DNA of 35,404 nt. Source: a virus. Below are positions 1-35,404 of the stretch, piece after piece; within the stretch, counting starts at the first letter, position 1, and each line of letters begins with the position of its first letter. The stretch covers positions 1 to 35,404 of IMG/VR virus record IMGVR_UViG_3300025322_000905. One strand, given 5' to 3'. The translations under genes and the position numbers were made by a program. A model generated the notes under the pieces. It was not told the DNA's origin. It saw only the letters and a program-made list of their open reading frames with translations, and did not search any database.

Positions 1-1605
1 CCCCGCGACTACCAGAAACACTATGCGCACTGTAGCCAGAACGCCCGCCGAGGCGAGCGTGCCTGCCCGGACCTTGTTGACCCGCTCGACCCTTATGCCA
101 CTGGAGGCAAGTGTGCCAGCACGTACCTTGTTGGCTAGCTCGACGTGTATGCCTGAGCTGGCCAACGTTCCTGCACGGAGCTTGTTAGGACGTTCGACAC
201 GCGTACCCGCTGAGGCCAGCACCCCCGCCCGAGCCTTGTTGACTTGTTCAACCCGTACTCCACTGGTAGCTAGGGCGCCCACCCTGACCTTATTAGAACG
301 CTCGACACGCGTGCCCGCTGAAGCCATGGTGCCGGCCACATTAACATTTGTGACGTTGGTCGTCTTCTGGACGTAGGCGACATCGTAGTATGCCGGCTGT
401 ACACTCGTGTTGTTGTCTATCGTGACGGCCGTCGAGACCCAGCTCGACGTTTGAGCATTGCCGCTCCAGCCTGTGTGCGTGTGCGTGCTGACGGCTGGTG
501 TATTGGCCGTGCCTGCATGGGCGGCGACTCCAGGGTTGTCAATAGAGATGGTGTGGCTATGGCTGGCCACTGTGTGGTCATGGCTGGCCGACGTATGACT
601 GCTTGGGAGCGAGCCGCCGGAGCCGCCCACGCCGCCGATGGTGCTGGGGCACTTGGCATAAAGGGTCCGCATGTCCGGTGTGCCCCCAGCTCCATTGCAA
701 AGCGCCCAGCCAGACGGAATCGACGCCAGTGTACCTACCCACAAACAGATGGCGCCGGCGGGGATGCTATCTGCGCCTGACGTATTACGAATGACGGCCA
801 GGTTGACGTACGGCGGGTCATTGGCCGATGTGCCTGAGTTGCTGTTTGTGCTGACCGCGATGGTCGCCGTAGCACTCGCGTGCGTCAAGGCGTGCGTGTG
901 GCTTACACCACTAGGAGTACGGCCAGCACCGGAGCCAGTGCCGCCGGTGCCGCTGCCACTGGCCGCAGCCGAGGTACTGGCAGCGTGCGTGTGCGCCCAG
1001 TCCCCGTGGTTGTGGGCCGCGATGTTGTGCAGGTGCGTGGTGGCGCCGCCGGTGCCGCCGCCGCCCACCCCCACGGCAGTGCCCTTGAGGTACATGCTAC
1101 GGGTGTCCACCGTTCCAGCCGTGCCATCGCAGAAGCCCCAACCCGAAGGGGCAGAGGACGTATTCCAGTAAGCCACGCAGTTAGCAGGTAGGCCTGTCGG
1201 GCTACCGTTGCTCTCGATCCAGATCACCTCGTAATAAGACGGCTCATTATTGTCCGTCGAGGTGCTGGGCGTAGCGGAGCTGATGGCGCCCGATGGGGCG
1301 CCGGTAGCAGCGTTGCTGCTATGAGTGTGAGCATTGGGCGCGCCCTGAGTGTTGGCGTCCGTCCCCACCGTCGTGGCCGCGGCCGGCGAGTTGTTTACGG
1401 TGTGCGTGTGGGCGCTCGTCTCGGTGTGCGTGTGACTCTGCGTCGTATGGTTGTGCGTGTTGCTGCCGCCGGTGCCGCCGGGGTCAACGCCGTTCGCGCT
1501 ACCGCGTACATGCTTGCTGTCAAGCGCGGCGACACGTGACCAGTTTGCCGGAATGGTCGCGACAGTGCCGGGCCAGCCGACAATCACGCCTGCGGCAATG
1601 GCCAT
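1..1605 (-). CDS. Tail fibre/collar protein with three collar + His-rich modules and C-terminal 18-residue repeats (3' end outside window)
   Basis: The reading frame is open from ATG 1605 to the window edge (535 codons, no stop), so the C-terminus is missing. Three similar modules follow each other (about residues 1-130, 130-283, 283-415). Each has a tail-collar-like segment (GWPGTVATIPANW; APSGWGFCDG; IPSGWALCNG), a Gly-rich turn (GGTGG or GGSGGS), several HxH pairs (HNH, HTH, HLH, HDH and so on, about eleven in all), and an ending of the type P-x-Y-x-V. In known phage fibres, HxH motifs bind metal ions along the trimer axis and collar domains sit at fibre tips or baseplates. From about residue 424 come five full copies of an 18-residue repeat (consensus close to GTLASSGIRVERVNKVRA). 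The start has GGAAGG upstream, inside the end of the preceding gene. Likely a trimeric host-contact or baseplate structure; the exact position in the virion is inferred. Confidence 0.85.
   Translation of the reverse strand, partial: MAIAAGVIVGWPGTVATIPANWSRVAALDSKHVRGSANGVDPGGTGGSNTHNHTTQSHTHTETSAHTHTVNNSPAAATTVGTDANTQGAPNAHTHSSNAATGAPSGAISSATPSTSTDNNEPSYYEVIWIESNGSPTGLPANCVAYWNTSSAPSGWGFCDGTAGTVDTRSMYLKGTAVGVGGGGTGGATTHLHNIAAHNHGDWAHTHAASTSAAASGSGTGGTGSGAGRTPSGVSHTHALTHASATATIAVSTNSNSGTSANDPPYVNLAVIRNTSGADSIPAGAICLWVGTLASIPSGWALCNGAGGTPDMRTLYAKCPSTIGGVGGSGGSLPSSHTSASHDHTVASHSHTISIDNPGVAAHAGTANTPAVSTHTHTGWSGNAQTSSWVSTAVTIDNNTSVQPAYYDVAYVQKTTNVTNVNVAGTMASAGTRVERSNKVRVGALATSGVRVEQVNKARAGVLASAGTRVERPNKLRAGTLASSGIHVELANKVRAGTLASSGIRVERVNKVRAGTLASAGVLATVRIVFLVVAG
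43..333 (-). repeat. 54-bp coding tandem repeat (about 5.4 copies) in the tail fibre gene
   Basis: Read on the minus strand, the frame repeats every 54 bases (18 residues) from about 333 down to about 43. Successive copies differ at several positions (for example RVERSNKVRV, RVEQVNKARA, RVERPNKLRA, HVELANKVRA, RVERVNKVRA). The array is therefore old or selected for variation rather than a fresh duplication. The copy closest to the window edge is incomplete, after which the sequence departs from the repeat. Confidence 0.85.
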
Positions 1606-1608
1606 GAC

Positions 1609-1833
1609 CTAGCGCCCTTCCTGGCCGTGGTCGTCGTGGTGCTCAACGCAGTTGTTCAGCCAGTAGTGATTACGTCCGGGCACGAGCTTCTTTGCCCGCT
1701 TCACCGCTTCCTCCATGCTCTCCGCTAGCACGTCCACATACGTGATCCCGATATAGTTATCGCCCGTTGGGCCGCGCTGCTTGTCTTGCGCGGCCCACAC
1801 AATCCAATGCAGATGAGGCATGCTAACAGTCAC
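1609..1833 (-). CDS. Small hypothetical phage protein (74 aa)
   Basis: Starts at GTG 1833, whose GTGA overlaps the stop of the upstream gene by four bases, and stops two codons before the fibre gene starts. The protein is soluble-looking, with a central helical stretch rich in Ala, Glu and Lys (AESMEEAVKRAKKLV) and a His/Asp-rich tail (EHHDDHGQEGR). I do not recognise a family. The tight coupling between two virion genes suggests a role in tail assembly or as a minor virion component. An alternative start is the ATG four codons later. Confidence 0.65.
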   Translation of the reverse strand: MTVSMPHLHWIVWAAQDKQRGPTGDNYIGITYVDVLAESMEEAVKRAKKLVPGRNHYWLNNCVEHHDDHGQEGR

Positions 1834-2510
1834 GCTTCTGCCGAGGCAGTTAATGTGTACGTGCCTAAGATCCCGTCAGCCACGGCCAGCACAATCGTGC
1901 CGGTGAGTGACCTGTCCCACAGGTTGCCCGCCTCCTGCGTTGCCGAGTCCATGATGCCGTGCTCCTCGATGGTATTGCCTGCCGTCGTCTGCGTGTGCGT
2001 GGCGACCAGCGGCACGGTGTTGGTTGACTCGACATGCGTGCAAGTCGGCCTGACGCCGCCCGCATAGTTGGCCGCGGCAATCTCCACGAAGCTGGCCACC
2101 GTATCGGTGTTGGCCTCAACACCGCTGGCCGTGCCCATGCCCATGTAGATCATGTTGAATGCAGCGCTGCCCCAGGCAACACACAAGGCGGTCACGCCCT
2201 GCGTTGTGACTTTGCGGCGGGAGACAATGCCGTGGTCCTCTACTAGAGGCCCACCGTGTCGGTGTGGCGAATCCGGATGGCGGAATACCACGATCGCCAA
2301 CGTGGACTCCAGGATCATGCATTGCGTAATGCGCTCCAGGAGGTCGCCGGCCAGCTCGGCCGGTAGGACGTGCAGGCATTCTTTGATGATCTTGCCCAGC
2401 TCTGTCCGGGGTGAGAACTCCCGGATGCGCTGCTTGAGGCCATCTGGCACCCAGACGTCCTTCCGAACAATTTCCAGTCGCGGACGGGTTGCCATCAACT
2501 CTGCTACCAT
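1830..2510 (-). CDS. Probable virion structural protein (226 aa), unknown family
   Basis: I chose ATG 2510 because GGAGGT lies eight bases upstream; an upstream GTG at 2552 lacks such a site. The N-terminal part is mixed helical (MATRPRLEIVRKDVWVPDGLKQRIREF). The C-terminal half is rich in Thr, Ala, Gly and Val (TNTVPLVATHTQTTAGNTIEEHG), typical of beta-rich virion proteins. It sits in the tail operon next to the fibre gene, and its start overlaps the end of a 36-codon peptide gene. No enzymatic motif was seen. Confidence 0.7.
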   Translation of the reverse strand: MVAELMATRPRLEIVRKDVWVPDGLKQRIREFSPRTELGKIIKECLHVLPAELAGDLLERITQCMILESTLAIVVFRHPDSPHRHGGPLVEDHGIVSRRKVTTQGVTALCVAWGSAAFNMIYMGMGTASGVEANTDTVASFVEIAAANYAGGVRPTCTHVESTNTVPLVATHTQTTAGNTIEEHGIMDSATQEAGNLWDRSLTGTIVLAVADGILGTYTLTASAEA

Positions 2511-2614
2511 GTTAGCCACCTCCAGATTTGTTTGAGTAGTCGTCGCCACCACGGCGGGCGGGCGCGAATGATACGAAAACGAGTCTTACCGCGAATACCA
2601 AATTGACCTTGCAC
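2504..2614 (-). CDS. 36-residue cationic, Trp-rich peptide
   Basis: Starts at GTG 2614 with GGAGGT eight bases upstream and ends at TAG 2504, inside the start of the next gene. The peptide has ten Arg/Lys, no acidic residue and five Trp; its C-terminal half (PPWWRRLLKQIWRWLTW) looks like a membrane-active amphipathic helix. It could be a real effector, such as a membrane-acting or lysis-related peptide. It could also be only a coupling ORF that delivers ribosomes to the next start, since its 3' end contains that gene's ribosome binding site. No homologue is recognised. Confidence 0.45.
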   Translation of the reverse strand: MQGQFGIRGKTRFRIIRARPPWWRRLLKQIWRWLTW

Positions 2615-2615
2615 A

Positions 2616-3008
2616 CTACACCACCTCCGGCTGGCGGCCGTCCTCAAAGTGGTGAATACGCTGACGGGATGCGACCTCGTCCGCCGCGTCAAGCTCAGTT
2701 ATCAAAATGTCCTGGACGCACCCACTCGGGAAATAGGTCCACTCTACGCGCCGGCTGCCGGTCTTGGCCCCCAACACGTCCCGTGTGACCTCGGTCCGTG
2801 AGGCTATCTGGCGGTCAGGGTGGTAGGTGTCGCGCGTCTGGTCGGGTAGCGTAACCAGGGCATCCTGGTCCCAGGAGGCCACCCACAGGTCAAGCCGGAT
2901 GAGCTGTCGTTTGGTGAGCTGGTCGAGCCGGGCCTTCATGGCCGTGCGTATCTCCGTGACGGTGGCGGCCCTGAGCTGCTGGATTGTGAGGCCGGATAGG
3001 GTGGGCAT
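2616..3008 (-). CDS. Hypothetical phage protein (130 aa) of the tail region
   Basis: ATG 3008 is preceded by AGGGGAGG at good distance. The N-terminal third is a predicted helical segment (LSGLTIQQLRAATVTEIRTAMKARLDQL was read only as amphipathic in pieces). The rest contains short beta-like strands and ends EDGRQPEVV. No catalytic motif or membrane segment is visible. It lies between the DUF1566 protein and the Trp-rich peptide with spacings of a few bases, so it belongs to the same transcript. A structural or assembly function is inferred from position only. Confidence 0.7.
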   Translation of the reverse strand: MPTLSGLTIQQLRAATVTEIRTAMKARLDQLTKRQLIRLDLWVASWDQDALVTLPDQTRDTYHPDRQIASRTEVTRDVLGAKTGSRRVEWTYFPSGCVQDILITELDAADEVASRQRIHHFEDGRQPEVV

Positions 3009-3011
3009 TGG

Positions 3012-3797
3012 TTATCCTCCCCTGACGAGGATGCAGTATTTCCCGGTAGTCGTTGCGGCCGCCAGGTCATTTATCGATGTTAGACCCTGTGCTCCATTGA
3101 CACGTGTGGATGAAGACCATAAATCTATACTGGCTGCCGGAAACGCTACCGCGTCAAATGCCAATGTGGGCGACTCATTAAGATAGAGTGAGTTTAGCTC
3201 GGTCCAGTTGGGCACCCGCCAGTCCGTGTACCCCGCCAGGCTGGCCGCGTTGGCCGCCGCGGCGTAGGCGAAGATGTCGTAGAGCTGGCCGGTCCACGGC
3301 ATCTTGCCGTCGGAGGCCGAGCCCATCAGGCTGCTGACGTAGCGGGACCACATAAGCCCCGTGTTGTTGTCGAGCACGCAGTTGTTGGACTTCGCTTCCC
3401 GCTTGGCGATGGTAATGGCGTCGGCGGGGGTCTCGGTGACGAAGGTGGCGCCGGTGCAGGTAATGGTGCCGGCCACGTTGCCCGTAGTGACGGTGAACGG
3501 GCCTGGGTTGTTGGGTGCATCCGTCAAGATGATGTCGCCGGTCTTGAAGATGGCCAGGCCGTTGCCCGTATCCGTGATTGTCTTCGCCACATTGTCGAAG
3601 GCGATGGCGCCGGCGGCGCCGGTGTAGTGGGCGAGGTCTACGTTGGCGGTGCCGCTGTACTGGCCGGTGCTCAGTACCGTATAGCTTTTGGCCAGGCCCT
3701 TCTCGTAGTAGCCGTCGTCGAGCTCAGAGGAGTACTGGGTGGTCTGTCCGGTCTTGAGGAGACGGCCGCGCCTGGGATCTAATATTAGCCCGCCCAT
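3012..3797 (-). CDS. DUF1566 / Lcl-type domain virion protein (261 aa)
   Basis: The C-terminal half carries the hallmark of the DUF1566 (Lcl C-terminal) family: NNCVLDNNTGLMWSR around residue 137, then a helical segment rich in Ala/Asn, then YTDWRVPNWTELNSL, and a late LWSSS. This fold is related to C-type-lectin-like domains and is found on surface and phage proteins, where it is thought to bind ligands. The N-terminal half is Thr/Gly rich and beta-like (about 1-130), suiting a virion attachment part. Start ATG 3797 follows GAGGCGG. It may help in host recognition; that role is inferred. Confidence 0.75.
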   Translation of the reverse strand: MGGLILDPRRGRLLKTGQTTQYSSELDDGYYEKGLAKSYTVLSTGQYSGTANVDLAHYTGAAGAIAFDNVAKTITDTGNGLAIFKTGDIILTDAPNNPGPFTVTTGNVAGTITCTGATFVTETPADAITIAKREAKSNNCVLDNNTGLMWSRYVSSLMGSASDGKMPWTGQLYDIFAYAAAANAASLAGYTDWRVPNWTELNSLYLNESPTLAFDAVAFPAASIDLWSSSTRVNGAQGLTSINDLAAATTTGKYCILVRGG

Positions 3798-3799
3798 TG

Positions 3800-4279
3800 C
3801 TACACCGCCTCATGGTTCAGAATGGACAATTTGCCGGTCACTCCCGCGCCCCCCGCAGCTAGGGTGATGGCCATAGCGGTGTTGTTAGCACCCTTCTTTG
3901 GCCGGGGGAACTCGATAGCGCCCGGCCCTTCTTCGTGAATGTCTATGTTGAAGATCACGGTTGCACCATCTGTGACTTGTAAATTGCCCCCTACGGGGAT
4001 GCCGCCATAATAGCTCCAGGCAATCCCGGTAATGATGTGACTCCTGGGTGTGGCATCAGCAGCATACGTAACAACAGCGGCAGTGTTAGCAGCAGGCGCA
4101 TGCACATCAGCCGCGGCGCCTAGAATTGGTTCAGACTCCACCGCCTGCGCCACTCCCCCCGCCTGCAACTGGACAGGCAGCGGCTCACTCTGACAAACGC
4201 GCCGTGCCTCGCCCCGCACATTGTCCCACCAGTAATGTAGAATCTTGGTGATTGGCCCACCCTGAATTGACTCAGTCAC
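3800..4279 (-). CDS. Probable virion surface/structural protein (159 aa)
   Basis: GTG 4279 has GGAGGT eight bases upstream, inside the end of the DUF1360 gene, which it overlaps by eight bases. The sequence is beta-rich with many small residues (AAVVTYAADATPRSHIITGIAWSYY; GGNLQVTDGATVIFNIDI was seen as alternating strands). It ends KLSILNHEAV. Such compact beta-sandwich proteins are common among head-decoration and tail proteins. No known motif was recognised, so the assignment rests on composition and position ahead of the DUF1566 gene. Confidence 0.65.
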   Translation of the reverse strand: MTESIQGGPITKILHYWWDNVRGEARRVCQSEPLPVQLQAGGVAQAVESEPILGAAADVHAPAANTAAVVTYAADATPRSHIITGIAWSYYGGIPVGGNLQVTDGATVIFNIDIHEEGPGAIEFPRPKKGANNTAMAITLAAGGAGVTGKLSILNHEAV

Positions 4280-4619
4280 GGTCCGTTACCTCCCAAAGCC
4301 AGATTGCGCCCCCCGACAGGGCGAGCCAGACAACCAGTATTGCTAAACCGGTGTGCCAGAAAAGGAGCAAGGCCACCGGAATCGCCACCCACATGCTCAG
4401 ACAACGGGGGCAGGACACAGCCCGCCCTAGATTGCTCCGTGCTCGCCACTGTGCAGACGTGCCCGGCAACCGCGGCGTCGGGTCCTCCCGATACTCGTAG
4501 GCGCCCAGCCAGGTACGAAGGGCCACACACCAATCGCTGGGGCCGTCGTCCACTGCGAGCAGGACAGAGAGCCGGTAGACGGACAGCACGCCCAGCAAGA
4601 ACAGGAACAGGTCAGGCAC
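4272..4619 (-). CDS. DUF1360-like small membrane protein (115 aa)
   Basis: Starts at GTG 4619, two bases after the stop of the glycosyltransferase gene. Three hydrophobic segments are visible (LFLFLLGVLSVYRLSVLLAV; MWVAIPVALLLFWHTGLAIL; VVWLALSGGAIWLWEV). The central CPRCLSMWVAIP resembles the C-x-x-C-x-x-x-W signature of DUF1360 membrane proteins, known from Firmicutes and phages; function unknown. Direct linkage to the glycosyltransferase makes an inner-membrane helper for glycan work possible, but a lysis or holin-like role cannot be excluded. Confidence 0.65.
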   Translation of the reverse strand: MPDLFLFLLGVLSVYRLSVLLAVDDGPSDWCVALRTWLGAYEYREDPTPRLPGTSAQWRARSNLGRAVSCPRCLSMWVAIPVALLLFWHTGLAILVVWLALSGGAIWLWEVTDRD

Positions 4620-4620
4620 G

Positions 4621-4902
4621 TCAAGCCCGCCGAAACCAGTTGGGCGCCGCTGCCAGGTCGGCCGGATGAACCATGAAGCGGTCGCCACCGCCTCTCCGCC
4701 CATAGAACGTATGTGTAGCCGGGCCGTAGATGTGGTGGGCGCCACGGTTCAGGCTCAGGTACTCCACCATCACCAGGCTCTCGACAAACTCGGCGGAGAC
4801 AGCGCCGTTCCCGTTCGCCGGTGCGCTGGCCTGCACCTGGTCCGTCGTCGGCGCTGGCACAGTTGCCGCCCGCGTCTTCTTGTTGCACGCGCCACAAGCC
4901 AT
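4621..4902 (-). CDS. Nested in-frame product: stand-alone C-terminal domain of the glycosyltransferase gene (93 aa)
   Basis: Inside the 886-codon gene, codon 794 is an ATG at 4902 preceded by AGGAG with an 8-base spacer, which is as good as the sites used by neighbouring genes. Translation from it would give a 93-residue protein starting MACGACNKK, with a disordered Pro/Ala/Thr linker and then a compact domain (VEYLSLNRGAHHIYGPATHTFYG). Small proteins with a Cys pair followed by a YGP-x-T-type beta domain occur alone in many phage structural clusters (from memory). It may have become fused to the glycosyltransferase, keeping its own start. Confidence 0.45.
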   Translation of the reverse strand: MACGACNKKTRAATVPAPTTDQVQASAPANGNGAVSAEFVESLVMVEYLSLNRGAHHIYGPATHTFYGRRGGGDRFMVHPADLAAAPNWFRRA

Positions 4903-7281
4903 CTTCTTTGCTCCTGAGTGATAGTCGGCCCACTTGGTGAGAATGTGTTGTTTTAGTTGCTCGAAGTGATTGACAAGGGAAGTGTCCCGCCGCTCGCCAC
5001 TCCACATGTCATACTGAACAAGTGGCTCCGCCAAGTGCACGGGGCACCAGCCCGCGGCGCAAACGGCAATGTAAAAGTCCCAGTCTTCCCAGCCAGGCAT
5101 GCTTTCGTCGAAACCGCCCACCAACAGCCAGGCGTCCCGCGGTAGCAGCGTCGTTACCGGGTGGTGAGAATGCCGCAAGTTGTCCTCACCGTCGATATCC
5201 GGACAATGATGGCGGACCCTTTTGTCGCCTTCGCGCTTCATAAAGTCGGTGAAGACGTACTCCTTGACCTCTCGCCGATCGGACTGCCCCTGTCGCCAAA
5301 CGGAAAGCGTCCTTCGTAGGAACTCCGGGTGTAGCCAGTCGTCGGCGTCCAGAAACACCAGAAACTGCCCCTTGCTGGCGACAACACCCGCGTTGCGGGC
5401 CGCTCCAGCGCCGCTGGCCGCTTGCGCCGTCTTGACGACTTTGGCAAACGGGAAGCCCGACAGCGTCAGCCCGCCGCCTGTGTCGTCCACTACGACGACC
5501 TCCCAGTCGGGCTCTGTCTGCGCCACTACCGAGTCAAGGGCCTTGATTACCCGCTGCTCATGGCCGGGGCCTACCGGGATCACCACCGAAACGACAGGAT
5601 TGGCGTGCGAGCGCACCAGGTAGCTGAAGCGGTCCGCCCGTTCAGTCGAGGGCGCCAGCGCACCGTAGGGCGCAACAAGCTTGTCTCGTGCCCAGGGAAA
5701 CCACTCTGTCCAGTCCCGCGAGACGGGCTCAACACGGCCCATCGAGTCCTGGCGCTCCCGCTTAACCAGGTAGGGTGCCTCTGTGACTTTGGCGGGCCGG
5801 AAGCCGTAGGAGGTGACACGGCACCAGAAGTCGGCGTCCTCCGCTGTACGGATGTGCTCGCGGTAGCCGCCCACTCGCTCCCACACGCGGCGCCTGTACA
5901 GAGAGCAGTACGGCAATTGGTTGAACTGCCGCATCTGGCGTTCCATGCGGAACGCTTCAGGCCAGCCGCCGCGCTGCATCGCCCGCCGCTCGGGCGGCGC
6001 ATCCTGAAAGTACTCCATGTGGCCGTAGGCGATGTCTACCCGGCGGTCTTTGTCCAGTCCGTCGGCCAGCGTCTGCAGCGCGGTAGGCGTCAGCATATCG
6101 TCGGCGTCCAGCGGCAGGATGTAGCGGCCCGTGCTGGCTCGAATGCCGTAGTTGCGGGCGCCGGCCAGGTACAAGTTGCTCGGCGTACGCACATAACGGA
6201 TACGCGGGTCCCGTGCCGCGTACCGCTGCGCCACCTCAGCCGTGTCATCGGGCGAGCAGTCGTCTACGATAAGGCACTCCCAGTCGGCGTCCTGCTGTGC
6301 CAGGATCGAGTCCAAGCACTCCGGCAGGTACTGTGCCAGGTTGTAGCAGGTGACGACGACCGAAGTGCGCGGCTGGCGGCGTTGCGTCTCCCACTCGCTC
6401 AGCGCCCGCTCGTACACCGCAGCGTACTGGCCGATCACGTCCGCCCACTTGTAGTGCTCCAGCACGTGCGCCCTGGCCGCGGCGCCTAGTTCAGCGCGGT
6501 TGTCAATGCAATAACGCAAGCCCTGCCTCAGTGACTCATAGTCGCCCGGCTTGGCTAGCCAGCCATGCTCTCCGTGCCGCATGATGTCGAGCTGCCCGCC
6601 GTGCGCCCAGCCCAAGACGGGGACGGCGGCGGCCATTGCTTCCAGGGTGCCAATGCCGAAGGTCTCACGGGCCAGGCACAGGTAGATGCCGGCATTTCTC
6701 ACAAACTCCTGCATGCGCGGGTACGACATCTGGCCAGTGATCTCGACGTTGTTGCGGGGCTCGCCAAACGTCGAGACGAACCTGACGCCCGGCTCCATGG
6801 CCGCCAACTGGTTCATTTCGCGGGGGTCGCACACCACGTCAGCCCGTGCCTTGTTCCACAGGACGTAACCCTGGTTCTCGCCGGGCTCCCACTCGTCAGG
6901 GTCGATTCCGTGGCCGATCACCGTGACGGGCGAGCACAACCCGCGGCGCATGGACGCGGCTACCCACTCGCTCGGCGCTGTCAACAGGTCGGCCCGCCGC
7001 AGGTTGACGAGCACATGCGCATTGGCAGGGCGAGCCCAGTCGCCAAACTCCATTTCCGCTGTCCAGTAGAGGCCGTGCGAGGATGCCACCCACGGCTTGT
7101 TAATGTGCAGGTCGGCATAGTTGCCAGCATGGCAGTTGAGCACGTCGGCCCCGTAGGGGTCTTCGGTGACTTCCCAGCCGTAGGCGGGCAGGTGCTTCGT
7201 TTGGGCCTCAGAAACTCTCCGAATTCCACCATCCCCTACGTCCGGCTGCTTGAATTGCGGGACGATCCAGACCTTCTTCAA
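4621..7281 (-). CDS. Triple-domain glycosyltransferase (GT4 + GT2 + GT2) with C-terminal virion-like domain, 886 aa
   Basis: Residues 1-290 form a GT4-type (GT-B) transferase with the E-x7-E motif at 206-214 (ETFGIGTLE) and a shortened N-terminal half. Residues about 305-555 are a GT2 (GT-A) domain (SVVVTCYN, VDDCSPDD, DxD-type LDADD at 391-395, acidic pair AEDADFW near 481). Residues about 563-790 are a second GT2 domain (SVVIPVGPGH, VVDDTGGG, FLDADDW at 643-649, GWEDWDF). Residues 794-886 start with MACGACNKK and contain YGPATHTFYG, resembling a small phage structural domain. Each GT transfers a sugar from an activated donor, so one polypeptide could add up to three sugars in order. No signal peptide or membrane segment is seen, so it is probably cytoplasmic. 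It leads the glycan/tail part of the late operon. Confidence 0.9.
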   Translation of the reverse strand: MKKVWIVPQFKQPDVGDGGIRRVSEAQTKHLPAYGWEVTEDPYGADVLNCHAGNYADLHINKPWVASSHGLYWTAEMEFGDWARPANAHVLVNLRRADLLTAPSEWVAASMRRGLCSPVTVIGHGIDPDEWEPGENQGYVLWNKARADVVCDPREMNQLAAMEPGVRFVSTFGEPRNNVEITGQMSYPRMQEFVRNAGIYLCLARETFGIGTLEAMAAAVPVLGWAHGGQLDIMRHGEHGWLAKPGDYESLRQGLRYCIDNRAELGAAARAHVLEHYKWADVIGQYAAVYERALSEWETQRRQPRTSVVVTCYNLAQYLPECLDSILAQQDADWECLIVDDCSPDDTAEVAQRYAARDPRIRYVRTPSNLYLAGARNYGIRASTGRYILPLDADDMLTPTALQTLADGLDKDRRVDIAYGHMEYFQDAPPERRAMQRGGWPEAFRMERQMRQFNQLPYCSLYRRRVWERVGGYREHIRTAEDADFWCRVTSYGFRPAKVTEAPYLVKRERQDSMGRVEPVSRDWTEWFPWARDKLVAPYGALAPSTERADRFSYLVRSHANPVVSVVIPVGPGHEQRVIKALDSVVAQTEPDWEVVVVDDTGGGLTLSGFPFAKVVKTAQAASGAGAARNAGVVASKGQFLVFLDADDWLHPEFLRRTLSVWRQGQSDRREVKEYVFTDFMKREGDKRVRHHCPDIDGEDNLRHSHHPVTTLLPRDAWLLVGGFDESMPGWEDWDFYIAVCAAGWCPVHLAEPLVQYDMWSGERRDTSLVNHFEQLKQHILTKWADYHSGAKKMACGACNKKTRAATVPAPTTDQVQASAPANGNGAVSAEFVESLVMVEYLSLNRGAHHIYGPATHTFYGRRGGGDRFMVHPADLAAAPNWFRRA

Positions 7282-7294
7282 CCTTCTCGCTCCT

Positions 7295-7927
7295 CTATTG
7301 CCTGGTCAGCAGGCAGATGCTACAGCTCTCCAACCACCAGGGCTGAAGACGCTGGAAGTCCGGGCCCAGCCCGACCAGATCAGCGTCTGTAATCTCCGCA
7401 CCCGGCCCGTGCCCAGGCTTGCCCGGTGCGTAGTCGTGCGCGGCAATCAGGTCGCCGGGCTTGAGCAGCGGCGCAAACGTCAGCACCTCTCGCGGCTTGT
7501 CGCCACCGTCACAGTAGACTAGCGTCAGGCCAGGCCGGGCAACGAACTCGCGGGCCTCTGCCAGGAAGGCATCACCAAAGCAGTCCTGCAAACGTAACGC
7601 CAAGCCGGTGGTACTGGCCAGATCGACGCGGGTCTTGGGGGCAAGTAGGGCCGCGTTGATCTCCACCGTCAGCGCCTCGAACGGCGTCCAGGAGAACAGG
7701 GTCCGTGCAGCCAGCAGACTGGCCAATCCGCCGCGGTGCGTGCCGATCTCCAGCACGCGTACCACTTGGTGCTGCTGCACAGTCATCAGCACAGCACCAA
7801 TTTCAAGCCACGACTGTGCTACTGGCACACCGGTAGGCCATAGCCCCCCTATCTGCCGCCAGGTATCAGGCCCCAATGGACCGCCCGGCCGCGTTGGTTC
7901 CATGCATGCATCCGGAAACGTTTTCAT
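7295..7927 (-). CDS. Class I SAM-dependent methyltransferase / CmcI-like protein (210 aa)
   Basis: Contains a Rossmann motif I (VLEIGTHRGGLAS, about residues 58-70), an acidic residue ending strand 2 (LTVEIN) and a motif typical of Methyltransf_24/CmcI-type enzymes (LVYCDGGDK followed by LLKPGDLIAAHDYAPG). These enzymes methylate sugars or small molecules, and in glycan loci they usually cap or modify sugars. ATG 7927 overlaps the upstream methyltransferase stop by four bases (ATGA). It lies just before the triple glycosyltransferase, supporting a glycan-modifying role. Substrate unknown. Confidence 0.8.
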   Translation of the reverse strand: MKTFPDACMEPTRPGGPLGPDTWRQIGGLWPTGVPVAQSWLEIGAVLMTVQQHQVVRVLEIGTHRGGLASLLAARTLFSWTPFEALTVEINAALLAPKTRVDLASTTGLALRLQDCFGDAFLAEAREFVARPGLTLVYCDGGDKPREVLTFAPLLKPGDLIAAHDYAPGKPGHGPGAEITDADLVGLGPDFQRLQPWWLESCSICLLTRQ

Positions 7928-8592
7928 ACTCCCGCCCCACTGGGCAGCGTGGGCGTGCCTTTGCTGAACACTTGCAGGTCAGCGGCCAGGTAGCCATGTG
8001 GCGTGTGCATGTGCGTCCACAGGACCGCCAACTGCAGCGTCAGGCCGTAGTGGTAACTCAAGCCCTCATTGCTCAGTAGCCACCGCCAGTACACCGGTGG
8101 CTGACAAGTCAGGTGCCCATCGCCTTGCTGGCCGGGCAGCGCGGCAGTGAAGACGAGCACGCCACCCAACTGGACATGCCGAGCCAGCGTAGCACAGAGA
8201 GAAGCGGCGCTGCTGGGCGGCAGGTGCTCTGCTACCTCCAGACAGGTCACAACAGTGAACTCTCGTCCCAGGTCCAGCGACTGCCGCAGGTCACGCACCA
8301 GCAGGTGCGCGTCCGGCCGCGGCAGCAGGTCCACGCCCCAGGCGTCCACACCCAGTTTACGCGCTGTGTTGACATAGACGCCCGTGCCCGATCCCACGTC
8401 CAGATAGCTCTCCGGTATGCCAAACAGGGCTAACAGGGCTAGACAGTGACGGGTGTTGTCGGCATCGAAGGCTCCCAGGCCGTTCAGCCAGCGGGCCACC
8501 TCTTCGGGCAGCAGCAAGTCGCCGGGTGGGCTACCCAGGTACTGGCGTGGCGGCTGCGCCCACTGGCGAGGCTCTATGGTTCGTTTGGCCAT
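7924..8592 (-). CDS. SAM-dependent methyltransferase (222 aa)
   Basis: ATG 8592 (MAKRTIEPRQW) is chosen because AGGAGAATAGGAGA precedes it and the longer frame upstream overlaps the glycosyltransferase gene. The motifs are those of a class I methyltransferase: YLDVGSGTGVYVN (motif I), GVDLLPRPD, VVTCLEVAEHLPP (motif II/III region) and LGGVLVFTAALPGQ. The pattern LEVAEHLPP resembles Methyltransf_11/23 proteins that act on sugars or lipids. Part of the same tightly packed glycan operon; substrate unknown. Confidence 0.8.
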   Translation of the reverse strand: MAKRTIEPRQWAQPPRQYLGSPPGDLLLPEEVARWLNGLGAFDADNTRHCLALLALFGIPESYLDVGSGTGVYVNTARKLGVDAWGVDLLPRPDAHLLVRDLRQSLDLGREFTVVTCLEVAEHLPPSSAASLCATLARHVQLGGVLVFTAALPGQQGDGHLTCQPPVYWRWLLSNEGLSYHYGLTLQLAVLWTHMHTPHGYLAADLQVFSKGTPTLPSGAGV

Positions 8593-8596
8593 TCTC

Positions 8597-9382
8597 CTAT
8601 TCTCCTGCTCTCTCTTCTGGCACCAGGCCAATACCGGCCGTACTGGTCTGGCGTGTCTCCTGCTCTTGCCAATCCTGGCCGGGCATGAGGCCGCCCAGAC
8701 TGGCGCCACCGATGTGGCCGAAAGGCCCCCACTGGCCAATCCAGCCAGGCCACACGACGGCCGGGCCATCCTGGCGATTGAACCGCGCAGCGAACTCGCC
8801 CTCCGTGTCCCCCGGACATAAGCCCTCGACGTAAAGCCCATAGGCATTGCGAAAGCGGTGGTGACGCAAGCTGGCGTGTCCTGTGAAGACGTAACCGTCA
8901 TGGCTGCGCTGCTTGTCCAGTAGCCACCACATATTCGACGTGCCCGGCAAAGTATCCGGGATCAGCATGCCTGCCATGCCAATCTGCAGGTAGCCCAGGC
9001 GAGCCATGCCAACGTGCTCGTTATCGCGCAGGAAACGCACACAAGGCGACAGGTCGAACGGACGTTGCAACTCCCAGTCGTCTTCCAGCCACAGCACAAA
9101 GTCCGACCGTTGCCAGCACTCTGCTTGCCCCAGGTTCATGCTGCGGCCGACGCCGGCGCGCATGGTATCAGTCCAGGTCACCTCCGAGGTGCGTGGGTCC
9201 TGCCAGGCAGCGGCCACCAAGCGTTCGATATGCTGGCCACCGGAGCCGTCGTCAGCGATGTGATAGTGCAGCGCGCCAGGGTACTCCAACAGCCTGACTA
9301 CTCCCCGGAGCGTACGCAGCGCCAACTCCTGCCGCTTGTAGGTGATAAGCAGAACGGAGACTTGCGGCCAGGCGTCAGTCAT
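8597..9382 (-). CDS. Family 2 (GT-A) glycosyltransferase (261 aa)
   Basis: Start ATG 9382 (MTDAWPQVSVLLITYKR) overlaps the upstream gene by ATGA. The N-terminus is a classic GT2 nucleotide-binding start (VSVLLITYKRQELALRTL), followed by ADDGSGG and the metal-binding acidic cluster WLEDDWE near residue 123. The protein lacks a membrane anchor and ends in a short Gln/Glu-rich tail. It probably transfers one sugar from a nucleotide-sugar donor in the cytoplasm, working with the triple glycosyltransferase downstream. Confidence 0.8.
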   Translation of the reverse strand: MTDAWPQVSVLLITYKRQELALRTLRGVVRLLEYPGALHYHIADDGSGGQHIERLVAAAWQDPRTSEVTWTDTMRAGVGRSMNLGQAECWQRSDFVLWLEDDWELQRPFDLSPCVRFLRDNEHVGMARLGYLQIGMAGMLIPDTLPGTSNMWWLLDKQRSHDGYVFTGHASLRHHRFRNAYGLYVEGLCPGDTEGEFAARFNRQDGPAVVWPGWIGQWGPFGHIGGASLGGLMPGQDWQEQETRQTSTAGIGLVPEERAGE

Positions 9383-9828
9383 CGCCACGGCCCCACGCGC
9401 TCTTGTGGTGCTGGTGTATTCACAGCCCACACCGTTACCCGACCATCTGGCCACTGGTGCAAACCGAAGCTGTCCAGGTCCGCGAGCCAGTGATACAGCC
9501 ACTCAACTCGCACGCCACGGCCCTCCGCTGTCGGCAGGAAGCAGCACTCAAGACGGCCACCGGGGCGGAGTACACGGAAGCTCTCTTGCAAAAGAGCGCC
9601 AGGCACCTCCAAGTCGAAGATGCAGCATTGCCAAGTTACTACGTCTTTACTGCCATCCTTGCTGCCGCGCAGGGTGGCAACCAGATTGTTGGCCGGGTGA
9701 GATTGGGCATAGGCCATTCGCTTACCGCTAGCCTGGCAGCAAAAGTCGCGCTTGGCGTCCTCTGGGTCTACCGGGTCCGCCTGCCCCACTGCCACCTTGT
9801 CTAACCGCATCGCTTGCCAAATCGTCAC
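9379..9828 (-). CDS. Short methyltransferase-like protein (149 aa), probably degenerate
   Basis: The segment LLQESFRVLRPGGRLECCF matches the late part of class I methyltransferases, where V-L-(R/K)-P-G-G-x-L follows strand 4. It also has WQCCIFDLEVPG before it and a variable C-terminus. A clear Gly-rich SAM motif I is missing from the N-terminus, which instead reads AMRLDKVAVGQADPVD. This is either a truncated methyltransferase or a family with a reduced fold (such short forms occur in phages). It overlaps both neighbours by four bases. Confidence 0.6.
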   Translation of the reverse strand: MTIWQAMRLDKVAVGQADPVDPEDAKRDFCCQASGKRMAYAQSHPANNLVATLRGSKDGSKDVVTWQCCIFDLEVPGALLQESFRVLRPGGRLECCFLPTAEGRGVRVEWLYHWLADLDSFGLHQWPDGRVTVWAVNTPAPQERVGPWR

Positions 9829-10052
9829 GCTCGCTCCTCCTCACTCTTATGGCTGGTTTTCACGGCTTTTTTGCCTCTTGGCAAAAGAAGGTGGCCATAC
9901 CGTTTTCTGGTTTCTGCCTCGGTATGAGGCAGGGCAATCCGATTGCCATATATCGCGTTAATGCGATCAGCTAATGCTGAATCAATCTCACTCAGGTCAC
10001 AAGTGGACAGTGGGCCCCTGGGCCACAACGGGAACTTGCTATGGTTAACCAT
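9825..10052 (-). CDS. Small basic hypothetical protein (75 aa)
   Basis: Starts at ATG 10052 within the end of the dehydratase gene, whose run of GAG codons supplies the ribosome binding site. The protein has a conserved-looking middle (LSEIDSALADRINAIYGNRIALP) and a basic C-terminus (LLLPRGKKAVKTSHKSEEERA). No domain is recognised. It is in the glycan operon and overlaps the next gene by ATGA, so it is very likely expressed. Confidence 0.6.
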   Translation of the reverse strand: MVNHSKFPLWPRGPLSTCDLSEIDSALADRINAIYGNRIALPHTEAETRKRYGHLLLPRGKKAVKTSHKSEEERA

Positions 10053-11091
10053 TCTCCTCCTCCTCACTCTCTCTAATGGCCGCCTGCATACCCGGTATGC
10101 TCAGTTGCACCTTTGCCGTATCTGTCCGGTACTCGTAGCCGTCTGACAGATGGCCAGAACCGGCCGTGGGCGGGAAGATCCAGAACCCGCTCTCGTCCGG
10201 CAGTTCTTCCGCGTGCGGCGCTTCCCCCGAGTGCAACAGGTGCTCTTCCAGCTTCTCGCCAGGACGAATGCCGATGTCCGTGATGGGCGCGCAGTCCGTC
10301 TCTCTTCTGACGACTTCCATGAAACTGGTAGCTTGGCGGTTATCTCTGGTCATCTCCCACACTGCCTCAGCCAGCACGTCCACTTTCATGGTCGGACACT
10401 TCGGCACGACGATCACGCCGGCCGGCGTAGCCAGCGCACACAGGATTAGATCCACCGCGTCCTGCAGCGTCAGCCAGAAGCGATTCATCCGGCGGTCGGT
10501 CACCGTCAGGGGTCCGCCAGCCGCGGCCTGCCGCTGAAACAGCGGGATGATCGAGCCCCGCGAGCCGATCACGTTGCCGTAGCGTGTCAGGTGAAACTGG
10601 GTGCTGCCCCAGGTATTCGCCTGCTGGAAGACCGACTCCATGATGGCCTTCGACTTACCATAACAGTTGATGGGCTTCGCTGCCTTGTCAGTCGAGATAC
10701 CCACCACCTGCTTGACGCCACAGCGCACAGTGGCCATGGCTACGTTGCAGCTCCCGCAGACGTTCGTCTTGACGGTCTCGTGAGCGTTGGCTTCCGCGCT
10801 GGGCACAACCTTGAGTGCGCCGGCATGAATCACTATGTCCTGGCCCTGGCAGGCTAGCAGCAGCGCGTCCAGGTCGCGCACGTCACCAAGCACATACCGG
10901 CACTGCGGATACCGCGTCTTCATCTGGCCCTGCTTCACCTCGTCCCTTGAGAAGACGGTAATCTTGCACGGCCACTGCTCACGCCGGGCCCGGCGCACGA
11001 TGGCCTGGCCCAGCGAGCCGGTGCCACCCGTGACCAGCACGCGGCCTTCAAGCCGGTTGCCGGGGTTCAGATGCAGCAGCTTAGCGTCAGC
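10045..11091 (-). CDS. NDP-sugar 4,6-dehydratase-like SDR (FlaA1/PseB/CapD family, 348 aa)
   Basis: The start is ATG 11091 (MADAKLLHLN) with AGGAAGG upstream. An extended short-chain dehydrogenase: dinucleotide motif VTGGTGSLGQ at 21-30, then VLGDVRD (acidic adenine pocket), an active-site region ISTDKAAKPINCYGKSK at 133-148 giving Tyr144-x3-Lys148, then LTRYGNVIGSRGSIIP and the C-terminal mark GIRPGEKLEEHLL. This pattern is the PseB/FlaA1/CapD group, which removes water from UDP-GlcNAc-type sugars as the first step to deoxy-amino sugars. It lacks the membrane segments of large CapD proteins, so a soluble PseB-like enzyme is most likely. In this operon it probably supplies a modified donor for the glycosyltransferases. 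Confidence 0.85.
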   Translation of the reverse strand, partial: ADAKLLHLNPGNRLEGRVLVTGGTGSLGQAIVRRARREQWPCKITVFSRDEVKQGQMKTRYPQCRYVLGDVRDLDALLLACQGQDIVIHAGALKVVPSAEANAHETVKTNVCGSCNVAMATVRCGVKQVVGISTDKAAKPINCYGKSKAIMESVFQQANTWGSTQFHLTRYGNVIGSRGSIIPLFQRQAAAGGPLTVTDRRMNRFWLTLQDAVDLILCALATPAGVIVVPKCPTMKVDVLAEAVWEMTRDNRQATSFMEVVRRETDCAPITDIGIRPGEKLEEHLLHSGEAPHAEELPDESGFWIFPPTAGSGHLSDGYEYRTDTAKVQLSIPGMQAAIRESEEEENG

Positions 11092-11305
11092 CATCGAGGG
11101 CACCTTCCTGACTTGCCTGTTTTTCAATGCGTATGCTAATCAGTAACTTGATTGGCACAACAAAGCTATCCATGCCAGTAGTCACTGATAGCAGATCATT
11201 GTCTACCTGCCAAGAGATGCCTTTATCCGACATGGCTTCCCATGTGGCTTGCTGATGAGATTCCGGTCTAGTCACATAACGTAGAGTGCATTTCAATCTG
11301 CTCAA
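11087..11305 (-). CDS. Small protein (72 aa), apparent paralogue of the next upstream gene product
   Basis: The start is a TTG at 11305 (TTG-AGC-AGA) with AGGAG only three bases away; the next in-frame TTG at 11296 would be better spaced. The C-terminus reads VVPIKLLISIRIEKQA, which matches IVPLSRLLVMTVEKEA in the gene at 11339-11557, and both start with Ser-Arg. The pair therefore looks like a tandem duplication. Beta-strand-like, no known domain. It overlaps the dehydratase start by five bases, so it is co-translated with it. Confidence 0.6.
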   Translation of the reverse strand: MSRLKCTLRYVTRPESHQQATWEAMSDKGISWQVDNDLLSVTTGMDSFVVPIKLLISIRIEKQASQEGALDG

Positions 11306-11338
11306 CTTCTCCTGCTCCTTGCTCCTTCTGTCGATCCC

Positions 11339-11557
11339 TCAAGCATGACCGTTGCTCCCTGCCACCGCCTCTTTCTCGACGGTCATCACCAGCAGACGGG
11401 ACAATGGGACGATAACCCGCTCCCGCAGGCCCTCGACGAAGACCATGCCCTCGCCGTAACGCACGTGCTCTCCAGTCGGTGCGATTTCGATCTTCTTGCG
11501 GTTACTGCCGCCACTGGTTGGCGTAGCTTCATACTCAACCACTATGAATCTGCTCAC
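11339..11557 (-). CDS. Small protein (72 aa), tandem paralogue
   Basis: Starts at GTG 11557 with AGGAGG five bases upstream, in the end of the preceding gene. Predicted strands (RFIVVEYEATP, KKIEIAPTGEHVRY, GMVFVEGLRERVIVPL) suggest a small beta-barrel or Sm/SH3-like fold. Its last third resembles the 72-residue protein downstream. It follows the capsid gene closely; a head-related function such as decoration or RNA/DNA contact is conceivable but unsupported. Confidence 0.65.
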   Translation of the reverse strand: MSRFIVVEYEATPTSGGSNRKKIEIAPTGEHVRYGEGMVFVEGLRERVIVPLSRLLVMTVEKEAVAGSNGHA

Positions 11558-11558
11558 G

Positions 11559-11789
11559 TTACCTCCTCTTTTCTCCTCGCTCCTGCTGCAGCTTGTAAAA
11601 GACGACTTTGGCTCGCGGCCAGATGGCGTCGCCGTCCAGGCCGTGCACGATGAACTGCTCAGTCGTCTCTTCGATGTCATCTTTGCTCCTGACCCGCACG
11701 GCTTCTACGCCCAGCCGCTCACTGCCGGTGTCGTAGAAAACCTTGCAGAGCAGAGGCGTCTCCTCGGTGGCCACTACCTGCTGCACCAT
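11559..11789 (-). CDS. Small hypothetical protein (76 aa) downstream of the capsid gene
   Basis: Starts with ATG 11789 just after the hairpin that follows the capsid gene, with only a weak ribosome binding site (GAG eight bases upstream). The sequence alternates strands and charged turns (LCKVFYDTGSERLGVEAVRVRSKDDIEE) and ends basic. Its stop lies one base before the next start. Similar in size and layout to the two paralogues that follow, though I could not align it convincingly to them. Confidence 0.6.
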   Translation of the reverse strand: MVQQVVATEETPLLCKVFYDTGSERLGVEAVRVRSKDDIEETTEQFIVHGLDGDAIWPRAKVVFYKLQQERGEKRR

Positions 11790-11806
11790 GCTTTACTCGC
11801 TTCTCT

Positions 11807-11835
11807 AAAGGCGAGGGGAGGATTCTCCCCTCGCC
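11807..11835 (-). terminator. GC-rich hairpin after the capsid gene, weak terminator or attenuator
   Basis: Two 11-base arms (GGCGAGGGGAG on one side, its complement on the other; 11810-11820 and 11825-11835) enclose a four-base loop. On the minus strand it is followed by only TTTAG, so termination would be partial. Lying right after the capsid gene, it could make capsid mRNA more abundant than the genes downstream. Confidence 0.6.
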
Positions 11836-11856
11836 CACTACCAGGCTAGCTATCTG

Positions 11857-13344
11857 CTAGTCCCACTCACTGTACAGCGTGCCAGGCGACCGCGTAGAGG
11901 TGCCGCCCTTTACAAAGTACGGGTCGGTCCCGCCGGTGATCTGGGTGTCAAACGGGCTGCGGAAGTGCTGCAGCGGCGCGTACATGATGTTCTGTACCCG
12001 GCCCGCCAACTGCGGAGTCCGCAGGATGAGCCGCGGCTTCATGGTCACGTTGTCGTGGAAGCAGCGGCCCGTGAACGTGCGGTCCACCAGGAAGCGGCCA
12101 TTATCCGTGATCCATACCCGCGAGTTCAGACTTTCGTTTTCCATCCGCACGCCGGCCAACGTCTTGCGGAAGTCCTGATACTCGAAGTAGGTCACGGGCG
12201 TTCCGTGCGCCGACAGCGGGATGAAGTAGATGTCGGACGCGAACTGGCCCGGCTGCAGGTTAGCGTTGTTGGCATTGTTGTTCTCGAAAATGCCGTCATC
12301 CAACACTACCTCGAGTTGCCGGCCATTGACCATCAGGTACATGCCCGCCCGCATGCTGTCACGCAGCTTGATCGTCTCGCCGGTGTCCACGAAGGGTGTC
12401 GCACTGGAGTTGACGTTGCAGCGGTAGGTCATGTAGCGGCAAGCCCAGACCTCGGTCAGAGAGTACCACAGTTCCGGCCGCATGGCCAGTATCCAGCGCG
12501 CCGGGTCCAGGCCCATGCGGCTGGCGTTGTGGTACAGGTACGCCTCCATCATCGCTACGACCTCGATGATGTCCGGGCCCGATGCCGAGGCCACATTGCC
12601 GTAGTTGAAGTTCTTGATGTCGCTGTCGGCGGCGGCGCAGGCTACGTTGGTGTGCGCGTCAACCTTGCCGGTGCCGATCAGGATGTCGAACCCCGGGAAT
12701 TCCCAGTAGCCCTGGCCGACGTTGCGCGTCGGATTGCCCTGGAAGATCATCTGCTGGAACACTCGCTGCATCATCACTGCAGCCTCGACAGCGGCCCACT
12801 CGATCTCGTTGGTGATGAGCGTGCCATGACCAGCGCCAGGAATGGGCGAGCCGTCGGGGCCAGTGATCGAGCCCATCATGCGCAGACGCGTCTCGCCCGG
12901 TGTGCGGCGAGTATTGATCTCCGTCAGGCTCAGCTCTTTGGTGCCGCGGCAGATCTTGCCGAACTGAGCCGTCAGGATGCAGCCCTCGGACTCGCCGATG
13001 ATACAGTCTGAGCAGCCGCCGCTCGGCTCACTCTGGCCACCGACCTGCTCGAAGCCGGTCAAGATGGCAAACTCCGGATTGGTGATGTCCGTGCCGAACG
13101 CGGGCAGCAACGACTCTAGGCCCCGAGGGCCTACCGAGGCGTTGATGAGCGTCTGGTCCAGACCGCAGACGCCGAAGAAGCCGGCCGTCACACCGGGTAC
13201 GGGCGAGCCGTACATCAGGTTGCCCGTCGGCGTACCGGGGGTGACCTGCTTGACGCCAGTGCCAAACGTGTTACGGCTTTGGGCCATAATCAGCGCATTG
13301 GCGAAGGCGTCGGCGAAAACCCTTGGATCAAGCTGGTTGATCAT
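11857..13344 (-). CDS. Major capsid protein (HK97-fold type, 495 aa)
   Basis: Placed directly after the protease/scaffold gene, of the right size and composition for a major capsid protein. It has an N-terminal helical arm (MINQLDPRVFADAFANALIMAQ), long beta-rich stretches, a helical section with a conserved-looking WAAVEAAVMMQRVFQQMIFQGN, then SGPDIIEVVAMMEAYLYHNASRMGLDPARWILAMRPELW, and a late SDIYFIPLSAHGTPVTYFEYQDF. These match the layout of large HK97-fold capsid proteins from metagenomic siphoviruses; I recognise the class, not a named family. Its ATG has GGAGG nine bases upstream. Several Cys residues (CSDCIIGESEGC) near residue 110 could bind metal or cross-link. Confidence 0.8.
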   Translation of the reverse strand: MINQLDPRVFADAFANALIMAQSRNTFGTGVKQVTPGTPTGNLMYGSPVPGVTAGFFGVCGLDQTLINASVGPRGLESLLPAFGTDITNPEFAILTGFEQVGGQSEPSGGCSDCIIGESEGCILTAQFGKICRGTKELSLTEINTRRTPGETRLRMMGSITGPDGSPIPGAGHGTLITNEIEWAAVEAAVMMQRVFQQMIFQGNPTRNVGQGYWEFPGFDILIGTGKVDAHTNVACAAADSDIKNFNYGNVASASGPDIIEVVAMMEAYLYHNASRMGLDPARWILAMRPELWYSLTEVWACRYMTYRCNVNSSATPFVDTGETIKLRDSMRAGMYLMVNGRQLEVVLDDGIFENNNANNANLQPGQFASDIYFIPLSAHGTPVTYFEYQDFRKTLAGVRMENESLNSRVWITDNGRFLVDRTFTGRCFHDNVTMKPRLILRTPQLAGRVQNIMYAPLQHFRSPFDTQITGGTDPYFVKGGTSTRSPGTLYSEWD

Positions 13345-13434
13345 GTGGAGGAGCCTCCGTTATGTTAGATTTGGCTCGCTCCTCGCTCCTACCAGCTAAC
13401 TACTCCACAGACACGCTGTCTGTCAGGCTGGTGC

Positions 13435-13977
13435 CTAGCGTGGCACCTGATTGATCGGGCGATTCAGTGGGTAGTTCGGGTTCTGGTCTACGGGCCCGGC
13501 GTTGGCTTCCAGCAGCTTCTTGCCCTCTTCCGATTCCGGATCCACTACCGTCTTGGCGTCCTGCGTTGGGCGGTAGAACGCTATGCGCGGCAAGTCCAGT
13601 ACGGCGGCCTTGACGGCCTCGCTGTGGCCGACCTCGACCTTGGCCAGCCTGGCTTCCATTGCAGCCATCCTGGTGTCCGTCGCTTTCTGCGCCGTCGAAA
13701 GGCCGGTCAGTTGCTCGCCAATGGCCTTGTTGGACGCGGCCAACTCCACCATCAGCGGGCTACTAGCGAAGGCTTCCGCGAGAGCCTTCACGTCCAGCGC
13801 GGGCGGCTCGACCGGTGCGACCTTTTGGGCCGGAGCGCCCTCGCTACCCTCCTTGAATGCTATGCCCTTTTCCTCGAGCTCCTTCGTCTTCTGCTCCGCG
13901 GCCGCGATTATGGCGGCCGCCTCGTCCGCTCCGAAAACGCTTTCCAGAGCCTTCCGCTTGGTTTCGTCCAGCGGCAT
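13435..13977 (-). CDS. Nested in-frame scaffold protein inside the protease gene (180 aa)
   Basis: Codon 403 of the protease gene is an ATG at 13977, preceded by AAGGAGGT with four further bases before the start. This is the strongest ribosome binding site in the region, placed exactly at the junction between protease and helical scaffold part. The product begins MPLDETKRKALESVFG and would be a free scaffold without protease. The same nested layout is known from lambda (Nu3 in C). Inferred from sequence only. Confidence 0.55.
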   Translation of the reverse strand: MPLDETKRKALESVFGADEAAAIIAAAEQKTKELEEKGIAFKEGSEGAPAQKVAPVEPPALDVKALAEAFASSPLMVELAASNKAIGEQLTGLSTAQKATDTRMAAMEARLAKVEVGHSEAVKAAVLDLPRIAFYRPTQDAKTVVDPESEEGKKLLEANAGPVDQNPNYPLNRPINQVPR

Positions 13978-15183
13978 GTTGACCTCCTTGGCCAAAAATT
14001 GCGTCCAGGGGTTGGCGGCGGCCGCCCCCGGTAACACCGAACGTTCGACTATCTCTAGCCACTCGTACACGCCGTCAGCCCGATCGGCCGACTTGTAGCG
14101 GTAGCCATGACTCATCTTTAGATCCTCGTCAGGATGGGCCAGGAAATAGGCCAGGGCCTTCTCTCCCCTGGGCGTGTCGGCGAACGTGCCTGACTCCACC
14201 AGGATACGCCCCACAACGCCGCGCCAGTCGGCCTGACCGAAGTCGCTGCCGGGTACGTGCCAAAACCAGAGTTGGCGATTCTCGGCTGGCCACTCCTTAT
14301 CTGACCGCAGCACCTCTTCTTCCAGGCTTTGGGTCGTGAAGATCTCAGCCTCTTTGTCGGCAAAGCCGTTGGTCGTCCAGCTCACCCAGCGGGCAAGCCC
14401 GGCCTTGTCGCGATAGACCTTGAAGCCCTGCTCATGACTGCCAAAGTCGGGAAGGTCCTTCTTGGCTGGCATGTCCTCGTCCTGATGTTCATCCTCGTAA
14501 TTCGCCCACTTCATCACATCCAGCATGGCGTCCAGCATGGCCTTGAGCTTTTCCCGCATGCGCCCCATAACGCGCCTGCCCTCTTTAATGCCCGACGGCA
14601 TCTCGTCCGGGTCCTTGTCGGGGTTCGCCTTTTTCCAAGCGGCCCGCACACGAGCGACGACGGCGGGCCGATCGGCGTCGGGAATGTCCACCCGTTGGCC
14701 ACGAAAGCCAGGGCCTAACGCGGCAGCGGCGGCACCGACGATACCCGGATCAGGGCTGCCGCCTGGCGTAGCGGTCAACCTGAGCCTCCATTCGCTCGGC
14801 TTGTCACTCGGTGTATAAGCAAAATCTGACTTGGGAAACGGTGTGCCGTCCTCCGTTTTCATGGGCGGGCCGTCTGCCTTCTCTGCCTGCTCTTTCGTGC
14901 TGGCCTTGGGCTGGTAGATCATCTCCACCTCGACCGGCTCGCCCAGCGTCACCTCGTCCTTGGCGTTGACCGAGTAGGGGATCTCGTACAGGTGGCAGGC
15001 ATGGCCAGGACCATTCACCTCCACGATCACGCGGTCCTTGTAGACAGCTTTCAGCCAGCGATATGGCATCTCGGCCATCATCGGCATGGCCATGCTCATG
15101 TCCCGCGGCGGGTTAAGCACCTTGTGAATGGCGCTGTGCAAGTCTTCGTGCGAAAGCTCCTTGATGTCGGTTAGAGTATCCAC
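13435..15183 (-). CDS. Prohead serine protease fused to scaffold (582 aa)
   Basis: GTG 15183 follows AAGGAG with 7 bases. The N-terminal quarter (1-130) is a phage domain with HLYEIPYSV; residues 170-205 (RAAWKKANPDKDPDEMPSGI) form a short helical module. The protease lies about 255-395: TTNGFADKEAEIFTTQSLEE, then WFWHVPG with His309, TFADTPRGEKALAYFL, and KMSHGYRY with Ser358, followed by VLPGAAAANPWTQF. This is the order of the herpes-assemblin-like S78/XkdF prohead proteases. From about residue 400 the sequence is helical and acidic (coiled-coil-like), as in scaffolds, and it ends in a Pro/Asn-rich tail. It would guide capsid assembly and then cut scaffold and capsid. It lies immediately upstream of the capsid gene. 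Confidence 0.8.
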   Translation of the reverse strand: MDTLTDIKELSHEDLHSAIHKVLNPPRDMSMAMPMMAEMPYRWLKAVYKDRVIVEVNGPGHACHLYEIPYSVNAKDEVTLGEPVEVEMIYQPKASTKEQAEKADGPPMKTEDGTPFPKSDFAYTPSDKPSEWRLRLTATPGGSPDPGIVGAAAAALGPGFRGQRVDIPDADRPAVVARVRAAWKKANPDKDPDEMPSGIKEGRRVMGRMREKLKAMLDAMLDVMKWANYEDEHQDEDMPAKKDLPDFGSHEQGFKVYRDKAGLARWVSWTTNGFADKEAEIFTTQSLEEEVLRSDKEWPAENRQLWFWHVPGSDFGQADWRGVVGRILVESGTFADTPRGEKALAYFLAHPDEDLKMSHGYRYKSADRADGVYEWLEIVERSVLPGAAAANPWTQFLAKEVNMPLDETKRKALESVFGADEAAAIIAAAEQKTKELEEKGIAFKEGSEGAPAQKVAPVEPPALDVKALAEAFASSPLMVELAASNKAIGEQLTGLSTAQKATDTRMAAMEARLAKVEVGHSEAVKAAVLDLPRIAFYRPTQDAKTVVDPESEEGKKLLEANAGPVDQNPNYPLNRPINQVPR

Positions 15184-15197
15184 ATCTGTCTCCTTAT

Positions 15198-15749
15198 CTA
15201 GTCCACGTCCCCGGCGTAAATAGCCGCCGCAACTGCGTGCAGCACAATCGCGTGCACGTCTTCCACGACGCCATAGCTGTTAGACTCAACCAGGATGGCC
15301 AGGTCCGCCTGCTGCACCAGCGGCACTTGCGCCACAGGTTGCCCGGCCTTACCCGCTAGTCCGACGACATAGCAGCCCACGTCACGCGCCGCCTGCACGG
15401 CCTTGAGGATGTTCTTAGACTGGCCCGACGCCGAAATAGCGATCAGCACGTCGTCAGACTCAGCCAGGTTTTCGATTTGGCGACTGAACACCTCGGCAGG
15501 TGGCCAATCATTGACGAGCATCGTCAAGATCGGGCCACTGTCCGCCAGCGAGCAAGCTCGTACGCCGAGTTTGAGCAAGTCCACCGCGGCATGCGCTGCT
15601 GTTGCCGCCGAGCCGCCGTTGCCCACCAGATAGACGTGTGCGCCGGTCTCACGGGCTGCACGGATCACGTGAGCTAGTTTGTCGAGGAGCGCAATGTCCA
15701 GGCTCTCGATTGCCGCATAGACGCCAGCCAGATGATGCTCGATCGCCAA
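15198..15749 (-). CDS. gmhA: Phosphoheptose isomerase-like SIS protein (GmhA family, 183 aa)
   Basis: A single SIS domain: GNGGSA at 43-48, LIAISASGQSKNILKAV at 102-118, and a C-terminal helix with EDVHAIVLHAV. This fits GmhA, which turns sedoheptulose 7-phosphate into D-glycero-D-manno-heptose 7-phosphate. The helix after GNGGSA reads AHAAVDLL, with Asp where E. coli GmhA has its catalytic Glu; this resembles the SIS subtype usually found beside HddA. I chose TTG 15749 (AAGGG upstream) because it gives the normal family length; a GTG at 15812 would overlap the kinase gene by 56 bases. It pairs with the kinase immediately upstream, its next pathway step. Confidence 0.8.
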   Translation of the reverse strand: MAIEHHLAGVYAAIESLDIALLDKLAHVIRAARETGAHVYLVGNGGSAATAAHAAVDLLKLGVRACSLADSGPILTMLVNDWPPAEVFSRQIENLAESDDVLIAISASGQSKNILKAVQAARDVGCYVVGLAGKAGQPVAQVPLVQQADLAILVESNSYGVVEDVHAIVLHAVAAAIYAGDVD

Positions 15750-15756
15750 AGATACT

Positions 15757-16743
15757 TTACCCTTTGTAAGCAACCTTGCTTCCTTCCGACTCAACACGCC
15801 ATGCCACCTCACGCAGTCCAGTGAGCGCGGCCCGCACCGCTATCTTGCGCTCTAACGCACAGCACACCAGCAGGAAGCCGGTGCCACCTGCACCCAACAA
15901 TTTGCCACCCGTAGCGCCCGCGGTAATGGCCCTGTCTAGTGCCGCTTGCACAATCCCGTTGCCGATGCCGGGCGCAAGCTGCTGCTTCGCGGCCCAGCCA
16001 GATTGCAGGTACGAGCCCAATAGGCCAGCGTCTACACCCTGTCCCAACGCACCAGCCAGGTCAAGAGCTAGACGTCGCAGGTGCTTGAGGTGCTCACTAC
16101 ACTCTACCGTTCGCTCACTCTGGCACTCCAGGATGCTACCTGCCCGGCGAGTGCCACCCAGATAGAATAGCAGCAAGTACGCTTCCAGGTTGCGCCGCAG
16201 GCCCTTGCTGTCCTTGGCGTCGTCCAGCCTGGCCTCGCTTACTAAACCGTTAGCAGCGAACGTATACTGCCGCACGCCACCGTAGGCCGCGGCGTACTGG
16301 TCTTGCTTGCCAATTGAATGGCCCAGCACGTCGATCTCAACTCGACAAGCTTCCCTGGCCAGTTGCTCGGGCGAAGGCCAGCAACGCTTGAGCACGTGCA
16401 AGGCGTGCAACACGCCAACGGTGTAGGCCGACGACGAGCCCAGGCCGGTGCCGGCCGGGATGTCGGCCACTGACACAATCTCGACGCCTTGCTCGACGCC
16501 GACCAACCGGCAGCACTCACGCGCCAGGTCGTGCTGCACGTCGGCCACCGAGTCTACCACCTCGTTGCGGTCGTAATGTGACACTCGCACCCGCCCGTCA
16601 AACTTAGGGTTGACGGCGATGTAGACGTACTTGTCAATCGTGAAGGAAACGACGGCGCCACCGCTAATGGCCTTGTAGGCCGCGGGCAGGTCGGTGCCAC
16701 CACCAGCGAGGCTGACGCGAAGAGGCGTGCGGGTCAGGATCAT
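15757..16743 (-). CDS. hddA: GHMP kinase, D-glycero-D-manno-heptose 7-phosphate kinase-like (HddA, 328 aa)
   Basis: The N-terminus ILTRTPLRVSLAGGGTDLP is the start typical of HddA and related sugar kinases. The GHMP ATP-binding loop is PAGTGLGSSSA (96-106), and the third motif is GGKLLGAGGTGFLL near the C-terminus. The family phosphorylates heptose 7-phosphate at C1 on the way to GDP- or ADP-heptose. ATG 16743 overlaps the upstream gene by ATGA. GmhB and the nucleotidyltransferase are not in this window, so the host or other phage genes would have to finish the pathway. Fucokinase-like activity is an alternative. Confidence 0.85.
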   Translation of the reverse strand: MILTRTPLRVSLAGGGTDLPAAYKAISGGAVVSFTIDKYVYIAVNPKFDGRVRVSHYDRNEVVDSVADVQHDLARECCRLVGVEQGVEIVSVADIPAGTGLGSSSAYTVGVLHALHVLKRCWPSPEQLAREACRVEIDVLGHSIGKQDQYAAAYGGVRQYTFAANGLVSEARLDDAKDSKGLRRNLEAYLLLFYLGGTRRAGSILECQSERTVECSEHLKHLRRLALDLAGALGQGVDAGLLGSYLQSGWAAKQQLAPGIGNGIVQAALDRAITAGATGGKLLGAGGTGFLLVCCALERKIAVRAALTGLREVAWRVESEGSKVAYKG

Positions 16744-17030
16744 GCTAGCCTGCCCATTGCCCTATCGAACTCGCGCCGCTCGCCATAGACGCTGATCAGG
16801 GTTAGGCCATGCTCCGCATGCTGCCGCATAAACTCGCAAAACGAAGGATCGTCGCCGTTCTCGTTCAGAATATCCACCCTCAGCATCAGCCAGTTTGCGT
16901 TTGATTCCTCGATTCCTAAGATGTAGGGCCACAATCGCACCAGTTCGGCCAACCATTCGGGATGTGTACTAAACCAGCACGGCGAATCAACCCCGCAGTC
17001 CTCACAGCGGAGGCCCCAATGATCGCTCAT
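16740..17030 (-). CDS. Hypothetical protein (96 aa) with a Cys cluster
   Basis: ATG 17030 overlaps the stop of the gp10-like gene (ATGA). The N-terminus carries CEDCGVDSPC, possibly a zinc site; the rest is helical and acidic (HPEWLAELVRLWPYILGIEE). No family is recognised. It links the connector gene to the sugar kinase gene by four-base overlaps on both sides, so it is translated between virion and sugar genes. Confidence 0.65.
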   Translation of the reverse strand: MSDHWGLRCEDCGVDSPCWFSTHPEWLAELVRLWPYILGIEESNANWLMLRVDILNENGDDPSFCEFMRQHAEHGLTLISVYGERREFDRAMGRLA

Positions 17031-17425
17031 CCGCCTGCACTCTTGAGCAGCTTCACGATAGCACCGCGGGCCACGTTCCAGAGCGTCGGTGCTACCTCCA
17101 TAACGCGAGGCCAACTACGGCGGGCCATCTCCCGCGTTTGCTGCTCACCCTCCACCCATTTCGCATACGGGGCGATGTTGGCATTCGAGCCCACCGAGGC
17201 CACCAGCGCACCGCCAACTTTGCGAGCACGGACGATGGACCAGGAGCGCATCAGAGTGCCGGTCCTGATGTAGCCCGAAACGGTCGCTTGTTGCGGCGGG
17301 TAAGTGGCCATCTTGTCTTCGACGTCGGCGACAAAGCCGTTCAGCTCACGCTCCAGTTTGCCCTGCAGGCCGGTGGTCAGGACGATGGTCTTCTTCGGCT
17401 TGATGCTGGTGAAACGAACAGGCAT
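17027..17425 (-). CDS. HK97 gp10-like head-tail/tail component (132 aa)
   Basis: Matches the HK97 gp10 family pattern: a basic N-terminus, a helix ending before a strand, then YIRTGTLMRSWSI, GGALVASVGSNANIAPYAKWVEGEQQ, and a closing helical stretch. These proteins sit at the head-tail junction or tail terminator and are usually 110-150 residues long. It lies a few genes after the portal, as expected for a connector gene. ATG 17425 is two bases after the preceding stop. Confidence 0.75.
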   Translation of the reverse strand: MPVRFTSIKPKKTIVLTTGLQGKLERELNGFVADVEDKMATYPPQQATVSGYIRTGTLMRSWSIVRARKVGGALVASVGSNANIAPYAKWVEGEQQTREMARRSWPRVMEVAPTLWNVARGAIVKLLKSAGG

Positions 17426-17426
17426 G

Positions 17427-17699
17427 CTATTCTTTCTCTTTTACTATCCACGGCCCCCATGGGCCGCGCTCCAGGCTCAGCTCAGGCACCGCACCGAAGA
17501 CCAGGGCCAACTCCACGGCCTCTCGGGCGTCCTCATGGCCAAACAGCCGGGCAAAGCCGTCAGGCTGGCGCATTGCACCCTGGCACACTCGCTCCCACAA
17601 GCGATCGAATGCGACTGGGAAAGCCAGGTTCGCCTCTGCGCAGTAGGCAGTGCGGATGGCGACCAACAGGGCGGGTGAAGGTGCATACCAATCACGCAC
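17427..17699 (-). CDS. Hypothetical protein (90 aa) between portal and gp10-like gene
   Basis: GTG 17699 lies two bases past the portal stop with GGCGGGGG upstream; a longer frame exists but would run into the portal gene. The sequence is helical (PALLVAIRTAYCAEANLAFPVAFDRLWERV) and ends WIVKEKE. Position suggests a head-completion or adaptor protein; no motif supports this. Confidence 0.65.
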   Translation of the reverse strand: MRDWYAPSPALLVAIRTAYCAEANLAFPVAFDRLWERVCQGAMRQPDGFARLFGHEDAREAVELALVFGAVPELSLERGPWGPWIVKEKE

Positions 17700-17701
17700 T
17701 G

Positions 17702-20008
17702 CTAATCCCCCGCCCTGCCCATGCGGCCAACCATACGGCACCTACATCGCGAGTGCAGGGGCGGAAACTGCACACCCTCCACCGCGTCAGGAAACTCGGC
17801 ATCCAGTTTGACTGCCATCCGGTGCAGCGGCCGGCAACGTGGACAGACCATTTCATCACGAGCAGTAAGCCAGACTTTCGATTCCATGCCGGGAATGCTC
17901 TTGTAGATTGCCATGTTGCCAAAACTGAACGCTCTGGTCACCTCAGTCGTGCCGATCATCTGTGCCCGCCACTTGCCGAACGTCGGCTCCAGCGCCTTGA
18001 GTAGATCGGGCAGCCCGCGCTTGCCCAACCCTGTCTCCTGCCAGGTCACGATGGCATCTTTCAGCGCCTTCCTCGTTGTGTCCGTGAGCCCACGGCTCAA
18101 CTCGAAGTTCCATGCCTTGGACCACTTGAGCACTTCCTGGTTGACCAGGGCCATATCCACCGCGACGGCGACCGCGTCGAGAGCCGCCTCTGCCGCGGCC
18201 GCGGCGCCCGCCTGCGCGGCTGCCGTCAGCTCTGGCCCCAGAGCATCTACGAACAGCCCTTCGACGACTTCCCACAAGTCGTCGTCGTCGGCCAGCGGGA
18301 CGGCCTTTTCACCCTCGGCCTTGCGTGCCTCTGGTAGCGCCCGCACCCTGGCCGTCAGCAGTTTCTCAACCTTGGCTAGTCCCGCACTGGCCGCGGCCTC
18401 CATACTGCGTTCAAGTTTCTGCGTCCGTTCTTCGATGTCGTCGGGTAGCGCAACGTCACGGGTACGGGAGGCGCCAGTCTTCGGGGTGGCCTTGGCTTTG
18501 GCCGCCTGTGCCGCGGCCAGGACGAAAGGGTGCCGAGGCTCCAGAACGGTCACGCGGCCATTCTTAGACGAGTATCTGGCCGGCGGGCCGTACAGCCGTC
18601 GCAATTCCTTGGCTGCAACTTCCTCAGCCATAGGTTCAGTCGGCACAGGCGCTACTTCCTCGTTGCCGTCCTCTCGTTCCACGTCGTCCGCTACCACGTC
18701 CGGCGTCACGTCCGGCTCATTGGCCAGGAACTCCTCTGGCAACACCTGCACGTCCGCCAGCAGACGGCGGGCCTCTAGCCGGTCTATGACAGACTCGGCC
18801 ATGCCCGAGGGCACCGTAAAGAGCTTGACTACATTGTCGATGCGCGCGCCGTCAAGATCAGTCTTCGCTTTGTCCTCTTCGTCGTCCAGCATGTCAAATC
18901 TGAACGTAAGCGACTTGGGCAACACTTGCCAGTTGATTGCTCGCTCAATCGAAGAAGTCAGATCGCCAAAGCCCTTGCCACGCGCTTTACGGTTCTGAAT
19001 CTCAGCATCGGCTTTCGTCGCCCCGCTGGCCGTGGCTGGCCACAGCTCCCGCGCATCCAGGCCCAGCTCCAAGGCGAGGATGTAGGCGTAAAGGGTGATG
19101 CTCGACTCCTCGTTGTAGCCGTCGGGCAGACTGGCGAAGTCGAGCTGTTGGATTTCGAGCGGGACGCCCGGGTCCTGCGTCGCAATGGAGATGACCTTGG
19201 CAAACCTCGTCAGGCCCTCATTGTCCATTTGCTCCTGGGCTTTGCGAATGGCCTCGTCAAACCGCTGCTGCGACATGCCACGCACGGCGACGATACCGCG
19301 AGAAGGCCGGCTAGATAGCTTCTCCCTCTTGTAGATCCAGATGTCACGCATGATCTGCGCGGCTCGCAGGATGCGTGAAGTGGCGCAGTAGCCCACGCCG
19401 AGCAACGACTCGTCCGGGCTTGGCTGCGACACCAGGCGAATCACCTGGTGCGCTCCCAGCCGGTGCGGTTTGCCTGTGCGGTAGTCGTAGTACACCACGG
19501 GCACCTGCAAGTCACCGGTCGGCAGACAACGGGAAGCGTCGAGGTGCGCCAGACCAAGCACCGCGCCCTCCGGGCCGTCCGTCGCCCGTAACACCTCGAT
19601 AAAGGCGCCGCGGTCCATTGTGAGCAGATCCTCTACAACCTTGCTCACCAGGTCGCCCCAGCCCTGGCCAAACTCGGACTCGGACAGCATCTCCTGGTAG
19701 CGCCTAACCTGTCGATGTGGGCCGTCCAGAGTCCAGCCCAGCGTCTTGAGCTTGGACTCAACCGAGTAGATGGCGCCCGCAAGCATGGGCTCAGTGCGCC
19801 AAACCTTGCGCAGGTACAGGTCCCGCGAGGGCGTCCACCAGCCGGGCGCTTCATCCTGCGCGGTGGCGATGTAAAACACGAAAGGGCTGAGGGATTCAAT
19901 TGGTTCCGTTCGCGCTTGAACAGAGCGGCGCGCCAGGGCGGCCGGGTCGGTGGCCTTCTCAGCCAGGGCCATGTTCTGTTCGGCGTCGTGCCCGTTGCCG
20001 GTGGTCAT
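17702..20008 (-). CDS. Portal protein fused to a Mu gpF-like minor head domain (768 aa)
   Basis: Residues about 35-450 look like a portal of the DUF935/SPP1-like type (WWTPSRDLYLRKVWRTEPMLAGAIYSVESKLKTLGW; LGVGYCATSRILRAAQIMRDIW; helical ASGATKADAEIQNRK). An acidic linker follows at 450-520. The C-terminal part is a Mu gpF/SPP1 gp7-like domain: TEVTRAFSFGNMAIYK, then MVCPRCRPLHRM and FPPLHSRCRCRM, the usual Cys/His cluster. Portals form the dodecameric DNA gate; gpF-like proteins enter the head with it. The two are normally separate genes, so this is a fusion. Follows terL by three bases. Confidence 0.85.
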   Translation of the reverse strand: MTTGNGHDAEQNMALAEKATDPAALARRSVQARTEPIESLSPFVFYIATAQDEAPGWWTPSRDLYLRKVWRTEPMLAGAIYSVESKLKTLGWTLDGPHRQVRRYQEMLSESEFGQGWGDLVSKVVEDLLTMDRGAFIEVLRATDGPEGAVLGLAHLDASRCLPTGDLQVPVVYYDYRTGKPHRLGAHQVIRLVSQPSPDESLLGVGYCATSRILRAAQIMRDIWIYKREKLSSRPSRGIVAVRGMSQQRFDEAIRKAQEQMDNEGLTRFAKVISIATQDPGVPLEIQQLDFASLPDGYNEESSITLYAYILALELGLDARELWPATASGATKADAEIQNRKARGKGFGDLTSSIERAINWQVLPKSLTFRFDMLDDEEDKAKTDLDGARIDNVVKLFTVPSGMAESVIDRLEARRLLADVQVLPEEFLANEPDVTPDVVADDVEREDGNEEVAPVPTEPMAEEVAAKELRRLYGPPARYSSKNGRVTVLEPRHPFVLAAAQAAKAKATPKTGASRTRDVALPDDIEERTQKLERSMEAAASAGLAKVEKLLTARVRALPEARKAEGEKAVPLADDDDLWEVVEGLFVDALGPELTAAAQAGAAAAAEAALDAVAVAVDMALVNQEVLKWSKAWNFELSRGLTDTTRKALKDAIVTWQETGLGKRGLPDLLKALEPTFGKWRAQMIGTTEVTRAFSFGNMAIYKSIPGMESKVWLTARDEMVCPRCRPLHRMAVKLDAEFPDAVEGVQFPPLHSRCRCRMVGRMGRAGD

Positions 20009-20011
20009 GCG

Positions 20012-21475
20012 TTAATCCTCATAGCGATGGCGCCAGGTGCCATAGAGCACCGCGTCCTGACAATGATCGTCTGAATGTTTTGCGGGTTCGTCATCGTAAA
20101 CACCCGGGCTGACTTCTTTCCTGTATGCCACTCGCAGACTGCGAATAGTATTCGTGCAGCGCGGGTGAATCAGCAGAGCCCGCTGTCCGTTGGCGTTGCA
20201 GATAAAGCGGGCAGCAATGCTGGCCCCCTCTTTGCGCCGGTAGTTGTGCGGGCTGGCCGTGTCCACCTCTGCCTGGTTAAAGGCAATTCGGAGCGCCGTC
20301 GCCTCTGGCGGCACAATGGCCACTTCCGGATGCTTACCCATCTCCTGGAGCTTCTCCAAGACTGCCTTTACGCTGGTTTCCTGCAAGCGCCCCGCTTCGT
20401 AGTGCTCCCAGAACACCCGCAGGCGACCAAGTGAGTCTTCCTGCACCGCGAGGATTGCCCGAGGCTGCGCAATGTTGTCGTCACACCAGACCTCGACAGG
20501 CAGACTGGCGTCGAACTCGGCAGCCTCAGTTACATTGGAATGCTCGGGGTCGCCAAGCTCGCTAACGAAGCTGGGGAACACCAGGCCCTGCTGGCCGGGC
20601 CGCTTGCAGAGAAACTGCGCTTCCCACGTGTCCGGGCTCATCGTCAAGAACTTGTCCACCAGATCGGAACGTGGCCGATGCCCGGTCGAATACTGGTGCT
20701 TGCCCTGGCACTGATCCCAGAGCTCGCAGGCAGAATGCAGACACTCGGTACAACTCTGCTTCACATCCCAGATGCACCAGGAGTAAACGGCCAGGCCCCG
20801 TTGCGGGGCCTGGTCCAGTACATGCTGCATCAATCCAACGGCCCTGTCCCTGGTGGAGATCAGCGCCGTCTGGACGCCTTCGCCTGTACCCATGCCCCAG
20901 AACTTTTCTAGCACCTCGGGCCGCCACATCTCAACCTCGTCGGCCACTTTAAGCCGGGGGTGGGCGCCGGAAACCTGCGCAACCGTGGCGGCATGGATCT
21001 CTAGCCTTGAACCGTTGCGCCAGCGGGTTTCGCTCATCAGACTGTCAGCCACCATGCCACGAAAGGCCGGCAGGCCAATGTACTCCTGCATGTACGAGTA
21101 GGCTCGTTTGGCCTGTTCCTCGATGCCGCCGGCATGGAATATCCACGTCTTTTCTTTGCAGGCCAGTAGCCATTCCAGAAGGCTGATCATGCGAGTTTTG
21201 CCGCCGCCTCGTGGTCCAAGGCCGATGGCCCGTTGCGCCTTGCCGAAGTACAAGTCCGAGAGAAAGGAGAATGGAGCAACGTGGCCGCTTTCTCGGCAGC
21301 CCGGTGAAGGCTCGTTGGCTATGTCAAAGTGCAGGAAGCGGTGCAGGTTATCGTGCAGCGCCACCTGGCGCCGCCGCCTCTCAGCCTGTATCTGTGTCAG
21401 GCTGTAGGTTCTGGCTGGGCCTAATGGCGCCGCCGCCTTGCCGTTCGCTTTCCCTTTCGTGGCGTTCAAGCTCAT
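20012..21475 (-). CDS. terL: Terminase large subunit (487 aa)
   Basis: ATPase domain: Walker A GPRGGGKT at 87-94, Walker B LKVADE at 175-180, then a coupling-motif region (TALIST). The nuclease half has VWCDDNIAQP, an acidic strand pattern typical of the RNaseH-like fold, and a late DDHCQDAVLYG. This motor cuts and pumps DNA into the prohead. The start ATG 21475 has AGGAG five bases upstream, giving an overlap of 95 bases with the small subunit gene. Confidence 0.9.
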   Translation of the reverse strand: MSLNATKGKANGKAAAPLGPARTYSLTQIQAERRRRQVALHDNLHRFLHFDIANEPSPGCRESGHVAPFSFLSDLYFGKAQRAIGLGPRGGGKTRMISLLEWLLACKEKTWIFHAGGIEEQAKRAYSYMQEYIGLPAFRGMVADSLMSETRWRNGSRLEIHAATVAQVSGAHPRLKVADEVEMWRPEVLEKFWGMGTGEGVQTALISTRDRAVGLMQHVLDQAPQRGLAVYSWCIWDVKQSCTECLHSACELWDQCQGKHQYSTGHRPRSDLVDKFLTMSPDTWEAQFLCKRPGQQGLVFPSFVSELGDPEHSNVTEAAEFDASLPVEVWCDDNIAQPRAILAVQEDSLGRLRVFWEHYEAGRLQETSVKAVLEKLQEMGKHPEVAIVPPEATALRIAFNQAEVDTASPHNYRRKEGASIAARFICNANGQRALLIHPRCTNTIRSLRVAYRKEVSPGVYDDEPAKHSDDHCQDAVLYGTWRHRYED

Positions 21476-21836
21476 CTAGCTCCTGCTCACTCAGCGTGGC
21501 CAGGTCCATAGTTACACGGTGGGCGATGGGGCCACCCCACGCGCCTGTGTGCTCCTGCCGCTCGACGTAGCCGCGGTTCTTGCCCAGGGTCTTGAGCACC
21601 AGCGCCACAGCCCACGGCTCACGATCCATTACGGCAGCCCGCATTTTCTGCTCAGCAATGTCCACTAGCTCGCCGCGGCTGTCCTCGATAGCCTGCTGGA
21701 TAGCCTGAGTTTTCTTTGCACGGTTGTAGATGGTTTTGGGCCCGCAGCCCAACTTGCGAGCAGCCAAATACACCAGACCATCAACAGCCTTGATTGCAGC
21801 AATAATCTGCTCGCTAGTGTATTTCTCATTTACCAT
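21381..21836 (-). CDS. terS: Terminase small subunit (151 aa)
   Basis: N-terminal HTH-like segment (QIIAAIKAVDGLVYLAARKLGCGPKTIYNRAKK) that would bind the packaging site, a central helical oligomerisation part (IEDSRGELVDIAEQKMRAAV), then KTLGKNRGYVERQEH and a disordered acidic/Gln-rich tail. This is the usual layout of small terminases, and the gene is followed by terL. The ribosome binding site is weak, so translation may be coupled to the upstream 78-codon gene. Confidence 0.8.
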   Translation of the reverse strand: MVNEKYTSEQIIAAIKAVDGLVYLAARKLGCGPKTIYNRAKKTQAIQQAIEDSRGELVDIAEQKMRAAVMDREPWAVALVLKTLGKNRGYVERQEHTGAWGGPIAHRVTMDLATLSEQELDELERHERESERQGGGAIRPSQNLQPDTDTG

Positions 21837-21858
21837 AATTATGTAATCCGTGCCTGCC

Positions 21859-22095
21859 CTACCGCTCCCGGTATCCCCGCTGCCGTTTCACCCGTTCCCT
21901 GACCGCCTTCGGGTCCAGCCTGGCCAAGTCAATGAACAACTCGCTATCCGGGCTGCGCAGCCAGGCCCATTGCCTATCCATAACCGCTCTCTGCAGCACG
22001 GCCGCGGACAGCCCCTCGACGCCGCCCACGGCATAGACGCCTTCTCGCCCTACCGACCTGAGCCCGGTGCCTGTCGTAGTCGCCATAGCCGTCAA
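21859..22095 (-). CDS. Hypothetical protein (78 aa) upstream of the terminase genes
   Basis: I place the start at TTG 22095 because GGAGGG lies six bases upstream, the same arrangement as in the regulator gene before it; an ATG nine bases later is the alternative. The sequence ends basic (KAVRERVKRQRGYRER) after RLDPKAV and shows SPDSELFIDLARL in the middle. No family recognised. First gene behind the extended -10 promoter at 22176. Confidence 0.6.
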   Translation of the reverse strand: MTAMATTTGTGLRSVGREGVYAVGGVEGLSAAVLQRAVMDRQWAWLRSPDSELFIDLARLDPKAVRERVKRQRGYRER

Positions 22096-22175
22096 CTCGT
22101 GCCCTCCAGATAGCAAAAGAGCCACCCCGAACGGTGGCCACTGGTAACAGAGCATACTAACCTACTCTAATTACC

Positions 22176-22184
22176 ATTATAGCA
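22176..22184 (-). promoter_or_regulatory. Extended -10 promoter upstream of the packaging genes
   Basis: TGCTATAAT on the minus strand gives a full consensus -10 with an extended TGn. A TTGACA hexamer exists seven bases upstream, too close to act as a normal -35, and no good -35 at 16-18 bases was found. It could start transcription for the packaging and head genes about 75 bases before the TTG start. Confidence 0.55.
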
Positions 22185-22210
22185 TGGCTGTCAACATGAC
22201 ACTAGGCGAG

Positions 22211-22753
22211 TTAACAGGTTTTCTGTTCATCCTGCCAGCAGCGGGGGCAGCAGCCCTGTACCAGATCGACGACAGCGCCGCCGACCCGAATCCCGCAACA
22301 CCTGCACCGTGTCTGGCCGTCGCCGTCCGGCACGTCTGGGCCTGGCAGTTCGATAGCATAGTCCCAGATCACGGCGGCCATCGCGACGAGCCCCCGGGCA
22401 ATTCGTCGGTAGACCGTTCGTTCCACACAATCCATTTGCTGGGCAATAGCTCTGCGTTCCCAGGATCGCAGGAAGGCCAGCTCGATGATGTGCTGGTCTG
22501 CGGGCGACAGCCTGGTGAGTGCAGACAGCACTTCGAGGCGGGACACCTCGTGGTCGTTGGGCTGATGCCCTCCCAGTGCGTCGGGCTGTGGCGCCAGAAT
22601 CCTGTCTGGCGTATCGCTGGCAATCTCTCTGAGCAGGCGTCGCACCCTGGTCAGTGGCGCCACCGGCTCCTGCTCTCGCTGCCAGTAGTACTGCTGCTCT
22701 TGCAGGCTGCCAATGGGGCCGGGCCGGTCCACCCAGGCGACGGACTCAGTCAA
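22211..22753 (-). CDS. Sigma-region-4-like regulator with C-terminal zinc ribbon (180 aa)
   Basis: The TTG at 22753 has GGAGGTG six bases upstream, which decides the start; a TTG at 22786 lies within the -10 box. Residues about 75-135 (LSPADQHIIELAFLRSWERRAIAQQMDCVERTVYRR) match a sigma factor region 4/LuxR-like HTH. The C-terminus has CRCCGIR and CCPRC, a zinc ribbon. There is no region 2, so it is not a complete sigma factor. Position at the head of the late operon, with its own promoter, suggests a late-gene activator similar in role to ArpU/RinA-type phage regulators. Confidence 0.7.
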   Translation of the reverse strand: MTESVAWVDRPGPIGSLQEQQYYWQREQEPVAPLTRVRRLLREIASDTPDRILAPQPDALGGHQPNDHEVSRLEVLSALTRLSPADQHIIELAFLRSWERRAIAQQMDCVERTVYRRIARGLVAMAAVIWDYAIELPGPDVPDGDGQTRCRCCGIRVGGAVVDLVQGCCPRCWQDEQKTC

Positions 22754-22785
22754 GGGTTGCACCTCCGGGCACAGGCTCTTTCGCA

Positions 22786-22814
22786 ATTATAGCCGTTCGC
22801 CAGCGAGGTGTCTA
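22786..22814 (-). promoter_or_regulatory. Sigma-70-type promoter for the late block
   Basis: Minus strand: TAGACA, 17-base spacer, TATAAT. The -10 lies about 33 bases before the regulator's TTG start. It faces away from the plus-strand promoter at 22907-22935, with about 90 bases between the two -35 boxes. Confidence 0.75.
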
Positions 22815-22906
22815 GCCAGGCTGCCCAGTTTGATTAAGCAAGCTCTCTCTATAACAAGCACTAAGGCGCTCTTTTGCAAACTGGTATAAACTGGTGTCAA
22901 AACCTA

Positions 22907-22935
22907 TTGACATGGCTATAGCGATATGCTATAAT
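22907..22935 (+). promoter_or_regulatory. Perfect consensus sigma-70 promoter of the plus-strand island
   Basis: TTGACA, 17 bases, TATAAT: both hexamers and the spacer are exactly consensus, and TGC before the -10 adds an extended element. Such a promoter would be very strong unless repressed, which fits the operator-like repeat inside it. Confidence 0.9.
22917..22933 (+). promoter_or_regulatory. Operator-like inverted repeat within the promoter
   Basis: TATAGC and GCTATA flank GATAT (17 bases in total). It lies between -35 and -10 and covers most of the -10, so a bound repressor would block polymerase. The two HTH proteins at 24779-24994 and 31789-32019 are possible binders; neither is shown. 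Confidence 0.6.
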
Positions 22936-23130
22936 ACAGATAGTAGAGAAGGGACAGAAAACAGAATAGAGCAGGGCACGGGGCGCCGAGGAGGCGACAA
23001 AAGGTAGATGGGCTGGCGATGAACCAGAGCAGACGTCGAACCCCGGGGGAGCAAAGCCACAAGATAATTGGCGTGCGAGCTAGGCGCCAGCCACACCGGA
23101 AGGGTGGCCTAAGTGGAGAGGGAGAACACG

Positions 23131-23361
23131 ATGGACTACATGATGTGGCTACAGGAATCCGACAGCTATGACACGTTCACCAGCAAAGCGGCCGCCGTCG
23201 CCGCTCGCGTAGCGGTATGCGCCAACTGGCGCAAGGGTAACCATCGGACGGCAATCAAGCACTTCGTCGCTGGCCGGTGGGATGAGCAGTGCGGCTACGA
23301 CCTGAAGGACCATGGTCAGGTGGTCGGCCTGGTTAGCGTGTTCCCTGCCAGGGACCGCTAG
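23131..23361 (+). CDS. Hypothetical protein (76 aa), first gene of the plus-strand island
   Basis: ATG 23131 (MDYMMWLQESD) has GGAGAGGGAG upstream; an upstream GTG at 23113 is inside this site and less likely. Helical N-terminal part rich in Ala (SKAAAVAARVAVCANWRKGNH) and a beta-like C-terminus (GYDLKDHGQVVGLVSVF). No family recognised. First in the transcript from the consensus promoter. Confidence 0.65.
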   Translation: MDYMMWLQESDSYDTFTSKAAAVAARVAVCANWRKGNHRTAIKHFVAGRWDEQCGYDLKDHGQVVGLVSVFPARDR

Positions 23362-23505
23362 CCCACCTTACCCCGGCAGCCAGAGCGAAGGCGCAGCAGC
23401 GGCGCCGCCGGGGACCAAGCCGCCAGGCCAGCGAGACCCGATGTTGGACCTGGCGACTCAAAACCAGAGGGGCAGCCCCACCTCACGGGGCAGAAGGAGA
23501 CCGCC

Positions 23506-23850
23506 ATGACAACGCTACAGAACGCTACAGCAATCCACAGCAGCATGCCGCATTGGGCGCACATCCTCAAGGCGGGAGCCCTGACCTATAACGGCGACGA
23601 CCTGCGCTCAATGGCAATGCAAGCCATCCGCACGGTTGACCACGAGCTGGCGCCCACATCCGAAACCGCCTACCTGGGCCAGGCGCTGCACGACCTGACC
23701 GAGCGCTCGGCCCCCACCGACCAGGACATCTTCCGGGCGCTGACCTATTGGGACACGGCCTATGCGGCACTGGACCAGCAAGAGCAGCGGGCGGTGGAGA
23801 TGTCCGCCGAATATCGGGACTACTGGCGAAAGGAGTCCCGCGGAGACTGA
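23506..23850 (+). CDS. Hypothetical helical protein (114 aa)
   Basis: ATG 23506 has AGAAGGAG seven bases upstream. The protein is mainly helical and acidic, with many Ala, Leu and Glu (DLRSMAMQAIRTVDHEL; QDIFRALTYWDTAYAALDQQEQRAVEM). No motif recognised. It is separated from its neighbours by 144 and 238 bases, unusually loose packing for this phage. Confidence 0.65.
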   Translation: MTTLQNATAIHSSMPHWAHILKAGALTYNGDDLRSMAMQAIRTVDHELAPTSETAYLGQALHDLTERSAPTDQDIFRALTYWDTAYAALDQQEQRAVEMSAEYRDYWRKESRGD

Positions 23851-24088
23851 GCACCGCCGGGCAGCCCGCCCCGTTACCACCGGGCAATTGAGCCCTGCCA
23901 GGAGTGGCTCGCTGTGCCGCTCGCGAAATGGCTTTGGCTAGACTGGAATTGCCAACCAGCCTGGTCGGCCCACAAGCGGACAACTACGCCGACGTCAACG
24001 ATGGTAACAATGACCGAGGCTGTGGGCAGGGGGCCATTCCTGGGAGGGCTCAAAGGGTGGCGACCTACCGCCAGAAGAGGAGAACACC

Positions 24089-24502
24089 ATGAGGTTAGAA
24101 GAGGCAGTCCGGATCGCCTGCGAGAAGATGCAGGCAACAGGCATCCCAGGCTGGGGACTGCACGTCCCCAAGTCGCTAGGCGGCGAGGTGGTGGAGGTCC
24201 GGCGCACCGAAGGCTGCACCAGTAGCCAGTGCAGGCACAACAGCCACGACCCCGCGGCAGCCACCTACAAGTGGCTGCCACCGACGGACAGTCGGCTGGT
24301 GCTGCTCGGTAGTGAGAGCAACCAGGGTGTCGATTACTATGTCCTACGGGGCGACACATGGGACATAGGCCTGAAAGTAGAGTATCAGTCTTGCTTTCAT
24401 GCCGGGATCGACATAATCCCGGTGGAGACACTGCCAGCCTGGGCGCTGGCCCAGATGGCAGAGCACCCAGCAGGCGCTGACCTGTCGGATCCGCGGGACT
24501 GA
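24089..24502 (+). CDS. Hypothetical protein (137 aa) with Cys/His cluster
   Basis: ATG 24089 is preceded by GAGGAGAACACC, nearly the same leader as the first island gene. It starts with a helix (MRLEEAVRIACEKMQATG). A cluster CTSSQCRHNSH near residue 45 could bind zinc. The second half is beta-like (SRLVLLGSESNQGVDYYVLRG; VEYQSCFHAGIDIIPVE). Family not recognised. Confidence 0.65.
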   Translation: MRLEEAVRIACEKMQATGIPGWGLHVPKSLGGEVVEVRRTEGCTSSQCRHNSHDPAAATYKWLPPTDSRLVLLGSESNQGVDYYVLRGDTWDIGLKVEYQSCFHAGIDIIPVETLPAWALAQMAEHPAGADLSDPRD

Positions 24503-24503
24503 C

Positions 24504-24803
24504 ATGCGATACGCAGTCAGGCTCGGGGACCTCATGCAGCACCCCATGCTCAGCATCCTGTTTGGCCCCGTTGTCGCACAAGAGACGCTGGACATAGACA
24601 AGCGTGCGGTTGATGGCGTTGTCGTCGTACTGAGCTGCGACGACGATCGAATACGTGCGATCCGTGATGCATGCCAGCTCCTGCAGGAGCGGAAGCGGAT
24701 CACCCTTGTGCCACGCTTCTACCAGCAGACGAAGCCCGGTGCAGCATGGCACCCGCTAGCCACAGAGAAAGGAGCAACATGCCGAAAGTTGTCGATCCGA
24801 TAA
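24504..24803 (+). CDS. Hypothetical protein (99 aa)
   Basis: ATG 24504 begins one base after the stop of the preceding gene and depends on coupling, as no clear ribosome binding site exists. It contains a hydrophobic strand with acidic turn (DGVVVVLSCDDDRIRAIRDACQLLQERKRI), suggesting an alpha/beta fold. It overlaps the following HTH gene by 25 bases. Probably real because the minus-strand alternative has no ribosome binding site. Confidence 0.5.
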   Translation: MRYAVRLGDLMQHPMLSILFGPVVAQETLDIDKRAVDGVVVVLSCDDDRIRAIRDACQLLQERKRITLVPRFYQQTKPGAAWHPLATEKGATCRKLSIR

Positions 24804-24994
24804 GCGCCGACGAGGTAAAAGCCCTCCGTGCCGCGCTCGGGCTGACCCACGAGGCCTTTGCCCGACGGTTGGGAGTCTCGCTTCCAACTGTGCAGCACTG
24901 GGCCTCCGGCTGGCGGCGGCCGGGGCACTTCGCCACGGTGGCGCTGCGTCAGATGCAGGCCGCCGTCGCCGCCGAAGACAAGAGGGCCGGCTAA
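24779..24994 (+). CDS. XRE/Cro-type HTH regulator (71 aa)
   Basis: ATG 24779 has AAAGGAG six bases upstream. Almost the whole protein is an HTH_3/YiaG-type domain: ISADEVKALRAALGLTHEAFARRLGV, then SLPTVQHWASGWRRPG with the recognition helix, and a short tail. It is the last gene of the island, followed at once by a terminator. It probably acts on the divergent control region at 22.8-22.9 kb, forming a feedback loop; that is inferred. Confidence 0.8.
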   Translation: MPKVVDPISADEVKALRAALGLTHEAFARRLGVSLPTVQHWASGWRRPGHFATVALRQMQAAVAAEDKRAG

Positions 24995-25015
24995 ATAGCC
25001 GGCCCTCTTTTTGCG
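24981..25015 (+). terminator. Strong intrinsic terminator of the plus-strand island
   Basis: AGAGGGCCGGC pairs with GCCGGCCCTCT (11 bp, loop TAAATA) and is followed by TTTTT. The left arm lies inside the last codons of the HTH gene. It protects the convergent minus-strand genes from read-through. Confidence 0.9.
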
Positions 25016-25106
25016 CGTCCGGCGCCAGGATACCCTCAGCGCCCCGCCCAGCCCCGCCAGACCGCCTCACCGCTGCTGGCTGCCCTTTGCCTCTTATACC
25101 TACTCC

Positions 25107-25418
25107 CTACCCCTGAGCTTTTGCTGCTTCTGCGGCCACATCACTCGCTGCTGATAGCAAAGTTTCCGCCCAAGCTTGCAAGATGGTCGGCGAAGTAGTG
25201 CCCCACCCCATCTCAAACTGTTGATCCATCGCCCAGGCAGGCACTACGCCGATAACCTCACCAGCCAAAGCGACAAACTCGAACTTTCCAGCACTACCGC
25301 AATCACTAAAATCACGCCTCTCTATCGGCATATTTAGCACATCGTTGAGTGCCATCAACAACCCCGCGACATAACTATTGCACGTAAATGATATGGTCAC
25401 TAACGTCTCAGAAGACAT
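25107..25418 (-). CDS. Hypothetical protein (103 aa) after the sigma factor gene
   Basis: ATG 25418 (MSSETLVTISF) has GGGGGAGGG upstream and overlaps the sigma gene by 11 bases; a longer frame upstream is a shadow of that gene. It has predicted helices (YVAGLLMALNDVLNMP) and an Ala-rich C-terminus (LLSAASDVAAEAAKAQG). No motif. Coupled translation suggests a partner of the sigma factor, such as an anti-sigma or adaptor, but nothing in the sequence shows it. Confidence 0.6.
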   Translation of the reverse strand: MSSETLVTISFTCNSYVAGLLMALNDVLNMPIERRDFSDCGSAGKFEFVALAGEVIGVVPAWAMDQQFEMGWGTTSPTILQAWAETLLSAASDVAAEAAKAQG

Positions 25419-26298
25419 GCCCTCCCCCTTCCTCCCCGCCTTTGAGCCACGACGCCAGCCTGGCCCGTGCAGGGCACTGCCGCAGCTTATACAGCGCATC
25501 GATCTCCACCTGCCCAATACGCGCCCTCGTCACCCCCAACTCTTTCGCTAACGTGTCCAGCGTCGCCCCCGGCTCGTCACCCACCCCGAACCTGCGCGCC
25601 ACAACGTACCTCTCCCGCTCCGTCAGCCCCGCCTCCTCGAGCAGTTTCGCCATGGCCCCGATCAGCCAATCCGCCTCAGCCTCGGCCTCCACGTCCTGCT
25701 CGTCCACCAGCCTGTCCGCGAGCAGCACATCGTCGCCGTCCGCGCTATCCCATACGATGCTGCTCAGACTCAGCGGCACCTGGCCCCCCGGGCCCTGCAG
25801 CGCCTCTAACGTGCCCACACCGCCGTCCACCAGTTCGGCGACGATGCCAGGCTCATCGTCCTCCACACCCAGCCGCCGCATCTTGCCCCACAGCGTGCTG
25901 GCGTGCGCCGGCACCCGGATTGTGCGTCCCATGTCTGCGACGCCCCGCCCGAGGTACTGGTGTATCCAGATGACGGCATATGTGCTGAACCGTAGCCCCC
26001 GCTCTGGCTCCCAACGCCGCACAGTCTCCCACAGCCCCAGGTTGCCGAGCTGGATCAGGTCCTCTAGTTCCACCCCCCGGTTGCGGTATCGCATAGCCAG
26101 CGAGACGACGAGCCGCCAGTTGTGCAGCATGAGCTGCTCTCCTGCGGCGCTGTCCCCTGCCCGGAACGCTTCTCCCAGCGTGCGCTCCTGTGCTGCCGTC
26201 AGCAGGTCCGGACAACGAGCCGTCATATCGCCCAGATACCAGGCTACGAAGTCCTCTGCGTCGCTTACACGAGTTGGCCCCTCGGTGCGGCGCGTCAC
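25408..26298 (-). CDS. RNA polymerase sigma-70 factor (about 296 aa)
   Basis: All core regions are present: region 2 (LMLHNWRLVVSLAMRYRNRGVELEDLIQLGNLGLWETVRRWEPERGLRFSTYAVIWIHQYL was read in pieces), including the -10 reading FSTYAVIWIHQ, a region 3 (TIRVPAHAS...LWGKMRRL), and region 4 (LTERERYVVARRFG, LDTLAKELGVTRARIGQVE). It resembles primary/group 2-3 factors rather than ECF factors. I place the start at GTG 26298, one base after the upstream stop; TTG 26307 is also possible. It would let the phage steer host polymerase, for example to early or late genes. Confidence 0.9.
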   Translation of the reverse strand: MTRRTEGPTRVSDAEDFVAWYLGDMTARCPDLLTAAQERTLGEAFRAGDSAAGEQLMLHNWRLVVSLAMRYRNRGVELEDLIQLGNLGLWETVRRWEPERGLRFSTYAVIWIHQYLGRGVADMGRTIRVPAHASTLWGKMRRLGVEDDEPGIVAELVDGGVGTLEALQGPGGQVPLSLSSIVWDSADGDDVLLADRLVDEQDVEAEAEADWLIGAMAKLLEEAGLTERERYVVARRFGVGDEPGATLDTLAKELGVTRARIGQVEIDALYKLRQCPARARLASWLKGGEEGGGHVF

Positions 26299-26299
26299 G

Positions 26300-27068
26300 T
26301 TAGTCAAACAGCACCCCCTGTCCCTCCCTCTCTCCACTCCTGTCTCTGTTCGTCCACCAGGCGAACATCTCAGCACCCGTCGCGAATGAGCACGCCTTGC
26401 CCTGCTCCCGACGCTGCACGATCACCTTGTCGAATGTCTGCACGTACTTGGCGGCAATGGCTGGCCACCTTGCAATGTCCCGCCTGGCATCCCTGCTCAT
26501 CGGGCACAGCACACAGCCGATACGCGTGAAGCCCTCGTCGTACAAACTGCAGTGCGGTCGCTGACCCAGGAACTCCCACACGTCGACCTCTGTCCAGTCG
26601 ATGATCGGGTTGACGAAGGTAGTGGTGGCATCGCGATAGCACGTCTCAACCATGTGGCGGTTGCGCCGCCGTGACGACTCCTCCCACCTGATCCCTGTTA
26701 CCACACGCCGCCCTCGTCCGCCTCGCTCTTTGAACTCCTGGCAGCAGTAGCGAATTTGTCGGGTCGGCGGCCAGTGATTAGCCAGGATAGCCGCCCACAT
26801 TGAGCGCGGCGGCCGCTTGAACTGCACACCAGGATACTGCTGGCGGATGAAGCGTACCACCTCCGGTGGGTCAACCGTCGTCGGGCTGTAGTGCGCCTCG
26901 AATGGCACGCCTGCTAACTCGGCCAGGTGATAAATAGCCTGGCTGTCTTTTACCCCCGCTGAAAGCTAGCCAATAAGGCTGCTCAGCGGGGACAAACTCC
27001 TGAAGTCGTCGCATGGCAAGTGCCACTTTGTCGCGCTCACCAAATAGTGTTTGCTCTATCAACGCCAT
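26300..27068 (-). CDS. PAPS reductase/DndC-like family protein, split by a one-base frameshift
   Basis: ATG 27068 (MALIEQTLFGERDKV, TAATG overlap with the previous stop) begins a frame that reaches LAFSGGK, the PP-loop. It then derails after a run of four A (26948-26951). Deleting one A restores SGGKDSQAIYHLAELAGVPF and joins the second frame, which carries RYCCQEFKERGG, TGIRWEESSRR, NPIIDWTEVDVWEFL and IGCVLCPM. The joined protein is about 255 residues, normal for phage PAPS-reductase-like proteins, which activate sulfur or act in nucleotide modification. Either a sequencing error, a real mutation, or (less likely) programmed frameshifting. Confidence 0.8.
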
Positions 27069-27235
27069 TATGGCCGCCCTGCCAGCGCCCGCCAAATCAG
27101 CCGCACCAGGTCGGCGGCATCGTAGTCAGGACGCACCGTGATCTCGCCCCCGCATGCCGGGCAGGGCCTCGTGCCGCACGACACACGGATCGTCGCCTGG
27201 CAGTTTTCCCAAGGACAAATCTCCTGCTGAATCAT
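27068..27235 (-). CDS. Zinc-ribbon protein (55 aa)
   Basis: ATG 27235 overlaps the previous stop by ATGA, and its TAA overlaps the next ATG. The protein has CPWENC and CPACGG, a four-Cys zinc ribbon with spacing typical of DNA- or RNA-binding ribbons, followed by a short helix (DYDAADLVRLIWRALAG). It lies directly before the PAPS-reductase-like gene. Confidence 0.7.
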   Translation of the reverse strand: MIQQEICPWENCQATIRVSCGTRPCPACGGEITVRPDYDAADLVRLIWRALAGRP

Positions 27236-27528
27236 TCCCCCGCCTCCGCTGTCATAATCAGGTTTGGGCGGTTCCGCCGTCCCACGATACGAGCCTTGAC
27301 CGTCCGTTGCACAGTTTCAGCCTGTGCGACTTGTTTGGCCATATCGGCTCGGTGCTGCAGTTTCCGCAGGCACGTCATGCACACCTGCCCCATCTCCGGT
27401 GGCACGCTCCGCACCTCGGCCCACCTTGTCGAACTGAACCCGCACAGCGCGTGAGCCGGAGCATCGAACCGTAGCGCGTGCCATCGTCGGCCCCACCGAA
27501 TCTGTCCGTACCGCTGCTGCCAGATCAT
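27232..27528 (-). CDS. Hypothetical basic protein (98 aa)
   Basis: ATGA overlaps at both ends place it firmly in the operon. A Cys pair (CMTC) and an earlier Cys (ALCGFSS) could bind zinc. The C-terminal part is a basic helix (AKQVAQAETVQRTVKARIVGRRNRP). No family recognised; a nucleic-acid role is possible. Confidence 0.65.
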   Translation of the reverse strand: MIWQQRYGQIRWGRRWHALRFDAPAHALCGFSSTRWAEVRSVPPEMGQVCMTCLRKLQHRADMAKQVAQAETVQRTVKARIVGRRNRPNLIMTAEAGE

Positions 27529-27899
27529 ATAACCTCGCTCGCTGGCACTACCACTAGCTCAACCTGTCCACGCCATATCCAGCGGAAAAGGCGTTCCCTG
27601 ATCGCCCAGTCCCGCGTCCGCACACCCTTCACCTCGCAGCAGACCCGCTGGCTCGTCGCCGTCTCGACGTACTCGAAATCACCAGTGTATCGGATGGCGG
27701 CAATCTTGTGCCCCCGGCTGTCCACAAAACTCTCTTGGAGCGTATAGCTGGGTTGCCTGGTTAGCGAGTGGAGTTCGCCTGCCACTTGGCGCAGTTTGAG
27801 TATGCGCCAATACTCGGCCTCTGCCCGACTATCGAACCGTTGGCCGTCGAGCTCCACGCCCCGCCGCAATGTGTTGTATTTTGTGCGTGTCTCACTCAC
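27525..27899 (-). CDS. DUF1064 family, PD-(D/E)XK-nuclease-like (124 aa)
   Basis: Fits the DUF1064 pattern: KYNTLRRGVELDGQRFDSRAEAEYWRILKLRQVAGE at the N-terminus (acidic residue in the first helix), then RQPSYTLQ, YTGDFEY, CCEVKG (E-x-K) and a final RLFRWIWRG. In this fold, Asp74 and Glu89-x-Lys91 would form the nuclease core. Phage members are suspected structure-specific nucleases. ATGA overlap upstream and downstream. Confidence 0.75.
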   Translation of the reverse strand: MSETRTKYNTLRRGVELDGQRFDSRAEAEYWRILKLRQVAGELHSLTRQPSYTLQESFVDSRGHKIAAIRYTGDFEYVETATSQRVCCEVKGVRTRDWAIRERLFRWIWRGQVELVVVPASEVI

Positions 27900-28192
27900 T
27901 GCTCACCCTCTGCCTCTAGTTCAGCCCCTGCCTGCTCAAAAGCTATGTCGAAGAACCCTTGTGGCAGCACTTGGGCCGTTGAGGTGTCCGTCCACGTCAG
28001 CGGCGCAAACCTGGCGGCGAGATACCGTTCGCAGTACTCGCGTTCCCCCATCAGCACGTCGGCCGCGGCTGCTCGTATTCGAGGGTTATCCTGCCACACG
28101 CTCCGTGTGGCCATATACCTTGCCACCATCTCCTGCCCCTCCCTCTGCAACCTCTCCACGTTTACTACATACTCCGCTCGCTTCTCAGTCAT
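27896..28192 (-). CDS. Hypothetical helical protein (98 aa)
   Basis: ATG 28192 follows the previous stop with no gap. It is Glu/Arg-rich and helical (KRAEYVVNVERLQREGQEMVARYM; RIRAAAADVLMGEREYCERYLAARF). No motif. Ends in a run of acidic residues (AELEAEGEQ). Its role in replication or recombination is only suggested by neighbours. Confidence 0.65.
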   Translation of the reverse strand: MTEKRAEYVVNVERLQREGQEMVARYMATRSVWQDNPRIRAAAADVLMGEREYCERYLAARFAPLTWTDTSTAQVLPQGFFDIAFEQAGAELEAEGEQ

Positions 28193-28456
28193 CTACCCCT
28201 TCTCTTCCCCTTCCCCCAACGCGGCCACAAGGCTCTCCAACGCTGCCTGAATGCGTCGCTCTGGTGTTATGCTCGGCGGAGCGAACGGCGCCTCCAGGCA
28301 TAACACCGCCTCTAGGATGCAATCTCGCAGCCATTTGATCTCCGCCTGTAGCGGCGACTTCCCCCTGCACCAGTCGCAGCTTTCCGTATGGATGAGCCCG
28401 TTCTCGTCCTGCAGCCTGAGCCGGCCCGTGTCCCCACACTGCCCACAGATTGTCAT
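28193..28456 (-). CDS. Zinc-finger (CxxC...CxxC) protein (87 aa)
   Basis: ATG 28456 (MTICGQCGDTG) overlaps the gene upstream by ATGA; GGGGGAGGGGG precedes it. Cys pairs CGQC and CDWC, 20 residues apart, form a DnaJ-zinc-finger-like or rubredoxin-like ribbon. A helical part follows (LQAEIKWLRDCILEAVLCLEAP). A longer frame to 28717 is a shadow. Confidence 0.7.
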   Translation of the reverse strand: MTICGQCGDTGRLRLQDENGLIHTESCDWCRGKSPLQAEIKWLRDCILEAVLCLEAPFAPPSITPERRIQAALESLVAALGEGEEKG

Positions 28457-28680
28457 GCCTCCCCCTCCCCCAGTGCATCCATCAGCTCCCTCAGCCTGTC
28501 CTCCGACACCTCCACCCAGCCAGCCCGTACGTGGCACCACGGCTTGCAGACCGCGGCTGCCCGGCACACGGCTGCGAGCTGTTCCGCTAGCGCATCCCGT
28601 TCGGCCAGTAGTCGGGCCACCGCCGTCACGTGCTGGTGCGTTATCAATGCCATCGCCGTTCGTTTGTAGTCTGTGCCCAT
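28453..28680 (-). CDS. Small helical protein (75 aa)
   Basis: ATG 28680 has GGAGGGGG upstream and starts 18 bases after the primase-helicase gene. It contains a coiled-coil-like segment (ARLLAERDALAEQLAAVCRAAA) and SEDRLRELMDALGEGE. No family recognised. Confidence 0.6.
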   Translation of the reverse strand: MGTDYKRTAMALITHQHVTAVARLLAERDALAEQLAAVCRAAAVCKPWCHVRAGWVEVSEDRLRELMDALGEGEA

Positions 28681-28698
28681 GCCCCCTCCTCTGCCTCG

Positions 28699-31182
28699 TT
28701 ACTCCAACAGCTTCCACGCCTCGGCCGCCGTTAGTCGATCAATCTCCCCATCCGCCATCCCTTTTGCCCGCAAGGCTGCTCTCATCCGTTCAACGCTTGC
28801 TTTATCTGCGTCCGCGGGCGCCGTTTCGTCAGTGGAAGATAGTGGACCTAGTGGACGATACGGTGTCGATTTTCCGGAGCTTTCTAGCTGTAAGTTGGGG
28901 TCGCGAAGACTTTGGGAAAATCGTGCAGTATCGTCCACTAGGTCCACTTTTGGCCCGCTCTCTGGCGTATTTTCTACCATTTCTGACTGCACAACTGCGC
29001 CTTGTAGGCCAATACCGCGCCAAGCGAAAAGGCCACCCGTGGTCTTCGCGCGCTGCAGCCCTCTATCAGCCAGGCGCCTGCCAAACATCTGTTGGCTAAT
29101 CGGCTGCTCGTCATTATCGACAGCCCAAAGCTTGTATTTGATATAGAGGTCTTTGGCTGAGGCACGTACACGACGGTCTAGGATACAGCAATCGTTGAGG
29201 AATCCACCGAGGATGTCCATCTCATCTCGATAGCTGTTTGTAGCGTCTCTCACCTCCGCAGGCACGCCCAGCCCGTTGCGCTGCCAGTCCAGGCACCCCT
29301 GTACGGCCCACGTCAAGATACCAGGTAACTCGGTCTTGAGTAGGTCCGGCAGAGACTTGTCCTGTTCTTCATCAGGAATCTGGACCGTGAACGGAACCAA
29401 TCGCACTCGTCGCCACATGGCATTATTGGTTTCCCGAATAACTGGCTTGTGGTTCATGCCGAGCCAAATCTTAAATTGCGGCACGAACTCGAAGAAATCG
29501 TGGAACAGATAACGAGCCGTCACTGTGTCCTGTCCTGTGAGCTGCTTGATCACCGACTCCGCCAACCTTCGCCCCTCGCTAGCCTCTATTGCAATAACGA
29601 GACGTGTTCCCGCCATACGAGCGATGTCATTCGGTACCGAGTCCTTGTCCTTGTGTAGGAAGGTGTCGAATGTCGCCTGTTGAGCATAATCCGCAAGCAG
29701 ACTCTTTAAGATGTTCAGAAATACCGACTTACCATTGCCACCCGTGCCGTATAGCATGAACAGACATTGCTCCATAGTGGCACCGGTGAGGGCATACCCC
29801 GCCGCCCGCTGCAGGAAGGCGATCAGGTTCTGATTGCCTGCCATAATCCTGTCGAGGAAGGCCAGCCACGTCGGGCACGTCGCCTGTGGGTCATAGGCCA
29901 CTGAGCACAGTTTAGTCAGCAGCGCATCCTGACGATGTGGCTCCAGTTTGCCAGTCGTCAGGTCAAGTATCCCGTTCTGGCAATTGAGTAGCCAGAGATT
30001 AGCGTCGAGCTCATGGGGCTCCACAGGAATTCCTTGCTCCGAATGGGCCAGCTCGATCATGGCTTTTCGCTTTCCCACCGATTCTGAATGACGAGCATGA
30101 TCAGCCAGTGCCTTACGAACTGTATCATCAGTAGCTTTGGCCGCCTCCATGTAGATCGAACGAACCGTCAACTTCGCACAGCGATCTACGCCATCTCCAT
30201 TGTCAGGTGCCCAATAACGGCCGTCCCAAACATACCACTTGCCCGCTGCATAACAGTATCTTAGGTTCTTGCCATACCGATCTGCTAACCGCTCGGCGTT
30301 GCCCGTGTCCGTTAAGTTGAACGTTTGGCCGCTGGCTGCAGCATGTAATGCAGCCAGCGGAGGAGCCGTTGGCGCAGGCGGATACCTGACTACACTAGCG
30401 GCAATCCCACGTACCTCGTCAACTGCCAACGGAGGATCGCATTGATCGGTATTCATCGTAAGTAGCGCTGCCAGGATTGCCGCTTCTGGCATGCCCCGCC
30501 GGCGCATCGTTCCCGCCAGACTCGTCAGCGTCTTGTTGCGTTCCTTCTCAGGAATACGATCACCAATGACGCCCGCGGGCTTGCTGCCATTTCCGCCAGC
30601 TGCAGCCTGCAACAACATACGTAACCAATCTGGCATCAGTGCCAGGGCTACGTCATCCGGATGGTGCGCCATATCCCAGGCATAGCGCCGTCCAGACTGG
30701 TGCAAGCTGGGAGGCGCCACGATGTAGCCCCCATCGGCTCGTAGGTCAAGGCCGTCTAATCCTGCCAAACCTACGGCGTTGCGAACGTTACCGCCAGGGT
30801 GACTGAATAGGATGTGCCGACCACTGCCACCGGTCATACTCTCTATGGTCAACGGCACCTCGCCAAACTGGGCCTCAAGTGCCGCCAATACAGTGCTACC
30901 ACCATGATCCGGATCAACGTCTAATGCAACGATCCCGCTTTCAACACCGCAAACAATCCCAATATTCGCCTCCGGCCACATCCGCCACCAGGAGCGAATG
31001 CGGGCCTCATCTATCGTTGCCTCATCAAGACCATGTTGATTGCGCGGATGCTTACCAACCGCGCACTTTGGTTTACCACAGCTACACCCACCAGGCACAG
31101 GCGTATGAAGGGGAAATACCGACCAGCCTCGTTTAGCATAACCGAGAGCTGCCTTTAGCAAGTCTGTGTTACCGTTTGTCAT
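28699..31182 (-). CDS. Bifunctional Prim-Pol primase and SF3 (P4-type) helicase (827 aa)
   Basis: Residues 1-195 form an archaeo-eukaryotic-type Prim-Pol domain: Cys cluster CSCGKPKC, GKHPR, catalytic D88-x-D90 in ALDVDPD, SGRH at 120-123, and LDLRADGGYIVAPPS. Residues about 350-640 are a D5/SF3 helicase: Walker A GTGGNGKS at 479-486, AIEASEGRRL, and sensor LGMNHKP. A C-terminal winged-helix-like part (DLYIKYKLWAVDNDEQPISQQMFGRRLADRG) and a low-complexity tail follow. It would prime and unwind the phage DNA. It resembles phage and plasmid P4-alpha-type replication proteins. Starts with ATGA overlap. Confidence 0.92.
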   Translation of the reverse strand: MTNGNTDLLKAALGYAKRGWSVFPLHTPVPGGCSCGKPKCAVGKHPRNQHGLDEATIDEARIRSWWRMWPEANIGIVCGVESGIVALDVDPDHGGSTVLAALEAQFGEVPLTIESMTGGSGRHILFSHPGGNVRNAVGLAGLDGLDLRADGGYIVAPPSLHQSGRRYAWDMAHHPDDVALALMPDWLRMLLQAAAGGNGSKPAGVIGDRIPEKERNKTLTSLAGTMRRRGMPEAAILAALLTMNTDQCDPPLAVDEVRGIAASVVRYPPAPTAPPLAALHAAASGQTFNLTDTGNAERLADRYGKNLRYCYAAGKWYVWDGRYWAPDNGDGVDRCAKLTVRSIYMEAAKATDDTVRKALADHARHSESVGKRKAMIELAHSEQGIPVEPHELDANLWLLNCQNGILDLTTGKLEPHRQDALLTKLCSVAYDPQATCPTWLAFLDRIMAGNQNLIAFLQRAAGYALTGATMEQCLFMLYGTGGNGKSVFLNILKSLLADYAQQATFDTFLHKDKDSVPNDIARMAGTRLVIAIEASEGRRLAESVIKQLTGQDTVTARYLFHDFFEFVPQFKIWLGMNHKPVIRETNNAMWRRVRLVPFTVQIPDEEQDKSLPDLLKTELPGILTWAVQGCLDWQRNGLGVPAEVRDATNSYRDEMDILGGFLNDCCILDRRVRASAKDLYIKYKLWAVDNDEQPISQQMFGRRLADRGLQRAKTTGGLFAWRGIGLQGAVVQSEMVENTPESGPKVDLVDDTARFSQSLRDPNLQLESSGKSTPYRPLGPLSSTDETAPADADKASVERMRAALRAKGMADGEIDRLTAAEAWKLLE
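28831..28948. repeat. 21-bp perfect inverted repeat with iteron-like units inside the primase-helicase gene
   Basis: Arms 28841-28861 and 28928-28948 are exact reverse complements (21 of 21) with a 66-base spacer. The left arm contains AGTGGACCT and AGTGGACGA, and AGTGGAAGAT lies just before it, so AGTGGA recurs three times at about 9-10 base spacing; the right arm shows the mirror image. It lies in the poorly conserved tail-coding part of the gene. Confidence 0.8.
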
Positions 31183-31715
31183 CGGCCAAACCTTGCTTGG
31201 CGGGCGGCATTGTAAGCAGCCAATAGCCTTGACGTAGATTCATTATAGTAAACTGAATTGATGCAATGACAACTGATGCGACTAGCTGTAGCCTGCCACT
31301 GCATTTCAATCCTCCCACATGCTTTACATTCGCACCAATAGTAATTGCTATCCCCTGATATAAAGCCCTCATAACTGTTCTGATCGTGACTTGAGATCTC
31401 AACGGGTATGCCAGGTGAGCCACAGATGACCCAAACACCGTAACCTGTGCCTTCTTCTAGTCTTCTGGCCTTCTCCAAGATTTCATCATTGGGCCATTTC
31501 CAAGCTGAAAGACGCGGTTTTATTTCAACCCAGTGCTCTTGTTTGGGCAACCAGAAGTCTGGTAAATACCATCCCACCGTACCCAGGTCGTACCCCTCTG
31601 ATTCGTACTCAAAAGGTATTCTTAGATGATTGAAGAAAACGGCCCAACGGGCCTCTAACCGACTCCTAAATCGATACCCGGCATACACCGTCTCAATGGC
31701 CTTAATGCCGTTCAA
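31179..31715 (-). CDS. PD-(D/E)XK-like nuclease with zinc-ribbon-like tail (178 aa)
   Basis: The longer frame overlaps the HTH gene and the terminator, so the start must be downstream: TTG 31715 with AGGCGGG upstream. The N-terminal part reads YAGYRFRSRLEARWAVFFNHL, then WYLPDFWLPKQEHWVEIKP: Glu21, Pro52-Asp53 and Glu64-x-Lys66 form a nuclease core as in many phage and bacterial proteins of this type. A C-terminal cluster (CECKACGR ... CHC) could bind zinc. Probably cuts or handles DNA in replication. Overlaps the Prim-Pol start by ATGA. Confidence 0.75.
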   Translation of the reverse strand: MNGIKAIETVYAGYRFRSRLEARWAVFFNHLRIPFEYESEGYDLGTVGWYLPDFWLPKQEHWVEIKPRLSAWKWPNDEILEKARRLEEGTGYGVWVICGSPGIPVEISSHDQNSYEGFISGDSNYYWCECKACGRIEMQWQATASRISCHCINSVYYNESTSRLLAAYNAARQARFGR

Positions 31716-31756
31716 TTCTTCCCGCCTTTCGCCACCTTGCCTGCTATAGGCAACAG

Positions 31757-31783
31757 AAAAGCCGACGGCATACTGCCGTCGGC
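31757..31783 (-). terminator. Intrinsic terminator after the HTH gene
   Basis: Ten-base arms (GCCGACGGCA and its complement, 31761-31770 and 31774-31783) with a 3-base loop, followed on the minus strand by TTTTC. It separates the HTH gene from the nuclease-primase operon, so those genes need read-through or another promoter. Confidence 0.85.
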
Positions 31784-31788
31784 TTGAG

Positions 31789-32019
31789 TTAAGCGCCCTC
31801 GTGTGTGCCGTTACCGGCACTCTTGATCCAGTTCCAGGCGTCCTTTTCCAGATGGGGGAAGGCTGTGACAATCCCACGGATCACACGAACTGTCACTTTT
31901 CGCTTGCCCTGCTTCACTTGCGACCAGTAGCCACCTGAAAGCCGGAGCTTCTGAGCCATCCTGCTATCCGATAGCCCCAGGGCCACCCGCTGTTGCTCAA
32001 CTCGTTCTAGTATATTCAT
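31789..32019 (-). CDS. Small HTH regulator (76 aa)
   Basis: ATG 32019 has GAGGT nine bases upstream. HTH pattern: VEQQRVALGLSDSRMAQKLRLSGGYWSQVKQGKRKVT, followed by a helix (VIRGIVTAFPHLEKDA). The second helix/recognition helix part LSGGYWSQVKQGKR resembles Cro/CI-type domains. Its own promoter and terminator make it a separate unit; it may be the phage repressor or Cro-like protein. Confidence 0.75.
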   Translation of the reverse strand: MNILERVEQQRVALGLSDSRMAQKLRLSGGYWSQVKQGKRKVTVRVIRGIVTAFPHLEKDAWNWIKSAGNGTHEGA

Positions 32020-32046
32020 GTGGCTTTACCTCACTTTTGCTACTGC

Positions 32047-32075
32047 AATATAGCACACTTAGTAACCATACGCAA
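32047..32075 (-). promoter_or_regulatory. Promoter of the HTH regulator gene
   Basis: Minus strand: TTGCGT, 17 bases, TATATT, with TGC before the -10 (extended). It lies about 30 bases upstream of the HTH start in the 123-base gap after the vWA gene. The motif TTGCCTATTGC overlaps its -35 (32072-32082). Confidence 0.7.
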
Positions 32076-32142
32076 TAGGCAAAGTGCCCAGTTTTGCGGA
32101 GTGAGAGAATTAGCGCCACAGCGCTTTGATGCTTGAAAGACT

Positions 32143-32706
32143 TTACGTTAGCATAAGCTGCTCAACCTTGACGGCCAGATCGGCTACGCGGTCGGCGGTG
32201 ATGTGCTGGCCGCCACTGGCGGCAGCCAGTCGGGCCAGGAAGTCGGCGCCGCCATGATCTCGTTCCGAGCCCACATATACCGTGTCGATGCGGCTCTGGA
32301 ACGTGCGCGCCACTCGCAGAGCGTCCTCAGCCGAGTTAGGTTGGCCATCACTGATAACGACGAACCGCACACAGCCATCGGCCGGCTGAACGAAACGCAG
32401 AGCGTTGGCCAGGTCCGTGCCCGCCATCAGGAATGGCGGTACGCCACCAGGCACGAAGACAACCTTGTCACTGAAGGCGACGACACCAATCTTGCCCGGC
32501 AAGTCCCGCTGCAGCCGGGCCAGCTCCTCGCAGGCGACGGCGAAGCGCTGGCGGTCGCCACGAGCATCGTGCATGTCCATGCTCCCAGACGTGTCAACGA
32601 TCACGATCACGTCAACCGACAGGAAACTTTCGGCCACACTCAGGCCATCCCGCTGGGCGATAGCGCCGAGCGAACCAGGAACGATTGCTGTGCTGTTGTT
32701 GTTCAT
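32143..32706 (-). CDS. von Willebrand factor type A domain protein (187 aa)
   Basis: Complete MIDAS: D38-T-S-G-S42 in VIVDTSGSM, Thr97 in MAGTDL, and Asp120 in VVISDGQPN. This is a metal-ion-dependent adhesion site of the type that binds a partner's acidic residue. The protein is otherwise just the domain, without a signal peptide, so it works inside the cell. It follows the J-domain gene by 12 bases. Usual vWA partners are AAA+ ATPases of the MoxR type, which are absent here. Confidence 0.85.
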   Translation of the reverse strand: MNNNSTAIVPGSLGAIAQRDGLSVAESFLSVDVIVIVDTSGSMDMHDARGDRQRFAVACEELARLQRDLPGKIGVVAFSDKVVFVPGGVPPFLMAGTDLANALRFVQPADGCVRFVVISDGQPNSAEDALRVARTFQSRIDTVYVGSERDHGGADFLARLAAASGGQHITADRVADLAVKVEQLMLT

Positions 32707-32718
32707 GCCTCTCTCCCT

Positions 32719-33558
32719 CTACTGCCAGACGATCTCTGGCTTATCCTGGCCCATCACCCAGGAGCTAATCATCGTGCGGCCATCCTCCACGATGTCTTGC
32801 CATTCAAGCAGCTTCTCGACGACGAACCGCCCCAGCGTCTCCTTGCCCTCCGCGAGGAGCCACCCGTTGCGGAGCGGCGAACGGTAGCCGTACTTGTACT
32901 TTGTCCAATCAACCCGCGGCGTCTGTTGCTTGACGGATGCTTCCAGCGCCAGGCCCGCCAGGTACTTGCGCCGCATCATCTCGTTACCCAGCACCTCATA
33001 GGCGTGCTGAATGGCCTTGAAAACTTGGCCAGCATCCGGCTCGCGGCAGACATCGGGGTGCCACTGGCGAGCCAGGCGCCGGTATGCAGAGCGTACCTCG
33101 TCCGCTCCCGCTGTCTGTTTCACCGCCAACGTGGCAAACAGCGTCGGCTTCTCGTCCGGCCTCTGCGGCACGGCTTCAAACCATTCCCGCAGGATGGCCT
33201 CTGGAATGATCAGATGCCAGCCGCCGTCAACGTACCCAAAAGCCGACGACTCACCATTGCCGCGATCCTTGGTTGTGCCCAGGTATTCCAGGCGGATCAG
33301 ACGTGTCTCTGTCTGCGTTGTCTGCACGATAGCGGGCACCGTCAACACGATACCCAGGTAAGCCTCTGTCAGCTTCGCCACCTGTGGGCCGTACTGGCTA
33401 TCGATCAGCCATTGCTTGCGGTCCGGGTCCCACTTGCGAGCTGCTGGCGGTACGGCTTGCTTGAAAGCTGCTACCATGCCCGGGTCATAGGACGACCTCC
33501 ATGCCAGGCCGCCCCCCTCCGTGGCCAAGCTCGCATAGGGTGCTCTTTCGTAACGCAT
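32719..33558 (-). CDS. J-domain protein with N-terminal HARP-like segment (279 aa)
   Basis: Residues about 139-201 form a J domain (LFATLAVKQTAGADEVRSAYRRLARQWHPDV) with HPD at 167-169, followed by FKAIQHAYEVLGN. J domains recruit and stimulate DnaK/Hsp70. The N-terminal part (FKQAVPPAARKWDPDRKQWLI) resembles the HARP segment of SMARCAL1-like helicases, which binds DNA. It lies between the RecT-like gene and the vWA gene, so it probably links host chaperones with replication or recombination. Confidence 0.8.
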   Translation of the reverse strand: MRYERAPYASLATEGGGLAWRSSYDPGMVAAFKQAVPPAARKWDPDRKQWLIDSQYGPQVAKLTEAYLGIVLTVPAIVQTTQTETRLIRLEYLGTTKDRGNGESSAFGYVDGGWHLIIPEAILREWFEAVPQRPDEKPTLFATLAVKQTAGADEVRSAYRRLARQWHPDVCREPDAGQVFKAIQHAYEVLGNEMMRRKYLAGLALEASVKQQTPRVDWTKYKYGYRSPLRNGWLLAEGKETLGRFVVEKLLEWQDIVEDGRTMISSWVMGQDKPEIVWQ

Positions 33559-33570
33559 GCCGCTCCCCCC

Positions 33571-34347
33571 CTACACCAGGATATCTTGTGGCGGTGCCGG
33601 AGCAGCCGGGTTTGGCGGCTCCGTACTCTCGTTCTCTACCAGCTTCCGGGCCACTATTGCGATCTCGCCATCCGTTGCCGGCAGAAACCCGAGGCTGGCC
33701 ACCAGGACAGCCTCGACGCCATAGCGCGCTACCAGGTCGTCCAGTGTCGGCCGCGTAGCTTGTGCCATCGGTGCCGCGGGTGGCAACACTCTGTACGTAC
33801 CCTCCGCCACCACGTTGCCTGCGGCGTCCACCGTGGCGCCGAACTCGTCGGCACGCTTCATGCCACCGGTCACGTCAGCGAACAGCACGTCGATGCAGAA
33901 CCCGATAGCCCTCCACTTGAGCATGTTCTGCGGGTACTTTTCCCAGCCGCTATCTGGCTTGATGAGCTGTGCCCGCTTCGCATCCTCGATTGTGAACTCT
34001 TCGGCATGCTCGAACCCGTTGCTGCGCCGTTTCATTGACACCCGGCAAAAGGTGTCGGTCGCCTCCAGCTTGAATCCGGCCAACTCGCCACTGTTCATCA
34101 GTAGCGCCAGAGCGCCGCGAGGCGAAAGCGTCGGCTTGCCCTGGATTACCTGGATGAACTCGAATGATGCAGAGAACGACAGCCCAAGCTCCGCGCCCTT
34201 GACCATAATGGCCGCGGCCTGGTCCTGCGAGGTCACGCCAAAGAGGCGTGCCTGGTGCATCGTTGGCGCAATGGCCTTAATCACCTCCCACGCAGATAGG
34301 GTTAATTGCTGAGGGACTGCTACCGCCAGTGCTTTTGTCTCACTCAT
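33571..34347 (-). CDS. RecT-like single-strand annealing protein (258 aa)
   Basis: I prefer ATG 34347 (MSETKALAVAVPQQL) because AAAAGGAGG lies upstream; the longer start at 34374 lacks a site. Pattern of the RecT family: a helical N-terminus, VKGAELGLSFSASFEFIQVIQGKPTLSPRGALALLM, and KYPQNMLKWRAIGFCIDVLFADVTGGMKRADEF, followed by a Pro-rich C-terminus. RecT proteins anneal complementary DNA strands during phage recombination. Overlaps the ERCC4 gene by eight bases. Confidence 0.8.
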   Translation of the reverse strand: MSETKALAVAVPQQLTLSAWEVIKAIAPTMHQARLFGVTSQDQAAAIMVKGAELGLSFSASFEFIQVIQGKPTLSPRGALALLMNSGELAGFKLEATDTFCRVSMKRRSNGFEHAEEFTIEDAKRAQLIKPDSGWEKYPQNMLKWRAIGFCIDVLFADVTGGMKRADEFGATVDAAGNVVAEGTYRVLPPAAPMAQATRPTLDDLVARYGVEAVLVASLGFLPATDGEIAIVARKLVENESTEPPNPAAPAPPQDILV

Positions 34348-35068
34348 GGTACGGTGAAACCTCCTTTTCGTCATCTTGGGTTACGATTGCCAGGATCTCG
34401 CCTTCTGGTAGGCCGAGTGCCTGACGCACTCGGCGTCGGGTGCCGTCTCCGACGCCCGGCGCCGTCGGCCCTGTCCACTGCTCGTTGCTCAGGTATGCCA
34501 GCGCCCAAGCTGGCGTGCTGCAGTAGTCGAGGAGGGCCTGTGCCCGGTCCGGCCCAATGCCGGGTAATGAGGTCAAGACGCATTCCCCCTCACCCATCAG
34601 CAGCGTATCCCGGGCAGGCTTAACCCGTACTGGCCCCCGCTCCCGTGCAGCCAGGCGAATGATGGCGGCCTCCAGCTCGTCGTCCGATGCCACGAACAGC
34701 ACGTGCACCCCGATTTCTTGTACCGTCAGCAGTGTGCCCGCCACGCTGGCCCACTGCCAGCCAGTCTCCCGGCCGTCCGCGTACGCCCTACCCCCGGGCC
34801 CCGGAGCCAACGTCCCGCAGATGGCCAGGTAGGCCCATTGCGTCATCTGGCGCAGCTTAACGAGCTGGGGGAATAGCCGGTCATCCCTCAGCGTGTGCAG
34901 GAAGTCATCTGCCGTTTTCCTCTCAACCATTAATAGCGTATCATCATCGCAACCGATCATGAGATCACCTGCATTTAACATTGCCACTGAGGTGGGGGCG
35001 TTGCCAAAGGTAAGCATTCTGACCCATTCTGGCTCTCTGGAATCTACGATCACTGCACTAATTGCCAT
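34340..35068 (-). CDS. ERCC4 (XPF/MUS81)-type structure-specific nuclease (242 aa)
   Basis: N-terminal ERCC4 nuclease: IVDSREP (Asp9), AGDLMIG (Asp35) and the family signature MVERKTADDF, ERK-x3-D at 49-55. Residues about 165-180 form a helix-hairpin-helix (LTSLPGIGPDRAQALL) that contacts DNA. The XPF family cuts branched DNA. A natural partner for the RecT-like gene just downstream. GGAGGT lies 23 bases upstream of the start and fits better with a 7-codon ORF overlapping it. Confidence 0.85.
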   Translation of the reverse strand: MAISAVIVDSREPEWVRMLTFGNAPTSVAMLNAGDLMIGCDDDTLLMVERKTADDFLHTLRDDRLFPQLVKLRQMTQWAYLAICGTLAPGPGGRAYADGRETGWQWASVAGTLLTVQEIGVHVLFVASDDELEAAIIRLAARERGPVRVKPARDTLLMGEGECVLTSLPGIGPDRAQALLDYCSTPAWALAYLSNEQWTGPTAPGVGDGTRRRVRQALGLPEGEILAIVTQDDEKEVSPYHE

Positions 35069-35081
35069 TAGATAGGACCAT
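35058..35081 (-). promoter_or_regulatory. Seven-codon upstream ORF overlapping the ERCC4 start
   Basis: ATG 35081 follows GGAGGT (35091-35096) by nine bases and encodes MVLSNGN before a TAG. The ERCC4 ATG (35068) lies inside it in another frame. It may act as a leader that couples or dampens translation of the nuclease. The alternative is that the ribosome starts at 35068 in spite of the long spacing. Confidence 0.4.
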
Positions 35082-35104
35082 GATTACTTTACCTCCAAGA
35101 AGAA

Positions 35105-35137
35105 GAAAAAAGGGTAGGGTATCTTATACCCTACCCT
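35105..35137 (-). terminator. Intrinsic terminator between the edge gene and the ERCC4 gene
   Basis: 12-base arms (AGGGTAGGGTAT and its complement, 35111-35122 and 35126-35137) with a 3-base loop, followed on the minus strand by six T. It ends the transcript of the gene at the right edge; downstream genes then need their own promoter, which I did not find. Confidence 0.85.
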
Positions 35138-35147
35138 CCTACGGTAG

Positions 35148-35404
35148 CTAGAACGGTAGCCCTACCAGTGCCAGGACTTCAGGCGAGGACAGATCGAAGT
35201 GGTGGCCAATGGCCGTGTTCTTGGCGAGGAGGTCGGCGAACTTGGCGGGGTCTTCACCTGACGACTTCCAGAGGGCAGGCAGGAACTTCGCCGCATTCTC
35301 TCGACTCAAGCCACTCGCCGCAGGGGCTGGTTTCGGTAGTGGTGTCTGTGGCGCCGCCGTTTCACCGTGCCACGACACCACGCTCGCCGCCTCACAAGCC
35401 TCTT
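35148..35404 (-). CDS. C-terminal part of an unknown protein (5' end outside window)
   Basis: The frame is open to the edge with no stop; reading from the edge it begins EACEAASVV, so the GTG at 35381 is probably not the true start. A Pro/Ala-rich linker (APQTPLPKPAPAASG) is followed by a helical part (RENAAKFLPALWKSSGEDPAKFADLLAKN) and a final SPEVLALVGLPF. I do not recognise the family. Neighbouring recombination genes suggest a DNA-related role. Confidence 0.6.
   Translation of the reverse strand, partial: EACEAASVVSWHGETAAPQTPLPKPAPAASGLSRENAAKFLPALWKSSGEDPAKFADLLAKNTAIGHHFDLSSPEVLALVGLPF

Follow-up and report, generated by a model that had tools for sequence, protein, structure and literature searches.

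An island of sugar genes is located on the minus strand of the window (the whole stretch of viral DNA that was analysed, 35,404 nucleotides), between the portal gene and appendage genes (below 4279). It encodes a GHMP sugar kinase, a SIS-domain isomerase, a FlaA1/PseB-like dehydratase, four glycosyltransferase (GT) domains, and three methyltransferase-like proteins (MT1 to MT3). The GT domains are distributed over one GT2 protein (GT2a) and one 886-aa protein of GT4-GT2-GT2 architecture (GTx3). The first-pass observation was confirmed: all sugar genes it named were recovered on this strand, and the 4-base overlaps it had described were verified at four junctions (16740/16743, 9825/9828, 9379/9382, and 7924/7927), the one between GT2a and MT1 given the start of GT2a at 9382. 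Several listed ORF starts were overlong; the preferred ones are used in Table 1. TerL, the portal-MuF fusion, and a gp10-like protein are encoded upstream. Downstream of the island, DUF1360 and appendage-like genes are encoded, whereas the genes clearly recognisable as tail genes (tape measure, Dit, and minor tail) lie outside the 35-kb fragment and follow in the near-complete relative G001.

Table 1. Features of the island and the adjoining head and neck genes, in order of decreasing coordinates.
Feature	Coordinates	Strand	Evidence and remarks
TerL, large terminase subunit	20012..21475	minus	PHROG terminase large subunit E 5e-7
Portal fused to MuF-like head-morphogenesis domain	17702..20008	minus	PHROG portal E 6e-26; Pfam Phage_Mu_F E 9e-8
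HK97 gp10-like / neck protein	17027..17425	minus	weak: Pfam HK97-gp10_like E 1.4e-3; PHROG tail completion E 1.5e-3
GHMP sugar kinase, HddA-like (heptose-7-phosphate kinase family)	15757..16743	minus	GHMP_kinases_N E 2e-14; 4-base overlap with the preceding ORF
SIS-domain sugar-phosphate isomerase, GmhA-like	15198..15812	minus	SIS_2 E 2e-15; true start probably between 15749 and 15797
Scaffold/protease-position protein	13435..15183	minus	PHROG 19463 (function unknown) E 6e-31
Major capsid protein (MCP), predicted HK97 fold, 495 aa	11857..13344	minus	AlphaFold and Foldseek
UDP-sugar 4,6-dehydratase, FlaA1/PseB/CapE-like	10045..11127	minus	Polysacc_synt_2 E 1e-79
MT1, short methyltransferase-like, possibly inactive	9379..9828	minus	Methyltransf_11 E 4e-5, weak
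GT2a, glycosyltransferase family 2	8597..9382	minus	Glycos_transf_2 E 1e-5, weak; start moved from 9502 to 9382
MT2, class I methyltransferase	7924..8592	minus	Methyltransf_23 E 1e-10; start moved from 8901 to 8592
MT3, sugar O-methyltransferase-like (CmcI type)	7295..7927	minus	via homologue in relative G003
GTx3, GT4-GT2-GT2 with CxxC linker and conserved C-terminal beta domain	4621..7281	minus	GT2s E 1e-57
GTx3 C-terminal domain	4624..4800	minus	alignment, HMM search; conserved in about 38 relatives
DUF1360 membrane protein	4272..4619	minus	Pfam DUF1360 E 7e-6; start moved from 4745 to about 4619

Proteins encoded in the island

The 495-aa protein encoded in the middle of the island has no family match by sequence (PHROG, Pfam); on the basis of its predicted structure (AlphaFold mean pLDDT 76; Foldseek E 3e-10 to phage capsids) it is an HK97-fold capsid protein. 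It is under strong constraint (dN/dS 0.053 against G001), and the gene in the scaffold/protease position is kept upstream of it across the family. In its C-terminal tail, modelled with low confidence, Ser/Thr are kept at four positions in 66-80% of 35 homologues; its conservation does not exceed that of the remaining protein (the tail ranks 118th among 476 windows), and it therefore remains a candidate acceptor only. TerL shares 91% identity with its counterpart in G001 and 70% with that in G003.

The kinase resembles the heptose kinase 3k85 (PDB, E 3e-37), and its GHMP ATP/sugar motifs (LAGGGTDLP, GLGSSSA, GKQDQYAAAYGG, and GAGGTGF) are intact and conserved in 80 homologues. Its best NCBIfam match is HddA, at 99 bits and thus below the curated equivalog cut-off of 600. 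The same holds for the isomerase, which matches GmhA types best (99.6 bits, below the equivalog cut-off of 276) and the PDB phosphoheptose isomerases with E 3e-19 (1x92). It shows the SIS fold with both active-site His residues, which are invariant in 59 phage homologues. At two active-site columns all 59 carry Asp and Glu, whereas classical GmhA, including the solved 1x92, has Glu and Gln (E65 and Q172 in E. coli numbering). The dehydratase aligns with FlaA1 (PDB 2gn4, E 6e-63) over the STDK...YxxxK region (STDKAAKPINCYGKSK), so that the active-site motifs TDK and YxxxK are present. PseB is its best NCBIfam match (264 bits, below the cut-off of 407.75), and its dN/dS against G001 is 0.11.

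MT1 matches just the C-terminal part of the methyltransferase domain, with the glycine-rich motif I not visible, and has the highest dN/dS of the gene set (0.33, against G001). MT2 has no counterpart in G001 and two in G003. For MT3 of the window no Pfam match was obtained; its G003 homologue resembles RMNT_CmcI, a rhamnosyl O-methyltransferase family, just below the cut-off (E 1.5e-4).

GTx3, about 800-1100 aa long among homologues, is under strong purifying selection (dN/dS 0.067 against G001), close to the value of the MCP. The acidic motifs of its GT2 domains (D392, D394, and D645-D648) are invariant or almost so. Its C-terminal domain (AlphaFold pLDDT 85) occurs elsewhere too, attached to a protein with one GT2 domain or encoded alone by small ORFs. 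Searching this domain against PHROG and Pfam gave nothing useful, and similarities to the C-terminal domain of the lambda head protein gpFI (Foldseek best E 1.5) and to GINS subunits (VIA Z at most 3.7) were too weak to be accepted.

Distribution and inheritance among relatives

Across the 14 genes compared with G001, dN/dS ranges from 0.05 to 0.33, and the layout is kept in distant relatives, so the island is more than a chance arrangement. In 29 non-redundant contigs (less than 90% GT identity), the order scaffold, MCP, variable sugar genes (0 to 9.5 kb), GTx3 was found, with GTx3 always downstream of the MCP on the same strand, at a distance of -64 to 9475 bp (median 5.3 kb). GT2a homologues lie behind the capsid gene in many relatives, and DUF1360, a protein with hydrophobic segments, follows GTx3 in most. 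When contigs were picked by their MCP alone, GTx3 was present in 10 of 17; the seven lacking it have at most 5.9 kb after the MCP, and all ten contigs with 6 kb or more downstream carry it. Distances between GTx3 proteins correlate with those between MCPs (Mantel r 0.53, P 0.0005), as do those of the structural genes (scaffold 0.58, connector 0.68, tail-tube position 0.64, portal 0.83) and, at lower values, of GT2a (0.31) and MT2 (0.34). The correlations for the dehydratase (0.01, several SDR subfamilies mixed) and HddA (0.06, 11 contigs) were not significant, which makes them weak negatives. One contig (L147) carries GTx3 directly behind the MCP without donor genes, which are therefore not essential.

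Loss of the genes in relatives with no link to virion type, which the first-pass annotation held against its own reading, was not observed for the GT, which follows the capsid type. It was observed in part for the kinase and isomerase, whose presence and position vary: the pair is absent near the capsid gene of G003, and in G004 the kinase lies within the island and the isomerase elsewhere, similar to L132, L134, L139, L149, and L207. Since G004 splits the pair, both genes go with such loci in differing arrangements. Heptose is a plausible product of the two enzymes. It is unproven, because both score far below the cut-offs, the remaining pathway genes (nucleotidyltransferase and phosphatase) were not found in the window, and G003 lacks the pair near its capsid gene. 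The "methylated heptose" proposed earlier is therefore not established, given also the Asp/Glu active site.

A near-identity DNA search of a phage collection gave no match. The same is true for MCP and portal protein searches among isolated phages, so that no cultured relative was found there. A collection scan with an MCP alignment smaller than the one of 35 homologues yielded three MAG contigs only. The capsid was detected in 6 of 396 Anaerolineae genomes, compared with 1 of 295 genomes of the other class. All these host-genome matches lie on MAG-type contigs, several of which do not exceed a phage genome in length, so that binning errors are possible; Anaerolineae as host is only a lead.

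Proposed function and its alternatives

The presence of the sugar genes inside the head-tail block, where GTx3 is always kept, suggests a virion that coats itself with an exchangeable sugar layer. The island is probably a virion-glycosylation locus in the head-tail assembly operon of a little-known siphovirus lineage, in which a constant GTx3 would be fed by swappable donor cassettes. The virion glycosylation put forward in the first-pass annotation thus gains from the synteny and co-inheritance of GTx3 with the capsid, its heptose component excepted. We infer the following acceptor, sugars, order of addition, and benefit. GTx3 would act as a constant assembly-time enzyme attaching a short oligosaccharide to one of the virion proteins, in the first place the capsid protein, then neighbouring appendage or tail proteins. 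The 4,6-dehydratase would supply a 6-deoxy-amino-sugar nucleotide, and the kinase and isomerase a heptose-like phosphosugar, converted to a nucleotide donor with the help of host enzymes. GT2a may extend the glycan chain and MT2/MT3 may cap it by O-methylation. The coat would presumably shield the particle from receptors, debris, or recognition. Donor genes would be exchanged between phages and the GT would stay, so that the coat type could change with the assembly machinery unchanged. Several points weigh against this reading: the GTx3 domains are as similar to polysaccharide GTs as to protein GTs, the co-inheritance with the MCP could stem from operon linkage alone, L147 does without donor genes, and the MCP tail shows no exceptional conservation.

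The island might instead remodel the host surface, with glycans of the wall or envelope altered at a late stage of infection so that superinfection or adsorption to debris is blocked. The gene types fit surface-polysaccharide loci (the best NCBIfam matches of GTx3 are polysaccharide GTs), some PHROG matches are GtrB-like seroconversion GTs, and G004 encodes a LytR-CpsA-Psr-like protein. The predicted membrane protein DUF1360 adjoins GTx3, which is compatible with a surface role and counts against virion glycosylation. However, scans of the window proteins revealed no lipid-carrier gene, flippase, polymerase, GtrA, or polyprenyl-phosphate GT, and a convincing membrane helix is missing from every sugar-gene protein (one doubtful segment lies in the dehydratase). 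A tyrosine integrase occurs in just 5 of 21 contigs and in none of G001, G003, and G004, so that lysogenic conversion is not general. Moreover, GTx3 is locked to the capsid type and the head-tail position, a linkage unnecessary for a gene acting on the host surface. This explanation is regarded as unlikely.

It is still less probable that the region between capsid and connector genes simply tolerates insertions and has collected cargo of no single function. The elastic MCP-GTx3 interval and the independence of the donor genes from the capsid phylogeny would fit, but GTx3 is retained throughout and evolves under strong purifying selection, and the recognisable content almost always belongs to one functional class. 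GTx3 itself could be a part of the virion that uses its GT domains as sugar-binding modules, in line with its size, its inheritance with the capsid, and the additional C-terminal domain; acidic motifs typical of active enzymes and the adjoining donor genes make this very improbable. The least credible reading is hypermodification of phage DNA by GTs that attach sugars to modified bases: phage GTs often target DNA (PMC12619734), but thymidylate-synthase-type enzymes (hydroxymethylase family) occur in 1 of 27 contigs and in none of G001, G003, and G004, and the island belongs to the structural block, a long way from the replication genes. Tet/JBP was found in 0 of 27 contigs, in a search whose positive controls were empty as well.

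Within the virion-glycosylation reading, a bolder version is held tentatively. GTx3, directed by its C-terminal domain as a targeting module, may have a lineage-wide core role in assembly, building a type-specific, O-methylated, possibly heptose-containing capsid glycan. Donor swaps would then create "virion serotypes", analogous to the swapping of O-antigen loci in bacteria.

Relation to known systems

Virion glycosylation has been demonstrated in few phages. It is already known in mycobacteriophages, and the difference here is a constant GT between capsid and connector genes. Mycobacteriophage siphoviruses encode GTs and carry glycans on capsid and tail-tube proteins as a shield (Freeman et al. 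2023 via PMC11256854, PMC12619734, PMC12691614). The glycans are placed at the C-termini of both proteins (PMC12619734), and the GT genes of F1 phages, e.g. Maravista, near the 3' end of the genome (PMC11256854). In contrast, the present tri-domain GT, with its putative virion acceptor, lies with donor genes between capsid and connector genes and is conserved there across distant relatives. A GT inherited with the capsid and combined with swapped donors offers a natural comparative system for the purpose of the coat. It also suggests that many sugar genes on phage contigs labelled "auxiliary metabolic" or "host takeover" may be assembly genes.

In bacterial O-antigen/capsule loci (6-deoxyheptose, PseB/FlaA1 pathways), the processing genes stay constant and the genes for donors, GTs, and methyltransferases can be exchanged. 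The island is alike in this respect, but it is situated in a phage assembly operon and lacks recognised export/polymerisation genes. With GtrABC seroconversion it shares phage family-2 GTs; unlike there, no GtrA Pfam match was obtained among the island proteins, and the GT is a soluble multi-domain enzyme instead of the membrane protein GtrB.

Heptose isomerase, kinase, and nucleotidyltransferase genes are described from viruses, with the phosphatase absent (Tang et al. 2024 via PMC11461863); its subject is the synthesis of heptose and immune sensing rather than assembly loci. T4-like heptose cassettes (nucleotidyltransferase - epimerase - GT4 - HddA - GmhA) carry an HldE-type nucleotidyltransferase and adjoin RNase H, PhoH, and ribonucleotide reductase genes, whereas the island lies among structural genes. 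They share the kinase-isomerase pair with the island, the two genes being arranged alike and mostly overlapping.

Gene order and close relatives

The IMG/VR record is classed as linear, and the window covers all 35,404 bases of it; no tRNA genes were found in this stretch. The recognisable genes lie on the minus strand and encode, from right to left, an XPF-like nuclease, a primase-polymerase/D5 helicase, a sigma-70-like factor, terminase genes, a portal fused to a MuF domain, a gp10-like protein, a kinase, an isomerase, a scaffold-position protein, the capsid, a dehydratase, a methyltransferase-like protein (MT1), a GT2 protein (GT2a), two further methyltransferase-like proteins (MT2, MT3), a tri-domain glycosyltransferase (GTx3), a DUF1360 protein, and appendage-like proteins. 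Domain searches of the window proteins confirmed the domains named in the first-pass annotation, and the 4-base overlaps it described are seen at four junctions once starts are corrected (those of GT2a, MT2, and DUF1360 lie later than the longest ORFs imply). MT1 matches the end of a methyltransferase domain only and, judged by its sequence, may be inactive. The 495-aa capsid lacks a family match; its AlphaFold model (mean pLDDT 76; Foldseek E 3e-10 vs phage capsids) identifies it as a predicted HK97-fold capsid protein.

The window is identical to the related phage genome G002 across 16 kb. G001 (60.9 kb, circularly permuted relative to the window) harbors the locus minus MT2, with tail genes visible after it. 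Between the window and G001, dN/dS rises from 0.053 (capsid) and 0.067 (GTx3) through 0.11 (dehydratase), 0.12 (kinase), and 0.24 (isomerase) to 0.33 (MT1). In G003, the capsid is followed by dehydratase, MT1, GT2a, two MT2, MT3, GTx3, and DUF1360, and neither kinase nor isomerase was found in this genome. G004 carries the kinase within the island, a different SDR, and the isomerase ~18 kb off. Due to these arrangements, the pair is regarded as associated with this locus type but dispensable. The region of variable appendage proteins is likely a host-range region.

Features of the window and of related viral contigs
Feature	Location	Remarks
GTx3	window 4621-7281 (-)	886 aa, GT4-GT2-GT2
Capsid	window 11857-13344 (-)	
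GmhA-like SIS isomerase	window 15198-15812 (-)	
HddA-like GHMP kinase	window 15757-16743 (-)	
Appendage proteins	L087:1880-3343; window 3012-3797	PHROG tail protein; Lcl_C domain; vary between close relatives
No convincing gene on either strand	window 22800-25000	parts conserved at DNA level in G001
Methyltransferase + GT2 + methyltransferase	L101:2833-4680 (G003)	615-aa single chain, upstream of connector gene
Thr-rich collagen-like GAQGAT-repeat protein	G003:39820-41310 (L100 end into L101)	immediately after DUF1360
TnpB-type transposon protein-like ORF	L099:11887-13377 (G003)	inside phage contig
MuF-like protein	L106:14588-16261 (G004)	apparently split by intein-like insertion between two Cys-rich segments
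LytR-CpsA-Psr-like protein	L108:1721-2653 (G004)	20.7 bits, under the cut-off; probable lysis genes nearby
Heptose-type cassettes, T4-like contigs	e.g. L043:8015-12867; L058:7557-10966	

Linkage of GTx3 to the capsid

Scans with capsid and GTx3 alignments yielded ~50 further contigs. In a non-redundant set (n=29; GT identity <90%, both genes on the contig, window and G001 counted once), GTx3 invariably lies downstream of the capsid on the same strand, at distances of -64 to 9475 bp, and sugar genes usually fill the interval. After GTx3 there usually come DUF1360, a gene at the connector position, a probable tail-tube gene, and the tape measure (connector and tail-tube are labelled from position alone, tape measure and minor tail from PHROGs). 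The comparison of gene order proposed in the first pass hence upholds the position of GTx3, but not that of the kinase/isomerase pair, dispersed in G004 and not found in G003. As contigs picked via GTx3 contain it by construction, 17 contigs picked by capsid alone were considered: ten carry GTx3 (E 1e-292 or better) and the other seven end 0 to 5.9 kb past the capsid gene, so that GTx3 is, as far as visible, a core gene of the capsid lineage.

Pairwise identities correlate with those of the capsid for portal (0.83), connector (0.68), tail-tube position (0.64), scaffold (0.58), and GTx3 (0.53; each P 0.0005), weakly for MT2 (0.34) and GT2a (0.31), and not for kinase (0.06) and dehydratase (0.007). 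GTx3 thereby looks like a fixed assembly enzyme supplied by swapped donor cassettes. In L147, where no gene separates capsid from GTx3, the GT would use host nucleotide sugars as donors.

GTx3 possesses a fourth, C-terminal part, which combines a CxxC motif with a variable linker and a small beta domain (consensus V-x-x-E-Y-x-G ... Y-x-F ... D). About 38 relatives have it, and it also occurs on a single-GT2 protein directly after the capsid (L184) and as small separate ORFs (L148, L112, L170). Its predicted model is fairly confident (pLDDT 85), and structure searches gave no confident fold match; docking on the virion would be an appealing role for it, but this is speculation.

Target of the glycans

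The virion is the favoured candidate target, for which the place of GTx3, its co-inheritance and selection, the soluble enzymes, and the lack of visible export genes are counted. The polysaccharide-like GT types and DUF1360 beside the GT would also suit modification of the host surface. Lysogenic conversion as a general purpose is opposed by tyrosine integrases in just 5 of 21 contigs (the search being limited to this type). DNA is an unlikely target, since thymidylate-synthase-type hydroxymethylases are almost absent from the contigs; a Tet/JBP search without positive control is given no weight here. The G003 GAQGAT-repeat protein is a possible glycan acceptor.

In mycobacteriophages, published work describes glycosylated capsid and tail-tube proteins and a shielding effect against antibodies (Freeman et al., 2023, via PMC11256854, PMC12619734, PMC12691614); viral heptose enzymes have been surveyed as well (Tang et al., via PMC11461863). 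Virion glycosylation is thus already known; a limited search of open papers retrieved no description of a tri-domain GT that is locked to the capsid and served by exchangeable donor cassettes, apparently the new part.

Nature of the sugar

The kinase keeps every GHMP motif; among solved structures, its best relatives are heptose kinases. The isomerase falls within the GmhA group, and all 59 phage homologues, including that of the window, show Asp and Glu at two active-site columns (HxxxD..K and E(D)..H), whereas a solved GmhA has Glu and Gln (HxxxE and QE..H); by these residues, they possibly form a distinct subfamily. Both proteins score far under curated cut-offs. Neither a nucleotidyltransferase nor a phosphatase was found in the window, so the host or the missing genome part would need to provide both. 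For heptose count the T4-like phages, in which an HldE-type nucleotidyltransferase, an SDR, and a GT4 accompany the pair, and a related nucleotidyltransferase close to the GT in L139, L158, L149, and L141. Of the methylated heptose initially proposed as one option, the intact kinase motifs and the GmhA affiliation stand, but sub-cut-off scores, altered isomerase columns, and the pathway genes not found in the window keep it short of established; a heptose, or a sugar resembling one, is plausible but unproven.

HddA-like genes also occur in isolated phages, among them Caulobacter phage Cr30 and two Synechococcus phages. A heptose-type cassette of HldE-like nucleotidyltransferase, SDR epimerase, GT4, HddA, and GmhA, the latter two usually overlapping, is conserved in dozens of T4-like viral contigs (L006-L083), where it adjoins RNase H, PhoH, and ribonucleotide reductase genes.
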